DNA from: Nocardia sp. NBC_00403
GTDB taxonomy: Bacteria; Actinomycetota; Actinomycetes; Mycobacteriales; Mycobacteriaceae
Length of the DNA stretch: 64,000 bases
Direction: 5' to 3'
Assembly (NCBI RefSeq): GCF_036046055.1
Contig: NZ_CP107939.1
Span: 5,270,001-5,334,000, forward strand
The translations under genes were made by a program, and so were the position numbers. Every line of letters begins with the position of its first letter. Positions within the stretch are counted from its first letter, which is position 1. The notes beneath the pieces were generated by a model. The model did not search any database. It had not been told where the DNA came from and worked only from the letters and a program-made list of their open reading frames with translations. Of the stretch, positions 1 through 64,000 are shown piece by piece.

Positions 1-161
1 CGCTGCTGACCGAGATCGTGCACGACGTCGCCGAGGCCAGGCGTGCTCGCGGGTTGCAGTGGTCGATGACGGCGCTGGTCACACCGGTGCTGGTACGAGC
101 GCTGCGCACCGCGGACGCGATGGGTGACGCGCTCGCCGCCAGGGGTGTCGACGATGACTGA
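1..161 (+). CDS. ECF transporter T component, C-terminal fragment
   Basis: Only the last 52 codons are inside the window (frame starting at base 3, stop TGA 159-161). The tail contains an RARG motif followed by RTADAMGDALAARG, which matches the cytoplasmic coupling-helix region with Ala-Arg-Gly signatures of energy-coupling-factor T subunits (EcfT/CbiQ family). These membrane proteins link a substrate-binding S subunit to the ATPases of a vitamin or metal importer. The stop overlaps the ATG of the next gene (ATGACTGA), so the two are probably translated together. The substrate cannot be told because the S and A subunits lie outside the window. Confidence 0.7.
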   Translation, partial: LLTEIVHDVAEARRARGLQWSMTALVTPVLVRALRTADAMGDALAARGVDDD

Positions 162-1554
162 ACTGTTGGCCGAGCGCATCGTGCGGCGAGTCGGCGAGCA
201 TCCGGAATCGACGGCGATCGTCGCCGCTCGCGCGAGCATCGACTACCGGGAGTTCTGGTCGCGGGTTACCCGCACCGCCGCCGGGCTCGACGGTATGGAC
301 AGGGTCGCGGTGCTGCCCACCTCGGATATCGAATCGCTCGTCGCGGTGGCGGCGGCCATGCACGCGGGTGTCAGCGTTGTGCTGCTGCACCGGCACCTGC
401 TGGCGAATCAACTGGCCCGAGTGCTCGAGCTCGCGAAGCCCAGCGCCGTCGTCGCCGCGCCGCGCCAACACCGGCGGTTGCGCCGCCTGGGCTTCGAGGA
501 GGATGTGCAGACGGCGTCGGCACTGGAATCCAACGGCCCGGTCGGCCGCGCGCACCCCGAGAACGAACTGCTGGTCGGCATCACCTCCGGCATCACCGGC
601 GAACCGAAGTTGTTCGTGCGTAACCAACATTCGTGGGCCACCACCCTCGATCGCTCCGACAACACCTTCGATATCGGCCGCGGCGATCGCGTCGCGGTGC
701 CCGGTGTCCTCGACCACACGCATTTTCTCTACGGTGCCCTGCATGCCCTCACCCGTGGCGCGACAGTGGACCTGCGGCCGGTGGCGCAGTCGCTGCCCGA
801 TGGGGCGACACACCTGTATTCGGTGCCGACGATCGCCTGGGATGTGGTGCGGTCGGGCATCGATCCGGTCGAGACCGTCCGTGAGGTGCTGTCCTCGGCG
901 GCCCGGTGGCCGCGCCCGGGACGCCTTGCGTTGCAGGAGATCGTTCCGAACGCGTCGCTCGTGCATTTCTACGGCGCGTCCGAATTGAGCTTCGTGTCCT
1001 TCGATCGGGGACTCGGGGCCGTCGAGGAGACGTCCGCGGGCCGACTGTTCGACGGCGTCGAGGCGCAGATCCGTGACGAGTTGGTGTTCGTGCGCAGCGA
1101 CATGCTGTTCGACGGCTACCTCACCGACGACGGTGTGGTGAACGGACCGGTCGACGGCTGGATGTCGGTGGGCGACCGAGGCCGCGTGGTCGGCAACCAC
1201 CTACACCTGTTCGGCCGCAGCAGCGACATGCTGATCCGCGCGGGCCTCAATGTAGAACCCGCAGCCATCGAAGCCGCGCTCACCGCGCTACCTGGCATCG
1301 CCGAGGCCGCCTGCCTCGCAGTGCCCGACGCCCGAATGGGTGAAGCGCCCGCCGCCGCGATCGTGGTGCACGACGGTGCGCCGAGCACCGGCGAAATCTG
1401 GCGACACCTGCGCGCGACCCTCCCGAGCCCGAGCATGCCGATCCAGCTCGTGGTTCTCGACAGCCTGCCACGCACTGCGCGCGGAAAACTCGACCGTCAG
1501 GCGCTGTCTGCGATTCTCGCTACTCATCGCGGAGTCGAAGCCCGAACTGCTTAG
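154..1554 (+). CDS. AMP-dependent acyl-CoA/acyl ligase (ANL superfamily)
   Basis: A 466-residue adenylate-forming enzyme that activates a carboxylic acid with ATP, usually for transfer to CoA or a carrier protein. Visible ANL cores are the P-loop-like TSGITGEPKLF, YGASELSF (A5), GDRG (A7), RSSDMLIRAGLNVEP (A8) and the C-terminal lysine in RTARGKLDR (A10). It is somewhat shorter than typical FadD enzymes (500-550). The ATG at 154 is chosen over 124 because it overlaps the stop of the upstream ECF gene by four bases and matches the usual N-terminal start. The coupling to an ECF transporter suggests a shared operon whose role is unclear. It lies 14.7 kb before the NRPS and nothing ties it to that gene. 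Confidence 0.85.
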   Translation: MTELLAERIVRRVGEHPESTAIVAARASIDYREFWSRVTRTAAGLDGMDRVAVLPTSDIESLVAVAAAMHAGVSVVLLHRHLLANQLARVLELAKPSAVVAAPRQHRRLRRLGFEEDVQTASALESNGPVGRAHPENELLVGITSGITGEPKLFVRNQHSWATTLDRSDNTFDIGRGDRVAVPGVLDHTHFLYGALHALTRGATVDLRPVAQSLPDGATHLYSVPTIAWDVVRSGIDPVETVREVLSSAARWPRPGRLALQEIVPNASLVHFYGASELSFVSFDRGLGAVEETSAGRLFDGVEAQIRDELVFVRSDMLFDGYLTDDGVVNGPVDGWMSVGDRGRVVGNHLHLFGRSSDMLIRAGLNVEPAAIEAALTALPGIAEAACLAVPDARMGEAPAAAIVVHDGAPSTGEIWRHLRATLPSPSMPIQLVVLDSLPRTARGKLDRQALSAILATHRGVEARTA

Positions 1555-1558
1555 TGCC

Positions 1559-3079
1559 CTACGCCTTGTGCTGGGCCGAGGAGCGGGCCGGGTTGGCCTG
1601 TTTCACGGCCTTCGGGTCGAGCTCGTCCTGTTTGGCTTGCACGCCCGTCTCGATGCGGTCGCCCAGATTCTTGTCGACACTGCGCCAGTACTGGAATGCC
1701 CTGGACAGCACGGGTGCAGAGACACCGTTGAGCAGATGCCCGACGATATTGTCGACCAGCCGCTCGCGGGCGGCGTCGTCGAGAATATCGCGGACCAGTG
1801 TGCCTGCTTGGCCCCAATCGTCGTCGTCGCGGCGCAATGTGTATGCGGTGCGGACCATTTCGCCGTCACTGTGCCACCCGATGGATGGGCCGGAGACCGC
1901 GGGATCGGCGTGCGGGCCGCCCTTGGAGTTGGGCACGTAGACGGGGTCGCTCACGTTCGTGTAGCGCATCGCCCCATCTTTCGAGTACGACCGCGCTGTC
2001 GTCGCGTGCGGTGAATTGACCGGCAGCAGTTTGTAATTGGCGCCGATGCGGTGGCGATGCGCGTCCGGGTAGGAGAACCAACGGCCGAGCAGCATCTTGT
2101 CCGGGCTCGGCCCGGTGCCCGGCACCGCGCTGCTCGGTTCGAAAGCGGCCTGCTCGATCTCGGTGTGGTAGTCGACCGGATTGCGATGCAAGGTCATCGT
2201 GCCGACCTCGATCAGCGGATAGTCGGCGTGCGGCCAGACCTTGGTGAGGTCGAAGGGGTTGAACCGGTAGGTTTTCGCCTCCTCGAACGGCATGATCTGC
2301 ATGTGCAGCGTCCAGCTGGGATAATTGCCGCCCTCGATCGCCTCCCACAGGTCACGGATGTGATAGTCGGTGTCCATCGAGGCCATCTGATCACCCTCGT
2401 CCTGGGTGAAGAACTCGATGCCCTGATCGGTCTTGAAGTGGTATTTGACCCAGAACCGTTCACCCGCGGCGTTGGCCCACAGATAGGAGTGGCTGGAGTA
2501 GCCGTTCATATGCCGCCAGGTGCGCGGGATGCCGCGGTCGCCCATCAGCCAGGTCACCTGGTGCGCGGATTCCGGCGACAGCGTCCAGAAGTCCCACTGC
2601 ATATCGTGGTCGCGCAGGTTGTTGTCGGCGCGGCGTTTCTGCGAGCGGATGAAGTCCTGGAACTTCATCGGATCCTTGACAAAGAAAACCGGCGTGTTGT
2701 TGCCGACCATGTCGAAATTGCCCTGTTCGGTATAGAACTTGAGGGCGAACCCGCGCGGGTCACGCCAGGTGTCGGGGCTGCCGCGCTCACCCGCGACGGT
2801 GGAGAACCGGGCCAGCATCTCCGTCTTCTTACCCGGCTGGAACACATCCGCCTTGGTGTAGGCGCTGACATCGTGGGTGACTTCGAACGTGCCGAAAGCG
2901 CCGCCGCCCTTGGCGTGTGGCTGCCGTTCCGGCACGCGTTCGCGGTTGAAGGCGGCCATCTTCTCGATGAGATAAGCGTCGTTCAGCAGGATCGGACCGT
3001 CCGGGCCGACGGTCAGGGAATGCTCGTCGCTCGGCTGCGGGATACCGGCGTCGTCGGTGGTGTAGTTCTGCTCGGACAT
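1559..3079 (-). CDS. katA: Monofunctional haem catalase
   Basis: A 506-residue clade-3-sized catalase that disproportionates hydrogen peroxide to water and oxygen in the cytoplasm. The distal haem histidine is H55 in [13 protein letters not shown], the distal asparagine lies in GNNTPVFF near residue 128, and the proximal haem tyrosine is Y337 in [12 protein letters not shown]. Length and motif order are those of a complete small-subunit catalase. The start is preceded by GAGGAG about six bases upstream on the minus strand. It converges with the upstream ligase with only four bases between stops. No fur-type regulator sits next to it, unlike many katG loci. The symbol reflects family only. Confidence 0.95.
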
Positions 3080-3577
3080 CTCACTCCTCTAGGTAGCAGG
3101 CAGGTCGTCGGCAGATCGGGTGGTGCTGGTTGCATGCAGTCCTGGTCTCGGACCGGGCTGCTGGTTCGGTTGCCTCGAAACACCGCGGCAAAACCCCAGG
3201 GGTGCCGACGTCGAGCACATCGTCGATCCCCGAGGACCACACGTGACCGAGTCGTCTGCCAACGAGATCGGAGACGGTCGCGGCGGTGCGGTGAGCGTGT
3301 TCGGCGAGGACTGCTACCTGTAGCGCGGAGAACTGTCATTGCACGCCGCGACGATTGCACGGTGTGTGGTGACAAGTCCGCGGTGATCGCTATGGCGAAA
3401 CCCTTCCTTAGGTTCTACCGACCGTCTTCCCAGGTGTCGCACCACCAAACGTAACGCGAACTCGTGCGGTTGGCGGCAGAAAGTCGCAGGTGGCAGCGCG
3501 TCGCTTCATGGCGCATCCAGGAACGGGTCCTATCCGTCCGGACTCGCCGCAGGCCGCCGATCCGATTCGCACCGATC
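3080..3577. other. Intergenic region between catalase and DJ-1 gene
   Basis: About 500 bases with no supportable gene. The long forward frame running through the catalase into this region is an antisense shadow. The stretch must hold the catalase promoter on the minus strand, but I could not pick convincing -35/-10 hexamers. Confidence 0.5.
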
Positions 3578-3602
3578 GTTTGGGTTGCCACGACTCGGGT
3601 AG
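3578..3602 (+). promoter_or_regulatory. Candidate SigF/SigB-type stress promoter of the DJ-1 gene
   Basis: GTTT at 3578-3581 and GGGTAG at 3597-3602 are separated by 15 bases. This is close to the actinobacterial SigF/SigB consensus GTTT-N14-16-GGGTAT. It ends 33 bases before the ATG of the DJ-1/PfpI gene, whose own GAGGAGG ribosome site lies between. Stress-sigma control would fit a stress-protective protein. Inference from two short matches. Confidence 0.45.
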
Positions 3603-3635
3603 GCCGAAGGTATCTGAACCGCGAGGAGGTTACCC

Positions 3636-4199
3636 ATGTCAGGCCGACTGACCGAGGCACGCGTGCTGTTCATTACCTCGAACATCGGTGTCGAACGGGA
3701 CGAACTGCTGGTGCCCCTCGGCTGGTTGCGAGAACGCGGAGCTACTGCGGTGCATGCGGCGCCGAAACTCGATGACATCCAGACGTTCCGGCACGATGTC
3801 GACAAGGACGTGGTCGTTCATCCCGATGCGACGCTCGACAATGTCGACGCCGACGATTTCGACGTCCTCGTTGTCCCGGGTGGCACCGTCAACGTCGACA
3901 AATTGCGGGTCGCCGACGGTGCGGTCGAGCTGGCCAAACAGTTCGCCGCCGAAGGTAAACCCATCGCAGCCATTTGCCACGGCCCGTGGCTGCTCGTCGA
4001 GGCCGATCTGCTCCAGGGAAAGTCTCTGACGTCGTATCACTCACTGCGCACCGATGTGATCAACGCCGATGGTCTGTGGACCGATCGGTCGGTGGTCCGG
4101 TCGCCGGAGTACGGCTGGACCTTGATCACCTCTCGCAACCCGGGCGATATTCCGGCCTTCTGCGATGCGATCGCCACCGAACTGCTGGCAGCGTTCTAG
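3636..4199 (+). CDS. DJ-1/PfpI family protein (class I glutamine amidotransferase-like)
   Basis: A 187-residue cytoplasmic protein with the DJ-1/PfpI fold. The nucleophile elbow is AICHGPW (C114, H115), with the conserved glutamate at E20 in GVERDE and the VVPGG turn at 79-83. Families with Cys-His at this site include stress-induced proteases, chaperones and glyoxalase-III-like deglycases; the sequence does not decide between them. The ATG is preceded by a strong GAGGAGG site. It stands alone between the catalase and a convergent thioesterase, next to a candidate stress-sigma promoter, which suggests an oxidative or carbonyl stress role. Confidence 0.88.
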   Translation: MSGRLTEARVLFITSNIGVERDELLVPLGWLRERGATAVHAAPKLDDIQTFRHDVDKDVVVHPDATLDNVDADDFDVLVVPGGTVNVDKLRVADGAVELAKQFAAEGKPIAAICHGPWLLVEADLLQGKSLTSYHSLRTDVINADGLWTDRSVVRSPEYGWTLITSRNPGDIPAFCDAIATELLAAF

Positions 4200-4341
4200 C
4201 CGATGTGAGAGGTCGGCATGTAGGTCGAACGGACGCGTTTCGTCCACTGGCGGTCAGGACAGCCGTGACAAAACGATGTCGTCGACGATCTCGGTGATCA
4301 TGTGTTCCGGGATGGGTGCTCCCTCGATCGTGTTCGTCGCC

Positions 4342-5142
4342 CTAGGGGATGAGGGCGAGCTGGCGGGACTGAGCGACGAGGGAGCCTGTGCTGTCCCAGA
4401 TTTCGAAGTCTTCCTCGTGGAAGCCGTCGATGAGGTAATTGGTGTGGACCCGGCAGGCCAGCCAGCCCGGGGCCGGACGGTGGCGGATGTGCACGGTGAG
4501 TTCGATAGTCGAGGAGCCGGGAACGCCTAGTTCGAACACCACCGGCATGGCGGCGTCGACGAGGAGCGCGAGGGCGATGGGGTCGGCGTCGCGGCCGTCG
4601 GCGAAGCGCATCCAGAATTCGGCGGCGGTGGTTCCGCCGGGCTTGCCGGTCCAGAATCCGGCGAGTTGCGGCATCCGGAACTCGACTCGTTCGGCGATGG
4701 TGGCCCCGGCCGGGGTGACACCGCGCAGGGGATCGAGGCATTGCTCCGGGGCGGGCAGTGTGGGAGGCGCGTTGCGCACGAGCGTCGGGCCCTGTGCCAC
4801 GGCCAGGTCGGTGAAGGTGGCCAGGACGCGGATGATTTCGCGGTCGTCGCGGGTGAGGATGGCCTGGCCGGTGCCCGTCCTGCGGCCGATGCGCGCGATC
4901 TCGGTGTGGACGAGGGCGGGGCCGGGGGTGCCGGGGCGCAGGAAGTGCGCGGAAGCGGACAGCAGATCGGGTTGGGGGAGTTCGTCGCGCAGCGCCTGCA
5001 GTGCGGTGGCCAGCAGGTAGCCACCGTTGAGGGTGCCGCCGAGTGTCGACCAGCGGTCGGACAGTTCGAGACCGTATTCGTGGTCGCCGATGCGGGTGCC
5101 GGCGGTATCGGTGTCGAATGTGTAGTGCGTGGTTGCGGTCAT
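4342..5142 (-). CDS. Acyl-CoA thioesterase-like double hot-dog protein
   Basis: A 266-residue protein with two hot-dog halves, the TesB/thioesterase-superfamily arrangement that hydrolyses acyl-CoA thioesters. The first half has LNGGYLLATALQAL, typical of the long hot-dog helix. The second carries FWTGKPGGTTAAEFWMRF and the LACRVHTNYLIDGFHEED strand region seen in actinobacterial thioesterase-family proteins. The ATG at 5142 is preferred over an upstream GTG at 5169 because GAAGGGA lies at a good distance before it. It is divergent from an XRE regulator across about 110 bases, which may control it. Acyl substrate unknown. Confidence 0.8.
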   Translation of the reverse strand: MTATTHYTFDTDTAGTRIGDHEYGLELSDRWSTLGGTLNGGYLLATALQALRDELPQPDLLSASAHFLRPGTPGPALVHTEIARIGRRTGTGQAILTRDDREIIRVLATFTDLAVAQGPTLVRNAPPTLPAPEQCLDPLRGVTPAGATIAERVEFRMPQLAGFWTGKPGGTTAAEFWMRFADGRDADPIALALLVDAAMPVVFELGVPGSSTIELTVHIRHRPAPGWLACRVHTNYLIDGFHEEDFEIWDSTGSLVAQSRQLALIP

Positions 5143-5251
5143 CGGTCGGGTGTCCCTTCGATCCGTCACAACGATCGCCTGCCGACGCTACCCGCGTCGA
5201 TTACCCGAGAGGTAATGGCCGGCTGGACGGTGAGTTCGTAGGATTCGGGAG

Positions 5252-6031
5252 GTGACTACCCAGACCGCCGGTGACCTGTTGCGACATTGGCGCCTCGAGC
5301 GCAGGCTCAGTCAGCTGGAACTGGCGGGGCGTGCCGAGACCTCCACCCGGCACCTCAGTTTCATCGAAACCGGTCGCGCCACCCCCAGCCGCACCATGCT
5401 CGTGCACCTGTGTGAACAGCTGGAGGTTCCGCTGCGCGAACGTAATCGCCTGCTACTGGCGGCGGGATACGCTCCGGTGTACGCCGAACCTGCCCTCGAC
5501 ACCCCCGCGATGGCGCCGGTGCGCGAGGCGATGCGTCAGATGCTGGCAGGACTCGAGCCGTTTCCGGCGCTGGCGATCGACCAGAACTGGAACATGGTCG
5601 ATGCCAACGCCGGTATCGCGCTGATGCTCGAAGGCATCGACCCGGCGTTGCTCACCGCGCAGCCCAACGCACTGCGCCTGAGTCTGCACCCCGATGGCAT
5701 GGCAAGCCGCATCGTCAATCTCGCCGAATGGCGCGGCCACCTGTTCGAGCGATTGACGCGCCGGATCGAGGTCACCGGCGCGCCGGAACTGATCGAACTG
5801 CTCGAGGAATTGCGCGGATACCCCGGCGGTGAGATCGAACTGTCGTTGCCGGAGCCGGACCAGGTGGTGGTTCCGCTGCGGCTGCGCCACGACAACCGCG
5901 AGCTGTCGTTCATCAGCGCGACAACCGTCTTCGGCACGCCGATGAACGTCACCGTCGCCGAGCTGGCCATCGAGTCGTTCTATCCGGCCGACCCGGACAC
6001 GAAGAAGTTGCTGACGACGGCGCACTCGTGA
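5252..6031 (+). CDS. XRE-family regulator with MmyB-like ligand domain
   Basis: A 259-residue transcription factor. Residues about 7-64 form an HTH_3/XRE domain (LSQLELAGRAETSTRHLSFI, then ETGRATPSRTMLVHL). Residues about 90-250 match the MmyB-type PAS-like ligand-binding domain common in actinobacteria, which can bind fatty acids, with PALAIDQNWNMVDANAG and the NLAEWRGHLFERLTRR region. The start codon is GTG. Its stop overlaps the next gene's GTG (GTGA), so the two are translationally coupled. It is divergent from the thioesterase gene, a layout that suggests control of that gene, itself or both. Confidence 0.88.
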   Translation: MTTQTAGDLLRHWRLERRLSQLELAGRAETSTRHLSFIETGRATPSRTMLVHLCEQLEVPLRERNRLLLAAGYAPVYAEPALDTPAMAPVREAMRQMLAGLEPFPALAIDQNWNMVDANAGIALMLEGIDPALLTAQPNALRLSLHPDGMASRIVNLAEWRGHLFERLTRRIEVTGAPELIELLEELRGYPGGEIELSLPEPDQVVVPLRLRHDNRELSFISATTVFGTPMNVTVAELAIESFYPADPDTKKLLTTAHS

Positions 6032-6873
6032 GTGTCGCCGCGGATCTGAGTGAGCTGCTCGGTGTTGCGGTCCAGGCGACGACCGACCTCGGGGCGAGCC
6101 ATTCCTGGACGTTGCATCGCGCGATGCTGACCGACGGCCGCGACGTTTTCGCGAAGGTCGCCGCTGATCGGGCGCGGATACTCGGTGCCGAAGCGGAGGG
6201 TCTGCGCTGGCTCGGTGTCGGGGCGCCAGGACTCGTGCCGGAGGTGCTGGCCGTCGATGACCGCATGCTGGTGTTGCCGTGGTTGCCGGAAGCACCAGCC
6301 ACCGCCGTCGCCGCCGAACGATTCGGCCGCGAACTCGCCGCGCTGCACGCGCATGCACCGGGATCGTTCGGAGCGCCGTGGTCCGGTTGGATCGCTGATC
6401 TCCCACTGGACAACACGACGAGCAACGGCCCGTGGTCCCACTGGTATGCCGAGCGCCGCCTCGCCCCCTACCTCCCGCGTGCTGCCGCGCACCTGGGTCC
6501 CGACGGGACCCGCATGCTCGAACGCGTCATCGAGAACATCGACACCCTCGCAGGCCCGCAGGAAACACCCAGCCGCATCCACGGTGACCTCTGGTCTGGC
6601 AACATTCGCTGGACCACCGACCGGGCGATCCTCATCGACCCCGCCGCCCACGGCGGTCATCGCGAAACCGACCTGGCGATGCTGGCTCTGTTCGGCGCTC
6701 CGCACCTGGACCGAATCCACGCCGCCTACCGGGAAACCCATCCGCTCGCCGACGGCTGGCGCACCCGAATCCCGTTGCACCAACTGCATCCACTGCTCGT
6801 GCACGTGGTGCTGTTCGGTGCAGGGTACCGAGACCGAACCATCGCCGCCGCTACCGCGATACTCGCGATATGA
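6028..6873 (+). CDS. Fructosamine-3-kinase family protein
   Basis: A 281-residue kinase of the protein-kinase-like fold. The catalytic loop HGDLWSGN (H185-N192, with D187 the likely base) followed by LIDPAAHGGHRETDLAM is diagnostic of the fructosamine/ketosamine-3-kinase family. The N-lobe lysine is probably in VFAKV (K43). Members phosphorylate glycated amines, which then deglycate spontaneously, and bacterial members may act on other amino-sugar substrates. The gene overlaps the upstream XRE regulator by four bases and forms a two-gene operon with it. The exact substrate is unknown. Confidence 0.85.
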   Translation: MSVAADLSELLGVAVQATTDLGASHSWTLHRAMLTDGRDVFAKVAADRARILGAEAEGLRWLGVGAPGLVPEVLAVDDRMLVLPWLPEAPATAVAAERFGRELAALHAHAPGSFGAPWSGWIADLPLDNTTSNGPWSHWYAERRLAPYLPRAAAHLGPDGTRMLERVIENIDTLAGPQETPSRIHGDLWSGNIRWTTDRAILIDPAAHGGHRETDLAMLALFGAPHLDRIHAAYRETHPLADGWRTRIPLHQLHPLLVHVVLFGAGYRDRTIAAATAILAI

Positions 6874-7305
6874 GTGCACCGGACGCGTTGTGGCATCCGG
6901 TGCACGTTGCTGCTCGTTGCCCCGACGTCCTGTGGCCTATCGAATCCTCATGACGGGTACCCCGCGGTGATGACCCGGGCCGAACGAACGCCGTGGGCGC
7001 CAGGTGAAGGCCGTTGCGGCACCGTCGATCTGATCGGATCGTCGTCGGAGCGGCTCACCGGGCCGACGCAAGATAGGACTGCGCATGCACTGCCGCATTG
7101 CAGCATGTGCCGTGTAACGAGCGTTCGCTGGTGGTCGGATCTACTGGAGGGAGGGCGGAATACACCGCGGGCCCGCCGGCTCATGACGATGTACTCCACG
7201 CCCTCGGTGAACAGGTACGCGACCTGGCCGTAGTGGGCGAGCTCCTGCTCGAACTCGGCTCTGCCGAATTTCCCACCGAGTGTTCCGTCCGTTCGCTCGC
7301 GCCGC
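6874..7305. other. Intergenic region, possible short gene remnant
   Basis: 432 bases without a supported gene. On the minus strand at about 7190-7290 a protein-like stretch (KFGRAEFEQELAHYGQVAYL) runs for about 40 codons and then degenerates. It may be the relic of a decayed gene, but I cannot assign a family. Confidence 0.35.
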
Positions 7306-8181
7306 TCACCGGTTGGTTCGCGCGATCACCTTCTCCGCGAACCGGGACAGGTTGGCGATCTTGGTGTCCAGCGGCTCGGTGTCGACCTCGGTCGTATACG
7401 GGTAGCGGAAGCCGACGATGACATCGGTGACGCCCTTGTCCTCCAGGCGTTTCACGCCGTCGACAGTGAACCCGTCCAGCGAAATGACATGCACCTCGAA
7501 GTCCTCGCGGGTGCCGTATTCGGCGCGCAGCACGGTCAAGCGATCCAGCAGACGATCCAGTTCCGCGGGGTCGCCGCCGGCGTGCATCCAGCCGTCACCG
7601 CGTTGGGCCGCACGCCGCAGCGCTGGTTCGCTGTGCCCGCCGATGAGGATGGGCAGTGGCGCGCTCGGCACCGGATTGATCTTGATCGGCGCGATGTCGT
7701 AGAACTTGCCGTGGAACTCGAAGTAGCCGCCCGCGGTGAGCCCGCGCACGATGTCGATGCACTCGTCCATGCGGGCGCCCCGATGCTCGAACGGCACCCC
7801 CATCATGTCGAAATCGTCGGGCCACGGGCTGATTCCGACGCCGAGCCCGAGGCGGTCACCACTGAGCGCGGCGATGGAGGCGGCTTGTTTTGCGACGAGC
7901 ACGGGTGGCCGGATAGGCAGCTTCAGCACGAATGGCGTGAACCGCAGCGTCGTTGTCACCGCGGCCATGGCGGCGGTCACCACGAACGCCTCGACGAACG
8001 GCTTGTTCTCCAGGAACTCCCGACTCCCGTCGGGAGTGTAGGGGTACTTCGCGTCGGAATCCTTCGGGTACGCGACGCTGTCGGCGACGACCATCGTCGT
8101 ATACCCGGCCTCCTCGGCCGCGCGGGCCAGCGGCACGTAATAGGTGGGGTCGACCATCGTCTCGGCGTAGGTGAATCGCAT
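7306..8181 (-). CDS. LLM-class F420-dependent oxidoreductase
   Basis: A 291-residue luciferase-like TIM-barrel oxidoreductase. The N-terminus FTYAETMVDPTYYVPLARAA, the GDRLGLGVGISPWPDDFDMMG core and the GG..EPALRRAAQRGDGWMHAGG segment are typical of the actinobacterial LLM family that uses reduced F420 (sometimes FMN). It probably acts in the cytoplasm on a small organic substrate that cannot be inferred. It lies downstream of a VOC gene on the same strand with about 140 bases between, and both are divergent from a TetR regulator, so it is probably part of a TetR-controlled catabolic unit. Confidence 0.88.
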   Translation of the reverse strand: MRFTYAETMVDPTYYVPLARAAEEAGYTTMVVADSVAYPKDSDAKYPYTPDGSREFLENKPFVEAFVVTAAMAAVTTTLRFTPFVLKLPIRPPVLVAKQAASIAALSGDRLGLGVGISPWPDDFDMMGVPFEHRGARMDECIDIVRGLTAGGYFEFHGKFYDIAPIKINPVPSAPLPILIGGHSEPALRRAAQRGDGWMHAGGDPAELDRLLDRLTVLRAEYGTREDFEVHVISLDGFTVDGVKRLEDKGVTDVIVGFRYPYTTEVDTEPLDTKIANLSRFAEKVIARTNR

Positions 8182-8323
8182 ATCAGGCGTCCTTCGGTGC
8201 GGAGGTGTGCGGTGTGTCGTGCTCTGTCGTGGCTGCGGTGCGCGCGGCGTGAACGCCCACGCGGCGGCCGAAATAGGAACCTTCCCCAGACAGGTGCCAC
8301 TGGAATAGCCCGAGCATCGTCGT

Positions 8324-8845
8324 CTAGGTCCACGGGTTCGAATACCCTTCGGGGATCAGGTAATCGAACATCGCGCGCATGTCCGCCGACAGCCGCATCA
8401 GCTCGACGTGGGAACCGAACGCGCCGCCGTCGAGGTAGGCGAACTCCATCCCGACCCCCTCGAATGCGCCCCTGGCCAGGATGCCGGACCCGCAGGCCGT
8501 CGCCTCGGCCAGTGCGGCGTCGAAGTCCTCGGGAACCCACGCGAGGTGATGCAGACCGGGCCCGACGCGGTCGAGATGCTCGGAGTACAGGCTCATGCCG
8601 CTCCTCGGCTCGATCAGCTCCAACTGCTGCCCGCCCGCATAGCCCAACGCCACGGTGACCGTGTAATCGGCGGGCGCGCCACGCAATTCGGTGGTTTCCG
8701 GCCCGAAGTGCACGTCCGGGATGGTGAGCCACCGCGCCACCCCATAGCGTTCGGTGAACTCCCGCTGCGCGCCCGCCATGTCCCGGACCACCCAGCACAG
8801 CTGGAATATCGGTCCGTGCGCGATCCGGCCCTCTGGACTTCCCAC
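8324..8845 (-). CDS. VOC-family (glyoxalase/dioxygenase fold) protein
   Basis: A 173-residue protein with the betaalphabetabetabeta vicinal-oxygen-chelate fold. The N-terminal PIFQLCWVVRDMAGAQREF is the usual first strand and helix, with metal-ligand candidates in PGLHHLAWVPEDFDAAL and SHVELMR. Members isomerise, cleave or bind small molecules with a divalent metal. The likely start is the GTG at 8845. A promoter-like pair (8852-8880) would place transcription initiation almost on this codon, so the mRNA may be leaderless. It is followed by the LLM oxidoreductase and divergent from TetR. Substrate unknown. Confidence 0.8.
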   Translation of the reverse strand: MGSPEGRIAHGPIFQLCWVVRDMAGAQREFTERYGVARWLTIPDVHFGPETTELRGAPADYTVTVALGYAGGQQLELIEPRSGMSLYSEHLDRVGPGLHHLAWVPEDFDAALAEATACGSGILARGAFEGVGMEFAYLDGGAFGSHVELMRLSADMRAMFDYLIPEGYSNPWT

Positions 8846-8851
8846 ACCATC

Positions 8852-8880
8852 AATTAATCACTGATGCTTAATATCGTCAA
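8852..8880 (-). promoter_or_regulatory. Promoter with overlapping inverted repeat between VOC and TetR genes
   Basis: On the minus strand TTGACG (8875-8880) and TTAATT (8852-8857) are 17 bases apart and lie just before the VOC gene's GTG. The inverted repeat ATTAA/TTAAT (8853-8857 and 8868-8872, 10-base spacer) fills the spacer and overlaps the -10. It is the best candidate operator for the adjacent TetR protein, and repression by steric block would fit. The region is visibly AT-richer than its surroundings. Confidence 0.5.
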
Positions 8881-8905
8881 TACTCGCGTTTAGTACAGTT
8901 CGGGT

Positions 8906-9565
8906 ATGCACATCGACGATTCGCGCGCGGCACTGCTCGCCGCCGGGGAACGACTCATCGCCGAACGTGGCGTCGAGGTCCCGCTGCGCGACATCGCCGC
9001 GGCGGCGGGCCAACGCAACAACTCGGCGGTCCACTACTACTTCGACTCACGCACCGGCCTCATCGAAGCCATCGTCGAGCGCAGGATGAACTGGCTCGAA
9101 GACCGCAGGATGCGCCTGCTGGCCGAACACGAAGCCGACGGCACCGCGCACGAAGTCCGCACCCTGGTCGCCATGCTCGCCGCACCGATCCTCGAATTGG
9201 TCGGGACCGCCGGCGTCACCCATTACGGCCGCTTCCTCGAAGTCGTCCGCGCCCACCCCGTGATCACCGACGCCCGCCGCCTCGCAGGCGCAGACCGTGC
9301 CGCGGTCAGCATCATCGCCGCCCGCCTGGACGCCGCGCTCCCACAACTGCCACCCCGCCGACGCCGCCAACGCCTGGAAACGATGGCAACGGTCATGTTC
9401 GCCCTCTTCGCCGACTACGAACGCGCACTGGAGTCCGGCGTCCGCACCGCGAACCCGGAGCAGGACGCCGCCGAAATCATCGACATGATCGTCGCCATAC
9501 TCACCGTCCCCGTCCCCGTCCCTCTTCGCGATCCGCCTCCCGCCGGCCGCAACCGATCTCGCTGA
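8906..9565 (+). CDS. TetR/AcrR-family transcriptional regulator
   Basis: A 219-residue regulator. The N-terminal 50 residues form a TetR helix-turn-helix (AALLAAGERLIAERG, then VPLRDIAAAAGQRNNSAVHY with YFDSRTGLIEAIVERR). The rest is a helical ligand-binding/dimerisation domain ending in a proline- and arginine-rich tail. It is divergent from the VOC-LLM pair with 60 bases between that carry an inverted repeat overlapping the opposing promoter. It is most likely the local repressor of that unit. Inducer unknown. Confidence 0.88.
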   Translation: MHIDDSRAALLAAGERLIAERGVEVPLRDIAAAAGQRNNSAVHYYFDSRTGLIEAIVERRMNWLEDRRMRLLAEHEADGTAHEVRTLVAMLAAPILELVGTAGVTHYGRFLEVVRAHPVITDARRLAGADRAAVSIIAARLDAALPQLPPRRRRQRLETMATVMFALFADYERALESGVRTANPEQDAAEIIDMIVAILTVPVPVPLRDPPPAGRNRSR

Positions 9566-9940
9566 CCCCGCACAAGCACGTCGGCGGCAGTGCTTGGCGT
9601 GTCACCTCCAACCCGCTCGAACGCGCTGCGATGCCGTCGCGGAGTCCCGCGAACCCGTCTGCGGTGAGGCAGCCACTCGGCGGCGTCGGCTTGGGAGTGC
9701 GCTGCGTCGACGATGCAATCCAGACCGAAGCGCGACCGGCGCCACGATCGGCACACCGCTTCCCGGGCGGGAACTTCAAGTCGTCGAGTGCCAGACCATC
9801 GACGGTTTCTGCACTTTTGCAGACGATACCTGCGCATTTCTCTATTGCCTGCACACAAAGTGGACACCAATACTGACCAAGCCTGTGTGTGGTGCGTCAC
9901 ATGCGTACGGGCGGCGTGTGGAAAGAAGAGGAACAACTGG
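9566..9940. other. Intergenic region upstream of the fatty-acid transporter
   Basis: 375 bases with no supported gene. Short open frames here have no recognisable protein character. A small inverted repeat CTGCA/TGCAG (9809-9822, 4-base loop) and an AT-richer segment lie 60-130 bases before the transporter start and may hold its promoter. Confidence 0.4.
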
Positions 9941-11380
9941 ATGACGTCCACGATAGAAGAAGCCATCTCCGAAAAGGGCCTTGCGCGGGTTGCGCAGTCG
10001 CTCGCCAGATGGACGGAGAAGTGGTTCCCTGATGCCTACGTCGTCGCGCTGGCAGGCGTATTCATCGTGGCCGTCGCTGCGCTGGCCAACGGCTCGTCAC
10101 CGCGAACAGTCGCGAACGCGTTCGGCGATGGTTTTTGGGATCTGACCGCTTTTACTCTTCAGATGGCAATGGTGGTTCTCACCGGATACGTCATCGCCAC
10201 GTCCCCGCCTGTCGCCCGGCTGATCGACCGGCTGGCCACCCTGCCGCAAACTGCTAGCAGTGCGGTGAGTTTCGTTGCGTTCCTCTCCATGTCGATATCA
10301 TTTCTGAACTGGGGACTCAGTCTGGTTTTCGGCGGTCTACTGGCCCGGGCGATCGCCCGTCGGACCGATCTACGCGTGGACTATCGCGCGCTCGGCGCGG
10401 CGGCGTTCATGGGGTTGGGCGCCGTGTGGGCGCTGGGAATATCCTCCTCGGCCGCGCAGCTACAGGCCACCGCCACCTCGTTGCCTCCGGCACTGCTGAG
10501 AATCACCGGTGTCCTCGACTTCGGACACACGATCTTCACGTGGCAGTCCCTGCTCATGTGCGCCATCGTCATGGCGCTCACCGTGGTGATCGCTCACTTC
10601 TCGGCGCCGAAGGACGCAGCAATCAAGACCGCCCAAGAGTTGGACGTCGATCTGGATGACCAGCCCGCGGAGGTGGCTCCACGTTCCCGTCCAGGGGAAT
10701 GGCTCGAGTACAGCCGCATCCTGCCAATCCTGGCTGGCCTGATGACGGCGGGCTGGTTGACCTCCCAGCTCACCGCCAAACCGCTGCTCACCGTTGTCAG
10801 CAGCCTGAATGGTTATCTGCTCGTCTTCCTCATGCTGGGCTTGGTGCTCCACGGCACCCCGCGCAAGTTCTTGCAAGCCGTCTCCCTCGCCGTACCCGCC
10901 ACGGCCGGCATTCTCGTCCAGTTCCCGTTGTACGCCGCCATGGCCGCGATCCTCACCAAGGCGAAGGGCAGTGGCGGTCTCACCATCTCCGAACACCTCG
11001 CGGAGTTCTTCACGAGCATCGGCGGCGGCGGAAGCTTCGCCATCGTCATCGCCCTCTACACCGTGGTGCTAGGCGTATTCGTCCCGTCCGGCGGCGGAAA
11101 ATGGCTGGTCGAAGCCCCCTACGTCATGCAGGCATCGACCGACGTCCACATGAACCTCGGCTGGACGGTTCAGATATACAACGTCGCCGAGGCACTGCCG
11201 AACCTCATCAACCCGTTCTTCATGCTGCCTCTGCTGGCAGTGCTCAGACTGCGGGCACGTGACCTCGTCGGATTCACGTTCCTGCAGTTCCTATTCCACC
11301 TGCCGGTCGTACTGCTTCTCGTATGGTTGCTCGGAATGACGTTCGAATACGTCCCGCCGATATTGCCCGCCACCCCGTGA
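9941..11380 (+). CDS. AtoE-type short-chain fatty acid transporter
   Basis: A 479-residue integral membrane protein with about 10-12 hydrophobic segments. It matches the short-chain fatty-acid transporter family (AtoE/TIGR00366): the N-terminal helix LARWTEKWFPDAYVVALAGV, SFLNWGLSLVFGGLLARAIAR, the GAVWALGISSSAAQL region and late SGGGKWLVEAPYVM with NLINPFFMLPLLAVL. It probably imports acetoacetate- or butyrate-like acids. The ATG at 9941 has an AGAAGAGGAA ribosome site; the frame is open further upstream but without protein character. No acetoacetyl-CoA transferase genes lie beside it. Confidence 0.9.
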   Translation: MTSTIEEAISEKGLARVAQSLARWTEKWFPDAYVVALAGVFIVAVAALANGSSPRTVANAFGDGFWDLTAFTLQMAMVVLTGYVIATSPPVARLIDRLATLPQTASSAVSFVAFLSMSISFLNWGLSLVFGGLLARAIARRTDLRVDYRALGAAAFMGLGAVWALGISSSAAQLQATATSLPPALLRITGVLDFGHTIFTWQSLLMCAIVMALTVVIAHFSAPKDAAIKTAQELDVDLDDQPAEVAPRSRPGEWLEYSRILPILAGLMTAGWLTSQLTAKPLLTVVSSLNGYLLVFLMLGLVLHGTPRKFLQAVSLAVPATAGILVQFPLYAAMAAILTKAKGSGGLTISEHLAEFFTSIGGGGSFAIVIALYTVVLGVFVPSGGGKWLVEAPYVMQASTDVHMNLGWTVQIYNVAEALPNLINPFFMLPLLAVLRLRARDLVGFTFLQFLFHLPVVLLLVWLLGMTFEYVPPILPATP

Positions 11381-11381
11381 C

Positions 11382-11543
11382 CTATCCAGGTCGGTTCTGC
11401 TCGTTACCTCTCAGCATTTCGCGCCGGATGGTGTCTTGGGAGACCAGCACGCATGTTCCCCGCCCGAAGCGGCACTGCAACGCGCGGGCCACGGTCGATT
11501 TGCCCGACGCCGAATTGCCCCGAATCACAATGAGAGTGCTCAT
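11382..11543 (-). pseudogene. Truncated AAA_33-type P-loop kinase
   Basis: A 53-codon fragment that starts correctly (ATG 11541-11543, GGAGG upstream) with MSTLIVIRGNSASGKSTVAR. This is the strand and Walker A (GNSASGKST) of the actinobacterial zeta-toxin/AAA_33-like small-molecule kinase family. It continues through LVSQDTIRREML and then stops a few codons later. Full-length members are about 170-190 residues, so roughly 70 percent, including the Walker B and lid, is missing. The truncation sits directly against the transporter's stop codon. Confidence 0.7.
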
Positions 11544-11590
11544 TCCGAGGAACTTCCTCCGACCTGTGCATGGGCTCGGTGCGGTGGACT

Positions 11591-11790
11591 GGGAAGTCTT
11601 GGGGGGAGCAGTTGGTAGCGCGGTCGCGGGTGTGCGCGCGTAGGTTCGGGATCGACCGCACTGCCGAGTGGTTCCCGATGAAGGTCGCCGAAGAGGCCGG
11701 GGAGTTGATGCAACAGTGCTCATGGCCCATAGTCGTGGCACCGACATTCAAGCGGTGATCGAACGTAAGTGGCTGCGGCCCGAGGAGCTC
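11591..11790 (+). pseudogene. Remnant of MazG-like pyrophosphohydrolase
   Basis: Two reading frames carry consecutive pieces of one protein family. The first (around 11637-11712) reads FGIDRTAEWFPMKVAEEAGE then LMQ, the EExxE metal-binding helix region of MazG/phosphoribosyl-ATP pyrophosphohydrolase-like proteins. The second frame (about 11713-11790) reads AHSRGTDIQAVIERKWLRPE, which matches the C-terminal helix of the same family. About 35-40 residues between them, including the second metal-binding helix, are missing. I conclude a deletion plus frameshift destroyed the gene. From 11791 to 12002 nothing is recognisable. Confidence 0.6.
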
Positions 11791-12002
11791 GACGACGAGC
11801 CCGATCCAGCGATCGCGTCGACTTCGGGTGGGTTCGCCGATTCGGACGGTATTCGTAGACACAGAATGCTTGGCAGGAGCGACACCGCCGAGCAAAACGC
11901 GGTCGCCCTCCAGCACGCGGCCGACGATCGACTCTGTGGATGCCTACATACTGTCGGTGACACTATCGACTATCGGACACCGTCGCGTACGGCTGGTGGC
12001 GC

Positions 12003-12939
12003 CTATTCCTTCTTTAGTACCTTCAGGGATTGCTGGGCTTGGTTTTTGGCGATCGTGTCGAGATCGCCCCGATTCACCGGGGGTTCGCCCTTTGCGCGCA
12101 GGACGGCGACTTCTACTCGCACCGAGATGTTGCTGTCGTGCACGCCCACGATGTAAGTCATTCCGTTGCTGGTGTCGGTGGTCGAGGTGTGCCAGTAGCC
12201 CTGGGCGCCGATTCCGGTGATCTCGCCGAAGGCAAGCCCCGCTCCGGTGGCGGCGGTGTCGGTATGTTTCCAACGGTCGTAGGCGGGGGCGGCCTCGCCG
12301 CCGGTGAACTGGGCCTGGAGGCTGATTCCGGCTTCGTCGAAGGTGGCGTCGTCGTCGACGGTCGAGGGGCTGGTGTAGCGGATCGCGCAATACAGGTTGC
12401 CGCCGTCGGAGGTATTCGGCGGAAATTCCTGATGCTGGGGATCTTCCCTGGGGGTGGATGACCACCTCTGTAACGGCGTGGGATCGACAAGGTCGCAGGC
12501 ATTGGTGATCGCGCTCATCCGAATAGATCCCCGGCGCAGCTTTCCGGCGCGACGTCGTCGTGGCCGGGGCCGCGCTGGAAGGGGCCGGGGTGCTGGACGA
12601 GGCCGGGGCAGCGGCAGAATTGCCGCCACTGTCGCCGCCGCTGACGAAGATGCCGATCGCCACACCGATACCCAGCACCACTACCAGCCCGAGAACGCCG
12701 CCGATGATCAGACCCGTTTTGCCGCTACCGGTCGACGGCGTTGGTGGCCTGTACCCCTGACCAGGTTGGCCGTACCCGATAACAGGCTGAGCGGAAGCAA
12801 ACGTAGGTGCAGGCACTGACGTGTAGGTGCCCGAGTTGGGGTCATCCCAGTCGCCCACCGGCGGATTGTATTGCCGCACAGCGCGATCGGCGTTTCCCGG
12901 CGTCGGCTGATCGTCAGGTCCGCGCTGGGAGTACGTCAT
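12003..12939 (-). pseudogene. DUF3558-like membrane-anchored protein, frameshifted copy
   Basis: The N-terminal frame starts at ATG 12939 and gives a Pro/Gly-rich cytoplasmic stretch, a transmembrane helix (GLIIGGVLGLVVVLGIGVAI) and an Ala/Ser/Pro linker. It then loses homology right after APGIYS. A second frame, one base shifted, picks up SAITNACDLVDPTPLQRW and runs to a stop at 12003. The adjacent intact paralogue (13065-13958) reads straight through at the equivalent place. One extra C at 12519-12520 explains the break. Family members are surface-exposed actinobacterial proteins of unknown role. It could be a sequencing error rather than a true mutation. Confidence 0.7.
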
Positions 12940-13064
12940 CCCCGTAGCCCCTCCGGTTCTGCAACGGGCTCACCCGTCGACCATCAACTCCCAAGCCATC
13001 CTATTCCTGCGGCATCGAGCAGCGATCTGCACCGTCCCCATCGGCCTGCTCGAGTCGACGGCCT

Positions 13065-13958
13065 CTACTTCTCCTTCAAACCGTCCAGCGCCCTGCGGAC
13101 TTGGGGCCTGGCGATCGAATCGAGTTCGTCCAGGCTCACCACAGGAGAACCCTTCTCACGCGTAAGCGCGATCTTTACCCGCACCGAGACATTGCCATCC
13201 TGCACACACACGACGTAGGCCATTTCCGCGACGAGGTTGCCGGTCACTTCGGAATGCCAGTAGCCCTGGCCGCCGATTCCGGTGACCTCGCCGGAGACCG
13301 ACCCCGGTCCGGCGGTGGCGGTGTCGGCGTGTTTCCAATGGTCGTAGAAGGGCGGAGCTGTCCCGTCGGTGAACTCGGCCTCGACGCTCATTCCGGCTCT
13401 GTTCATGGAGAACTCGGCTCCGGTCGAACTGGTGTAGCCGACATCGCATTTCAGGCTGCCGCTGTCGTGGGTGGACGGCCGGGTTTCCCGATGGTTGGGA
13501 GCGCCTTTCGGCATGGACGACCATTTGGTCAACGGTGTGGGGTCGACCAGGTCGCACGCATCGGTGATCCCGTTCATCGAATAGGTCCCCGGCCCCGATC
13601 CCTGCTGGGCAGTGGACGACGCACCGGCGGACTTACCATCGTCACCGCCGAGGAAGATACCGATCGCCACACCGATACCCAGCACCACCACCAGCCCGAG
13701 AGCGCCGGCGACGATCAGACCCGTTTTGCCGCTACCGGTCGACGGTGGTGGATACGGTGGTGGCGGCCGGTACCGCTGACCGGATTGGTTGTACCAAGGC
13801 GAGTCGGCAACCGGGCTCGCCGCCGCGGGACCGAAGAACACGAGGTCTGCGCCTGCAGTGGGATTGTCCTGGCCGCCGGGTGGGTTGAATAGCGGCGGTG
13901 CGGGTTCGGCGGTGCCCGGGTTCGGGTTATCGCCGGGTTCGTGCTGGGAATCGGTCAT
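13065..13958 (-). CDS. DUF3558-like membrane-anchored protein, intact copy
   Basis: A 297-residue protein. Residues 1-90 are Pro/Asn/Gly-rich, followed by one transmembrane helix (GLIVAGALGLVVVLGIGVAI) and a short Ser/Gly linker. An extracytoplasmic domain of about 160 residues follows, with ITDACDLVDPTPLTKW and a second cysteine in LKCDVGY, the DUF3558 pattern. Type II topology is expected. The ATG at 13958 is chosen because the paralogue upstream in the window starts at the matching place and both have the same CCGGAGGGGC sequence before the start. An earlier in-frame start at 14039 is less likely. Function unknown. Confidence 0.75.
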   Translation of the reverse strand: MTDSQHEPGDNPNPGTAEPAPPLFNPPGGQDNPTAGADLVFFGPAAASPVADSPWYNQSGQRYRPPPPYPPPSTGSGKTGLIVAGALGLVVVLGIGVAIGIFLGGDDGKSAGASSTAQQGSGPGTYSMNGITDACDLVDPTPLTKWSSMPKGAPNHRETRPSTHDSGSLKCDVGYTSSTGAEFSMNRAGMSVEAEFTDGTAPPFYDHWKHADTATAGPGSVSGEVTGIGGQGYWHSEVTGNLVAEMAYVVCVQDGNVSVRVKIALTREKGSPVVSLDELDSIARPQVRRALDGLKEK

Positions 13959-14129
13959 GCGTATAGGCCCCTCCGGTCTCGAACGGGCCTCCCCGCCAAA
14001 TCGTCGACCCCGGCCGTGATCGTAGTAGTTCGGGTGCAATCAGGACGCGAAACCCGGACTCTGCAGATCGACCCCATCGAGTCCGAGACAGTCATGACCC
14101 CCAGCGACCAAGCAGCCCGCACAGCAGAC

Positions 14130-14176
14130 TGACCTGCCCCACCAGTTAGGTTCCAGTTGTGGTGGCTAACTGACAG
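14130..14176. repeat. Left terminal inverted repeat of the IS3-family element
   Basis: Starts TGACCTGCCCCACC; pairs with 15348-15394 over about 47 bases with a cluster of mismatches in the middle. The orfB stop codon lies inside this repeat. Confidence 0.9.
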
Positions 14177-15209
14177 CGCGGATGTTGTTGTTGTCGAAGG
14201 ATAATTCGTACTCGATCGGAGTGGAGTAGCCCAGGGCGGAGTGGCGCCGCTGGCGGTTGTGGAAGATCTCGATGTAGTCGAAGATCGCGTTGGCGAGCTC
14301 GATTCGGGTCTTCCATTTCTTGCGGTTGAGTAGCTCGATCTGCATCGAGGACCAGAAGCTTTCCATCATCGCGTTATCGAGTCCGTCGCCGACGGTGCCG
14401 AACGAGGGCAGCAGACCCGCGGAGCGGATCTTCTCGCCGAAGACCCAGGACGTGAATTGGGTGCCGTGGTCAGCATGCACGACCCCACCGGGAGCGGGAT
14501 GGCGATTACGGATAGCCATGTCCAAGGCGTTGACCACCAAGGTCGCGTCCTGCTTGGAATCGATCGACCAGCCCACGATCCGACGGCTGAACGCGTCGAG
14601 AACCGCAGCGCAGTAGACCCAGCCTTCTCGCGTCCTGTGTTGCGTTATGTCAGTGACCCACAACTCATTTGGCGCCAGCCGGTGGAACTTGCGGTTAACC
14701 AGATCATCGGCAGTCGCGACGCCGCGCAGGCGTTTGACCCGCGTCGGCCCGGGCAGCCCGTAGATGCCGGCTTGGGTCATCAGAACCGACACCGTTCGCG
14801 AGCAGACCTGCACGCTCATACCGAGGGTGAGTTCGGCATGGATTCTGCGGTACCCGTAAGTGCCCCGGGAGGCGACGTGGACCTCACGGATCAGCCCGGT
14901 CAGCCACTGGCGCCGCAGCTGGGTGGGTGTGGTCGGGGTGCGTTTGTGCTTGTAGTAGTTCTGGCGAGTAATTCCGAGGATTCGGCAGCATCGGTCCACT
15001 GGGGCCCCGGCGTCGACGAGAGCGTCGATCACCGGGTAGACCCTTTTGGGCGGGGCTTGTCCTCGCCGAGGAATTTCGTTGCTTGGCGGATGATCGCCAA
15101 CTCGCTTTCCAGTTCGGAGATCCGTCGCCGCGCCGCCCGTAACTGCACCGACTCGGTAGAGGAGGTACCGGGTCGCAGTCCGCGGTCGATCTCGTCTTGA
15201 CGGACCCAT
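14166..15209 (-). CDS. IS3-family transposase OrfB (DDE catalytic part)
   Basis: The rve-type catalytic half of the transposase. The DDE triad is seen in NELWVTDITQHRT (first D), GGVVHADHGTQFTS (second D) and LDNAMMESFWSSMQIELL (E). An HTH_21 region, YPVIDALVDAGAPVDRCCRI, lies near the true start of the homologous part. The first 45-50 codons of the open frame are the antisense-free overlap with orfA and are probably not translated alone. The functional product is the frameshift fusion with OrfA. The frame is intact to its stop inside the left inverted repeat. Confidence 0.92.
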   Translation of the reverse strand: MGPSRRDRPRTATRYLLYRVGAVTGGAATDLRTGKRVGDHPPSNEIPRRGQAPPKRVYPVIDALVDAGAPVDRCCRILGITRQNYYKHKRTPTTPTQLRRQWLTGLIREVHVASRGTYGYRRIHAELTLGMSVQVCSRTVSVLMTQAGIYGLPGPTRVKRLRGVATADDLVNRKFHRLAPNELWVTDITQHRTREGWVYCAAVLDAFSRRIVGWSIDSKQDATLVVNALDMAIRNRHPAPGGVVHADHGTQFTSWVFGEKIRSAGLLPSFGTVGDGLDNAMMESFWSSMQIELLNRKKWKTRIELANAIFDYIEIFHNRQRRHSALGYSTPIEYELSFDNNNIRAVS

Positions 15210-15325
15210 TTTGACAGCGTCACTGGATGAATGCCTAGCTCGACGGCTGTCTGCTTGGCTTGTCTGCCTGCGCGTACCAGCGCGACTGCTCGCGCACGGA
15301 ACTCGGGAGGGTAGGGGCGGGGCAC
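15029..15325 (-). CDS. IS3-family transposase OrfA
   Basis: A 98-residue protein with an N-terminal helix-turn-helix (YPPEFRARAVALVRAGRQ, then KQTAVELGIHPVTLSKWVRQ) and a following heptad-rich helix with RAARRRISELESELAIIRQA that acts as a leucine zipper in this family. It binds the element ends and regulates transposition. It starts at GTG. Its 3' end overlaps orfB by about 180 bases, and the OrfAB transposase is expected by -1 slippage at AAAAG near 15044-15047. Confidence 0.92.
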   Translation of the reverse strand: MPRPYPPEFRARAVALVRAGRQAKQTAVELGIHPVTLSKWVRQDEIDRGLRPGTSSTESVQLRAARRRISELESELAIIRQATKFLGEDKPRPKGSTR

Positions 15326-15347
15326 GGCGTTCAGCCTTTCGTAAAGG

Positions 15348-15394
15348 CTGTCAGTTAGCCACTGGAACTGGAACCCAAGGGGTGGGGCAGGTCA
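15348..15394. repeat. Right terminal inverted repeat of the IS3-family element
   Basis: Reverse complement starts TGACCTGCCCCACC and ends GGCTAACTGACAG, matching the left repeat; the orfA promoter would lie just inside. Confidence 0.9.
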
Positions 15395-15397
15395 GAC

Positions 15398-16232
15398 TGT
15401 CACCCAATCCTGCAGCGGCCCCCAGCCGGATCGGTAACGTACTTTACGTGACAGCCGCGCCGGCCCAGAATTGCTTCTCACGATTCATTTGACTTTCGGG
15501 CATCGGACGCGGCGGTGTTCGGTGTCGCGATCGATCAAATCGCATCATTCGGCTGCGGAGCTCATCGATTCACGTCAAGTGCGAGACATCAAAGCCGGTG
15601 TTCAGTAGCATTAGATGGGTGCGGCGCAACGGGTTTCCATATATCTCGGGCGTAGAAGGTTCACACGCGCAATTCCTGCGCGTAAACGTGTGAGCATCTT
15701 GTCTTTCGAGGGGCAGGATAATGTTCGAAGCGGCAGCCGCCATGGGGCAGGTCCAGCTTTGTGGTGTGATATCGAACCGAGGTGAGGTGCGGGAATCGGC
15801 CACTTCGACAACGCGGATTTCATCTAATTACGGACATTTCGTACGTACCTCGACACGTCCGGTGGGGTCTCCGTCGCCCTCGCGTGACCAGCGGTTTACT
15901 GGACGTCTACACGCCTGCGGCGGCACATCGTCGTGTTACGACGAATTTGTTGCACAGTTGCTCGGCAAGGTCAGGGGGTTTACGTACCTGTGGCAGGCGG
16001 CGTCTGAAGAGTGCTTCCATCGGAGAGCGGCTACGTCTTGGAGTCGTCATTAGTAACGTCATGCGCTTCGACCGGCACATGACCGTAGGGGGTGAGAGCT
16101 CGCTTCAACGTCGGTCAAGAGTACATGTAATTGCATCTGTAACGGAGAAGACATCTACGGAAAATTCTGGGCACGGGCGGATTCTTGTTGCGCGCTGCTC
16201 CTGGGTCTCGGAATTTGAGGAGGGGTTAGACG
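15398..16232 (+). promoter_or_regulatory. Long non-coding leader before the NRPS
   Basis: 835 bases between the IS target duplication and the NRPS start with no supported gene. Several short frames exist, the longest (15721-16053) having a GAGGGG before its ATG but no recognisable protein. It contains a strong nested inverted repeat at 15661-15693 and ends with the ribosome site GAGGAGGGG (16217-16225), seven bases before the NRPS ATG. The region around 15820-16170 is AT-richer. It presumably holds the NRPS promoter and regulatory sites, which I could not fix with confidence. Confidence 0.55.
15661..15693. promoter_or_regulatory. Nested inverted repeat in the NRPS leader
   Basis: An inner perfect 7-base repeat ACGCGCA (15665-15671) / TGCGCGT (15677-15683) with loop ATTCC sits within an outer TCACACG (15661-15667) / CGTGTGA (15687-15693), with three A residues bulged. 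It could be an operator dyad, a terminator for something now lost, or an mRNA hairpin. About 540 bases separate it from the NRPS start. Confidence 0.5.
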
Positions 16233-19200
16233 ATGAGTCCGAATCCAGCCGCGCCTGCAGACCGAGATCCGGATCTGATTCCGCTTTCGAGGGCGCAATA
16301 CGGAATGTGGCTCGCGAACAATCTTCCCGGCGGCCCGAACGTCAATATCGCGCACTACGTCGAGATCGAGGGGCTTATAGACTACGACGCGTTCACCAAA
16401 GCGGTGAACGACGCCGGCCACGAGACCGAGTCTCTTGTTGTCCGGGTGGTCGAATCCGGCGGTCACCCGTATCAATTCGTCGACCGCAGCATCGTCTACG
16501 ACGAACCGTTGCTGGATCTCAGCGCCGAAGACGATCCGTACGCAGCGGCGATGGAATGGATGCGCCGTGACTACAACACCAAGGCTATCGATCTGGCCCG
16601 GGACCGGCTCGCCGCGACGCGGCTCATCCAGCTCGGCGAAGACCGGTATCTGTGGTACGCGCGCGCCCATCATCTGATGACCGATGGCTACGGCGCGTTC
16701 AACATCCTGAACCGAGTGGCCGAGCACTACAACGCGCTGCTCGAGGGCCGGCCGCTGGCCCGACTGGTGGCGGCCCGGCTGGCGGACATCATCGCGGCGG
16801 AGCGCGAATATCGCATGAGCCGCCGGTTCGACACCGACAAGGCGTACTGGCTCAACAAGGTGGCCGATCTGCCGTCGACGACGAGTCTGTCCGGTCGCAC
16901 CGCCAAGTGGAGCGAAGTCGACCGCTTCGCCGGTCGGCCGCTGCCGTCGCGGTTGACCGCCATGCTCGACCGTTTCGCCGACGACCTGCACGCGTCGGCC
17001 GCGCAGGTAGTGGTGGCCGCGTTCGCCGCGTTTCTCGCCCGCATGACCGACACCGACGACGTCGCCTTGTCGCTGCCGGTGACCGGACGGGTGACGATGC
17101 GCTTGCGGAACGCCGCCGCGATGTTGGCGAACATGGTGCCGATCCGATTCGCCGTGGACGCGACGACCACCGTGGAAGGGCTGATTCGCGCATCGGTGTC
17201 CGAGCTCGTCCTGGCGATGCGGCACCAGCTCTACCGGTTCGAGGATCTGCGCCGCGATTCCAACGCGTTGGACGCGGCAGCGACCTCGTTCGGTCCGATC
17301 GTCAATATCTTGTTCTTCGATTCCGAGATTCGGCTCGGATCGGCGATCGGCCGCTACCGCGCACTGACGTCCGGGGCTCTGGACGACTTGCAGCTCAATA
17401 TGTACCGCTCCGGGGCCGACGCGCCGCTGCTCATCGAATTGCACGGCAACGCCAACCTGTACAGCCAGGACGAACTCGACGTGCACACCAGTCGATTCGT
17501 CGACTTTCTGCATCGCATGATCGACTCGCCCATCGACACTTGCCTGGTTGACATCCCGCTCGTCGATCCCGCCGAGGAACGGCGCATGCTCGGCGAACTC
17601 GCCGGCCGCGACGGCGCGGCGACCTCTGCGACGCTGATCGATCTGCTGACGCGACAGGCCGCGGCCACCCCGTCCGCGCCCGCTGTCACGTCGGGTACGA
17701 CCGCCCTCACCTACCGTGAGCTCGACGAGCGCTCGAACCGGTTCGCCCGCAAGCTCATCGCCCTCGGTGCGGGGCCGGATTCGCTGGTGGCCATCGCGAT
17801 GCCACGCGATGCCGATCTGATCATCGTCGCGCTGGCGGTGCTGAAGTCGGGTGCCGGGTATCTGCCGCTGGATCTCGCGCACCCGATCGATCGACTCGAC
17901 TACGTGCTGAACGACGCCGATCCGATCGCTGTGGTGACAAACCGGAGCATGCGCTATCAGGTGCCCGGGGATGCCGGCGCCGTGGTGCTCTTCGACGACG
18001 ACCCAGGTGTGGAAACCGATCGTCCGATCACCGATGCGGATCGCACCCGCCCGCTGCGCTTCGACAACGTCGCCTACGTCATCTACACCTCCGGATCGAC
18101 GGGACGGCCGAAAGGCGTGCCGATCACCCATCGCGCGGTCGCCACCTACCTGACGAACGCGTGTACCGAAATCGGAGTCCGCGCCGGCGACGTGTGGACG
18201 TTGTTCCATTCGTTCACGTTCGACTATTCGGTCTGGGAGATCTTCGGTGCGCTGGTAACCGGCGGCCGGGTGGTCGTGGTGGACAGCCCTGCGACGCGTT
18301 CGCCGGATGACGTCGTGCGCCTGGTGGCGCGTGAGAAGGTGAGCGTATTCAGCCAAACACCCTCGGCATTCCATCAATTCGCGACCGCGCGACAGCGATA
18401 TGTCGACGCCGGGGAGCCCGACGGCGAGCTTTCGGTGCGACTGGTCGTTCTTTCGGGCGAGGCTCTCGATCCGGCGGGTTTGTCGGACTGGTACGAGCAC
18501 AATCCGAACCTGCCCGTGCTGGCCAACAGCTACGGCATCACCGAAACCACCGTCTTCGTCACCTATCTCCGGTTGACCCCCGACATCGCCGTGCCGGGCG
18601 CACCGAGCACGATCGGTCCACCGCTGCCGGGCTTGCGCGTGTACACCCTCGACGAACGATTGCGCCCGGTGCCGCTGGGAGCTTGGGGTCAGATCTACGT
18701 CGCGGGAACGCAACTCGCCCGCGGCTACCTCGGCCGCCCTGGGTTGACCGCGGGACGCTTCGTCGCCGACCCGTTCGGCGGGCCGGGCGATCGCCTCTAT
18801 CGCAGCGGCGACGTCGCTCGCCGAAATAGTAAGGGCGAGTTGGAATATCGCGGACGCGCCGACCAGCAGGTGCAGCTACGCGGGTTCCGGATCGAGCTGG
18901 ACGAGGTCCGCAGTGCGCTACTGAGCCACAGCATGGTCTCGACGGCGGTCGTCATCGTGCACCTGCCGGGCACGGAAGCGGCCCGGCTGGTCGCCTACGT
19001 CGTGCCCGCTGCCGACGCGGTCTGCGAGCCCGAGGTGTTGCGCGCGCATGTCGGGTCGATGCTGCCGGAATACATGGTCCCGGCACACATTGTCGTTCTG
19101 CAGGCGTTGCCGCTGACCGTCAACGGCAAAGTCGACTATCGGGCGCTGCCCGAGCCTGCCTTCGGTTCGGCCGCGCCGTACGTAGCGCCGAGCACCGTCG

Positions 19201-19412
19201 TCGAGGAGGCCATCGCCGACGTCTTCGCCGAGGTCCTGGGCACTGCGCAGGTGGGTGTGCTGGATAGCTTCTTCGACCTGGGCGGCAATTCGCTGACCGC
19301 CACCAGCGCTTCCGTGCGGATCGCCGAGCTGACCCGGTGCGAGGTATCGGTGCTCGACGTGTTCGGCAAGCCGACCGTCGCCCAGCTCGCCGCCCATATC
19401 GAAGCCGGTCAG
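16233..19412 (+). other. NRPS module 1: starter C - A1 - PCP1
   Basis: The C domain (about residues 12-450) opens with LIPLSRAQYGMWLANNLPGG and keeps HHLMTDGYG at 146-154. Its overall pattern, including late LDDLQLNMY, follows the EntF condensation domain rather than the internal LCL domains, indicating loading of an acyl or aryl group. A1 (about 465-970) belongs to the QTPSAF / YGITETT clade seen in Thr-type domains. The eye-derived ten-residue signature is DYWSVSSVFK, close to but not equal to Thr codes. The carrier is LGGNSL (S1020). Confidence 0.8.
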
Positions 19413-22400
19413 CAATCCAGCCGCCCTGCCCTGCGGGCGCAGCCACGCGTCGAGCCCATTCTGTTGGCGCCCGCACAGAACCGGATCTGGCTGATCAATC
19501 AGGTCGACCCGGGGTCGGCGGCGTACAACATACCGCTGGTGCTGCAGCTGACCGGACACCTCGACGCCACGGCGCTGCGCTCGGCGCTGACCGACGTGAT
19601 CGAACGGCACGAATCTCTGCGAACCGTTTATCCCGCCGTGAATGGCCAAGGGACGCAGGTGATCCTGTCGGCCGAGCAAGTCGCTGCTGATCTCGATTCG
19701 ACCCCACAGCCCACCCGCCCCGATGATCTCGACAACCGGATCCGCGAGCTGGCTTCGACCGGGACCGACGTGCGCCGACGTCCGCCGATCCGGATCGCAC
19801 TGCTGGCGTCCACCGACCAGCGGCGGCACGTCTTGGTCGTCGTTCTGCACCACATCTGCTGCGACGGATCGTCGCTGCCGCCGCTCGCGGCCGATTTCGC
19901 AGCGGCCTACCGAGCGAGGTCGCAGGGACACGGCCCGGACTGGCGACCACTGACCGTGCAGTACGCCGACTACAGCATCTGGCATCGCAGTGTGCTCGGC
20001 GACGAAAACGATCCGGACTCGCTCGCGGCGCGCCAATTGCGTTACTGGACAGCTCAATTGGCGGGGATGACTCGGCTGCTGGATCTCCCCGTCGATCGTC
20101 GGCGGGCGACTCGCCAGTCCATGCTCGCCGACATCGTCGACACCGTGCTCCCCGCCGAGACCTGCGCCGGGATCGAGCGGGTGGCGCGCACGGCGAACGT
20201 GACGACCTTCATGGTCGTTCATGCCGCGTTGGCCGTGCTGCTCGCCCGGCTGTCGGATTCGGCAGACATCACCATCGGGACGCCGGTCGCGGGCCGCGGC
20301 GAGCGTGCGTTGGAACCGCTGATCGGCATGTTCGTCAATACGGTGCCACTGCGCACCCAGGTGCACGGCGACGAATCGTTCACGGAGTTTCTGACGCGAG
20401 TCAAAGGCATCGATCTCGAAGCTTTCGCCCACAGCGACCTGCCGTACGAACGCGTCGTCGAAGCGGTCGATCCGATGCCGTCGCTGGCGCACGAACCGCT
20501 GTGTCAGGTGTACCTCGCCTTCGACAACATGAACCGCCCGAGCCTGGAACTGTCCGATCTCACCGCCGAGATCCTGGATCCTGGACCGCAACCGGCGAAG
20601 GTTGACATCATCGTCACTGTCGCCGAGATCGATAGGGCAGCAAGCGATCTCGCACTACGGATCAACTACGCGACCGACTTGTTCGATCGGGGGACGATCG
20701 AGGATTTTGCCGTGCGACTGAATCGGATCCTCGAGTCGGTCGTGTCGAATCCGCAGCAAAGAGTGGGTGCTGTCGATGTGCTGTCGAGGACCGAGCGAGC
20801 CGCGTTGGCGCCCGCGTCGGGCGGCTGTGGCGAGGCACCACGGGTGCTGGCGGAGTTGCTGACGGTCCGGGAGCCGGACGCCGTGGCGATCGTGTCGGGA
20901 GAACGCACGGTGTCGTACGGGGAGTTGGATGTCCGGTCGAATCAGCTCGCTCGGTTGCTGATCGAGTGGGGGACGGGCCCGGATGATCAGGTCGCGCTGG
21001 TGATGGCGCGGTCGGTGGAACTCGTGGTGGGGATGTGGGCGGCAGCGAAGGCGGGTGCGGCATTCGTCCCGGTGGATCCGCGGAATCCGGCCGAGCGAGT
21101 CGCGCTCATGGTCGCGGATGTTCGGGTGGTGTTGACGGTGGAAGCAGCCCAGGGCCTGCTCCCGTCCGCGGTCGCGCGGTTGATTCTCGATGATCCGGGC
21201 ACCGAGGTCTGCATCGCGGCGCGATCCCGTGCCGGCGTGACGGACGCGGATCGGATCCGCGCCTGCCGTGCCTCGAACACGGCGTACGTGGTGTACACCT
21301 CGGGGTCGACGGGCGAGCCGAAGGGCGTCACTGTGACGCACGAGGGCTTGGCGAATTTCGCCGCCGAACAACGTGAACGCTATCGGATCGACAGTTCCGC
21401 GCGGGTGTTGCAGGTGGCGGCTCCGGGCTTCGATGCGGTGGTCCTGGAGTTGCTGATGGCGCACCCGAACGGTGCGGCCTTGGTGGTGTCGCCGCCGGAT
21501 GTCTTCGCCGGGGATCGCTTGGCGGAATTGATTCGCACGCAACAGGTTTCGCATGCATTCCTCACGCCCAGCGTGCTGGCGACGATGTCGCCCGCCGAGG
21601 TGGATTCATTACAGGCATTGGTCGCCGGTGGGGAGGCGGTGTCGGCGGAAACGGCCGCGGTGTGGAGTCCGGGCCGTCGGTTGTTCAACGGATACGGGCC
21701 GACCGAGACCACGATCATGGTCGCGATCAGTGACCCGCTGTGCTTCGGTGCCCGCGTCACGATCGGTGGACCGATCCGCGGTGTCGAGGCTCTGGTAATG
21801 GACGCGAATCTGCAGCCGGTACCGGTAGGGGTGACCGGACAGCTGTACATCTCCGGGATCCATCTCGCCCGCGGATACCTGGACCGACCCGCGGACACCG
21901 CGTCGGCTTTCGTGGCCAATCCGTTCGGTGTGACGGGGGCACGTATGTACCGCACCGGCGACCTGGCCCGCTGGACACCCGGGCGCACCCTCGAATACGT
22001 CGGGCGCACCGACTTCCAGGTGAAGATCCGCGGCCAGCGTATCGAACTCGGCGAAATCGACGCCGTCCTCGCCGGGCATCCAGCGGTGGCGGTCGCGGTG
22101 ACGGTCAGCGTTGCGACGCAGAGCGGGCCGAGGCTTGCCGCCTATGTCATGCCGGCGACGGATGCCATCGACGTCGCGGAGCTGACGGCCTACGCCGCAC
22201 AACGCCTGCCGTTGCACATGGTTCCGGGCGCAATGACGGTGCTCGACGCGCTACCACTGACATCGGTGGGCAAGATCGACCGTGCCGCATTGCCGGCACC
22301 GGTGTTCGCCACCGAGACCACCGAGTTCGTCGCGCCACGCGACGCGGCCGAGCAGATCGTCGCCGACGTGTGCGGTGCTGTGCTGGGCATCGATCGCGTC

Positions 22401-25400
22401 GGCGTCCTCGACAACTTCTTCGATCTCGGCGGCAACTCGCTGTCGGCGACGCGGGTGGCCGCGCGGCTGAGCGCCGTGTTCGGTGTCGATATTCCGCTGC
22501 ACACCATGTTCGACGCGCCGACCATCGCGGCATTCGCCGACGATCTGCGGGCCATGGACGCACCCGGGCGGGAACCGCTGATTCCGCAGGAACGCCCGGC
22601 GCGCATCCCGCTGTCGCCCGCCCAGGCCCGCATGTGGTTTCTCAATCAGTTCGACACGGGCTCGGCGCTGTACAACATCGCCCTGGTCGTGGGCATGTCG
22701 GGCCCCTTCGACGTGGCCGCCATGCGCGCGACGATCGCCGACGTGCTCGACCGGCACGAAGCTCTCCGGACCGTTCACCCGGACAGCGACAGCGGACCGC
22801 ACCAGCTGATCGTGTCGGTGCAGGCGGCACTACCCCTGCTGGAGCCGGTTGAGGTGGCGGCGGCAGACGTCGAGGCGCGCATCGCTGCGGCGGCCGCGGC
22901 CGGATTCGACGTCACCCGTGAGGTTCCGTTCCGAATCACGTTGCTGCGCTCTGCATCCGATCAACACACCCTGGTTCTTATCGTCCATCACATCAGCTTC
23001 GACGGATCCTCGCTCGCGCCGCTGGCCGCGGACCTGATGACCGCCTACAACGCCCGCATCCGGCACCAGGCACCGCCGTGGTCGCCGTTGCCGGTGCAGT
23101 ATGCGGATTACGCTCTGTGGCAACGGAAATGGCTCGGTGCCGAGGACGACCCGAACTGCCCGGCCACCTCCCAGATCGAGTATTGGCGGGCTTCACTGGC
23201 CGATCTGCCCGAAGTACTCGACCTGCCCACCGATCGTCCGCGCCCGGCGCGGCAATCGTTCCGTGGTGCGACGGTGTCGGCGACACTGCCCGCCGACCTC
23301 GGTCGTGACCTGGTCGCCCTGGCCCGCCGCCACGACGTGACGGTCTTTATGGTGCTGCACGCGGCGTATGCCGCACTGCTGGCCCGGCTTTCGGGAACCG
23401 GTGACATCGCTGTCGGCACGCCCATCGCCGGTCGCGGCGAACCGGGACTCGAGCGCCTGGTCGGAATGTTCGTCAACACGCTGGTGCTGCGGACGCGCAT
23501 CGAACCCGGCGCGTCTTTCCGCCAGATCCTGGAGCAGGTCCGGGCTACCGATCTGGCCGCCTTCGACCATGCCGACATCCCGTTCGAGCGCCTGGTCGAA
23601 GTGCTGAATCCACCACGCACGACGGCATACGCGCCGTTGACGCAGGTAGGTTTCTCGTTCCACAACATCGAGATTCCCACGGTACAGTTCGAGGGACTGA
23701 CGGTGTCGGCTCGGATCGCCGATCCGAGCGTGGCCAAATACGATCTGCATCTGAATCTCGTCGACACCGCAGAGCACGACGGTGAACCCGGCGCGATGGC
23801 AGTCGAATTCAGTTATGCCACAGATCTTTTCGACGAGGCGACGATCCTTTCGATGGTCGACCGATTTGTGCTGCTGCTGCGGACGATAGTCGCCGATCCC
23901 GCCCGCGCGGTCGGTGACATCGAGCTGCTGACCGCGCACGAGGCGCGCGAGCTGGCCGCGCGCGAAACCGGGGGGACGACGCCGCCGTCGTCTGCGACGA
24001 TCGCGGACCTGTTCGCCGCGCAGGCCGTGGCGACGCCGGACAGCACGGCCGTGCTCGACTCCGAAGGCGGCGCGCGACTGAGCTACCGAGAGTTCGCGGC
24101 GCGGGTGAATTCGCTGGCGCATGCGTTGATCGGGCGCGGAGTTGGCCCGGAAACCGTTGTGGCCGTGGCGATGCATCGCTCCGTCGACCTGCTGACCACG
24201 CTGTATGCGATCCACGCGGCTGGCGGGGCCTACCTGCCCCTGGATCCGGAGCACCCGCTCGATCGCGTGCGCGCCGTGCTCGCCGCCGCGCGGCCGCGGG
24301 CGGTGCTCACCCGTCCGTTCGACGAAGCGAATCTGCCCGACGACGTCCCGGTATGGGCGTTCGCGGAACTCGACGCCGAGTACAGGGATGGGTCGCCGGT
24401 GACGGATGCCGATCGACTCGAGCCGCTGCATCCCGAGAACCTGGCGTATGTCATCTATACCTCCGGCTCGACCGGGGTACCGAAGGGTGTGGCGGTACCG
24501 CACGCGGCGGTGGTCAATCAACTCCGCTGGATGCGCGAGCACTACCGACTCGGCGACGACGTCATGCTGTTGCGGACTCCGGTCACCTTCGACCTGTCGG
24601 TCTGGGAGTTGTTCTGTCCCCTGTCATGTGGTGCACAGTTGGTTGTCGCGGGCCCCGACGGGAGCGGCGACCCGGATGCGGTGGCCCGGTTGATAGCCGA
24701 CCATCACGTGACGACAGCGGATTTCGTGCCGTCGTTGCTCTCGGTGTTCCATGCGACGGCCGACGGACGCCAGTTCCCAGACCTGCGGCGCGTGCTGTGC
24801 ATCGGCGAGGCGCTGCCGGCCGAAACCGTTCGCCGTTTCCGCGATCTCAGCGACGCGCGCATCGACAACCTGTACGGGCCGACGGAGGCCGCCGTCAGCG
24901 TCACCGCGTATCGCATCGACGGAATCGACGGCGGCGCCGTGCCGATCGGGGTTCCCGAGCCGAATGTCATCGTGCATGTGCTGGATTCGCGACTGCACTC
25001 CGTTCCGGTGGGGGTGACCGGTGAGTTGTATCTGGGCGGCATCCAGCTGGCCCGCGGATACCACCAACGTCCCGATCTGACGGCGGCGACGTTCGTCGCT
25101 GACCCGCTCGACGGCGCGCACGGATCTCGCCTGTACCGCACCGGCGACCTTGTTCGCTGGGATAAGGGCGGCGCCCTGCGCTATGTCGGCCGCGCCGACG
25201 ATCAGGTGAAGATTCGCGGGCTGCGGATCGAATTGGGCGACATCGAGGCAGCGCTGCTCGCGCACGAACAGGTGACCGCGGCCGTTGCGCGGGTGCATTC
25301 CGGCCGCGACGAGCAACGCTTGGTCGCCTACGTGGTCACCCCAGAGGCAGTGGACACCAAGCAGATTCGACGACTCTTGCTGGAGCGACTGCCGGCCTAT

Positions 25401-28400
25401 ATGGTGCCGTCCGCGATCGTCCGGATCGACGCCGTCCCGCTCACGGCGAACGGCAAGGTCGACTACCGGGCATTGCCTGCTCCGGATCCGAGCGACCACG
25501 CGGAATACCGGGCGCCGCGAGGGCTCGTGGAGCAGGCCGTCGCCGAGGTTTTCGCCGAGCTGCTCGGCGTGCCGACGGTCGGCGCGGACGACGACTTCTT
25601 CGACCTGGGTGGGAATTCGCTCGTCGCCACGCGGGCGCTGAGCCGGATCGGCGCCATGGTCGACGCGACCGTACCGGTGCGAATGATGTTCGAGGCGCCC
25701 ACCGTCGCCGAGTTGGCCGAGCGCATCGCACAGCTGCGGGGGGTGCCCGGTCTGCCCGCACCGACGCCGAAACCGAGACCGGACCGTCTGCCGTTGTCGA
25801 CGGCGCAGGCCCGCATGTGGTTCCTCAACCAGTTCGATCCGGCTTCGCCGGGATACATTGTGCCGCTGGCGATTCAGCTCGACGGAGTGCTCGATGTCGA
25901 TGCGCTCACGGCGGCCGTCGGGGATGTCGTCGAGCGGCACGAGAGCTTGCGCACCGTGTACCCGGCGGTCGACGGCACGCCCACTCAGGTGGTGCTGGAC
26001 GCGGCCGATGTCGTCGCGGGCTGGGACCTCAGCCCGCAGCGGATCGATGAGCGCAAGCTGGCACGTCGGCTGGCCGCGTTCTCGAACACCGGATTCGATG
26101 TGTCGAAGGGCGTGCCGGTGCGGGTCGCGCTGTACCAGCTGCCGGACACGGCCTGGGTGGTCGTGGTGGCCGTGCACCACATCAGTTGCGACGGTTATTC
26201 GGTGGCGCCGCTGGCCGCCGATATCGTGACGGCCTATCGGGCGCGGGCCGGCGGAAACCTGCCGGGCTGGGCGCCGCTCACCATCCAATTCGCCGATTAC
26301 GCCCTGTGGCAGCGCGAGGTGCTCGGCTCGCCGGACGACCCGGATTCGCCCGTGTCCCGCGATGTCGCTTACTGGCGAACCCGACTCGCGGACATACCCG
26401 AACTGCTCGAACTGCCTACCGATCGACCGCGCCCGGTGGAGCAGACCCACCGCGGCGCGGTGATCCACGTCGAGATTCCGGCGGACCTGCAGAGCCGGGT
26501 GGACTCCCTGGCCAAGCGATCCCGGGCGACGACGTTCATGGTGGTGCACACGGTACTCGCGGTGCTGCTGTCACGGCTGTCCGGCAGCGACGACATCACC
26601 ATCGGCGTGCCACACGCGGGTCGCGGCCACCGGGCGCTCGACCACCTCGTCGGGATGTTCGTCAACACCTTGGTCCTGCGCACCCGCGTCACGCTCGATC
26701 AGACCTTCACCAGTCTGCTGGATGCGGTGCGGCACAGCGACATCGAGGCTTTCGATCATGCCACCGTGCCGTTCGAGCAGCTGGTGGAAACGCTGAATCC
26801 GGCACGGTCGACAGCGCACACGCCGTTGTTCCAAGTCATGCTCGCCTACCAGAACATGGTGCGGGCGCGCGTGGAACTTCCGGGTCTCACCGTCGAGACC
26901 ATCGACCCGGGCGACAGTGCCGCGATCTACGACCTGCTGCTCATGATGACGGAGGACCACGGACCGGACAACGAGCCGACCGGCATGACGCTGCGCCTGA
27001 CCTACGCCACCGACCTGTTCGACGCGAACTCCGCACAGCGTTTCGCCAACCGGTTCGTTCGCCTGCTCGACGGCGTCGCGACCGATGCCGACTTGCCGAT
27101 CAGTGAGCTCGATCTACTCGATGCCAGCGAGCGGCAGCTGGTGCTCAAGCGTTGGAACGACACCGGCGACCCCGTGTCAGTGGGCCGAACCCTGGTGGAC
27201 GCCTTCGATGAACAGGTGGAATGCAGCCCGGATGCTCCGGCGATTCGGCTTCCGGACGGCGATGCGCTGACCTACCGGGATTTCGCCGCCCGCGTCAATC
27301 GGCTGGCCAGGTGGCTCATATCGCGTGACGCGAGGTCGGAAACCGTTGTGGCCGTCGCTATTCAGCGATCGATCGACCTCGTGACGGCGCTGTATGCGGT
27401 GCTCGAGGCGGGTGCTGCGTTCCTGCCGATCGACCCGAATCAACCGAGCGAGCGAATCGCCGGCGTGCTGGGTGCGGCGCGACCGCTGATGGTGCTCACG
27501 ACATCAGCGGACGGCGACGGACTGCCCGAGGGATTCACCTCCGTTCGAGTCGATCGGCTGGATCTGGCCGGGCTGTCCGGTGCCCCGATCACCGACATGG
27601 AACGGTGTGCGCCGCTGCGGCCGGACAACGTGGCCTACGTCCTGTTCACCTCCGGCTCCACCGGCGTCCCCAAGGGGGTGGCCCTGACCCATGCCGCGAC
27701 GATGAGTCAGCTGGCGTGGGCACAGCAGCAGTGGCCGCACACCGCGGCCGACCCGGTGCTGTACAAGACTCCGATCACCTTCGACATCGCCGTGTGGGAG
27801 TTGTTCTGGCCGCTGCAAATCGGCGCGCACATCGTGGTGGCCGAACCCGACGGGCACCGCGACCCGGTCTACTTGGCGGACTTCATCGCGAGCCGAAACG
27901 TCAGCACCGTGCATTTCGTCCCGTCGATGCTCGATGTTCTCCTCGAAGCCGTCGGTGATACCGAATTGCCCTCTGTCCGGCGGATATTCGTCGCCGGTGA
28001 GGCGCTGGCACAGCACACCGTCGACGCCGCGGTGCGCGTGTTCACCGAGGCAGAGGTGGTGAACTGGTACGGCCCGGCCGAGGCCGAGGTGGTCACCGCC
28101 GCGCGCTGCCTGCCAGGTGCGACGACCCCTGTGACGGTCCCGATCGGCGCGCCCGTTTCCGGCATGCGGGTCTACGTGCTCGACAAGCGACTGCAACCGG
28201 TGCCAGTCGGTGTTGTCGGCGATCTGTATGTCTCGGGTGTGCAGTTGGCGCGCGGTTATCACGGCCGCGCCGACCTGACGTGCACCGCCTTCCTCGCGCA
28301 TCCGTTCGGCGCGCCCGGGGAGCGGCTGTATCGCACCGGTGACCTGGTGCGGTGGACGATGGCTGGAGAGCTGGATTTTCTGGGCCGCAGCGATTTCCAG

Positions 28401-31400
28401 GTGAAGGTCCGCGGTCAGCGGGTGGAGCCGGGGGATATCGAAGCGGCGGCGTGCGCGATACCGGAGGTTGCTCGTGCTATTGCCGTCGCGACCTCGGAGC
28501 GAATCGTCGCCTACGTGACGCTCGCGCCAGGAGCGGTGACCGATGGTCGCGCGATTCGCGACCAGCTCGCTCGCACGCTGCCGTCGTATTTGGTTCCGGT
28601 CCGCGTCGAGGTACTCGAGGAGATGCCGCTCACCCCGAACGGCAAGCTCGACCGAGCCGCGTTGCCGCAGCCGACGTTCGACGACGGTGAGGAGTTCGTG
28701 CCGGCGCGCACCGAACGCGAAGCGGCGCTGGCCGATATCGTCGCCACAATCACGGGCAGCGACCGGGTGAGCGTGCGGGCGAACCTGTTCGAGATCGGTG
28801 TCGACTCGCTCTCGGCTGCCCGGATCGCCGCGCGGGCCGAGGCGGCGCTCGGTGTCCAGGTCGGTATCCGCGATATCTTCGAGGAGCCGACGATCGCCGG
28901 ATTGGCGGCACGCTTGGCGCAGCGCACGCAGTCGTCGCTGATACCGCTCGCGCCGCGGCCGCGCCCTGCGACGATCCCGCTTGCGGCGGCGCAACGACGG
29001 TTGTGGTTCATCAACCAGTTCGATACCGCGTCGGCGGCCTACAATATCGTTTTCGCGACCCGGTTGAACGGCGCGCTGGACGTCGATGCGTTGCGTGCGG
29101 CCTTCGAGGATGTGGTGGCCCGGCACGAGCCACTGCGGACGGTGTATCCCACGGTCGGCGGCGAACCCTGTCAGGTCGTGCGGGATGTGGCGACAGTAGT
29201 CGATGGCCTGGCACTGGATGCGGAGCCGGTCGCCGAGGAGATCGTGCTGGGCGAGCGGATCCGGCAGACCGTCGAGACGGGCTTCGACGTCTCGGCAGCG
29301 GTGCCCGTGCGGGTGCGGCTGTATCGCACCGGCCCTGACGAGCACATCCTGGTGCTGGTCGTCCATCACATCGCCGCCGACGGCTCGTCGATGGCGCCGC
29401 TGGCTCGCGACGTGTTCGCCGCCTATCGCGCGCGAGTGAAAGACCAAGCGCCGCAATGGAAACCGCTGCAAGTCCAGTACGGCGACTATGCGCTGTGGCA
29501 GCGGGAGATGCTCGGCGCCGAGGACGATCCGCCGTCGGTGATCGCGCGGCAGATCGGGTACTGGACCGAAGTTCTCGCTGACGCCCCAGAGCTGCTCGAC
29601 CTACCGACCGATCGGCCTCGGCCTGCGACCATGTCGATGGTCGGCGGCAGTGTTCGCTTCGGCATACCGCAGCGGCTACACGACGCGGTCGTGCGGCTGG
29701 CCCGTCGAGAGGGCGTGACCGTATTCGTCGTGCTGCATTCCGCACTGGCAATCGTCTTGGCGCGCACCGCGCACACCGGCGACGTGTCGGTCGGCACGCC
29801 CGTAGCGGGTCGCGGCATCCCGGCGCTGGACGATCTCGTCGGCATGTTCGTCAACACCGTGGTGCTGCGCACGCTGGTGCGCGACGACAGGTCCTTCCGG
29901 CACCTTGTCGGGCAGGTGCGCGGTGTCGACTTCGAGGCGCTCGCGCACGCGGATCTGCCCTATGAGCGACTGGTCGATCTGCTCGACCGGCCCCGGTCGA
30001 CGGCGTATACACCGCTCTATCAGGTGTTGTTCGGGTTGCAGAACACCCCGGCGGCCAGGTTCCAGCTGCTGGATGTCGATGTCGAACTGCTCGATCCCGG
30101 TATCGCCCAGGCCAAGACCGACCTCACGGTGTTGCTGACCGAACGCCTCGACGGTGATCGACCTGCCGGAATCGATGGCGAAATTGTCTATGCCACAGAT
30201 ATTTTCGTCGAATCAACCGCGGAATCGCTGGCCGAGCGATTCATCCGCGTCCTCGATGCAGTGGTCTGCGATCCGACGCGGCCGGTGGGCGACATCCCGC
30301 TGATCGGCAGCGGGGAGGCCGAACGGCTGCTCCCGGCGCGCGGCAGCGCCGCCCCCGCGCCGCGTCTGCTTCCCGATCTGCTGGCCTCGGCCGTGGCAAC
30401 CACCCCCTCGGCGATCGCCCTGATCGACGGCACCCGGACCCTTACCTACATCGAACTCGACCACCGCGCCAATCAGATTGCGGCGCAATTGCTTTCCTGG
30501 GGCGCAGGGCCGGGAACCTGCGCTGCGCTGGCCGTGCCACGATCGGCCGATTATCACGTCGCCATGTGGGCGATCACGAAGACCGGCGCCACCTTCGTGC
30601 CGGTGGACCTCCGCTATCCGCCGGAGCGGATCGCCTACCTGCTGCGCGACTCCGGTGCCCAAGTCGGCATCACGGTCGCGGCCGCCCGCACATCCCTGCC
30701 GGACGGCGTCCGCTGGCTGGTGCTCGACGACCCGCGCACGGCCGCCGACATTGCCGCCCGTCCCGGCCACGCGGTATCGGACGCGAATCGCCAACGCGCA
30801 CTGCGGATTCAGGATGCGGCATATGTGATCTACACGTCGGGTTCGACAGGGACGCCAAAGGGCGTGGTGGTTACCCACGAGGGGCTGGCGGCCTTCGCGG
30901 CCGAGCAGCGCGAGCGCTATCGGGTGGAGGGCACGGCGCGCGTACTGCAAGCTGCGGCACCCGCCTTCGACGCGGTCCTGCTGGAAGCGTTGATGGCGCA
31001 CGCCGCCGGCGCGGCGCTGGTGGTCTCGCCGCCGGAAGTACTCGGCGGCGCAGACCTGGTCGCGCTGATCCGAACGCATCAGGTGACACATGCGTTCCTG
31101 ACACCAAGTGTGCTGGCGACGATGTCCCCCGCCGAGGTGGATTCGATGCGGATGCTGGCGGTCGGCGGCGAAAAGGCGGCGGGGGATCTGATTGCCGCCT
31201 GGGCGGCCGGGCGGCGATTGCACCACATCTACGGTCCGACCGAGACGACGATCGTGATCACGATCAGCGACCCTGTGTGCCCAGGCGAGGTGCTCACCAT
31301 CGGCGGACCGATCCGCGGTGCGGAGGCGGTGGTGCTGGACGCGCGGCTGCGGCCGGTGCCGATCGGAGTAGCGGGTGAGCTGCACTTCTCGGGGGCCGCG

Positions 31401-34400
31401 CTGGCGCGCGGTTACCTGAATCGCCCTGCGACAACGGCAAGTTCGTTCGTGGCGAACCCCTATGGTGCGCCGGGCTCACGGATGTACCGCACCGGCGACA
31501 TCGTCCGCTGGACCACGCAGGGCACGCTGCAATACATCGGGCGCCTCGATTTCCAGATCAAGATTCGGGGCCAGCGTGTCGAGCTGGGCGAGATCGATGT
31601 CGCGCTGCTCACGCATCCGGCGGTCGCCAGTGCGGTCACCGTGAGTCGTACGGGGCCCGGCGGGCAACCTGTGCTCGCCGCGTACATCACGGCCGAACCC
31701 GCAGCAGTCGCCGATCCGAGCGCGGTACTCGATCACGTGGCGGCCGCCTTGCCCGCCCACATGGTGCCGGCGACGATCACAGTGCTCGACCACTTGCCGC
31801 TCACCTCGACGGGCAAGGTGGATCGAGAAGCGTTGCCGGAGCCCGTCTTCGAGACCACCGAGGACGGTGCCGCCGCGGCATCGACCGAACTGGAACGCGC
31901 CATCGCCGCCGCCTTCGCGGATGTCCTGGGCGTCGCGACGGTGGGCGCGACAACCTCCTTCTTCACGCTCGGTGGCGATTCGATCATGTCGATCCAGTTG
32001 GCCTCGCGACTGAAGTCCGCGGGCATCGGCGTGACGGCTCGAGACATCTTCGAGCGCAAGACAGTTCGCGGACTGGCGCGGGTGGCGCAGGCCGCTGAGC
32101 GGGCGTCGCTCGACGAGCTGCCCGGCGGTGGTGTGGGCGAGATTGCGTTCACGCCGATCGTGTCCTGGTTCGTCGAGCGACTCGGGGCACCGGCTCGGTT
32201 CGCGCAGTCGATGCTGGTGCGCTTGCCGCGTGACGCGCGCGTCGAGGACGTGCTCTCGACCGTGCGGGCGATCGTCGAACACCACGATGTGCTGCGCTCG
32301 CGGCTCGATGCCCAAGGCTGGGAGGTGCTGCCACCGAGCGCTGCCGATACCGCCTGTTCGGTCTCCGTCCGGACCTTCGGTGCCGGTGAGGCTCCGGGGA
32401 GCGCCGGTTTCACCGCCGTGGTGGAGGCGGCGGCCACCGCGGCGTTCGACCGGCTCGACCCGGCGGCGGGCAGGATGGCGCACGTCGTGTGCCTGCTGCC
32501 CGAAGAAGGCGTCGACGCGGAGGCTCGTGCCCTCATCGTGATCCATCACCTGGCAGTCGATGCGGTGTCGTGGCGGATTCTGCTGCCCGACTTCGTGACT
32601 GCGTGGCAGCAGATCACCGAGGGGCGGCGGGTCGAGTTGACCGCGTCGGGCACCTCTATGCGTCGGTGGTCGGCTGCGTCGATCGCCGCCGCGGCAGCGC
32701 GCGCCGGCGAATTCGAGCTGTGGCATCGGATCTGTTCGGCACCCGATCCGTTGCTCGGACGTGCGGATTTGGATCCCGAGCTGGACACGCAGTCGACCGT
32801 GCGTCAGCTGACCGTGTCGCTCCCGGCCGACGTGACCTCCGCGTTGCTCGACGAGGTGCCCGAAGCCGTGCGCGGCAGCGTCGACGATGCGCTGCTGGCC
32901 GCTCTCACCGTGGCCCTGACTCGCTGGCGGCATCGTCGCGGCATTGCGTATGCGGGCATGAATGTCCTACTGGAGGGGCACGGTCGCGAGGAGCAGATCG
33001 CCGAGGGCGCAGACGTCTCCCGAACCGTTGGCTGGTTCACCACTCGATATCCGGCGGCGCTCGACCTGAGTGGTGTCGATCTCACTGATATGCGCGCGGC
33101 GGTGAAATCCGTCAAAGACCAGCTCCGCGACATCCCGGACAAAGGAATCGGTTACGGCCTGCTGCGCTATCTGAATACCGAGACGGCCGAGCGACTCGCG
33201 GTACTGCCGGAGCCGCAGATCAGTGTCAACAATCTCGGGCGAATCGGCGTCGATCTCGCGACATTGTCGGATCTGCCGTGGGTTCCGACCGACGAACCTT
33301 TCGACCGACGGGCCGCATTCGATCCGGATATGCCGGCGGCGGCGGTCCTCACGATCGACGTGAACATCGTCGACGCGGCGGCCGGACCTCAGCTGTCGGC
33401 GTACGTCGGCTACGCCTCGCGGTTGCTCGACCACGACGATGTGGCCGAACTTGTCGCAGAATGGGTCGATGCCCTGACCGCCATCGCGGCCGTCGCGAAC
33501 GAGGACTGGGGACTGACTCGGGCCGACGTTCCGCTCGTCGACGTCACCCAGCGCGATCTGGACGAGTTCGCCGACCGGTACGGGCGATTGCGCGACGTGT
33601 GGCCGTTGGCGCCGCTGCAGGCGGGGCTGCTGTTCCACGCCGAGGTCGCCGCGGGCCATCTCGACGTCTATATCGCGCAATCGGTACTCACATTGTCGGG
33701 CGCGGTCGACGACCACCGCCTCGAGCGCGCCGCGCGGGCCTTGCTCACACGCCATCGCAACCTGCGGGCCGCCTTCACCCGAACCGCCGAAGGCCTTCCG
33801 GTACAAGTGATTCCGGTCGATACCGCCGTCCCGTGGCGCAACATCACGCTGTCCGAGCGCACACTGGACCTGGACGAAATATTCGATGCCGAGCGGGCGG
33901 CCGGGTTCGATCCGGCTGATCCGCCGCTGCTGCGGTTCGTGCTCGTCACGGTGGGACCGCAAGACTTCCGGCTGATATTGACCGCCCATCACCTTCTGCT
34001 CGACGGCTGGTCGCTGCCGCTGCTGTGGCGTGAACTGATCGGCTTGTACGCGGTGGACGCACAGTCGTACCTGTTGCCCGATGTGGTGCCCTACCGCGAT
34101 TACCTGGAATGGCTGGCCCGGCGCGACCGTACCGGAAGCGTCGAGGTGTGGCGGGACGCGCTGCGCGGTGTCGCCGAGCCCACGCTGGTCGCAGATCCGC
34201 ACACCGATACGACCGCGACCATCCCGATCGATCTGCCGGTCGTTCTCGATCGCGACGCGACGGCCGAGTTGGTGGAATTCGCCCGGACACACGCGGTGAC
34301 GATGGCGACGATCGTCCAGTTCGCCTGGGCTGTGGTATTGGGCAACCTGCTCGGCGCCGACCGTGTGGTCTTCGGCAGCACGGTGTCCGGCCGTCCCGCA

Positions 34401-37400
34401 GACGTGCCTGGGGTCGAGTCGATGATCGGTCTGTTCATCAATACGATTCCGGTCGTCGTCGAGGTGCGCCGGGACCGGAGCATCGAGGACGCGCTGACTC
34501 GATTGCAGGCCGACAACACGCGTCTGCTCGACCACCACTACCTCGAACTGTCGCAGATCTTGGCAGCCGCGGACGCCGTGTCCCTGTTCGACACGCTGTT
34601 CGTGTTCGAGTCCTACCCGGTCGACAGCAGCGGATTGGGTGACGCCAACATAGGTGGCATGCGGGTGGTCTCGGCGGGAGGTCGCGACGCCGCGCATTAC
34701 CCGATCACCGTGCAGGTGCACCACACCGACCAACTGCACGTCCGCCTGCGCTACCAGCAGGACCGCATCGACGACGAGACAGCGTCCGGTCTCGCCGCCC
34801 GGCTCGACATCGTGCTGCGTGCGATCACGACTGATCCGCACGCGCCGCTCGATTCGGTCGATCTGCTGTCCGCGGCCGATCGGCGTGAACTGGTGCCGGC
34901 CACGGGTGGCGGTGCCGTGTCGCCGCAGCTGCTGACGGAGTTGCTGGTCGGGGGCGTGCACGTGAATCCCGTTGCAGCAGCGCTGCTTTCGGGTTGTAGC
35001 CCGATGTCCTACGCCGAGTTGGATGCCCGGTCGAACCAGCTGGCGCGGCAATTGATCGAGCGCGGTATCGGCCCCGGCGATCAAGTCGCGCTGGTGATGG
35101 CGCGGTCGGCGGAGTTCGTGCTCGGCCTGTGGGCGACGGCGAAGACGGGTGCGGCATTCCTGCCGATCGATCCGCGCAATCCGGCCGAGCGCGTGGCACA
35201 CATGATCGCGGACTCCGGTGTGCGGGTCGCGCTCACCGTCGAGGCATCGCGGGATCTGCTTCTCGACGTGATGTGCCCGCTGGTCCTCGACGATCCGGAC
35301 ACCGAGACCGCTGTCGCGGCGAAGTCTGCGGCCGCTGTCACCGACTCCGAGCGGCTGCGGACGCCACAGCTCCAGGATGCGGCGTACGTGATCTACACCT
35401 CGGGGTCGACCGGAATCCCGAAGGGCGTCGTGGTCACCCACGAGGGGCTGGCGAATTTCGCCGCAGTAGTGCGTGACCGCTTCGGCGTGGACACCGGTTC
35501 GCGCGTGCTGCAGGCGGCTGGCCCCGGTTTCGATGCGATGGTCCTCGAAGTACTGCTGGCCCACACGAACGGCGCATTGCTGGTGGTGGCGGCACCGGAC
35601 GCGTTCGCCGGCGATGAGCTGGCGGAATTGATTCGGGCGCAACGGGTATCGCATGCATTCATCACCCCGAGCGTGCTGGCCACCATGGCACCGGCCGGTA
35701 TGGATTCGTTGCGAGTGCTGACCGCCGGCGGCGAGGCGGTGACACCGGAGCTGGTCTCGGTGTGGGCGCCGGGCAGGCGGCTGCTGAACGGGTACGGACC
35801 GACCGAAACCACGATTCTGGCCGGGATCAGCGGTTCGCTACACCCGGGCGATGTGGTGACGATCGGCGGACCGATCCGCGGCGTCGAGGCCGTCGTGCTC
35901 GATCCGTGGTTGCGGCCGGTGCCGGTCGGGGTGATGGGGGAGTTGTATCTCGCGGGCATCCAGCTGGCACGCGGGTATGTGAACCGGTCTGCGGCCACCG
36001 CGGGTGCCTTCGTGGCGAATCCCTTCGGCGCGGCAGGGTCGCGCATGTACCGGACCGGCGATCTGGCCCGCTGGACCTCGAACCACGCCGTGGAGTACCT
36101 CGGCCGCCGCGATTTCCAGGTCAAGATTCGCGGTCAACGCATCGAACTCGGCGAGATCGAGGCGGTGCTGTCCGAGTATCCCGGGGTCGACCACGCGGTG
36201 GTCGTGTTGCGCACAGACGAGCGCGGCACCGACCAGCTCGTCGGCTATCTGGTCGGCGACGGACGTATCGATCCGAGCGACATCAAGGCTGCTGCCCGAC
36301 GTCATCTGCCCACGCACATGGTGCCCGACGTGCTGATGCCGCTTGCCGAGTTCCCGCTGACCGCGACCGGCAAGCTGGATCGGGCGGCACTACCCACGCC
36401 GGAATTCCCGGACGAGCGGGAATGGGTCGCCCCGAGTTCCGACGCCGAACAGCGCATCGCGGACGTTTTCGGCGACGTCTTGGGTGTCAGCGGAGTGGGC
36501 GCAGCGGACAGCTTCTTCGAACTCGGCGGCAATTCGCTGTCGGCGACGCGCGTGGTCGCGCGATTGCGCACGGCACTCGGCGTGAGCGTCGGTATTCGGG
36601 AGCTGTTCGATGCACCGACAGTCGCCGAACTGGCCGCGCATCTCACTACCGCCGACCGGAACGTCGCCGTGCCGCCTGCACCGCGCACCCGCCCAGCTCT
36701 GGTACCGCTGTCACCAGCGCAGCAGCGGATGTGGTTCCTCAATCAATTCGACACCTCGGTCGGCGCGTACAATATTCCGCTGGTGATCCGGCTGCGGGGC
36801 GAGCTCGATATCGATGCGCTGCGGCACGCGTGCGAGCTGGTCATCGACCGGCACGAGTCGCTGCGAACCAAGTTCCCGATGATCAACGGGACGCCCTGCC
36901 AGGTCACGGTCGGCGCCGACGAGGTCGCACCGGCTCTGACGCCGATCCGGGTCGACGAACAACATGTGCTGGAGCGGGCGGCGGCGGTGGTCTCCGCGGG
37001 CTTCGATGTAACCCAAGCACCTCCGGTGCGAGCCGAATTGTTCGCCATCGGAGACCGTGATCACGTGCTGGTGATCTGCGTGCATCACATCTGCGCCGAC
37101 GGACAGTCGATGATGCCGCTCGCGCGGGACGTGGCAATGGCCTACCAGGCGAGTAGAGAAGGGACACAACCGAACTGGCCGCCCCTTCCGATCCAGTACG
37201 CCGACTACGCCCTGTGGCAGCGCGAGGTGCTCGGCGACGGACACGAGCCGGACTCGCTCGTCTCCCGGCAGCTGCGATTCTGGACCGACAGCCTCACCGG
37301 GCTGCCCGAACTGCTCGAGCTGACGACCGACCTGCCCCGGCCGCCGGTGGCGTCCATGCGCGGCCGCGCGGTCGATTTCGAGCTGTCCGCCGAGCTGCAC

Positions 37401-40400
37401 GCCCGCATCGACGCCCTCGCCCGCGAGGCCAACGCGACGGTGTTCATGGTCCTGCACGCCGCCTTGACCGTGCTGCTATCCAGGCTGGCCGACGTCGACG
37501 ATGTCGCGATCGGCACCCCGGTGGCCGGCCGCGGCGACCGCGAACTCGACGATCTGATCGGCATGTTCGTCAACACGCTGGTGTTGCGGTCGCGGGTGTC
37601 GTCGCGGCAGCCGTTCGCTGACTTGCTCGCTGCCACCCGCGAAACGGATCTCGCCGCGTTCGCCCACGCCGATGTGCCCTTCGAGGAGGTCGTGGAGGCG
37701 CTGAATCCGCAGCGGTCAACCTCGCACATGCCGCTCTATCAGGTGACCCTCGACGTCCAGGATCTCAGCGCGGCCGCGTTGGAGCTGGCGGGGCTCACCG
37801 TCGAACCGATCGAGAACGGCTTCGACCAGGCCCGCGCGGACCTGAACGTCAAGCTCGTCGAACGGTTCGGTGCAGGGGGCCGTCCGGACGGAATGGTCGG
37901 ACGACTGACCTTCGCCACCGATCTGTACGTCGAGCAGACGATAACTCGGTTCGCGCACGCGTATACCCGGATACTGGAGCAGGCGGCCGTGAATCCGGCT
38001 GTCGCCGTGGGCGATATCGATATAGTGGATCCCGACCAGCGACGCGAGGTGCTGGCCGCTGCCGGAGTCGACGGCGTCGCGGTCGCGGATGTGACCCTGG
38101 CCGAGCTGTTCACCTCCCGCGTCGCGGCGCAGCCGGATGCGGTCGCGGTGACCGATGGTGTATCGCAGCTGACCTATGCGGAGCTGGATCGGCGCGCAAC
38201 CCAGCTCGCCGTTCGGCTCACCGAGCGCGGTGTCGGGCCGGAAACCCTGGTGGCAGTGGCGTTGTCGCGTTCAGTCGACATGGTCGTGGGCCTGCTCGCG
38301 GTCGTGCGCGCAGGCGCCGGATACCTGCCACTGGATATGGCGAACCCGCCGCAGCGATTGCGCTTCATCCTCGATGACGCGCGTCCGGCCGCGGTGTTGA
38401 CCTCTGCCGAAATGGCGATGGACGCAACGGGATACGCGGCACCGACGCTACTGATCGAAGAATCCGGGGCCGCGGTCCCGGACTGCTCTGGCCCCGTGCC
38501 CTCGGCCGCGCGACCGGACAACCTCGCCTACGTGATCTACACCTCCGGGTCGACCGGCACCCCGAAGGGGGTGGCCGTCAGCCATCGCGAAGCCGTCACA
38601 TTGTTAACCCACGCCGCCGAACGATTCGACTTCCATTCCGATGACGCGTGGACGATGTTCCATTCGTACGCTTTCGATTTCGCGGTGTGGGAAATGTGGG
38701 GCGCCCTGCTGACCGGAGGCAGGCTGGTCGTCGTCGACTACAACACCTCCCGGTCGCCAGAGGCGTTGATGGAACTGGTGGCGCGCGAGCGCGTCACCGT
38801 GTTGAGCCAAACCCCTTCGGCCTTCTACGGATTCCTCGACGCCGAGCGCCGATATCGCGAATCCGGTTGCGGCTGCGGCGATCTCGTGCTCCGGTACATC
38901 GTCCTCGGCGGCGAGGCATTGGATCCGGCGAGGTTGACCGGCTGGTTCGCCGCGCATCAGCCCGGATCGCCGCAATTGGTCAACATGTACGGGATCACCG
39001 AGACGACCGTACACGTGACATTCGCCGAGGTCGATGACCCGAACACAGCCAGGATCGGAACACCGCTGCCGGGGCTGCGGGTGTACGTGCTCGACGACCG
39101 GCTGCAGCCGGTACCGATCGGAGTCCGCGGCGAGATCTATGTCGCCGGAGGGCAACTCGCGCGCGGTTACCTGCGAGCCCCGGCGTTGACGGCGAGCCGC
39201 TTCGTGGGGAACCCGTTCGATCCGAACGGTGGCCGGTTATATCGGACAGGCGATGTCGGCCGCTGGCGCAAGACCAGCAGCGGGCTGGAGTTGACCTACG
39301 CCGGCCGAAGCGACGCACAAGTTCAGTTGCGCGGGTACCGGATCGAGCTGGGCGAGGTGGAGTCGGCGCTGCTACGGCATCCGTCGGTGTCGCGGGCCGC
39401 CACGGCGGTGCACCGCCACGAGCGCGACGTCGATCAGCTGATCGGTTACGTCGTCGGCACCGACGGGCAGCCGATCGATCCGGGCCAGGTCCGGGCGGCC
39501 GCCGCTGAGGTGCTGACGAGCTACATGGTGCCCTCGGTGGTCATGGTCCTGCCCGATCTGCCGTTGACCATCAACGGAAAGCTGGATCGAAAAGCACTGC
39601 CCGCTCCCGATTTCGACGGAGCAGTACATCGGTTCGTCGCACCGCGGACGCATACCGAGAAAGTGATCAGCGATGTATACGGGCAGGTCTTGGGAACCCC
39701 CCGGGTCGGGGTGACCGACGGATTCTTCGACCTGGGGGGCAACTCACTGCTCGCCACCATGGCGGTAACAGAGTTGCGGACTCGTGGTGTGACGATCGAA
39801 TTGCCCTGGATGTTCGAGGATGCGACTCCGCAGGCGTTGGCGCGCAGGGCCGACGACTCCGAAGGCGACTCCGGCCTGAAGGTGCTGCTGGCGCTGCGCG
39901 CGAGCGGATCCGAGCCGGCGGTCTTCGCCGTGCACCCGGCGGGCGGTCTGGCGTGGTTCTACGGCGGCATCATCGAACATCTGCATCCGGATCGGCCGGT
40001 GTACGGGTTGCAGGATCCGCACGTCGTGTCCGGCGAACCATCTGCGGAGTCCGTCGACGAACTGGCCGCACGCTATGTGGCCGAGATTCGCCGAGTGCAG
40101 CCTACGGGTCCGTATCACCTGCTCGGCTGGTCGTTGGGCGGACAGATCGCGCACGCTATGGCAGCACAGCTGCAGCGCGACGGTGATCGGGTCGGCATCG
40201 TGGCCATGCTGGACAGCGCAGCAGGTGCACCATCGCAACCGGCCGCGTCCCTCGCAGGCCAGCCCGCACCGGGACAGCTGATGGCCGATCTGCTCGGCGG
40301 CTGGCGGGAGCTGTTCGACCTCGGCGACCAGCTGCAGGCAACCACCCATGAGCAAGCGTGGAACGTCATCCGGGACCAGGTGATCGCAACCGGACTGTTC

Positions 40401-42968: not shown

Positions 42969-43667
42969 CTAGACTTCGCGCTTCTCGTTCTTGAATGACT
43001 GCGCTGTCAGGAGCAGGTCGGCGAGTGGTTCCGGGTCGGTCAGCATGATGTCGTGCGGGCCGTCTACCGCGAGGGTCCGGTATCCGGCGGCCGCGCCGAA
43101 TTGGTCGAAGGGGTAGGTCTTCGGTCGGCAATAGATGGCCGTTCCGGGAACTCGGTCGACGGCTCCGGTCAACTGAGTGGGCTCGGTGAAGGTGCGCAGT
43201 GGTTGCGGGAGCAGCCGCGCGGCGAGCCAAGCCGCGGTGTCGGGAGCGAAGATGCCGAACGCGGCGGGGGGCGGCGCTGGGATCTGCCGTCCGTCCCCGG
43301 ATGCCTCGGCCGCGGCGCGGATCGCCTCGACGAAGCGGGCGGGAGCCAAGCTGAACAAGCTGGCACCGTTGCCCCCTGCCCAGCCGTCCACGAGGACGAT
43401 GTGGTCGACAGTATCGGGGCGCGCGTCGGCTGCCTCTCGGGCCACCAGGCCCGCGTAACTGTGCCCGACCAGCACGAGCTCGTCGTCCCGGGAGACGGTG
43501 TCGAGGGCTGCGATGACAGCGGCGGCATGATCGTGCAGCCCGCGGTTGCCGTCGGCACCGAGATCGGGGGTCAGTGTGTGCGCCCCGGCGGTGTGTAGGA
43601 GCGGTGTGACGCGGTCCCAGGCCCAGGGGCCGTGCCAGGCGCCGTGTACGAGAACGAATGTGGTCAC
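42969..43667 (-). CDS. Alpha/beta-hydrolase (esterase/EstC-like)
   Basis: A 232-residue alpha/beta hydrolase. The oxyanion motif is LVHGAWHG (6-13), the nucleophile elbow is VGHSYAG (S70) and the C-terminal histidine lies in VDGPHDIML. The family includes small esterases and salicylate-esterase-like proteins. The GTG at 43667 is preferred over the longer frame start at 43766 because AGGAGA precedes it and the hydrolase core starts right there. It is co-transcribed with the HxlR regulator and divergent from ohr. Substrate unknown. Confidence 0.85.
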   Translation of the reverse strand: MTTFVLVHGAWHGPWAWDRVTPLLHTAGAHTLTPDLGADGNRGLHDHAAAVIAALDTVSRDDELVLVGHSYAGLVAREAADARPDTVDHIVLVDGWAGGNGASLFSLAPARFVEAIRAAAEASGDGRQIPAPPPAAFGIFAPDTAAWLAARLLPQPLRTFTEPTQLTGAVDRVPGTAIYCRPKTYPFDQFGAAAGYRTLAVDGPHDIMLTDPEPLADLLLTAQSFKNEKREV

Positions 43668-43789
43668 TGGTGATTCTCCTTGCGCAGCAGGGCATGACTT
43701 GGTCGGTACCGGCGAATAGGGCCTGGACCGACGTGCACCGATCTTCAGCATCTTCTCCCCGACCATCGGATCTTCCTGATAATAATCTA

Positions 43790-43819
43790 TTGACTTCTCG
43801 TTTTAGAAGTGACAGATTC
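43790..43819 (+). promoter_or_regulatory. Candidate ohr promoter with overlapping inverted repeat
   Basis: TTGACT (43790-43795) is followed 17-18 bases later by a weak -10 (CAGATT/AGATTC). A 6-base inverted repeat ACTTCT (43793-43798) / AGAAGT (43805-43810) overlaps the -35 and lies in an AT-rich gap between the hydrolase and ohr. It is a plausible operator for the HxlR regulator. Inference. Confidence 0.4.
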
Positions 43820-43849
43820 TGTTCTGTTACCTACGAAGGGAGTTCAACG

Positions 43850-44278
43850 ATGACCACTGCGCTGTACACGGCGGAGGCGCACGTCACTGGAGGCAGGATC
43901 GGCCACGGGCGTACATCCGATGGGCGACTGCATCTGGACCTGCGGCAGCCCAAGGAACTGGGCGGCGACGGTGAGGGGACAAACCCCGAGCAACTCTTCG
44001 CGGTCGGGTACGCCGCGTGTTTCGGCACGACGCTCGCTCTGGTCGGGCGGCGCGGCAAGCTCGAGGCGAACGATGCGCAGATCGACTCTTCGGTCTCGCT
44101 GATCCCGATCGACGGCGGCCGCTTCAAGCTCGGCGTCGAAATGAGGATCTCGCTGCCCTCGGTCACCGATGAGCAGGCGGTCGAGCTGGTCAAAGCAGCC
44201 CATCAAGTCTGCCCGTACTCCAACGCCACACGCGACAACATCGATGTGGCACTGGTAGTCAACGGCACCCGGCTGTGA
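43850..44278 (+). CDS. ohr: Organic hydroperoxide resistance protein (OsmC/Ohr family)
   Basis: A 142-residue thiol peroxidase that reduces organic hydroperoxides, probably recycled by lipoylated proteins. The two catalytic cysteines are C57 in GYAACFGTTL and C121 in HQVCPYSNATR, spacing and context typical of Ohr rather than OsmC. The ATG at 43850 has GAAGGGAG upstream; the longer frame is not needed. No OhrR (MarR family) gene is adjacent. Instead an HxlR regulator and hydrolase are divergent across about 180 bases. Confidence 0.93.
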   Translation: MTTALYTAEAHVTGGRIGHGRTSDGRLHLDLRQPKELGGDGEGTNPEQLFAVGYAACFGTTLALVGRRGKLEANDAQIDSSVSLIPIDGGRFKLGVEMRISLPSVTDEQAVELVKAAHQVCPYSNATRDNIDVALVVNGTRL

Positions 44279-44526
44279 CCTGGCCCCCGCACCCGGGGTC
44301 CAGGCGGTCACGGTGTTGGTAGCCAGGGCCGGGCACCACGCCTGTTCGTCTTCCGCCTCGAGGTACCGCGCCCCGATCATGCCTTCGTGAACCGTCTCGA
44401 CTTTCCGGCCGGCTTCATGGTGTTATCACTTGCTGGGATGGCTGTAGTCGAGTCGCAATTGGGCGGTCTCGTGTTCGACTCGCAGTAGAACAGTGCGTCG
44501 CGGTGGGGGAACGCCGACCCACGACG

Positions 44527-45129
44527 ATGTCTTTTCCAACTCCGTATGCCACCCTCCTCGCCGCCGATTTCACGATGGAACAGGCTCTCGAACAAGCACT
44601 TCTGGACACCCGCGCCTCGTTCCCGCTGTTCGGCGACATTCCGCACGTTGCGTTGTCGATTGCCTCCGTCGAGGGGCCGGACGATTTCCGCCACGCCGGA
44701 GTTGATTTCGGCCGGACGTTTTACTCGGCGAGCCTGCTCGAGGTGGCGATTCCGTACTGCGCCTATCAACTTCGCACCGCGGTCGAGGACGCCGGCAACG
44801 CCACAGGAGCGACAAACGCCGCGTCGACCTACGCCGCGGCTCGCGCCACAATCGATCCGGAGGCTGCCGGCGCTGTCCCAGCGATCGCCGCGGCGGGTAT
44901 TCCCGTTGCCCAGCGGGTTCCGCAATACGAGCAAATTTTCGCCACGATCCCGAGGGTCAGCGGCGGTGTCGCGGTCACGCTCAACGCCGCGTTCGAGAGG
45001 TTGCCTGCCGTCCACTCGACGAAGAGTAAGAGCAGGGACTTGTCCTCCAAGACGTTCTCTACCCACACCCTCCGGGCTCGCCGTGATCGCCGAGCAGTGT
45101 CCGCGACATCTCGCCTTCGCGGTCCATGA
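44527..45129 (+). CDS. Hypothetical protein, possible degenerate penicillin-binding-like hydrolase
   Basis: A 200-codon frame from ATG 44527. The first 160 codons are protein-like, with HVALSIASVEGPDDFRHAG and FYSASLLEVAIPYCAYQLR. The latter resembles the SxxK nucleophile helix of serine hydrolases, but with Glu where Lys is expected. After about codon 162 (LPAVHSTKSK) the sequence becomes basic and low in character, as if a frameshift or truncation removed the real C-terminus. Family assignment is a guess. It stands alone after ohr. Confidence 0.5.
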   Translation: MSFPTPYATLLAADFTMEQALEQALLDTRASFPLFGDIPHVALSIASVEGPDDFRHAGVDFGRTFYSASLLEVAIPYCAYQLRTAVEDAGNATGATNAASTYAAARATIDPEAAGAVPAIAAAGIPVAQRVPQYEQIFATIPRVSGGVAVTLNAAFERLPAVHSTKSKSRDLSSKTFSTHTLRARRDRRAVSATSRLRGP

Positions 45130-45349
45130 CGTCACGGCGACGCTGGACGAACCGAGTGCGCAGTGTTTGCACCGAGGAACTGCGGGGCGACCACACCACG
45201 GGGCCAAGATGTCCAGACACACCGAAGGATGTGGTTGAGTTGGTCCATGCCGATCACCTTGCTGCGCCGCGCCTACGCGATCGCCGACCTCCCGATCGGT
45301 GCGACATCGGCCAAGGCCGCTCCGGCGGACTCTGTGTAGGGGGTCCGCA

Positions 45350-45721
45350 GTGGCCGTACACAACAAAGAATTCTTCCGAATCATCGACGCGCTCGTCGAC
45401 GTGCAACGCGCCAAAGGCGAGAAGTACATCACCTTCAGTGTCCGCGGCAAGCGGTTCGGCTACTACTGGCCGCGGACCGGAACCGTCGGCCTGAAGCAGA
45501 CCCTGTCCGAACAGCTGGCATTGGTGTCCGAAAGGCCCGAAGTCTTCGAAGTACAGTTCACCGCAGGCGGATTCGGCTGGGTAGTCGTCTCCCTCGCAGG
45601 CATCGAGGCCGACGAGCTGTCCGAACTGGTCTTCGAAGCCTGGCGCTTATCCGCTCCCGAAGAACTGGTCGCCGAAGTCCCCGACTGGGCGCAATCGGCA
45701 CCCCACCCTCGGACCCGATAA
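45350..45721 (+). CDS. MmcQ/YjbR-family protein
   Basis: A 123-residue small alpha/beta protein. ITFSVRGKRFGYYW and the later GWVVVSLAGIEADELSEL with EAWRLSAPEELV match the MmcQ/YjbR (CyaY-like) family, sometimes said to bind DNA. The molecular role is unknown. The GTG at 45350 is chosen as the start of the conserved region; the frame further upstream lacks family character. It is convergent with the HugZ-like gene. Confidence 0.75.
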   Translation: MAVHNKEFFRIIDALVDVQRAKGEKYITFSVRGKRFGYYWPRTGTVGLKQTLSEQLALVSERPEVFEVQFTAGGFGWVVVSLAGIEADELSELVFEAWRLSAPEELVAEVPDWAQSAPHPRTR

Positions 45722-45777
45722 AGCGACACCCAACATCGCCCGCATTCCGGCCCACCACAGAGTGCTGACCGCCGCGC

Positions 45778-46575
45778 TCAGCCCTCGCGCGACCGCCGCG
45801 CCAACTCGACCGTCGCCGCCCGCAACCCATCGATGGAATCCAACGGCACCGCATAACCCACCCGCGTACGCGCCACCCCACGCGGCGTCACAACCCGCAA
45901 ATCAAGCCCGTACCGATCCGCGCGCTCACAACTGGCCGCCGTCGAATCCGGATACCCGCCGAGCACCCGGGCCATCGACAACAGCGCATCGGCATGATCA
46001 TCGTTGAGATGCGTAATCGCCGCAGCGGCAACCGGTATCACCGGATCCGGCGCGGCAGCGGCATACTGCTCGGCCGTCGCCGAATCCATCCGCCCATACC
46101 CGCCGACCCACCGAATCCGCTGCACCCGCAACACCCACACCGCAAAATCGCTGTAGTCGATGTAATACTTCGCCGCAGGCACCGCCGCCAGATGCGCCTG
46201 CCGCGCCGCCTCGGCCTCCGTACCCACCGGCTGCTCGACGACACCCGCGAGAGTGATCCGCGTCCCCGCCAACGGATCGGCAGGCGGATTCGGCTCCACC
46301 ACCGCAATGCTGGCCCGCGCATCCGCGGCCAGATTACGGCCGTGCTCCGCCATCCTGGACACACACAACACCGGCTGACCATCCAACAAGCCATAGGTGA
46401 TGAACGAAGCCCACGGCGAACCATCCGCACTCAGGCTGGCCAACGTCCCCGTATTCGTCCCCGCCGCAACAGTTCTGGCCTCCTCCGCCGCAGACGGACG
46501 CGCGGAATTCGCCACCGGCGCGGTCGGCTGCGGAACCGAAGGCGCGTCGCCGGGATCACCGTGATCGAGAGTCAT
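45778..46575 (-). CDS. HugZ-like pyridoxamine-phosphate-oxidase fold protein with DUF2470
   Basis: A 265-residue protein. Residues about 25-165 form a split-barrel PNPOx-like domain (GTLASLSADGSPWASFITYG, ARASIAVVEPN, VGGYGRMD). Residues about 180-262 form DUF2470 (HLNDDHADALLSMARVLGG). This order is that of HugZ-type haem-binding or degrading proteins and related flavin/haem split-barrel proteins. The DUF2470 His-Asn-x-Asp-His segment is well kept. It likely works in haem handling or redox chemistry in the cytoplasm, but bound cofactor and reaction are not decided by the sequence. Confidence 0.85.
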   Translation of the reverse strand: MTLDHGDPGDAPSVPQPTAPVANSARPSAAEEARTVAAGTNTGTLASLSADGSPWASFITYGLLDGQPVLCVSRMAEHGRNLAADARASIAVVEPNPPADPLAGTRITLAGVVEQPVGTEAEAARQAHLAAVPAAKYYIDYSDFAVWVLRVQRIRWVGGYGRMDSATAEQYAAAAPDPVIPVAAAAITHLNDDHADALLSMARVLGGYPDSTAASCERADRYGLDLRVVTPRGVARTRVGYAVPLDSIDGLRAATVELARRSREG

Positions 46576-46670
46576 ACTCCCCAGCGTGCCATGGAGAAAC
46601 GCCGGTCACCGCAGCGGGATGGACAGGATTGCGCGCGCGCAACCACGCCCAATCGGCAAGACTTGCGGAT

Positions 46671-47765
46671 GTGACCCGATATGCAATCGACGCAGACCGC
46701 AACGCACTAGTCGCCATCTGGGCGACCGGACGCGGCGATCTCGCGGCGACGGTGGCCGCACTGCCTCCGATAAGCCCAGACCAGGCAACCAGTTTGGCGT
46801 CGAATCTGACCACCCTGTCCCGGTTCCAATGGCGCACCTACACACACCCGGCCAGCGCCGCAGGCGATCCCGACATCCCCAATAGCGAAGCCTGGCGCCG
46901 CGCTGAAGAACGCAGAAACTTCAAGGAAGTCGACGCGGCCATCCGCACCCCTAACCTGCCCACCGACCACGGCCTGCTCGTCTCCTACAGCGGCGTCGTC
47001 GAATCCGCGCACCGCGTCGGACGCACCCTGCACAGCATCGACGACCTCGAACTGCGCAACACCATCCTCGCCGAAGTCATCACCGAACAAGCCGCCATCG
47101 AATCCGCCGAACTCGGCGACCTCACCGGACGCGCACGCCAAGCAGTCGAGCTGTCCAGACCCGACGTCTCACCTGCCCAAGTCCAAGCTGCCGACGAACT
47201 GCTGCACGCCGACCCACTCGGCTCCATCGAACTGTTCACCGAACTCGACCCCGCCTCCGCAGCGGTCGCTGCCGCACACTGGCTCGACGCCGCCGCGGAG
47301 GTCGCGGGCGAACTGGCAGGCGTACCGACCGTCGATGTCGTCGTCGAAGCCGACGACATCGAAGCGCTGCAGGTAGAAACCCCCACCATGGTGCTCGAAC
47401 GCCTCGGCGGAGGCGAGACACCCACCGACATCGTCGTCGACCTGATCGCCGAGGCCGTGTCCGTCTCGGAAGGACACGTGCCCGCACCATGGGCCGTCGT
47501 CAGCCGAGTGGCCGAAATCGAAGAACAAGCCCGCAAATTCGACCTCGACAACGACACCCGCGAAGCCCTGCTCGCCGAATTCCGCATCAGCCGCCTCGAC
47601 CCGGTCCGCCCCGCCCTCGACCTGCTCGAAGACCTCCTCGACGGCATCCGCGGCTGCCTGCTGCTCTACACAGCCCACAGCTCCGGCGACCCCGACGACA
47701 TCGAAGCCCGATTCGCCGCCGACGTCCGCAGCGAAGCCGACGCCCACCCCGAACAACTGTTCTGA
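46671..47765 (+). CDS. Hypothetical protein, Ala/Glu/Asp-rich helical
   Basis: A 364-residue acidic protein from GTG 46671 (a TTG 14 codons upstream is possible). It has consistent protein character throughout, is predicted largely helical and soluble, and shows no signal peptide, membrane segment or motif I recognise. Protein-like stretches include TNLPTDHG-type N-terminal text (PNLPTDHGLLVSYSGVV) and HSIDDLELRNTILAEVITEQ. It lies between two convergent/divergent neighbours without an evident operon. Function unknown. Confidence 0.65.
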   Translation: MTRYAIDADRNALVAIWATGRGDLAATVAALPPISPDQATSLASNLTTLSRFQWRTYTHPASAAGDPDIPNSEAWRRAEERRNFKEVDAAIRTPNLPTDHGLLVSYSGVVESAHRVGRTLHSIDDLELRNTILAEVITEQAAIESAELGDLTGRARQAVELSRPDVSPAQVQAADELLHADPLGSIELFTELDPASAAVAAAHWLDAAAEVAGELAGVPTVDVVVEADDIEALQVETPTMVLERLGGGETPTDIVVDLIAEAVSVSEGHVPAPWAVVSRVAEIEEQARKFDLDNDTREALLAEFRISRLDPVRPALDLLEDLLDGIRGCLLLYTAHSSGDPDDIEARFAADVRSEADAHPEQLF

Positions 47766-47878
47766 CCGCGGGCCCGGACACCCTCGCGGCACATCCGCAC
47801 ACACTGCGCGATGAACCCGAGAGTGCCCGGGCACACCAAACAGCTACCCGGTCGGTCCGACGGGGGACCATGCTCTGG

Positions 47879-48883
47879 TCAGGACGGAACCCGCGTCACA
47901 CCGACCGCGGACTCGGTGAGACTCCCCAGATAGAGAATCCCCTCGTGCTCGACAACGCCGGTGACCATCGAGAAATTGGTGCCTTCGATCTGAAGATCGT
48001 GCACGACATTGCCGTCGAAGTCGACGGCCATCACCCAGACCGTCTTCGGCGGTTTCGGCTGCAACCACGCCGGCAACGTCCACACGATCTTTCGCAGCAC
48101 GCCCGGCAGCGGAAATAGCCAGTCCAGCAAGGGATTTCGAGGCGAGGGCAGAGTGATCCAGACGAGTCCGTCGCTACCGAGACCCATGTTGTCCGGAAAA
48201 CCCGGCAAGTTCTCGACGAGATAATCATGGGTGCCGGCCTTGGGTCCGGTGAGCCAATAGCGCGACACACGATATGCGCCCGTCTCGGCAACCACCACAC
48301 ACGCACGATCGGGGGACAGGACCACCCCATTGGCGAATTGCAGTCCGTCAAGCAGAGTTTCGACCGCGCCCGACGGATCGCGGCGCAGCAGCCTGCCGGT
48401 GCCGGAATGCTCCAATATGTCGCCCATCCACTGATCAAGGCGATAGCGGCGCGATGACGACGAAAAGTAGATCGTGCCGTCGTCATCGCGAACGACGTTG
48501 CTGGCGAAGGAGAGTGGCTCGCCGTCGACCTGGTCGACGAGAATTTCGAGGCTGCCATCGGGATCCAGCCGCAGCAGTCCGCGCGTCGAATCGCAGATGA
48601 GTATCGAGCCGTCCGCGTCGGCATGCAGCCCCAACGGTCTGCCACCGGTGTTCGCGAGCCGTCGCACGTCCCCGTCGGACGGGTCGATGCTGAGGATCGA
48701 CCCGTCGTCGACCCCGGCAAGCACCCGCCCATCCGGCGCGAGTACCACATCCTCAGGGCCCGCGCTCGACACCTCCAGCCGGGAAACCGGGGGGAGCGGT
48801 GTGGCGCTGCGCGTTTCACGAGCGCGGGGGAGCGCCTGCGGCGGCGTCCAGCGGTGGGGTTGCATCGTCGAACCAGCAAACAT
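47879..48883 (-). CDS. SMP-30/strictosidine-synthase-like beta-propeller protein
   Basis: A 334-residue six-bladed propeller. Blade motifs include GPEDVVLAPDGRVLAGVDDG, GRPLGLHADADGSILICDS, the GTIYFSSSSRRYRLDQWMGD loop and FANGVVLSPDRACVVVAETG with PDNMGLGSDGLVWITLPSP. This is the strictosidine-synthase/SMP-30 pattern found in actinobacterial lactonase-like enzymes. Such proteins hydrolyse lactones or aryl esters with a central calcium. No signal peptide is evident, so it is probably cytoplasmic. ATG 48883 is taken; ATG 48865 is possible. Substrate unknown. Confidence 0.85.
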   Translation of the reverse strand: MFAGSTMQPHRWTPPQALPRARETRSATPLPPVSRLEVSSAGPEDVVLAPDGRVLAGVDDGSILSIDPSDGDVRRLANTGGRPLGLHADADGSILICDSTRGLLRLDPDGSLEILVDQVDGEPLSFASNVVRDDDGTIYFSSSSRRYRLDQWMGDILEHSGTGRLLRRDPSGAVETLLDGLQFANGVVLSPDRACVVVAETGAYRVSRYWLTGPKAGTHDYLVENLPGFPDNMGLGSDGLVWITLPSPRNPLLDWLFPLPGVLRKIVWTLPAWLQPKPPKTVWVMAVDFDGNVVHDLQIEGTNFSMVTGVVEHEGILYLGSLTESAVGVTRVPS

Positions 48884-48926
48884 GCCCCAGGTTAGCCCGA
48901 AAGGCGTGTCCTTCCTACCGAAATGG

Positions 48927-48959
48927 ATCTACGGAAAACATAAGCATACGTAGATATGC
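48927..48959. promoter_or_regulatory. Overlapping inverted repeats upstream of the propeller gene
   Basis: ATCTACG (48927-48933) pairs with CGTAGAT (48949-48955), and GCATA (48944-48948) pairs with TATGC (48955-48959). They lie in an AT-rich pocket 44-76 bases before the propeller gene's ATG on the minus strand, where a promoter and operator would be expected. No regulator is adjacent. Confidence 0.4.
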
Positions 48960-49012
48960 GCATTGAAACATGTCAGCAGCCTGGTTCGAAACATCAACCG
49001 TCCGGCTCCGCC

Positions 49013-49055
49013 GGACGTAGCAGAGACGGGGGAGGGGTCCGGCCCTGCTACGTCC
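49013..49055 (-). terminator. Stem-loop after the imine-reductase-like gene
   Basis: GGACGTAGCAG (49013-49023) pairs perfectly with CTGCTACGTCC (49045-49055) around a 21-base loop. A second 7-base stem CGTCCGG/CCGGACG (48999-49017) overlaps its left arm, so the two stems are mutually exclusive. It is placed about 90 bases past the stop of the minus-strand reductase gene, so a terminator is the simplest reading. There is no T tract. Confidence 0.45.
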
Positions 49056-49147
49056 GTACCGGCATGGATTCGGTCGGCGAGCCTGCTAACGAATCGTGGT
49101 GCCGTGCACGCGGTCCACCGTCATATCGAATGGTGCGACGCTCATGC

Positions 49148-50047
49148 CTATGGCTTTCGGAACTGCTCGATCATCGCGGCGTAGCCGTCGCCGCCACGAC
49201 CCCGTGCCACCGCCCGGTCGGCCAACATCTTGACGAACCTGGGAAGTTCGGCATTGACACCGAGTGTCTCGCTCTCCTGGACGAGGTGCTCCATGGACGC
49301 CAGGTGGGTGTCGATGGTGGCGTCCTCGGCGGGGAACTTGCCTGCATCGATCTGGTCCGCGTAGGCGGTGATCCACTCGGTCATGCTGCCGATCCCGTTG
49401 TTCAGGAATGGCGCGACTGTCGCCGCGTCGACCTGCGCGGTACCGAGCAGGGCAGCGGCGTGTAGGAATCCGTTCAAAACGCTCCACATCATGCTCAGCA
49501 TCGCCATGTCGTACAACGAGGACAAGCCATGATCGACGCCGAGGTAGGTGGTGTTCGCGCCCAGGCTCCGCAGGGTCGCCTCGTGGTGGTCGAAGGCCGA
49601 CTGTGGACCGCTGTAGAGGAGAACGGCGTCTGCGGTACCGATGGCCGGGGGAATACCCAGGATTACGCCGTCGAGGTAGGACGCGCCTCTCGCGGTTGCC
49701 CACTCGGCGGTCTCCCGCGCCTGGGCTGAGGTGCCCGAGGTCAGGTTCACCAGAACCGTGTCGGTGAGCACATCCCCCAACGGGTCGAGCAGCTCGCGTG
49801 CCGCCTCGTAGTCGGTGACGCAGATGACCATGAGTGGGCTTGCTGCGACGGCTTCGCGGACCGAGCCCGCAAGGGTGGCGCCTTGGGCGACGAGCGGTTC
49901 GGCCTTGGTGGCCGAGCGGTTCCATACGGTTGTCGAGTGTCCAGCGGCCAAGAACGCTTCAGCCAGGGCTCGGCCCATGAGCCCGAGGCCGATGACGGTG
50001 ACCGGCGCGTGGCCGGCGTTGGAGTCGGGCGTCGATCTATCGGTCAT
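49148..50047 (-). CDS. NAD(P)-dependent beta-hydroxyacid dehydrogenase / imine reductase-like
   Basis: A 299-residue Rossmann dehydrogenase. The NADP site is VTVIGLGLMGRALAEAF (16-32) followed by TTVWNRS, as in NADPH-preferring members. The middle LVNLTSGTSAQARETAEWA and the C-terminal helical domain with LSSLYDMAMLSMMWSVLNGF and FLNNGIGSMTEWI match the imine-reductase-type branch (DUF1932-like helical half). ATG 50047 is preferred to the in-frame start at 50068 because a MerR-type promoter would start transcription almost on it. It is divergent from and probably controlled by the MerR protein. Confidence 0.85.
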   Translation of the reverse strand: MTDRSTPDSNAGHAPVTVIGLGLMGRALAEAFLAAGHSTTVWNRSATKAEPLVAQGATLAGSVREAVAASPLMVICVTDYEAARELLDPLGDVLTDTVLVNLTSGTSAQARETAEWATARGASYLDGVILGIPPAIGTADAVLLYSGPQSAFDHHEATLRSLGANTTYLGVDHGLSSLYDMAMLSMMWSVLNGFLHAAALLGTAQVDAATVAPFLNNGIGSMTEWITAYADQIDAGKFPAEDATIDTHLASMEHLVQESETLGVNAELPRFVKMLADRAVARGRGGDGYAAMIEQFRKP

Positions 50048-50052
50048 GTCGG

Positions 50053-50085
50053 TATCATCAACCCTCATATCGATATGAAGGTCAA
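50053..50085 (-). promoter_or_regulatory. MerR-type promoter with central palindrome
   Basis: On the minus strand TTGACC (50080-50085) is followed by a 19-base spacer and TGATGA (50055-50060). The spacer contains the perfect 14-bp palindrome TCATATCGATATGA (50065-50078), extended by near-matching CCC/AGG. An over-long spacer with a dyad in it is the signature of MerR-activated promoters. Initiation would fall at or next to the ATG at 50047, giving a leaderless mRNA. Confidence 0.65.
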
Positions 50086-50097
50086 GGAGGGGCCACG

Positions 50098-50478
50098 GTG
50101 TTGATCGGGGAACTGAGCCGCCGCACCGGAGTCGGCACGCATCTACTGCGCTACTACGAATCCCAGGGTTTGCTAGAGCCCGGCCGTGGAGCCAACGGAT
50201 ACCGCGAGTACACCGATGACGCCATCCTGACCGTCACCCAGATCAGAGGGCTGCTCGAGGCGGGATTCTCGACCGAGGACATCGGTCTCCTGCTGCCCTG
50301 CGCGACCGGCGCAAGCCCTGACATCGCGCCATGTACCGAGTTGCTCGACGTACTCCGGGCACGCCTTCGGGGGCTCGACGAACGCATCGACGCACTCACT
50401 CAGAACCGTCAAGCGTTGCGCAGCTATCTGGAGGCAGCCGAACGAGCGCCTGCCATCGTGTGCGACCCGACACGGTAA
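50098..50478 (+). CDS. MerR-family transcriptional regulator
   Basis: A 126-residue regulator starting at GTG 50098 with AAGGAGG upstream. Residues about 1-70 form the MerR winged helix (IGELSRRTGVGTHLLRYYES, QGLLEPGRGANGYREYTDD). A dimerisation coiled coil with PCATGASPDIAPC and LRARLRGLDERIDALTQNRQ follows. The short C-terminus with two cysteines suggests a redox, thiol or metal effector, but no specific site is recognisable. It shares a 50-base intergenic region with the reductase gene, containing a typical MerR dyad. Confidence 0.9.
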   Translation: MLIGELSRRTGVGTHLLRYYESQGLLEPGRGANGYREYTDDAILTVTQIRGLLEAGFSTEDIGLLLPCATGASPDIAPCTELLDVLRARLRGLDERIDALTQNRQALRSYLEAAERAPAIVCDPTR

Positions 50479-50951
50479 TCGACTCGTTCGCGGACCGCGA
50501 CAGTAGGTCCCGCAGCACGAATCAGCCTGTGCCGGAACGGCATATCGATCGACGACGCCAAAGTAGCGTCGCTAGGGTGAGTCCCGTGCCGATCTCCCGC
50601 GGGTATGGGGCAGGGGAGCGCTAGCCGATTGGTTGGGGAGGGAAGCGCGAAGGGAGGGCTCATGTACCAACGGGGGAGAGCAGTCGATGCCGAGTTCACA
50701 GTCCGTTGACGACGGGATGGAAGCTGCACGGCAGGGCGAGCCTCCAGTCAATGCGACCCGACCACTCGATCGAAAACGCATGTCAATATTGGCCTATGCA
50801 TATCTTTACATAGAGTCACCACAACGTCGTCACCGACATCCACAACGTCACCATCAAAAGAGAAGCAAAGGCAGACGGGGGCCCATCGCCGTTGTTGGTA
50901 CGGCGGGGAGGCGCGGGTTTTCGAGTGTCGGCCAGGCTGTGCCGACAGGCG
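50479..50951. other. Intergenic region with no supported gene
   Basis: About 470 bases. A short forward frame from ATG 50687 (preceded by GGGGGAG) begins with protein-like text, MPSSQSVDDGMEAARQ, but soon becomes Arg/His-rich noise. It may be a broken gene. Nothing else is recognisable apart from the hairpin at the right end. Confidence 0.4.
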
Positions 50952-50990
50952 CTGTCTTTCGTGGACCGGTCGGTGGTCCACGAAAGACAG
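50952..50990. terminator. Perfect 16-bp stem-loop terminator
   Basis: CTGTCTTTCGTGGACC (50952-50967) and its exact reverse complement (50975-50990) flank a 7-base loop. It lies 19 bases past the stop of the minus-strand hydrolase gene and is symmetrical, so it would terminate transcription from either side. This is the strongest hairpin in the window. Confidence 0.8.
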
Positions 50991-51008
50991 TCGCCACGCC
51001 GGTGGCGG

Positions 51009-51725
51009 TCAGGGGCTGGTGGTGAAGACGTACCAGAGCGCCGAAAGGGCGCCGAGGGTGAACAATGGTGACAGAACCCAGGTTTCGACCTTATTGCCGG
51101 TGCGGTCGATGATCGGCACGCGGGTGCGCAGCGGGAAAGGCCAGAACAGGCGGCAGCCGCGGTCGGTGAGGCAGTCGCCCGCGAGGTGGGCGAGTGCACC
51201 CAGGCCGACGGAGAACGGTAGCCAGACCGGTTTGTCGGTGATCCAGTGGTCCATGGCGAAGGTGCCCGCGGCGGCGAGGATCACCACGGTGCCCCACGCT
51301 TTGATGCCGTCACCGGAGGGGCAGATATGTAGTGCGCGTACCGCGAGGGCCAGAAGGAAGAAGGCGAGTGCGAGGGTGAAATATCGTCCGAGCCAGTGTT
51401 CGCCTGCCCAGGTCCCGTATGCCACGGCGACGACGAACGCGAACGAGTGCGTGGCATGGCGGTGCCCGCCCGATATCCATGAGATGAATCGGCACAGGTA
51501 GTACGAAATCGGTCCGAGCACGTGGGCGATGGTGCCGTTGGGGTGGTCTGCATCGGGCAGGAGCGCGGCGCCCGCCGTCAGAAAGACGCCCAACAGTATG
51601 TCGACAGGGCCGAGATGCACGTCCGCACTTGTCAATACGGGATACGTCATCGCCGATACGGGCAAGGTCGCGGCCGCTACCGACCAGGCAAACGCGCCAC
51701 TGGTCGCATGAGAATGTCCTAGCAC
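51009..51725 (-). CDS. Membrane-bound metal-dependent hydrolase (YdjM/DUF457 family)
   Basis: A 238-residue polytopic membrane protein. It starts (GTG 51725) with LGHSHATSGAFAWSVAAATL, the family's conserved N-terminal Gly-His-x-x-x-Gly helix. AALLPDADHPNGTIAHVLGP (metal-site DxDH), SGGHRHATHSF and LAHLAGDCLTDRGCRLFWPF with PLRTRV follow. These are the invariant metal ligands of the YdjM/LexA-regulated membrane hydrolase family. The true catalytic reaction is not established. No clear ribosome site precedes the GTG, so the start is tentative. It ends at a perfect bidirectional terminator. Confidence 0.85.
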   Translation of the reverse strand: MLGHSHATSGAFAWSVAAATLPVSAMTYPVLTSADVHLGPVDILLGVFLTAGAALLPDADHPNGTIAHVLGPISYYLCRFISWISGGHRHATHSFAFVVAVAYGTWAGEHWLGRYFTLALAFFLLALAVRALHICPSGDGIKAWGTVVILAAAGTFAMDHWITDKPVWLPFSVGLGALAHLAGDCLTDRGCRLFWPFPLRTRVPIIDRTGNKVETWVLSPLFTLGALSALWYVFTTSP

Positions 51726-51796
51726 CGCATGAACGTTAGTTGACCACAGTACTTTTCGGACAAGCGCTGGTGGGGGTGGTGAAATGCCGCCCGCTG

Positions 51797-52171
51797 CTAG
51801 TCGTCTCGGGTGAGAGTCGGAGATCGGAACATGTTCGGGAGAGGGGGGGCTTCCAGTGGCAGGGGAGGTACCTTGGCGGAGTGGCCCTTGCGGACCGAGC
51901 AGCCGCTGAACGGACCGTCGAGGCTGAGTAGGACGCCCATGTGAGCATCGGCATGGTCGAGAAACCACACCGAGAGCCCGGTGTTGCCGTCGAGCCGGTA
52001 GTACTCCCACGTTCTCCAGAGCGTATCCAGGCGTACAACGGCCTCGGCGTGCTGCCACCATTCCGGGCACCACGCGTGAATGTCGATGTCGCGCTGATAG
52101 ATCAGCGTCAAGTAACTCTCGACGAACTCGACAACGGAGCCGAACAAGGTCGGCCTCTGCTCGTCACTCAT
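51797..52171 (-). CDS. DUF4913 family protein
   Basis: A 124-residue protein with the DUF4913 core YQRDIDIHAWCPEWWQHAEA, VRLDTLWRTWEYYRLD and SVWFLDHADAHMGVLLSLDG. This family of small tryptophan-rich proteins occurs widely in actinobacteria, often in integrative or plasmid-like elements, and has no known function. It appears complete, with a disordered Pro-rich tail. No conjugation or replication genes lie nearby, so it may be left over from a lost mobile element. Confidence 0.85.
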   Translation of the reverse strand: MSDEQRPTLFGSVVEFVESYLTLIYQRDIDIHAWCPEWWQHAEAVVRLDTLWRTWEYYRLDGNTGLSVWFLDHADAHMGVLLSLDGPFSGCSVRKGHSAKVPPLPLEAPPLPNMFRSPTLTRDD

Positions 52172-52404
52172 TCGTCCCCCGTACCTGTGGTAGATCCAGC
52201 CACCTTCGAGGGTAGCGACGAATCTAGGCTGCTTTCATACCGTTCCGGCCACGTCGGGCGGAGTCCGATATCCCTCGACGTGGGTCAGGGGTGTGGATTC
52301 GGATGCACGACCCGCTCGACCGGCGTGGTTGTCCGGCCGGTCCCGGGAACAAACGATCGTTACTGGGGGCCGCTGGGGTTCGCTGACGGCAGGGAATAGG
52401 GGGA

Positions 52405-52602
52405 GTGGGGAGTCGGTTTGCGTTCGAGCTGTACGCGAAAGCCTTCGACGCCTGGATACTACTTGCCCAGACAGAAACCTTATTGCGCAAATTGATTCGT
52501 GCCCAACCGGCAGGGTATAGCGATCGCCAGGTGCTCGGCGACCAGCGGTGGGCTGCCGCGAACCACTCGTTTGAGACCTCGCCTATCACCGGAGAGCGTT
52601 GA
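52405..52602 (+). CDS. Small hypothetical protein
   Basis: A 65-codon frame from GTG 52405 with plausible protein character (FELYAKAFDAWILLAQTETL, then LRKLIRAQPAG). The frame upstream is open too, so the start is uncertain. It has an amphipathic helical N-half and no recognised family. It might be the end of a decayed gene. Confidence 0.35.
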   Translation: MGSRFAFELYAKAFDAWILLAQTETLLRKLIRAQPAGYSDRQVLGDQRWAAANHSFETSPITGER

Positions 52603-53050
52603 ACAGTACGAGGATCCATAGGGGAGCGGTACTGCTATGAGGCCAGGCCGTCACCCCGGAGGGGAAGTGCGCTGCGCGCCGCCGAAGCGCTACCGCCAGA
52701 GGTGGCCGACATGCTCGACGAAGTTCTACCGGGATCGCGCCCAATCCCCGGACTCTGCAGTCGATCTGAGCACGCACGAGGCCTTCCGCATCCTGCCTGC
52801 GATTGGCTTTCGTCCGCCGCAACATCGCCGCATTCCGGAGCTGAGCGGGTGCTCGACTACTTCCCAAATGTGGGGAACCTCATTGCATAGCCGCGCTTAC
52901 GCTGCATCGCGTAGCGCGACCTCGTCGCGAGCCTGTGACCCGACCGCGCACCGTCGCCCGGTCTCGCACCGAGCGGGACGGTGCGCGGCAACAATCCGGT
53001 TTCGACCAGGTCGGCTCGACCAGTGGTAGGCGATGTGTAGGGAGATTGCG
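52603..53050. other. Intergenic region with no supported gene
   Basis: About 450 bases. One short frame around 52680-52760 reads EALPPEVADMLDEVLPGSRP, which looks like real protein for some 30 residues and then fades. I treat it as a possible relic only. Confidence 0.4.
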
Positions 53051-54085
53051 GTGGGTAGAGGTCGCGGAGTTCATCTGTGCGGCAGCGTTCCGTTGGCGGA
53101 TGCGCAGACGGTGTTCTCGGAAGCAGCACAGCGGATAGGTTCTCGATTGAAGCGCATTCCGGATGGTGAGACGGGAGTGCGCAACAACTGGGTGGTGTGG
53201 CAGCTGCCCAAGATGCAGGCACACCCGGACCTGGAGACCGTTCCGCCGCCGAGCCCGGAATACGGGCCAAGTGAACGAGTGCAACCCAAATCGGGTGTCG
53301 ACGCGGCATCAATCGACTTCGGCCCCTTGGGCTATGCCGACGCCGCGCTGGAGTCATGGCAGGTCTTCCGGCGCCTGCGGGAGGAAGGCGTTATCCCGCA
53401 GGGCTCCCGATTCCAGGTGTGCCTGCCGACGCCGATTGCGGTGATCGGGGCGTTCGTCGCGGGACCGCAGGGGGAGTTGGAGGGCAGGTACGAGGCGCAG
53501 CTGCGCAGCGAGTTGGCCCGTATCGTCGACGGCATCCCGGCGGAAGACCTTGCGGTGCAATGGGATACCGCAGTCGAGTTCGCCATCTTCGAAGGCGTGT
53601 TCCCGTCCTGGTTCGGCGGCGACTATCCGACCCAGCTCGAGGAAGTCGCACAGCGGCTGGTCCGGTTGGGCGCGGTGGTACCCGAACCGGTCGAACTCGG
53701 ATACCACCTGTGCTACGGCGACTTCGGCCACCGCCACTTCGCCGAACCCACCGATTCCGGGCGGCTGGCCTCGGTCGCGACCCGCATCCTTTCCGGGCTG
53801 GGCAGGCGCGTCGATTGGATCCACATGCCGGTCCCGCGGTCGCGTGCCGACGCCGACTACTTCAAACCCCTCGCCGATCTCGACCTGCCGCCCGAAACCG
53901 ATCTCTACCTCGGCTTGGTGCACGCTACCGACGGTCGAGACGGCGCAGTGCGTCGGATCGAAGCCGCCCGCACCGCCGTCGCGGACTTCGGCATCGCCAC
54001 CGAGTGCGGCATGGGCCGACGGTCAGCCGACCAGATCACCGCGCTGTTCGATTTGCATGCGGAGCTGGCGGACACACTTTCCTGA
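53051..54085 (+). CDS. MetE C-terminal/UROD-like TIM-barrel protein
   Basis: A 344-residue protein of the cobalamin-independent methionine-synthase superfamily, in the group annotated as MetE-like hypothetical proteins. GVHLCGSVPLADAQTVF, then RIPDGETGVRNNWVVWQ, mark the N-terminal barrel strands. The middle has QWDTAVEFAIFEGVFPSWFG and LGYHLCYGDFGHRHFAEP, and the C-terminus FGIATECGMGRR carries the His/Cys-type metal-ligand region (H-x-C and E-C). It is half the size of true MetE. GTG 53051 is preferred to ATG 53033 because AGGGAG sits six bases before it. Reaction unknown; a methyl transfer or related lyase activity is possible. Confidence 0.75.
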   Translation: MGRGRGVHLCGSVPLADAQTVFSEAAQRIGSRLKRIPDGETGVRNNWVVWQLPKMQAHPDLETVPPPSPEYGPSERVQPKSGVDAASIDFGPLGYADAALESWQVFRRLREEGVIPQGSRFQVCLPTPIAVIGAFVAGPQGELEGRYEAQLRSELARIVDGIPAEDLAVQWDTAVEFAIFEGVFPSWFGGDYPTQLEEVAQRLVRLGAVVPEPVELGYHLCYGDFGHRHFAEPTDSGRLASVATRILSGLGRRVDWIHMPVPRSRADADYFKPLADLDLPPETDLYLGLVHATDGRDGAVRRIEAARTAVADFGIATECGMGRRSADQITALFDLHAELADTLS

Positions 54086-54240
54086 TCCGGACCGCAGGGC
54101 GCCGAACGGCATGGTCGCAGGTCCACATGATGCATCCCCGAGCGAGCTGTATCAGCTAACGGGATGCTGAACCGGTCAAGGTCTATCACCTTGTGGCGAG
54201 AGCGCGCAGCCAGTACTTCCAGAATAGTGAAGGGGTTTAG

Positions 54241-54271
54241 TTGACATAATGTTGATTATCGGCGTTACAAT
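54241..54271 (+). promoter_or_regulatory. Consensus-like promoter in AT-rich gap
   Basis: TTGACA (54241-54246) and TACAAT (54266-54271) with a 19-base spacer. An inverted repeat ATAAT/ATTAT (54245-54258) covers the upstream part. The hexamers are unusually close to the canonical sequence for this GC-rich genome. The next credible gene starts more than 400 bases downstream, so the target is unclear; a small RNA is possible. Confidence 0.35.
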
Positions 54272-54540
54272 CGGGGTGCGCGAAGGTGGGTTTGCATTGC
54301 TGGATATCACTGCTGCGCAGGATGTTTCGCGGGTCCGTCGTTAGACTTTCGCCGGATCCACCCATCGGCGCGCGCTGTTGTTGGTTCTTTGCGGTTGGGC
54401 TTGTGTCGTCGGTCCCCTTACTTCAGTTTCTGCCTGACGTAAATATTCCTGTCAAATCCTACTTTTGACAGAGAAATGTTGACATGGCTCATGATTCGGA
54501 TTCGTGGCCGACTCTCCCCGTCGGGCTTCTCACGCCCTAA

Positions 54541-54557
54541 AACGTCACAGTGACGTT
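54541..54557. repeat. Palindrome upstream of the YczE-type gene
   Basis: AACGTCACAGTGACGTT is an almost perfect 17-base palindrome (odd centre). Its core recurs at 55449-55470 on the other side of the YczE gene, mostly in inverted orientation (about 17 of 20 positions). It is either a weak terminator hairpin or a binding site. Confidence 0.6.
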
Positions 54558-54695
54558 CTACGGCGTGGTGGCAGGTCCAGTTGTGCGCATGAAGCCGATG
54601 TGGCCTGGCTCTCGAGTGAGGTACACCGCCGATGAAGGTCCAGTGATTGTCAAGTGGATCTGTTTACGGAGTCCAGTTGGCGGGATGCTGGGTGA

Positions 54696-55328
54696 ATGTT
54701 GGTTCGGCGTTTGGTGGCGCTCTATGTCGGGTTGTGGTTGTACGGGTTGTCGATGGCGGTGATGATTCGTGCTGGTTTGGGGTTGGATCCGTGGGATGTG
54801 TTCCACCAGGGTGTGGCGGCGCATGTGCCGATCAGCTTCGGGGCGGTAACGGCGCTTACCGGGGTGGTTGTGCTGCTGGCGTGGATTCCGTTGCGGCAGT
54901 GGCCCGGTGTGGGGACGGTGAGCAATGTGGTGGTCATCGGGGTATCGGTGGATGTCGGGTTGTGGATGCTGCCGGAGTGGGATTCGATTCCGCTGCGGGT
55001 GACGGCAATGACTGCGGCGGTGGTGCTGAATGCGGTCGCGACGGTGTTGTACATCGGTGCAGGGATGGGTCCGGGTCCGCGGGATGGACTGATGACTGGA
55101 CTGGTTCGGCGGACCGGGTGGTCGGTGCGATGGGTGCGAACCGGGATCGAGGTGTCGGTGCTGGCCGCCGGTTGGGTGCTGGGTGGCAGTGTCGGCATCG
55201 CAACGCTGGTGTACGCGTTCGGCATCGGGCCACTGATTCAAGTGATGATCCCGTATGCAAATCGGTTCCTACCGGGATTTCGCGTGGACCGTGCGAGCGA
55301 GCCTGCTGTGGTTGTCGCCGCACCATGA
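54696..55328 (+). CDS. YczE/YitT-type integral membrane protein
   Basis: A 210-residue membrane protein with about five hydrophobic helices. It has the family's GLGLDPWDVFHQG loop after the first helix and GAGMGPGPRDGLMTGL in the middle, with a final LGGSVGIATLVYAFGIGPLI. The paired GLGxxPW and GxGxxPRDG motifs are diagnostic of the YczE/YyaS/YitT group. Members are of unknown transport or regulatory role. The ATG at 54696 lacks a strong ribosome site. The gene stands alone, flanked by two similar palindromes. Confidence 0.85.
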   Translation: MLVRRLVALYVGLWLYGLSMAVMIRAGLGLDPWDVFHQGVAAHVPISFGAVTALTGVVVLLAWIPLRQWPGVGTVSNVVVIGVSVDVGLWMLPEWDSIPLRVTAMTAAVVLNAVATVLYIGAGMGPGPRDGLMTGLVRRTGWSVRWVRTGIEVSVLAAGWVLGGSVGIATLVYAFGIGPLIQVMIPYANRFLPGFRVDRASEPAVVVAAP

Positions 55329-55448
55329 CAACGCTGCGCTCTGCGCCTGCTGGAGGCATGCCCATTGCGAGTCGTGCTCGAATTTTCGTGGGAGGCAAGG
55401 GGTTACCTCGAATCCCCTCCCCTTCGTCAGGTGCGGCGACCCTACCGC

Positions 55449-55470
55449 AAAACGTCACTGTGACAGTTTT
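55449..55470. terminator. Hairpin between convergent YczE and DinB-RidA genes
   Basis: A 22-base near-palindrome beginning AAAACGTCAC and ending GTGACAGTTTT, with an A run on one side and a T run on the other. This is the form of a bidirectional intrinsic terminator between two convergent genes. Its core matches the palindrome at 54541-54557. Confidence 0.6.
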
Positions 55471-55546
55471 CGCTCACGTTTTGAAGCTGAATGGCACCGG
55501 CCACGCGCCGCGGTGCACCATTGCAGCCTTGATCCGTGGGTTCGTC

Positions 55547-56515
55547 CTATTCGGGGATGATCGCTACTGCGTCGATCTCCACGAGCGCGCCGGGGCGGGC
55601 ATGTCCTGCGGTGGAAACGACGGTGATGGCTGTGCGGTGATTGCCCCACACTGATCGCGATGCCGCGTATCCCACCTGTGCGTCGACCCCATCGACGAGG
55701 TAGATGTTGAGTTTGACGACATGCTCGGGACCGGTACCCGCGGCAGCGAGCACAGCCAACACGTTTCGCATTGCCTGAGTGGTTTGCGCCTCGATACCGT
55801 CGAGCAGTGTCCCGGCGCTGTCGGTGCCGAGCTGGCCACCGACATAGACCGTCCGGGCGGCGGGTGCGATCACGCCCTGCGTGAAGGCGGGGTTGCTGTG
55901 GAGCTCGTCGGGGTCGAGGTGTGTGGTCATGAGTTTCCTCCCAGAGGTGTCGGGTTTCGTCTGCAGGTAGAGGTCGCGCAGCAGGCAGACCTCGGACAGG
56001 TGGTGGATCAGCTCGCGGTGGATGTGCAGCACGAGATCGGCCATCGACAACTCGGGGAAGGGCTCCTTCGCGCCGACCGGGACCCGGAGTCCGGCTTCAC
56101 CGAGGGCGCGCACCCCGGCCAGCCAGACGTCGAGTTGGGCCTCGAGTTGGTCGAGCGCGGTGGCCGCGCTGCCGGCGTATTCCCAGGTCTCGTACGACGC
56201 TGTAGGCGCATCGAAGTGTGCCGCGTTGCGTGCGGCGAGTACGCCGACGATGACGTGACCGAGTCGCCAGGCGATCGTGGTGAAGGGCGCGGGGACCGGC
56301 TGGGGGAAGGCGTAGTCGATGGTGAAGTCTCCGGCGCCGATCTGCATGGGCGCCGTGGAGGTGCCGCGGGGCCGCACGCTCCAGGCGTCCGGTACCGGCG
56401 ACCAGAAGTACTCGTCGTCGGTGAGGCCGTCGAGCCGGGCTCGGAGCTGATGGTTCCAGTGGAAGTCCCACTGCTCGCGCAGCGTCCGGTTCCAGTCGAG
56501 TTCGTCTGTGTCCAT
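55547..56515 (-). CDS. DinB-like / RidA fusion protein
   Basis: A single 322-codon frame. Residues about 5-190 are a DinB_2-type four-helix protein (LREQWDFHWNHQLRARLDGL, VPDAWSVRP, FTTIAWRLGHVIVGVL, HRELIHHLSEVCLLRDLY), a metal-dependent hydrolase-like fold. Residues 196-322 are a RidA/YjgF enamine-imine deaminase-like domain (TVYVGGQLGTDSAGTLLDG, HRTAITVV, VEIDAVAI). The junction codons themselves form a GGGAGG ribosome site six bases before an in-frame ATG at 55930. RidA (127 residues) may therefore also be made separately. It is divergent from a WYL regulator with an operator between. Confidence 0.85.
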   Translation of the reverse strand: MDTDELDWNRTLREQWDFHWNHQLRARLDGLTDDEYFWSPVPDAWSVRPRGTSTAPMQIGAGDFTIDYAFPQPVPAPFTTIAWRLGHVIVGVLAARNAAHFDAPTASYETWEYAGSAATALDQLEAQLDVWLAGVRALGEAGLRVPVGAKEPFPELSMADLVLHIHRELIHHLSEVCLLRDLYLQTKPDTSGRKLMTTHLDPDELHSNPAFTQGVIAPAARTVYVGGQLGTDSAGTLLDGIEAQTTQAMRNVLAVLAAAGTGPEHVVKLNIYLVDGVDAQVGYAASRSVWGNHRTAITVVSTAGHARPGALVEIDAVAIIPE

Positions 56516-56534
56516 GGGCTCACTCTGGCACCCC

Positions 56535-56557
56535 TAGCGGACAGGATCGGTCCGCTA
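56535..56557. promoter_or_regulatory. WYL-regulator operator (inverted repeat)
   Basis: TAGCGGAC (56535-56542) and GTCCGCTA (56550-56557) form a perfect 8-base inverted repeat with a 7-base spacer. It sits in the 61-base gap between the divergent DinB-RidA and WYL genes. AGCGGACA-type repeats are what I would expect for YafY/WYL regulators of dinB genes, and the position would let it control both directions. Confidence 0.65.
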
Positions 56558-56576
56558 TTTCTGGCAAAGTGGCGAC

Positions 56577-57572
56577 ATGGACGTGGCAAGCAGTAGCGAG
56601 AGGGGTACTACGGAGCGGGTGCTCACCCTGCTCGGGCTGCTGCAGCAGCGCCCGGTCTGGACCGGCCCCGAGTTGGCGGATCGGCTCGGGGTGACGCCGC
56701 GCACGGTACGGCGCGATGTCGAGCGGTTGCGGGCGCTCGGCTATCCGGTGCGTGCCGGACAGGGTGTCGGTGGTGGCTACCGGCTCGGCCCGGGGCAGGA
56801 TTTGCCGCCGCTGCTTCTCGATGACGAGGAGGCGATCGTGACCGCGGTTTCGCTGCTGGTCGGTGCGGGTGGCGCGGTCGCCGGTGCCGGCGACGCCGCA
56901 CTCCGGGCGCTGACCAAGCTCGACCGGGTGTTGCCCACCCGGTTGCGGCACGAAGTGCGTGCACTCTCCGGGTCGGTGGAGTCTTTCGACGGAGGCCGCA
57001 CGCCGGTCGATCCCGAGGTGCTCATCACGCTGGCCAGGGCCTGCCGTGATGAGGTCGAGGCCAGCTTTGGCTACCCGTCCGGGAGTGAGGTGCGACGGCG
57101 GCGGGTCGAGCCCTACCGTCTGGTCGCCTCCGACCGGCGCTGGTATCTCCTTGCTTATGACCTCGATCGTGATGACTGGCGCAGCTTCCGCGTCGATCGG
57201 ATGACTGATGTGTCGGCACGAACCTGGTGCTTCCGGCCGCGCGTGGTACCCGACGCGGCGTCGTATGTGCAGGAGGGTGTGGCGAGCCGGGTCTATGCGC
57301 AGCAGGCGCGTTTCCTGGTGCACGCGTCGGCCGATACGGTGCGCGCGCAGATTCCGGCGTCGGCGGCCGTCGTGCGACGGCGAGGGAGCGAGGTCTGCGA
57401 GGTGCTCAGTGGCGCCGACAGACTCGACGTTGTGCTGATGCACGTGCTGCTGCTGGGGCACGATTTCGAGGTGCTCGATCCGCCGGAGCTGGGGAGTCGT
57501 TGTCGCGTGTTGGCGGAGAGGCTGCTGGCGGCTGGTGCGCCGATCTCATCGGTGCCGGATGTGGAGCTGTGA
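56577..57572 (+). CDS. WYL-domain (YafY-type) transcriptional regulator
   Basis: A 331-residue regulator. Residues about 12-70 form an HTH_11 winged helix (TERVLTLLGLLQQRPVWTGP, LGVTPRTVRRDVERLRALGY). A WYL domain covers about 145-230 (VEPYRLVASDRRWYLLAYDL with RSFRVDRMT) and a WCX-like C-terminal domain follows. It probably senses a small ligand and regulates the divergent DinB-RidA gene through the inverted repeat at 56535-56557. The frame is complete. Confidence 0.92.
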   Translation: MDVASSSERGTTERVLTLLGLLQQRPVWTGPELADRLGVTPRTVRRDVERLRALGYPVRAGQGVGGGYRLGPGQDLPPLLLDDEEAIVTAVSLLVGAGGAVAGAGDAALRALTKLDRVLPTRLRHEVRALSGSVESFDGGRTPVDPEVLITLARACRDEVEASFGYPSGSEVRRRRVEPYRLVASDRRWYLLAYDLDRDDWRSFRVDRMTDVSARTWCFRPRVVPDAASYVQEGVASRVYAQQARFLVHASADTVRAQIPASAAVVRRRGSEVCEVLSGADRLDVVLMHVLLLGHDFEVLDPPELGSRCRVLAERLLAAGAPISSVPDVEL

Positions 57573-57824
57573 TCGTGGCGGCACTTCGAGTGCTTCCGCT
57601 GTCTGTTGCGGGTGAGCGCCGCGTCCTGAAATCTGCTTTGCGGTAAGGATGTTCGTGTGGCTGGCGGTTGCTCTCGGGGCGCGGTGCGCGCCTTGGTGGC
57701 GCCGGGATTCCTGGGCGGTGTTCATTGGATCGGTAAGGTCGCTGTCCGGGTGGTATTTTCACCCCATGCTGGACGCTCGTCCAGCGCGCTCGACTTGCGG
57801 CGGCGGGTCACTTGTGGAGGGTTC

Positions 57825-58706
57825 ATGAAGAAGGTGTCTCGGGTGTTGATCGCGTGTGCGGCTGTCTGTGTGACGCTGCCCGTCGTTTCGGAGTCTGTTT
57901 CTGCGACGCCGCCGCGGTTCGACGAGTATGTGGCGCTGGGTGATTCGTGGGCGGCGGATGCGACGCTGAATCCCGGGTTGGTGACCGAGGAGTTCGTGCC
58001 ATTGACGTGTGCGCAGAGCCGGGGTAGCTATGCCAAGCAGGTCGCTGCGGCGCTGGCTGTCGCGGCGTTTCGGGATGCGTCCTGTGGTGGTGCGCAGACT
58101 GTCGATATGACGGGAAGCCAGAAGGGGCTCAATCCCCCGCAGTTCGATCGGCTCACCGTCTCGACGGATTTGGTGACGCTGTTGATCGGCGGCAACGACG
58201 CGGGTTTGGCCGCGGCGGTCCAGGGGTGTCCGACTCTCGATTCCGGCGCAACACCGTGCCTGGATTCTTTTGTCGTCGATGGGGTTGATCGAATGTCGGC
58301 GAATATCGCGGCGGCGGAGCCGAAGGTGGTCGCGACGATCGAGGGCGTTCGGGCCCGGGCACCGCATGCGCGGGTGTTGGTGTTGAACTATTTCAAGGGT
58401 GTCGGCACCGAGGGCAGTTGTTTTCCGGCGATCCCGATTTCCGATGGGGATGCGCGGTGGGTGGGTCGCAAGCTGGTCGAGTTGAATGCGATGGTTGCGC
58501 GGGCGGTCGAGGCGACCGGTGTCGAGTTGGTCGATACGTATGCGGCCAGTGACGGGCATGATGCGTGTCAGCCTGCGGGTGTGCGGTGGGCGGAGGGTTT
58601 GGTGCCGTTCAGCAGTGACCCGGTGGGTCCGGCGGTGCCGTTCCATCCGAACCAGCTCGGCGCCGACCATCAGGCGCGCAGTGTGCTTGCCGCGGTTGGT
58701 CGGTAG
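57825..58706 (+). CDS. Secreted SGNH/GDSL-family lipase or esterase
   Basis: A 293-residue secreted hydrolase. The N-terminus MKKVSRVLIACAAVC starts a Sec signal peptide with likely cleavage near residue 27 (SVSA/TPP). SGNH blocks are GDSW (S41, block I), GGND (122-125, block III) and FHPNQLG (H274, block V). Three or more cysteine pairs suggest disulphides, as in actinobacterial extracellular lipases. ATG 57825 with TGGAGGG upstream is clear; the longer frame is rejected. The substrate is probably an ester of fatty acids. It stands upstream of ChoD with about 200 bases between. Confidence 0.92.
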   Translation: MKKVSRVLIACAAVCVTLPVVSESVSATPPRFDEYVALGDSWAADATLNPGLVTEEFVPLTCAQSRGSYAKQVAAALAVAAFRDASCGGAQTVDMTGSQKGLNPPQFDRLTVSTDLVTLLIGGNDAGLAAAVQGCPTLDSGATPCLDSFVVDGVDRMSANIAAAEPKVVATIEGVRARAPHARVLVLNYFKGVGTEGSCFPAIPISDGDARWVGRKLVELNAMVARAVEATGVELVDTYAASDGHDACQPAGVRWAEGLVPFSSDPVGPAVPFHPNQLGADHQARSVLAAVGR

Positions 58707-58908
58707 CGCCGTCGGCGGGTAGCGGTCGTGCTCCGCGGCGGAACACGAGCGCCACGGGTGGCCGAAAATATCGATTCAGTGGCCGTCCGGCTCTCTCACC
58801 CGATGTATCCCGATGCCTACCGTTGTCGGCATGACTACACCGTCTCGATCAGGTACCGGCCGAACACACATCTCGGTGTCGATTCGGACCGGAAGGTAAG
58901 GCGCGCAC

Positions 58909-60606
58909 ATGGGGATGCACTACGACGTGCTGGTGATCGGTTCGGGATTCGGTGGCAGTGTCTCGGCGCTGCGGTTGACCGAGAAGGGTTACCGGGTGGG
59001 TGTGCTGGAGACCGGACGTCGTTTCGCGGATGCGGAGTTCGCAAAGAACTCGTGGCATGTGAAGGAGTATCTGTGGGCCCCGAAGCTCGGCTGCTTCGGT
59101 ATTCAGCGGTTGACGTTGCTGAAGGACACTTTCATCATGAGCGGGTCGGGGGTCGGGGGTGGGTCGCTGGTGTATGCGAACACCTTGTACGAGGCGCCGG
59201 AGACGTTCTATCGCGATAGGCAGTGGTCGCATATCACCGATTGGAAGTCGGAGTTGGCGCCGCATTACGACCAGGCGAAGCGGATGCTGGGGGTGACGAC
59301 GAATCCGGCGACGACGCCCTCGGATCGGGTGATGCTGGCGGTCGCCGAGGATATGGGGATCGCGCAGACGTATCGGCGTACGCCGGTGGGAGTGTTGTTC
59401 GCAGACAAGGACACTCGCCCGGGTGCGGCGGTGGCCGATCCATTCTTCGGTGGGGTGGGCCCGGAGCGGCGGGCGTGCACGCATTGTGGTGAGTGCATGA
59501 CCGGGTGTCGGCACGGGGCTAAGAACACCCTGGTCAAGAATTACCTGTATTTGGCGGAGCGGGCCGGTGCCACGGTGCATCCGTTGACGACGGCGGTGAC
59601 GGTGCGCCCGTTGCGCGGTGGCGGGTACGCGGTGGACACGGTGCGGACGGGGCGGTGGGTGCGTAAGGCGAAACAGACCTTCACCGCCGATCAGGTGGTG
59701 TTCTCCGCGGCGGCGCTCGGCACTCAACAGTTGTTGCACACGTTGAAGGATCGCGGGGTGTTGCCGAATGTCTCACCGCGATTGGGGCATCTGGCGCGCA
59801 CCAATTCCGAGGCGGTGCTGGCGGTGCGTTCACGCAACAAGGATTCGGATTTCACCAAGGGGGTCGCGATCACGTCCTCGATCCATCCCAACGAATACAC
59901 CCACATCGAGCCGGTACGGTACGGCAAGGGCAGCAATTTCATGGGGTTGTTGACCACGGTGTTGGTCGATGGTCAGGATGGTAAGCGCCGTTGGGTGCTG
60001 GGTGTGCGTGAATTGGTGCGCCGGCGCCGGGATCTGGTGACGCTGCACAATCCGCGGCGGTGGTCGGAGCGGATGATCGGTCTGCTGGTTATGCAGAATG
60101 TGGACAACTCGATCATCACCTACAACAAGCGTGGCCTGTTCGGTCGGCGGATGACGACCAAACAGGGGACCGGTGCGGCTCCCCCGGCGTGGATTCCGGA
60201 AGGTAACGATGTCGCCCGTCGGGTGGCGGAGAAGATCGATGGTATTCCGCAGGGTTGCTGGACCGAGATGGTGAATATCCCGATCACCGGTCATTTCATC
60301 GGCGGCTGTGCGATCGGGGACTCTCCCGATACCGGTGTCGTGGATCCTTACCACCGGTTGTACGGCTATGAGGGTTTGCACATCGTGGATGGTTCGACGA
60401 TCTCGGCGAATCTCGGGGTGAATCCGTCGCTGACGATCACCGCGCAGGCGGAGCGGGCAATGTCGTTGTGGCCCAACAAGGGTGAGGTCGATCGGCGTCC
60501 GCTGTTGGGTGCTCGGTACCGCAGGATCGATGCGATCGCACCGAAGAACCCGGTGGTACCGGTCGCCGCGCCCGGCGCGTTGCGCTTGTCGATCACTCCG
60601 ATCTAG
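58909..60606 (+). CDS. choD: ChoD-like GMC-family cholesterol oxidase
   Basis: A 565-residue FAD enzyme. The dinucleotide-binding motif is YDVLVIGSGFGGSVSALRL near the N-terminus. [20 protein letters not shown] is the second FAD contact, and C-terminal GHFIGGCAIGDSPDTGVVDP with ANLGVNPSLTITAQAERAM carries the His-Asn catalytic region of GMC oxidoreductases. The cysteine-rich ACTHCGECMTGCRHGAKNT segment is typical of mycobacterial ChoD. It lacks a signal peptide. ChoD members have weak or debated sterol oxidase activity. GGAAGG lies 13 bases before the ATG. Confidence 0.85.
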   Translation: MGMHYDVLVIGSGFGGSVSALRLTEKGYRVGVLETGRRFADAEFAKNSWHVKEYLWAPKLGCFGIQRLTLLKDTFIMSGSGVGGGSLVYANTLYEAPETFYRDRQWSHITDWKSELAPHYDQAKRMLGVTTNPATTPSDRVMLAVAEDMGIAQTYRRTPVGVLFADKDTRPGAAVADPFFGGVGPERRACTHCGECMTGCRHGAKNTLVKNYLYLAERAGATVHPLTTAVTVRPLRGGGYAVDTVRTGRWVRKAKQTFTADQVVFSAAALGTQQLLHTLKDRGVLPNVSPRLGHLARTNSEAVLAVRSRNKDSDFTKGVAITSSIHPNEYTHIEPVRYGKGSNFMGLLTTVLVDGQDGKRRWVLGVRELVRRRRDLVTLHNPRRWSERMIGLLVMQNVDNSIITYNKRGLFGRRMTTKQGTGAAPPAWIPEGNDVARRVAEKIDGIPQGCWTEMVNIPITGHFIGGCAIGDSPDTGVVDPYHRLYGYEGLHIVDGSTISANLGVNPSLTITAQAERAMSLWPNKGEVDRRPLLGARYRRIDAIAPKNPVVPVAAPGALRLSITPI

Positions 60607-60786
60607 TGCGCGTTCGGGTGCGGTGTGGGTTGTGCCCCAAGGAGTGTGGTGTGCGCACACTCCCACTTCCAGCCGCACCGGCGGTATCGGAGCGGGTGGA
60701 AGTGGCAGGCAGCGTGCAGTGCCGGCTCGACATCGAACTCGAGGTCGACGACGGGCCGCTCCTCGGTGCGGCGGGCGGCCGAGGCG

Positions 60787-61395
60787 TCAGACCGCCTCCC
60801 AGGCGAACCCGTCGGGGTCGGTGAAGGTCCCGGCATTACTGCCGATGACGATCCGGTGCGATCCGGTGCCGTCCGGGGAGATGCCAGCGTCCTTGGCGGC
60901 GGCACGGCGCCCGTAGAGCGCCAGCTTGACCGACGACCCGGGGGTCGCGAACTCGACATACTTGCTGCCGAAGCTCTTCGCCACAGCCACGCCGCGGTCG
61001 ACGTAGAACTGTTTGGTTGCCTTGACGTCCTCGACTCCCAGCAGCAGGACGACGTCGTCGACCTCGCGGGTGGCGGGGCCGGTGTCCTTCTTCTGCGACG
61101 TTGTGACCTTCCAGATCGTCCCGTCCGGGGCCTGGATCACGCCTCCATAGCCCCAGAAGCTCTTCTTGGCCGTCTTCAGTGTGGTGAAGCCGGCGTCGAG
61201 CGCGGTGCCGATGAGGCTGTCGACGGTGCTCGGCTGGGACACCACCAGCGACACGATGAATCCACGGAAGCCCGTCGTGGGTGCCTGCGAGGCGCGGAAC
61301 CTCACTTTGTCGCCCAACCCGAAGGCGGCGGCGTAGATGGCCTCGGCGGCCTGGGGGTCGGACACTTCGAGGGTGACGGGTTCGATGGAGGTCAT
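60787..61395 (-). CDS. VOC-family glyoxalase-like protein, two-domain
   Basis: A 202-residue protein with two VOC half-domains (SIEPVTLEVSDPQAAEAIY and DDVVLLLGVEDVKATKQFYV). Each is followed by the strand and turn pattern ending in DPDG(F/T)xW (APDGTIWKV, TDPDGFAWEAV). It is similar to small-molecule-binding or glyoxalase-like actinobacterial proteins. It lies 85 bases downstream of another VOC gene on the same strand, so the pair is probably an operon. Ligand unknown. Confidence 0.85.
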   Translation of the reverse strand: MTSIEPVTLEVSDPQAAEAIYAAAFGLGDKVRFRASQAPTTGFRGFIVSLVVSQPSTVDSLIGTALDAGFTTLKTAKKSFWGYGGVIQAPDGTIWKVTTSQKKDTGPATREVDDVVLLLGVEDVKATKQFYVDRGVAVAKSFGSKYVEFATPGSSVKLALYGRRAAAKDAGISPDGTGSHRIVIGSNAGTFTDPDGFAWEAV

Positions 61396-61480
61396 GGCGG
61401 TTCTTTCGGTGAGGTGGTGTGGCGGTCCGAGTGGATGCTCGGTGTCGTGACGACGCCGAACACTGCAGTGGGGTTGGTAC

Positions 61481-61837
61481 TTATCGGTCCTGAATCAGCC
61501 CGAGGACATTGCCATCGGTGTCGGTCACCGCGGCCACCAGGCGGCCGCCACCGACGTCGTGCGCAGGCTCTTTCACGGTGGCTCCCGCAGCGGTCAGCTC
61601 GGCCAGTTTCGCCTCGATGTCGGGCACGTGCCAGTAGGACAGCGGTGCGGTCGGACTCTGCGGTCCACCACTGGGCACCAGTCCGATGTGCTGGCCCTCG
61701 GTCTCGAAGCCGACGTAGTAGGACGAGTCGGTCTGCGGCGATACGCCGAGCAGGGCGACGTAGACCGCCTTGGCTGTCGCCAGGTCGGACACGGGATGCA
61801 GCACGGTCTTGATTCCCTGGGTGAGAGAGCTGGTCAT
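61481..61837 (-). CDS. VOC-family glyoxalase-like protein, single domain
   Basis: A 118-residue VOC protein (KTVLHPVSDLATAKAVYVAL, then GHIGLVPSG-like strand QHIGLVPSGG and LVAAVTDTDGNVLGLIQD). It ends with the usual DTDGNxxGL turn. The ATG at 61837 has AGGAGTA upstream. It is first in a two-gene unit with the two-domain VOC protein downstream. Possible roles are glyoxalase-like detoxification or binding of a drug-like ligand. Confidence 0.87.
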   Translation of the reverse strand: MTSSLTQGIKTVLHPVSDLATAKAVYVALLGVSPQTDSSYYVGFETEGQHIGLVPSGGPQSPTAPLSYWHVPDIEAKLAELTAAGATVKEPAHDVGGGRLVAAVTDTDGNVLGLIQDR

Positions 61838-62049
61838 GATTACTCCTGAAGTCGTGGGTCACATCGAACCGGTGTGTCCGTCTGTCGAGGTCAACCGGGC
61901 GTGCTCATAGCATCTCCTCCGGCGCGGCCCACCCACATCCGTGGCGACCACGGAACCGTCCACTGATCCGGGCACGGATCGCCTACGGCAAGTGCTGCCG
62001 GATCTACACCTGCCCACGCCGCACGACCCGGGCGATCTCGGCCTTGCTC

Positions 62050-62187
62050 GTGATCGCCCGGGTCGTGCGGCTGTACACCGAGGGACAGTCGCTGGATGCT
62101 GTAGCTCGGGCGTTGGGCAAGACCAAGGGCAGCATTTGGAACGCGCTACGGCGTCGAGGAGTAGTGATGCGCCCGTCTAGTCGATAG
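62050..62187 (+). CDS. Short helix-turn-helix fragment
   Basis: A 45-codon frame from GTG 62050: VRLYTEGQSLDAVARALGKT followed by KGSIWNALRRRGVVMR. This is a clear helix-turn-helix with a charged tail, as in Hin/resolvase-like C-terminal domains or stand-alone small HTH proteins. The frame is open but start-less further upstream (to before 61970). It may be the end of a truncated recombinase or a small DNA-binding protein. Too short for a firm family call. Confidence 0.45.
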   Translation: MIARVVRLYTEGQSLDAVARALGKTKGSIWNALRRRGVVMRPSSR

Positions 62188-62316
62188 TGGTGGTGCACCG
62201 AGTTCGGTCGACGCGCGAGCGCAGTGATAACCCTGGTGGGTCGCGTCAAGACTGGATGTCTCGGGCCACGGAGCCTTGCGCGGGATGAGAACCTTCGAAA
62301 GCTGACAGGCTCTGAT

Positions 62317-62544
62317 TCAGCTGCCGCTACCGCCATTGGATCCGCCACCGAGACCACCGCGCTCCGTGGTTGTCGGGGGTTTGGTCGCCGTCGGCGGCTG
62401 CGGGAGTGTCGTGCGCGGCGGCGACTGGGTGGTGACCGGCGCTGTCGGCTCGGGCGCTTTCCGGGGTTCGGCGGATCCGCATCCCGTGGCGAGCAGCGAT
62501 GCGGCCACCGCGGCTGGCAGCGCACACGCCACTCGCCGCGGCAT
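62317..62544 (-). CDS. Small Thr/Pro-rich lipoprotein
   Basis: A 75-residue exported protein. A basic start (MPRRVACALPAAVAASLL) leads to the lipobox LLATGC, so the mature protein is anchored to the membrane through the cysteine. The rest is low-complexity Pro/Thr text (TTQSPPRTTLPQPPTATKPP) ending in a glycine-rich tail. No fold is expected. The start at 62544 is preferred because the signal begins there. Function unknown. Confidence 0.6.
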   Translation of the reverse strand: MPRRVACALPAAVAASLLATGCGSAEPRKAPEPTAPVTTQSPPRTTLPQPPTATKPPTTTERGGLGGGSNGGSGS

Positions 62545-62720
62545 TCGCCGTCCGCCGGCACCGAAATTCCCAGATGACCTGCCGCGCAAAGACTTCCCCC
62601 TCGTTACCGATCGAACGGACCGATCTTAACGGCACGCGAATCGAGGGCGAGGCGTGGGCGACCATGGCCGCCCAGTCGGAGCAGTTGCGGGCCTGGCTGG
62701 ACGAGGGCGTGCCGCCGAGG

Positions 62721-64000
<1,280 letters not shown>

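What the first reader, a model, noticed from the sequence alone, without database searches (positions are those of the whole stretch)
16233..40673. Complete seven-module NRPS in one 8146-residue polypeptide, product unknown
All carrier serines, HHxxxDG motifs, adenylation cores, one epimerase and one thioesterase are intact in a single 24.4-kb frame. Collinearity predicts an acyl-heptapeptide with a D-residue at position 5 and Thr (or an analogue) at position 7. From memory, Nocardia makes cyclic lipoheptapeptides (peptidolipins) with terminal Thr residues, so this could be such a pathway or a relative. However, the single epimerase and the A3/A4 signatures do not obviously match, so it may be a new congener. 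No MbtH, PPTase or exporter is adjacent.
Basis: partly seen in the sequence, partly recalled or inferred. Interest (0 to 1): 0.85.

Follow-up and report, generated by a model that had tools for sequence, protein, structure and literature searches.

The report
Conserved Nocardia lipoheptapeptide synthetase plus methyltransferase
One giant enzyme that should build a fatty-acyl seven-residue peptide, coupled to a methyltransferase gene, is shared by many Nocardia species; its product is unknown but resembles the old peptidolipin lipopeptides.

Summary
In detail: 16233-40673 (+) is one 8146-residue NRPS with a starter C, seven A and T domains, one E after module 5 and one TE. It is no lone oddity: 63 of 150 Nocardia genomes hold an orthologue at 65% identity or more; the next matches are about 45-47%. 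Twenty fetched orthologues keep the order of A and C/E motifs. Codes of modules 2, 3, 4 and 7 are nearly frozen (18-21 of 21), modules 1 and 5 vary somewhat, module 6 most (11 codes in 21). Predicted product: acyl-(Thr-like)-aliphatic-small-small-D-aliphatic-aliphatic-Thr, probably O-methylated. Peptidolipin is only partly supported: length, Thr7, D at 5 and variable position 6 fit; D at 3 and Pro at 4 (both recalled) do not. It is a testable candidate for that family or a sister product.

The parts
16233..40673 (+). Seven-module NRPS, 8146 aa, C-A-T x7 with E after module 5 and terminal TE
   Evidence: orthologues
16233..17534 (+). C1, starter-type condensation domain (HHLMTDG)
   Evidence: bounds; clade of N-terminal C domains
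17637..19148 (+). A1, code DYWSVSSVFK, Thr-lineage; carrier Ser codon at 19290
20847..22307 (+). A2, code DALFVGGIMK, aliphatic lineage; carrier Ser codon about 22437 (3' bound approximate)
24009..25475 (+). A3, code DLWDLILVSK, identical in 21 of 21; carrier Ser codon at 25617
25746..27077 (+). C4, in the mid-chain (LCL) clade: argues against a D residue at position 3
27198..28664 (+). A4, code DIWHFAWVVK, nearest to Ser-coded domains, not Pro-like; carrier Ser codon at 28806
30384..31832 (+). A5, code DALFAGIIVK, aliphatic lineage; carrier Ser codon about 31980 (3' bound approximate)
32118..33482 (+). E5 epimerase, HHLAVDA
33591..34826 (+). C6, after-E (DCL) clade
34947..36392 (+). A6, code DALFTGGILK; the most variable position of the family; carrier Ser codon about 36534 (3' bound approximate)
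38091..39599 (+). A7, Thr code DFWSVGMVHK; carrier Ser codon at 39744
   Evidence: PMC12283262
39921..40616 (+). TE domain, GWSLG nucleophile motif
40667..41455 (+). FkbM-family SAM methyltransferase, 262 aa; ATG overlaps the NRPS stop (ATGCTGA)

Best explanation
This is a complete, maintained lipoheptapeptide synthetase of a Nocardia family. The starter C1 joins a fatty acyl group to residue 1; modules 1-7 extend in order; E5 flips residue 5 to D and C6 (DCL) accepts it; the TE releases the acyl-heptapeptide, more likely as a lactone than by plain hydrolysis. The FkbM enzyme, whose gene overlaps the NRPS stop, then adds an O-methyl group. Predicted peptide: (Thr-like)-aliphatic-small-small-D-aliphatic-aliphatic-Thr, with position 6 differing between species. 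Shown by sequence: domain order, C-domain grouping, codes, conservation, FkbM linkage. Inferred: acylation, ring closure, methylation and its site, residue identities other than Thr7.
Against: No acyl-AMP ligase, ACP, MbtH or product exporter was seen adjacent, so supply and export are unexplained. C classes were defined by position in NRPSs of this family of bacteria, without characterised reference domains, and the after-E clade also holds a few domains that do not follow an E (own10 module 3, own4 first). FkbM is missing or broken at several loci (of 20 fetched: 13 intact adjacent, 2 in fragments, 5 none), so methylation is not essential to the pathway. FkbM relatives at 53-56% occur in Embleya, Micromonospora and Actinoplanes; I did not look at their neighbours, so the enzyme's link to this NRPS is shown only within Nocardia. 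One orthologous frame (G070) has an internal TAA, and 12 others are cut short in the listing, several by contig ends. No expression data.
Confidence: 0.78

Rival explanations
1. It is the peptidolipin synthetase (acyl-Thr-Val-D-Ala-Pro-D-aIle-Ala/Val-Thr lactone, recalled), with D-Ala loaded directly by A3 and an atypical Pro-type A4.
For: Seven modules; Thr code at 7 and Thr-lineage A1; E only after module 5, as D-allo-Ile5 would need; A6 is the most variable position and equals the A2 code in 5 of 21 lines, matching Ala6/Val6 variants; A4 shares Ala301, Val330 and Val331 with the recalled Pro code DVQLIAHVVK. One protein record named N. asteroides (P0127, partial, four modules, same codes) belongs to the family. 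The residue list I recall sums to the 963.66 given for peptidolipin NA in PMC10920908 (arithmetic by hand).
Against: No E in module 3, and C4 groups with mid-chain LCL-type domains. Pro codes carry Val236 and Gln239 in 59 of 71 published cases (PMC12283262); A4 has Ile and Trp and its nearest relatives are Ser-coded. Peptidolipin NA is unmethylated by mass, yet FkbM is usually present. The genome of N. arthritidis IFM 10035, a reported producer, could not be picked out.
Confidence: 0.3
2. The line makes a linear acyl-heptapeptide whose C-terminal carboxylate, freed by TE hydrolysis, is methylated by FkbM, like the methyl-ester lipopeptides recalled from mycobacteria (fortuitine).
For: The FkbM gene immediately follows and overlaps the end of the NRPS gene.
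Against: FkbM enzymes known to me methylate hydroxyls, and two Thr-type residues offer such groups; the fold search could not separate substrate classes.
Confidence: 0.2
3. A siderophore or other metal-binding peptide.
For: The genus makes NRPS siderophores (PMC7413640, passages).
Against: None of the codes looks like one for a hydroxamate or catechol unit, no Cy domain was seen, and no siderophore transporter or iron gene among the 30 window ORFs scanned with Pfam.
Confidence: 0.04

Closest known systems
Peptidolipin NA and Val6-peptidolipin NA (Nocardia cyclic lipoheptapeptides; no listing of my searches showed their biosynthetic genes)
   Same: Seven residues, Thr at the end, D-aliphatic at 5, variation at 6; genus Nocardia
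   Different: D residue at 3 and Pro at 4 (recalled) are not predicted; FkbM methylation predicted here, not needed there
Rhodococcus opacus/koreensis NRPS (P0171, P0172; G380; product unknown)
   Same: TE 55% identical; module-3 type code DLWDMILVSK; E two modules later; next code DALFVGGIMK
   Different: Methyltransferase domains within the protein (Pfam listing), placed by spacing after the DVFSVAAVYK A domain; last A is DVWSLALVHK, not Thr; sequences incomplete at the N side
Surfactin-type lipoheptapeptide synthetases (recalled)
   Same: Starter C, seven modules, TE release
   Different: One protein instead of three, one E instead of two, FkbM tailoring; no orthology tested
Nocardia GCF 6 of PMC7413640 (7 to 13 modules; passages)
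   Same: Large conserved Nocardia NRPS
   Different: That cluster is said always to have a nitropropane dioxygenase, metallopeptidase, esterase, epimerase and dehydratase; no such set was seen among the 30 scanned window ORFs

Membership tests
Starter-C lipoheptapeptide NRPS | N-terminal C domain of starter class | tested here: met
   C1 groups with N-terminal C domains of other lines; no characterised reference in the tree
Starter-C lipoheptapeptide NRPS | Seven complete C-A-T modules and one TE | tested here: met
Starter-C lipoheptapeptide NRPS | Product is N-acylated | not testable with these tools
   needs chemistry
Peptidolipin synthetase | Thr at position 7 | tested here: met
   DFWSVGMVHK in 19 of 21 lines; among Thr codes, and for a modified Thr, in PMC12283262
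Peptidolipin synthetase | Thr at position 1 | tested here: inconclusive
   DYWSVSSVFK is not a code known to me; nearest A domains are Thr-coded
Peptidolipin synthetase | D-allo-Ile at 5 | tested here: inconclusive
   E5 and DCL-type C6 present; the code is aliphatic in kind but not an Ile code known to me
Peptidolipin synthetase | D-Ala at 3 through an E domain or a DCL-type C4 | tested here: not met
   No E in module 3 in any of 21 lines; C4 in the LCL clade in the two lines tested (window and G113)
Peptidolipin synthetase | Pro at 4 | tested here: not met
   A4 lacks Val236/Gln239, found in 59 of 71 Pro domains; nearest to Ser-coded domains. A signature test, not an assay
Peptidolipin synthetase | Orthologue in proven producers | tested here: inconclusive
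FkbM methyltransferase family | Match to PF05050 / TIGR01444 above cut-off and class I SAM fold | tested here: met
   61.7 against 22.7 bits, 100.9 against 37.7 bits, model pLDDT 96

The most novel reading that the evidence does not exclude
This family is the unassigned peptidolipin synthetase family, with A3 loading D-Ala directly and no epimerase in module 3, and most species that hold it make O-methylated congeners that have gone unnoticed because the peptidolipins described so far come from lines without a working FkbM.
Probability: 0.27. Interest if true: 0.62.

Novelty: new member of a known kind. Interest (0 to 1): 0.46.

Why it matters
A 24-kb gene kept under purifying selection and found in 63 of 150 sampled Nocardia genomes, with nearly frozen codes at four of seven positions, points to a product with a steady role, perhaps in the envelope or as a surfactant. 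Peptidolipins have been known since the 1960s, and none of the papers listed by my searches presented biosynthetic genes for them as far as titles, abstracts and the passages I read show. The locus gives a concrete candidate and clear tests: two A-domain assays, one deletion, and a 14-Da shift.

Tried and rejected
Dual E/C domains as a source of more D residues: no sign; among the window's C domains only C6 lies in the after-E clade and C1 in the starter clade. A rival peptidolipin line with E at 3 and 5 and Pro at 4: eight other TE-bearing NRPS loci were fetched and read, chosen from the list; the five with seven A domains have E after module 4 (G117, G032) or after modules 2, 4 and 5 (G132, G087, G066), and none fits; lines not fetched are not excluded. 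A search with a Pro-like A domain from this genome (own13, code DVQFVSQVAK) found mostly two-module-sized proteins of about 2400 aa; only the best 11 candidates per genome were scored, so this is weak. Conserved neighbours other than FkbM: none of 13 other window proteins matched (E 1e-8) the flanks of the 20 orthologues (about 3 kb upstream, 2.5 kb downstream) or the downstream flanks of four named loci, three of which have FkbM. Signature codes in print: of six searched, only DFWSVGMVH was found, in one paper. Promoter and terminator scan upstream: nothing above shuffles. Rfam at gathering thresholds and tRNA: none. First FkbM model from 10 sequences was poor (pLDDT 58) and was replaced by one from 57. 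PDB by sequence: no significant FkbM match. Fisher test of co-occurrence, p about 1e-26, rests on my assumption that 62 of the 148 genomes drawn hold the NRPS, and ignores relatedness; I do not lean on it. The first regex reading of codes misread some columns and was replaced by the alignment-based one; the tenth letter K (Lys517) was assumed, not read.

Papers: PMC4035055 abstract and section 9, parts 1 and 2 of 3; PMC12283262 abstract, section 8 part 1 of 2, section 20; passages only of PMC7413640, PMC12153302, PMC11364655, PMC10920908, PMC10059750, PMC5408270, PMC5702503, PMC9867211, PMC4365757, PMC7600791. PMC3349995 is not held, so peptidolipins B-F are known to me only from review passages, and the residue order and stereochemistry of peptidolipin NA are recalled.

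Full report
Observation. The 24,441-nt frame at 16233-40673 (+) translates to 8146 residues without a stop. Motif and Pfam scans give C-A-T seven times, an E domain after module 5 and a TE at the end.

The family. The last 446 residues (end of A7, T7 and TE) were searched in 150 Nocardia genomes. 63 genomes, 67 loci, match at 65-100% identity (one, G054, over only 331 residues); four genomes (G083, G071, G076, G126) have two copies. The next matches drop to 45-47%. Most of the 67 frames are 8.1-8.3 thousand codons; 12 are shorter, several at contig ends, and one (G070) holds an internal TAA. In a family-wide draw of 301 genomes the best match outside Nocardia is 55% (G380); proteins at the same identity are named Rhodococcus koreensis and R. 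opacus. Named holders include N. pneumoniae, N. takedensis, N. nova and N. vinacea, and, from protein records shorter than the full length, N. gipuzkoensis, N. barduliensis, N. africana and N. asteroides. Twenty orthologues fetched at full length all show seven A motifs and one E-type motif between A5 and A6. dN/dS against five of them is 0.24-0.30, so the gene is maintained.

Specificity. Codes were read by alignment at nine positions, the tenth (Lys517) being assumed (columns anchored on A7). The A7 code DFWSVGMVHK is listed among Thr-activating codes, also for a modified Thr, in PMC12283262. Over 21 lines: A1 DYW[S/N][V/I]SSVFK (four codes); A2 DALFVGGIMK in 19; A3 DLWDLILVSK in 21; A4 DIWHFAWVVK in 18 (one line, G023, carries the Thr code instead); A5 DALFAGIIVK in 13 (six codes in all); A6 11 codes, 5 of 21 lines equal to the A2 code; A7 DFWSVGMVHK in 19. 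Nearest A domains in the set compared: A1 and A7 to Thr-coded domains; A2, A5 and A6 mainly to one another and to similar codes; A3 to a domain coded DVWDFILVSK, to the Rhodococcus one and to Ser-coded ones; A4 to Ser-coded ones. I read A3 and A4 as small-residue pockets that have lost the serine contacts; that is inference. A6 is also the least conserved of the domains measured (mean pairwise identity 0.655).

Stereochemistry. In a tree of the C and E pieces over 330 residues from this genome and from one line each of four other genomes, C1 sits with other N-terminal C domains, C6 with the C domains that follow an E (a clade that also holds a few that do not), and C2, C3, C4, C5 and C7 with mid-chain domains. 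So one D residue, at position 5, is predicted. The classes come from domain position, not from characterised references.

How it works. C1 acylates residue 1; the modules extend to seven residues; E5 and C6 set D at 5; the TE releases. With hydroxyl residues likely at positions 1 and 7 and possibly on the acyl chain, a lactone is more likely than a free acid, but nothing here tests it. MbtH (two genes) and carrier activation (two ACPS-family matches) must come from elsewhere in the genome. No acyl ligase or product exporter was seen adjacent; an AMP-binding protein lies at 124-1554, about 15 kb away.

Peptidolipin. From recall, peptidolipin NA is 3-hydroxyeicosanoyl-Thr-Val-D-Ala-Pro-D-aIle-Ala-Thr lactone; these residues sum to 963.66, the mass in PMC10920908 (hand arithmetic). 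The Val6 analogue is documented. Fit: seven residues, Thr7, Thr-like A1, aliphatic A2, D at 5, a variable A6. Misfit: no source of D at 3, A4 without the Pro hallmark, an unneeded FkbM. I therefore do not file it as peptidolipin synthetase; it works like a lipoheptapeptide synthetase and is the best candidate among the lines I examined.

Verdict. Real, intact, conserved, product unknown; new member of a known kind. Interest is moderate: the architecture is ordinary, but the conserved specificities, the variable position 6 and the coupled methyltransferase make an old assignment question directly testable.

Noticed in passing
own genome G000:C1, minus strand, from about 46.7 kb down to 1 and on from 8,725,101 to about 8,715,318: The ends of the contig cut one NRPS frame: joined, it runs 18,837 codons stop to stop with 16 A motifs and no TE motif found, so the chromosome looks circular and the predicted protein is extremely large.
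   Followed up: partly
L238-L239 (G380) and proteins P0171, P0172: Rhodococcus opacus-group relatives share the module-3 type code, the E and the following code; the named proteins list methyltransferase domains within the chain, and the last code is not Thr.
   Followed up: partly
L200 (G023), L201 (G138), L194-L199: FkbM copies away from the NRPS: 5-7 kb downstream in G023 and G138, on other contigs in G028, G016, G105, G024 and G128, and a second copy elsewhere in G130.
   Followed up: partly
L131-L132 (G023), module 4: The A4 domain carries a Thr code (DFWSVGMVHK) in place of DIWHFAWVVK, probably a domain swap.
   Followed up: no
window 11944-12939 and 13065-14039, minus strand: Two neighbouring ORFs, 48% alike over 147 residues; the first diverges abruptly after about 140 residues, as if its frame were broken.
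   Followed up: no
window 14166-15209, minus strand: IS3-family transposase about 1 kb upstream of the NRPS.
   Followed up: no
L193 (G000:C1:3530001-3541000): Two-module NRPS with a Pro-like code DVQFVSQVAK; related A domains (E 1e-90 or better) in 60 of 148 Nocardia genomes, mostly in frames of about 2400 codons.
   Followed up: partly
L234-L237, L240-L241 (G353, G292, G235): Three genomes of another genus of the family (g9) have an NRPS of about 8,300 residues with seven A domains, two E domains, a TE and different codes.
   Followed up: no
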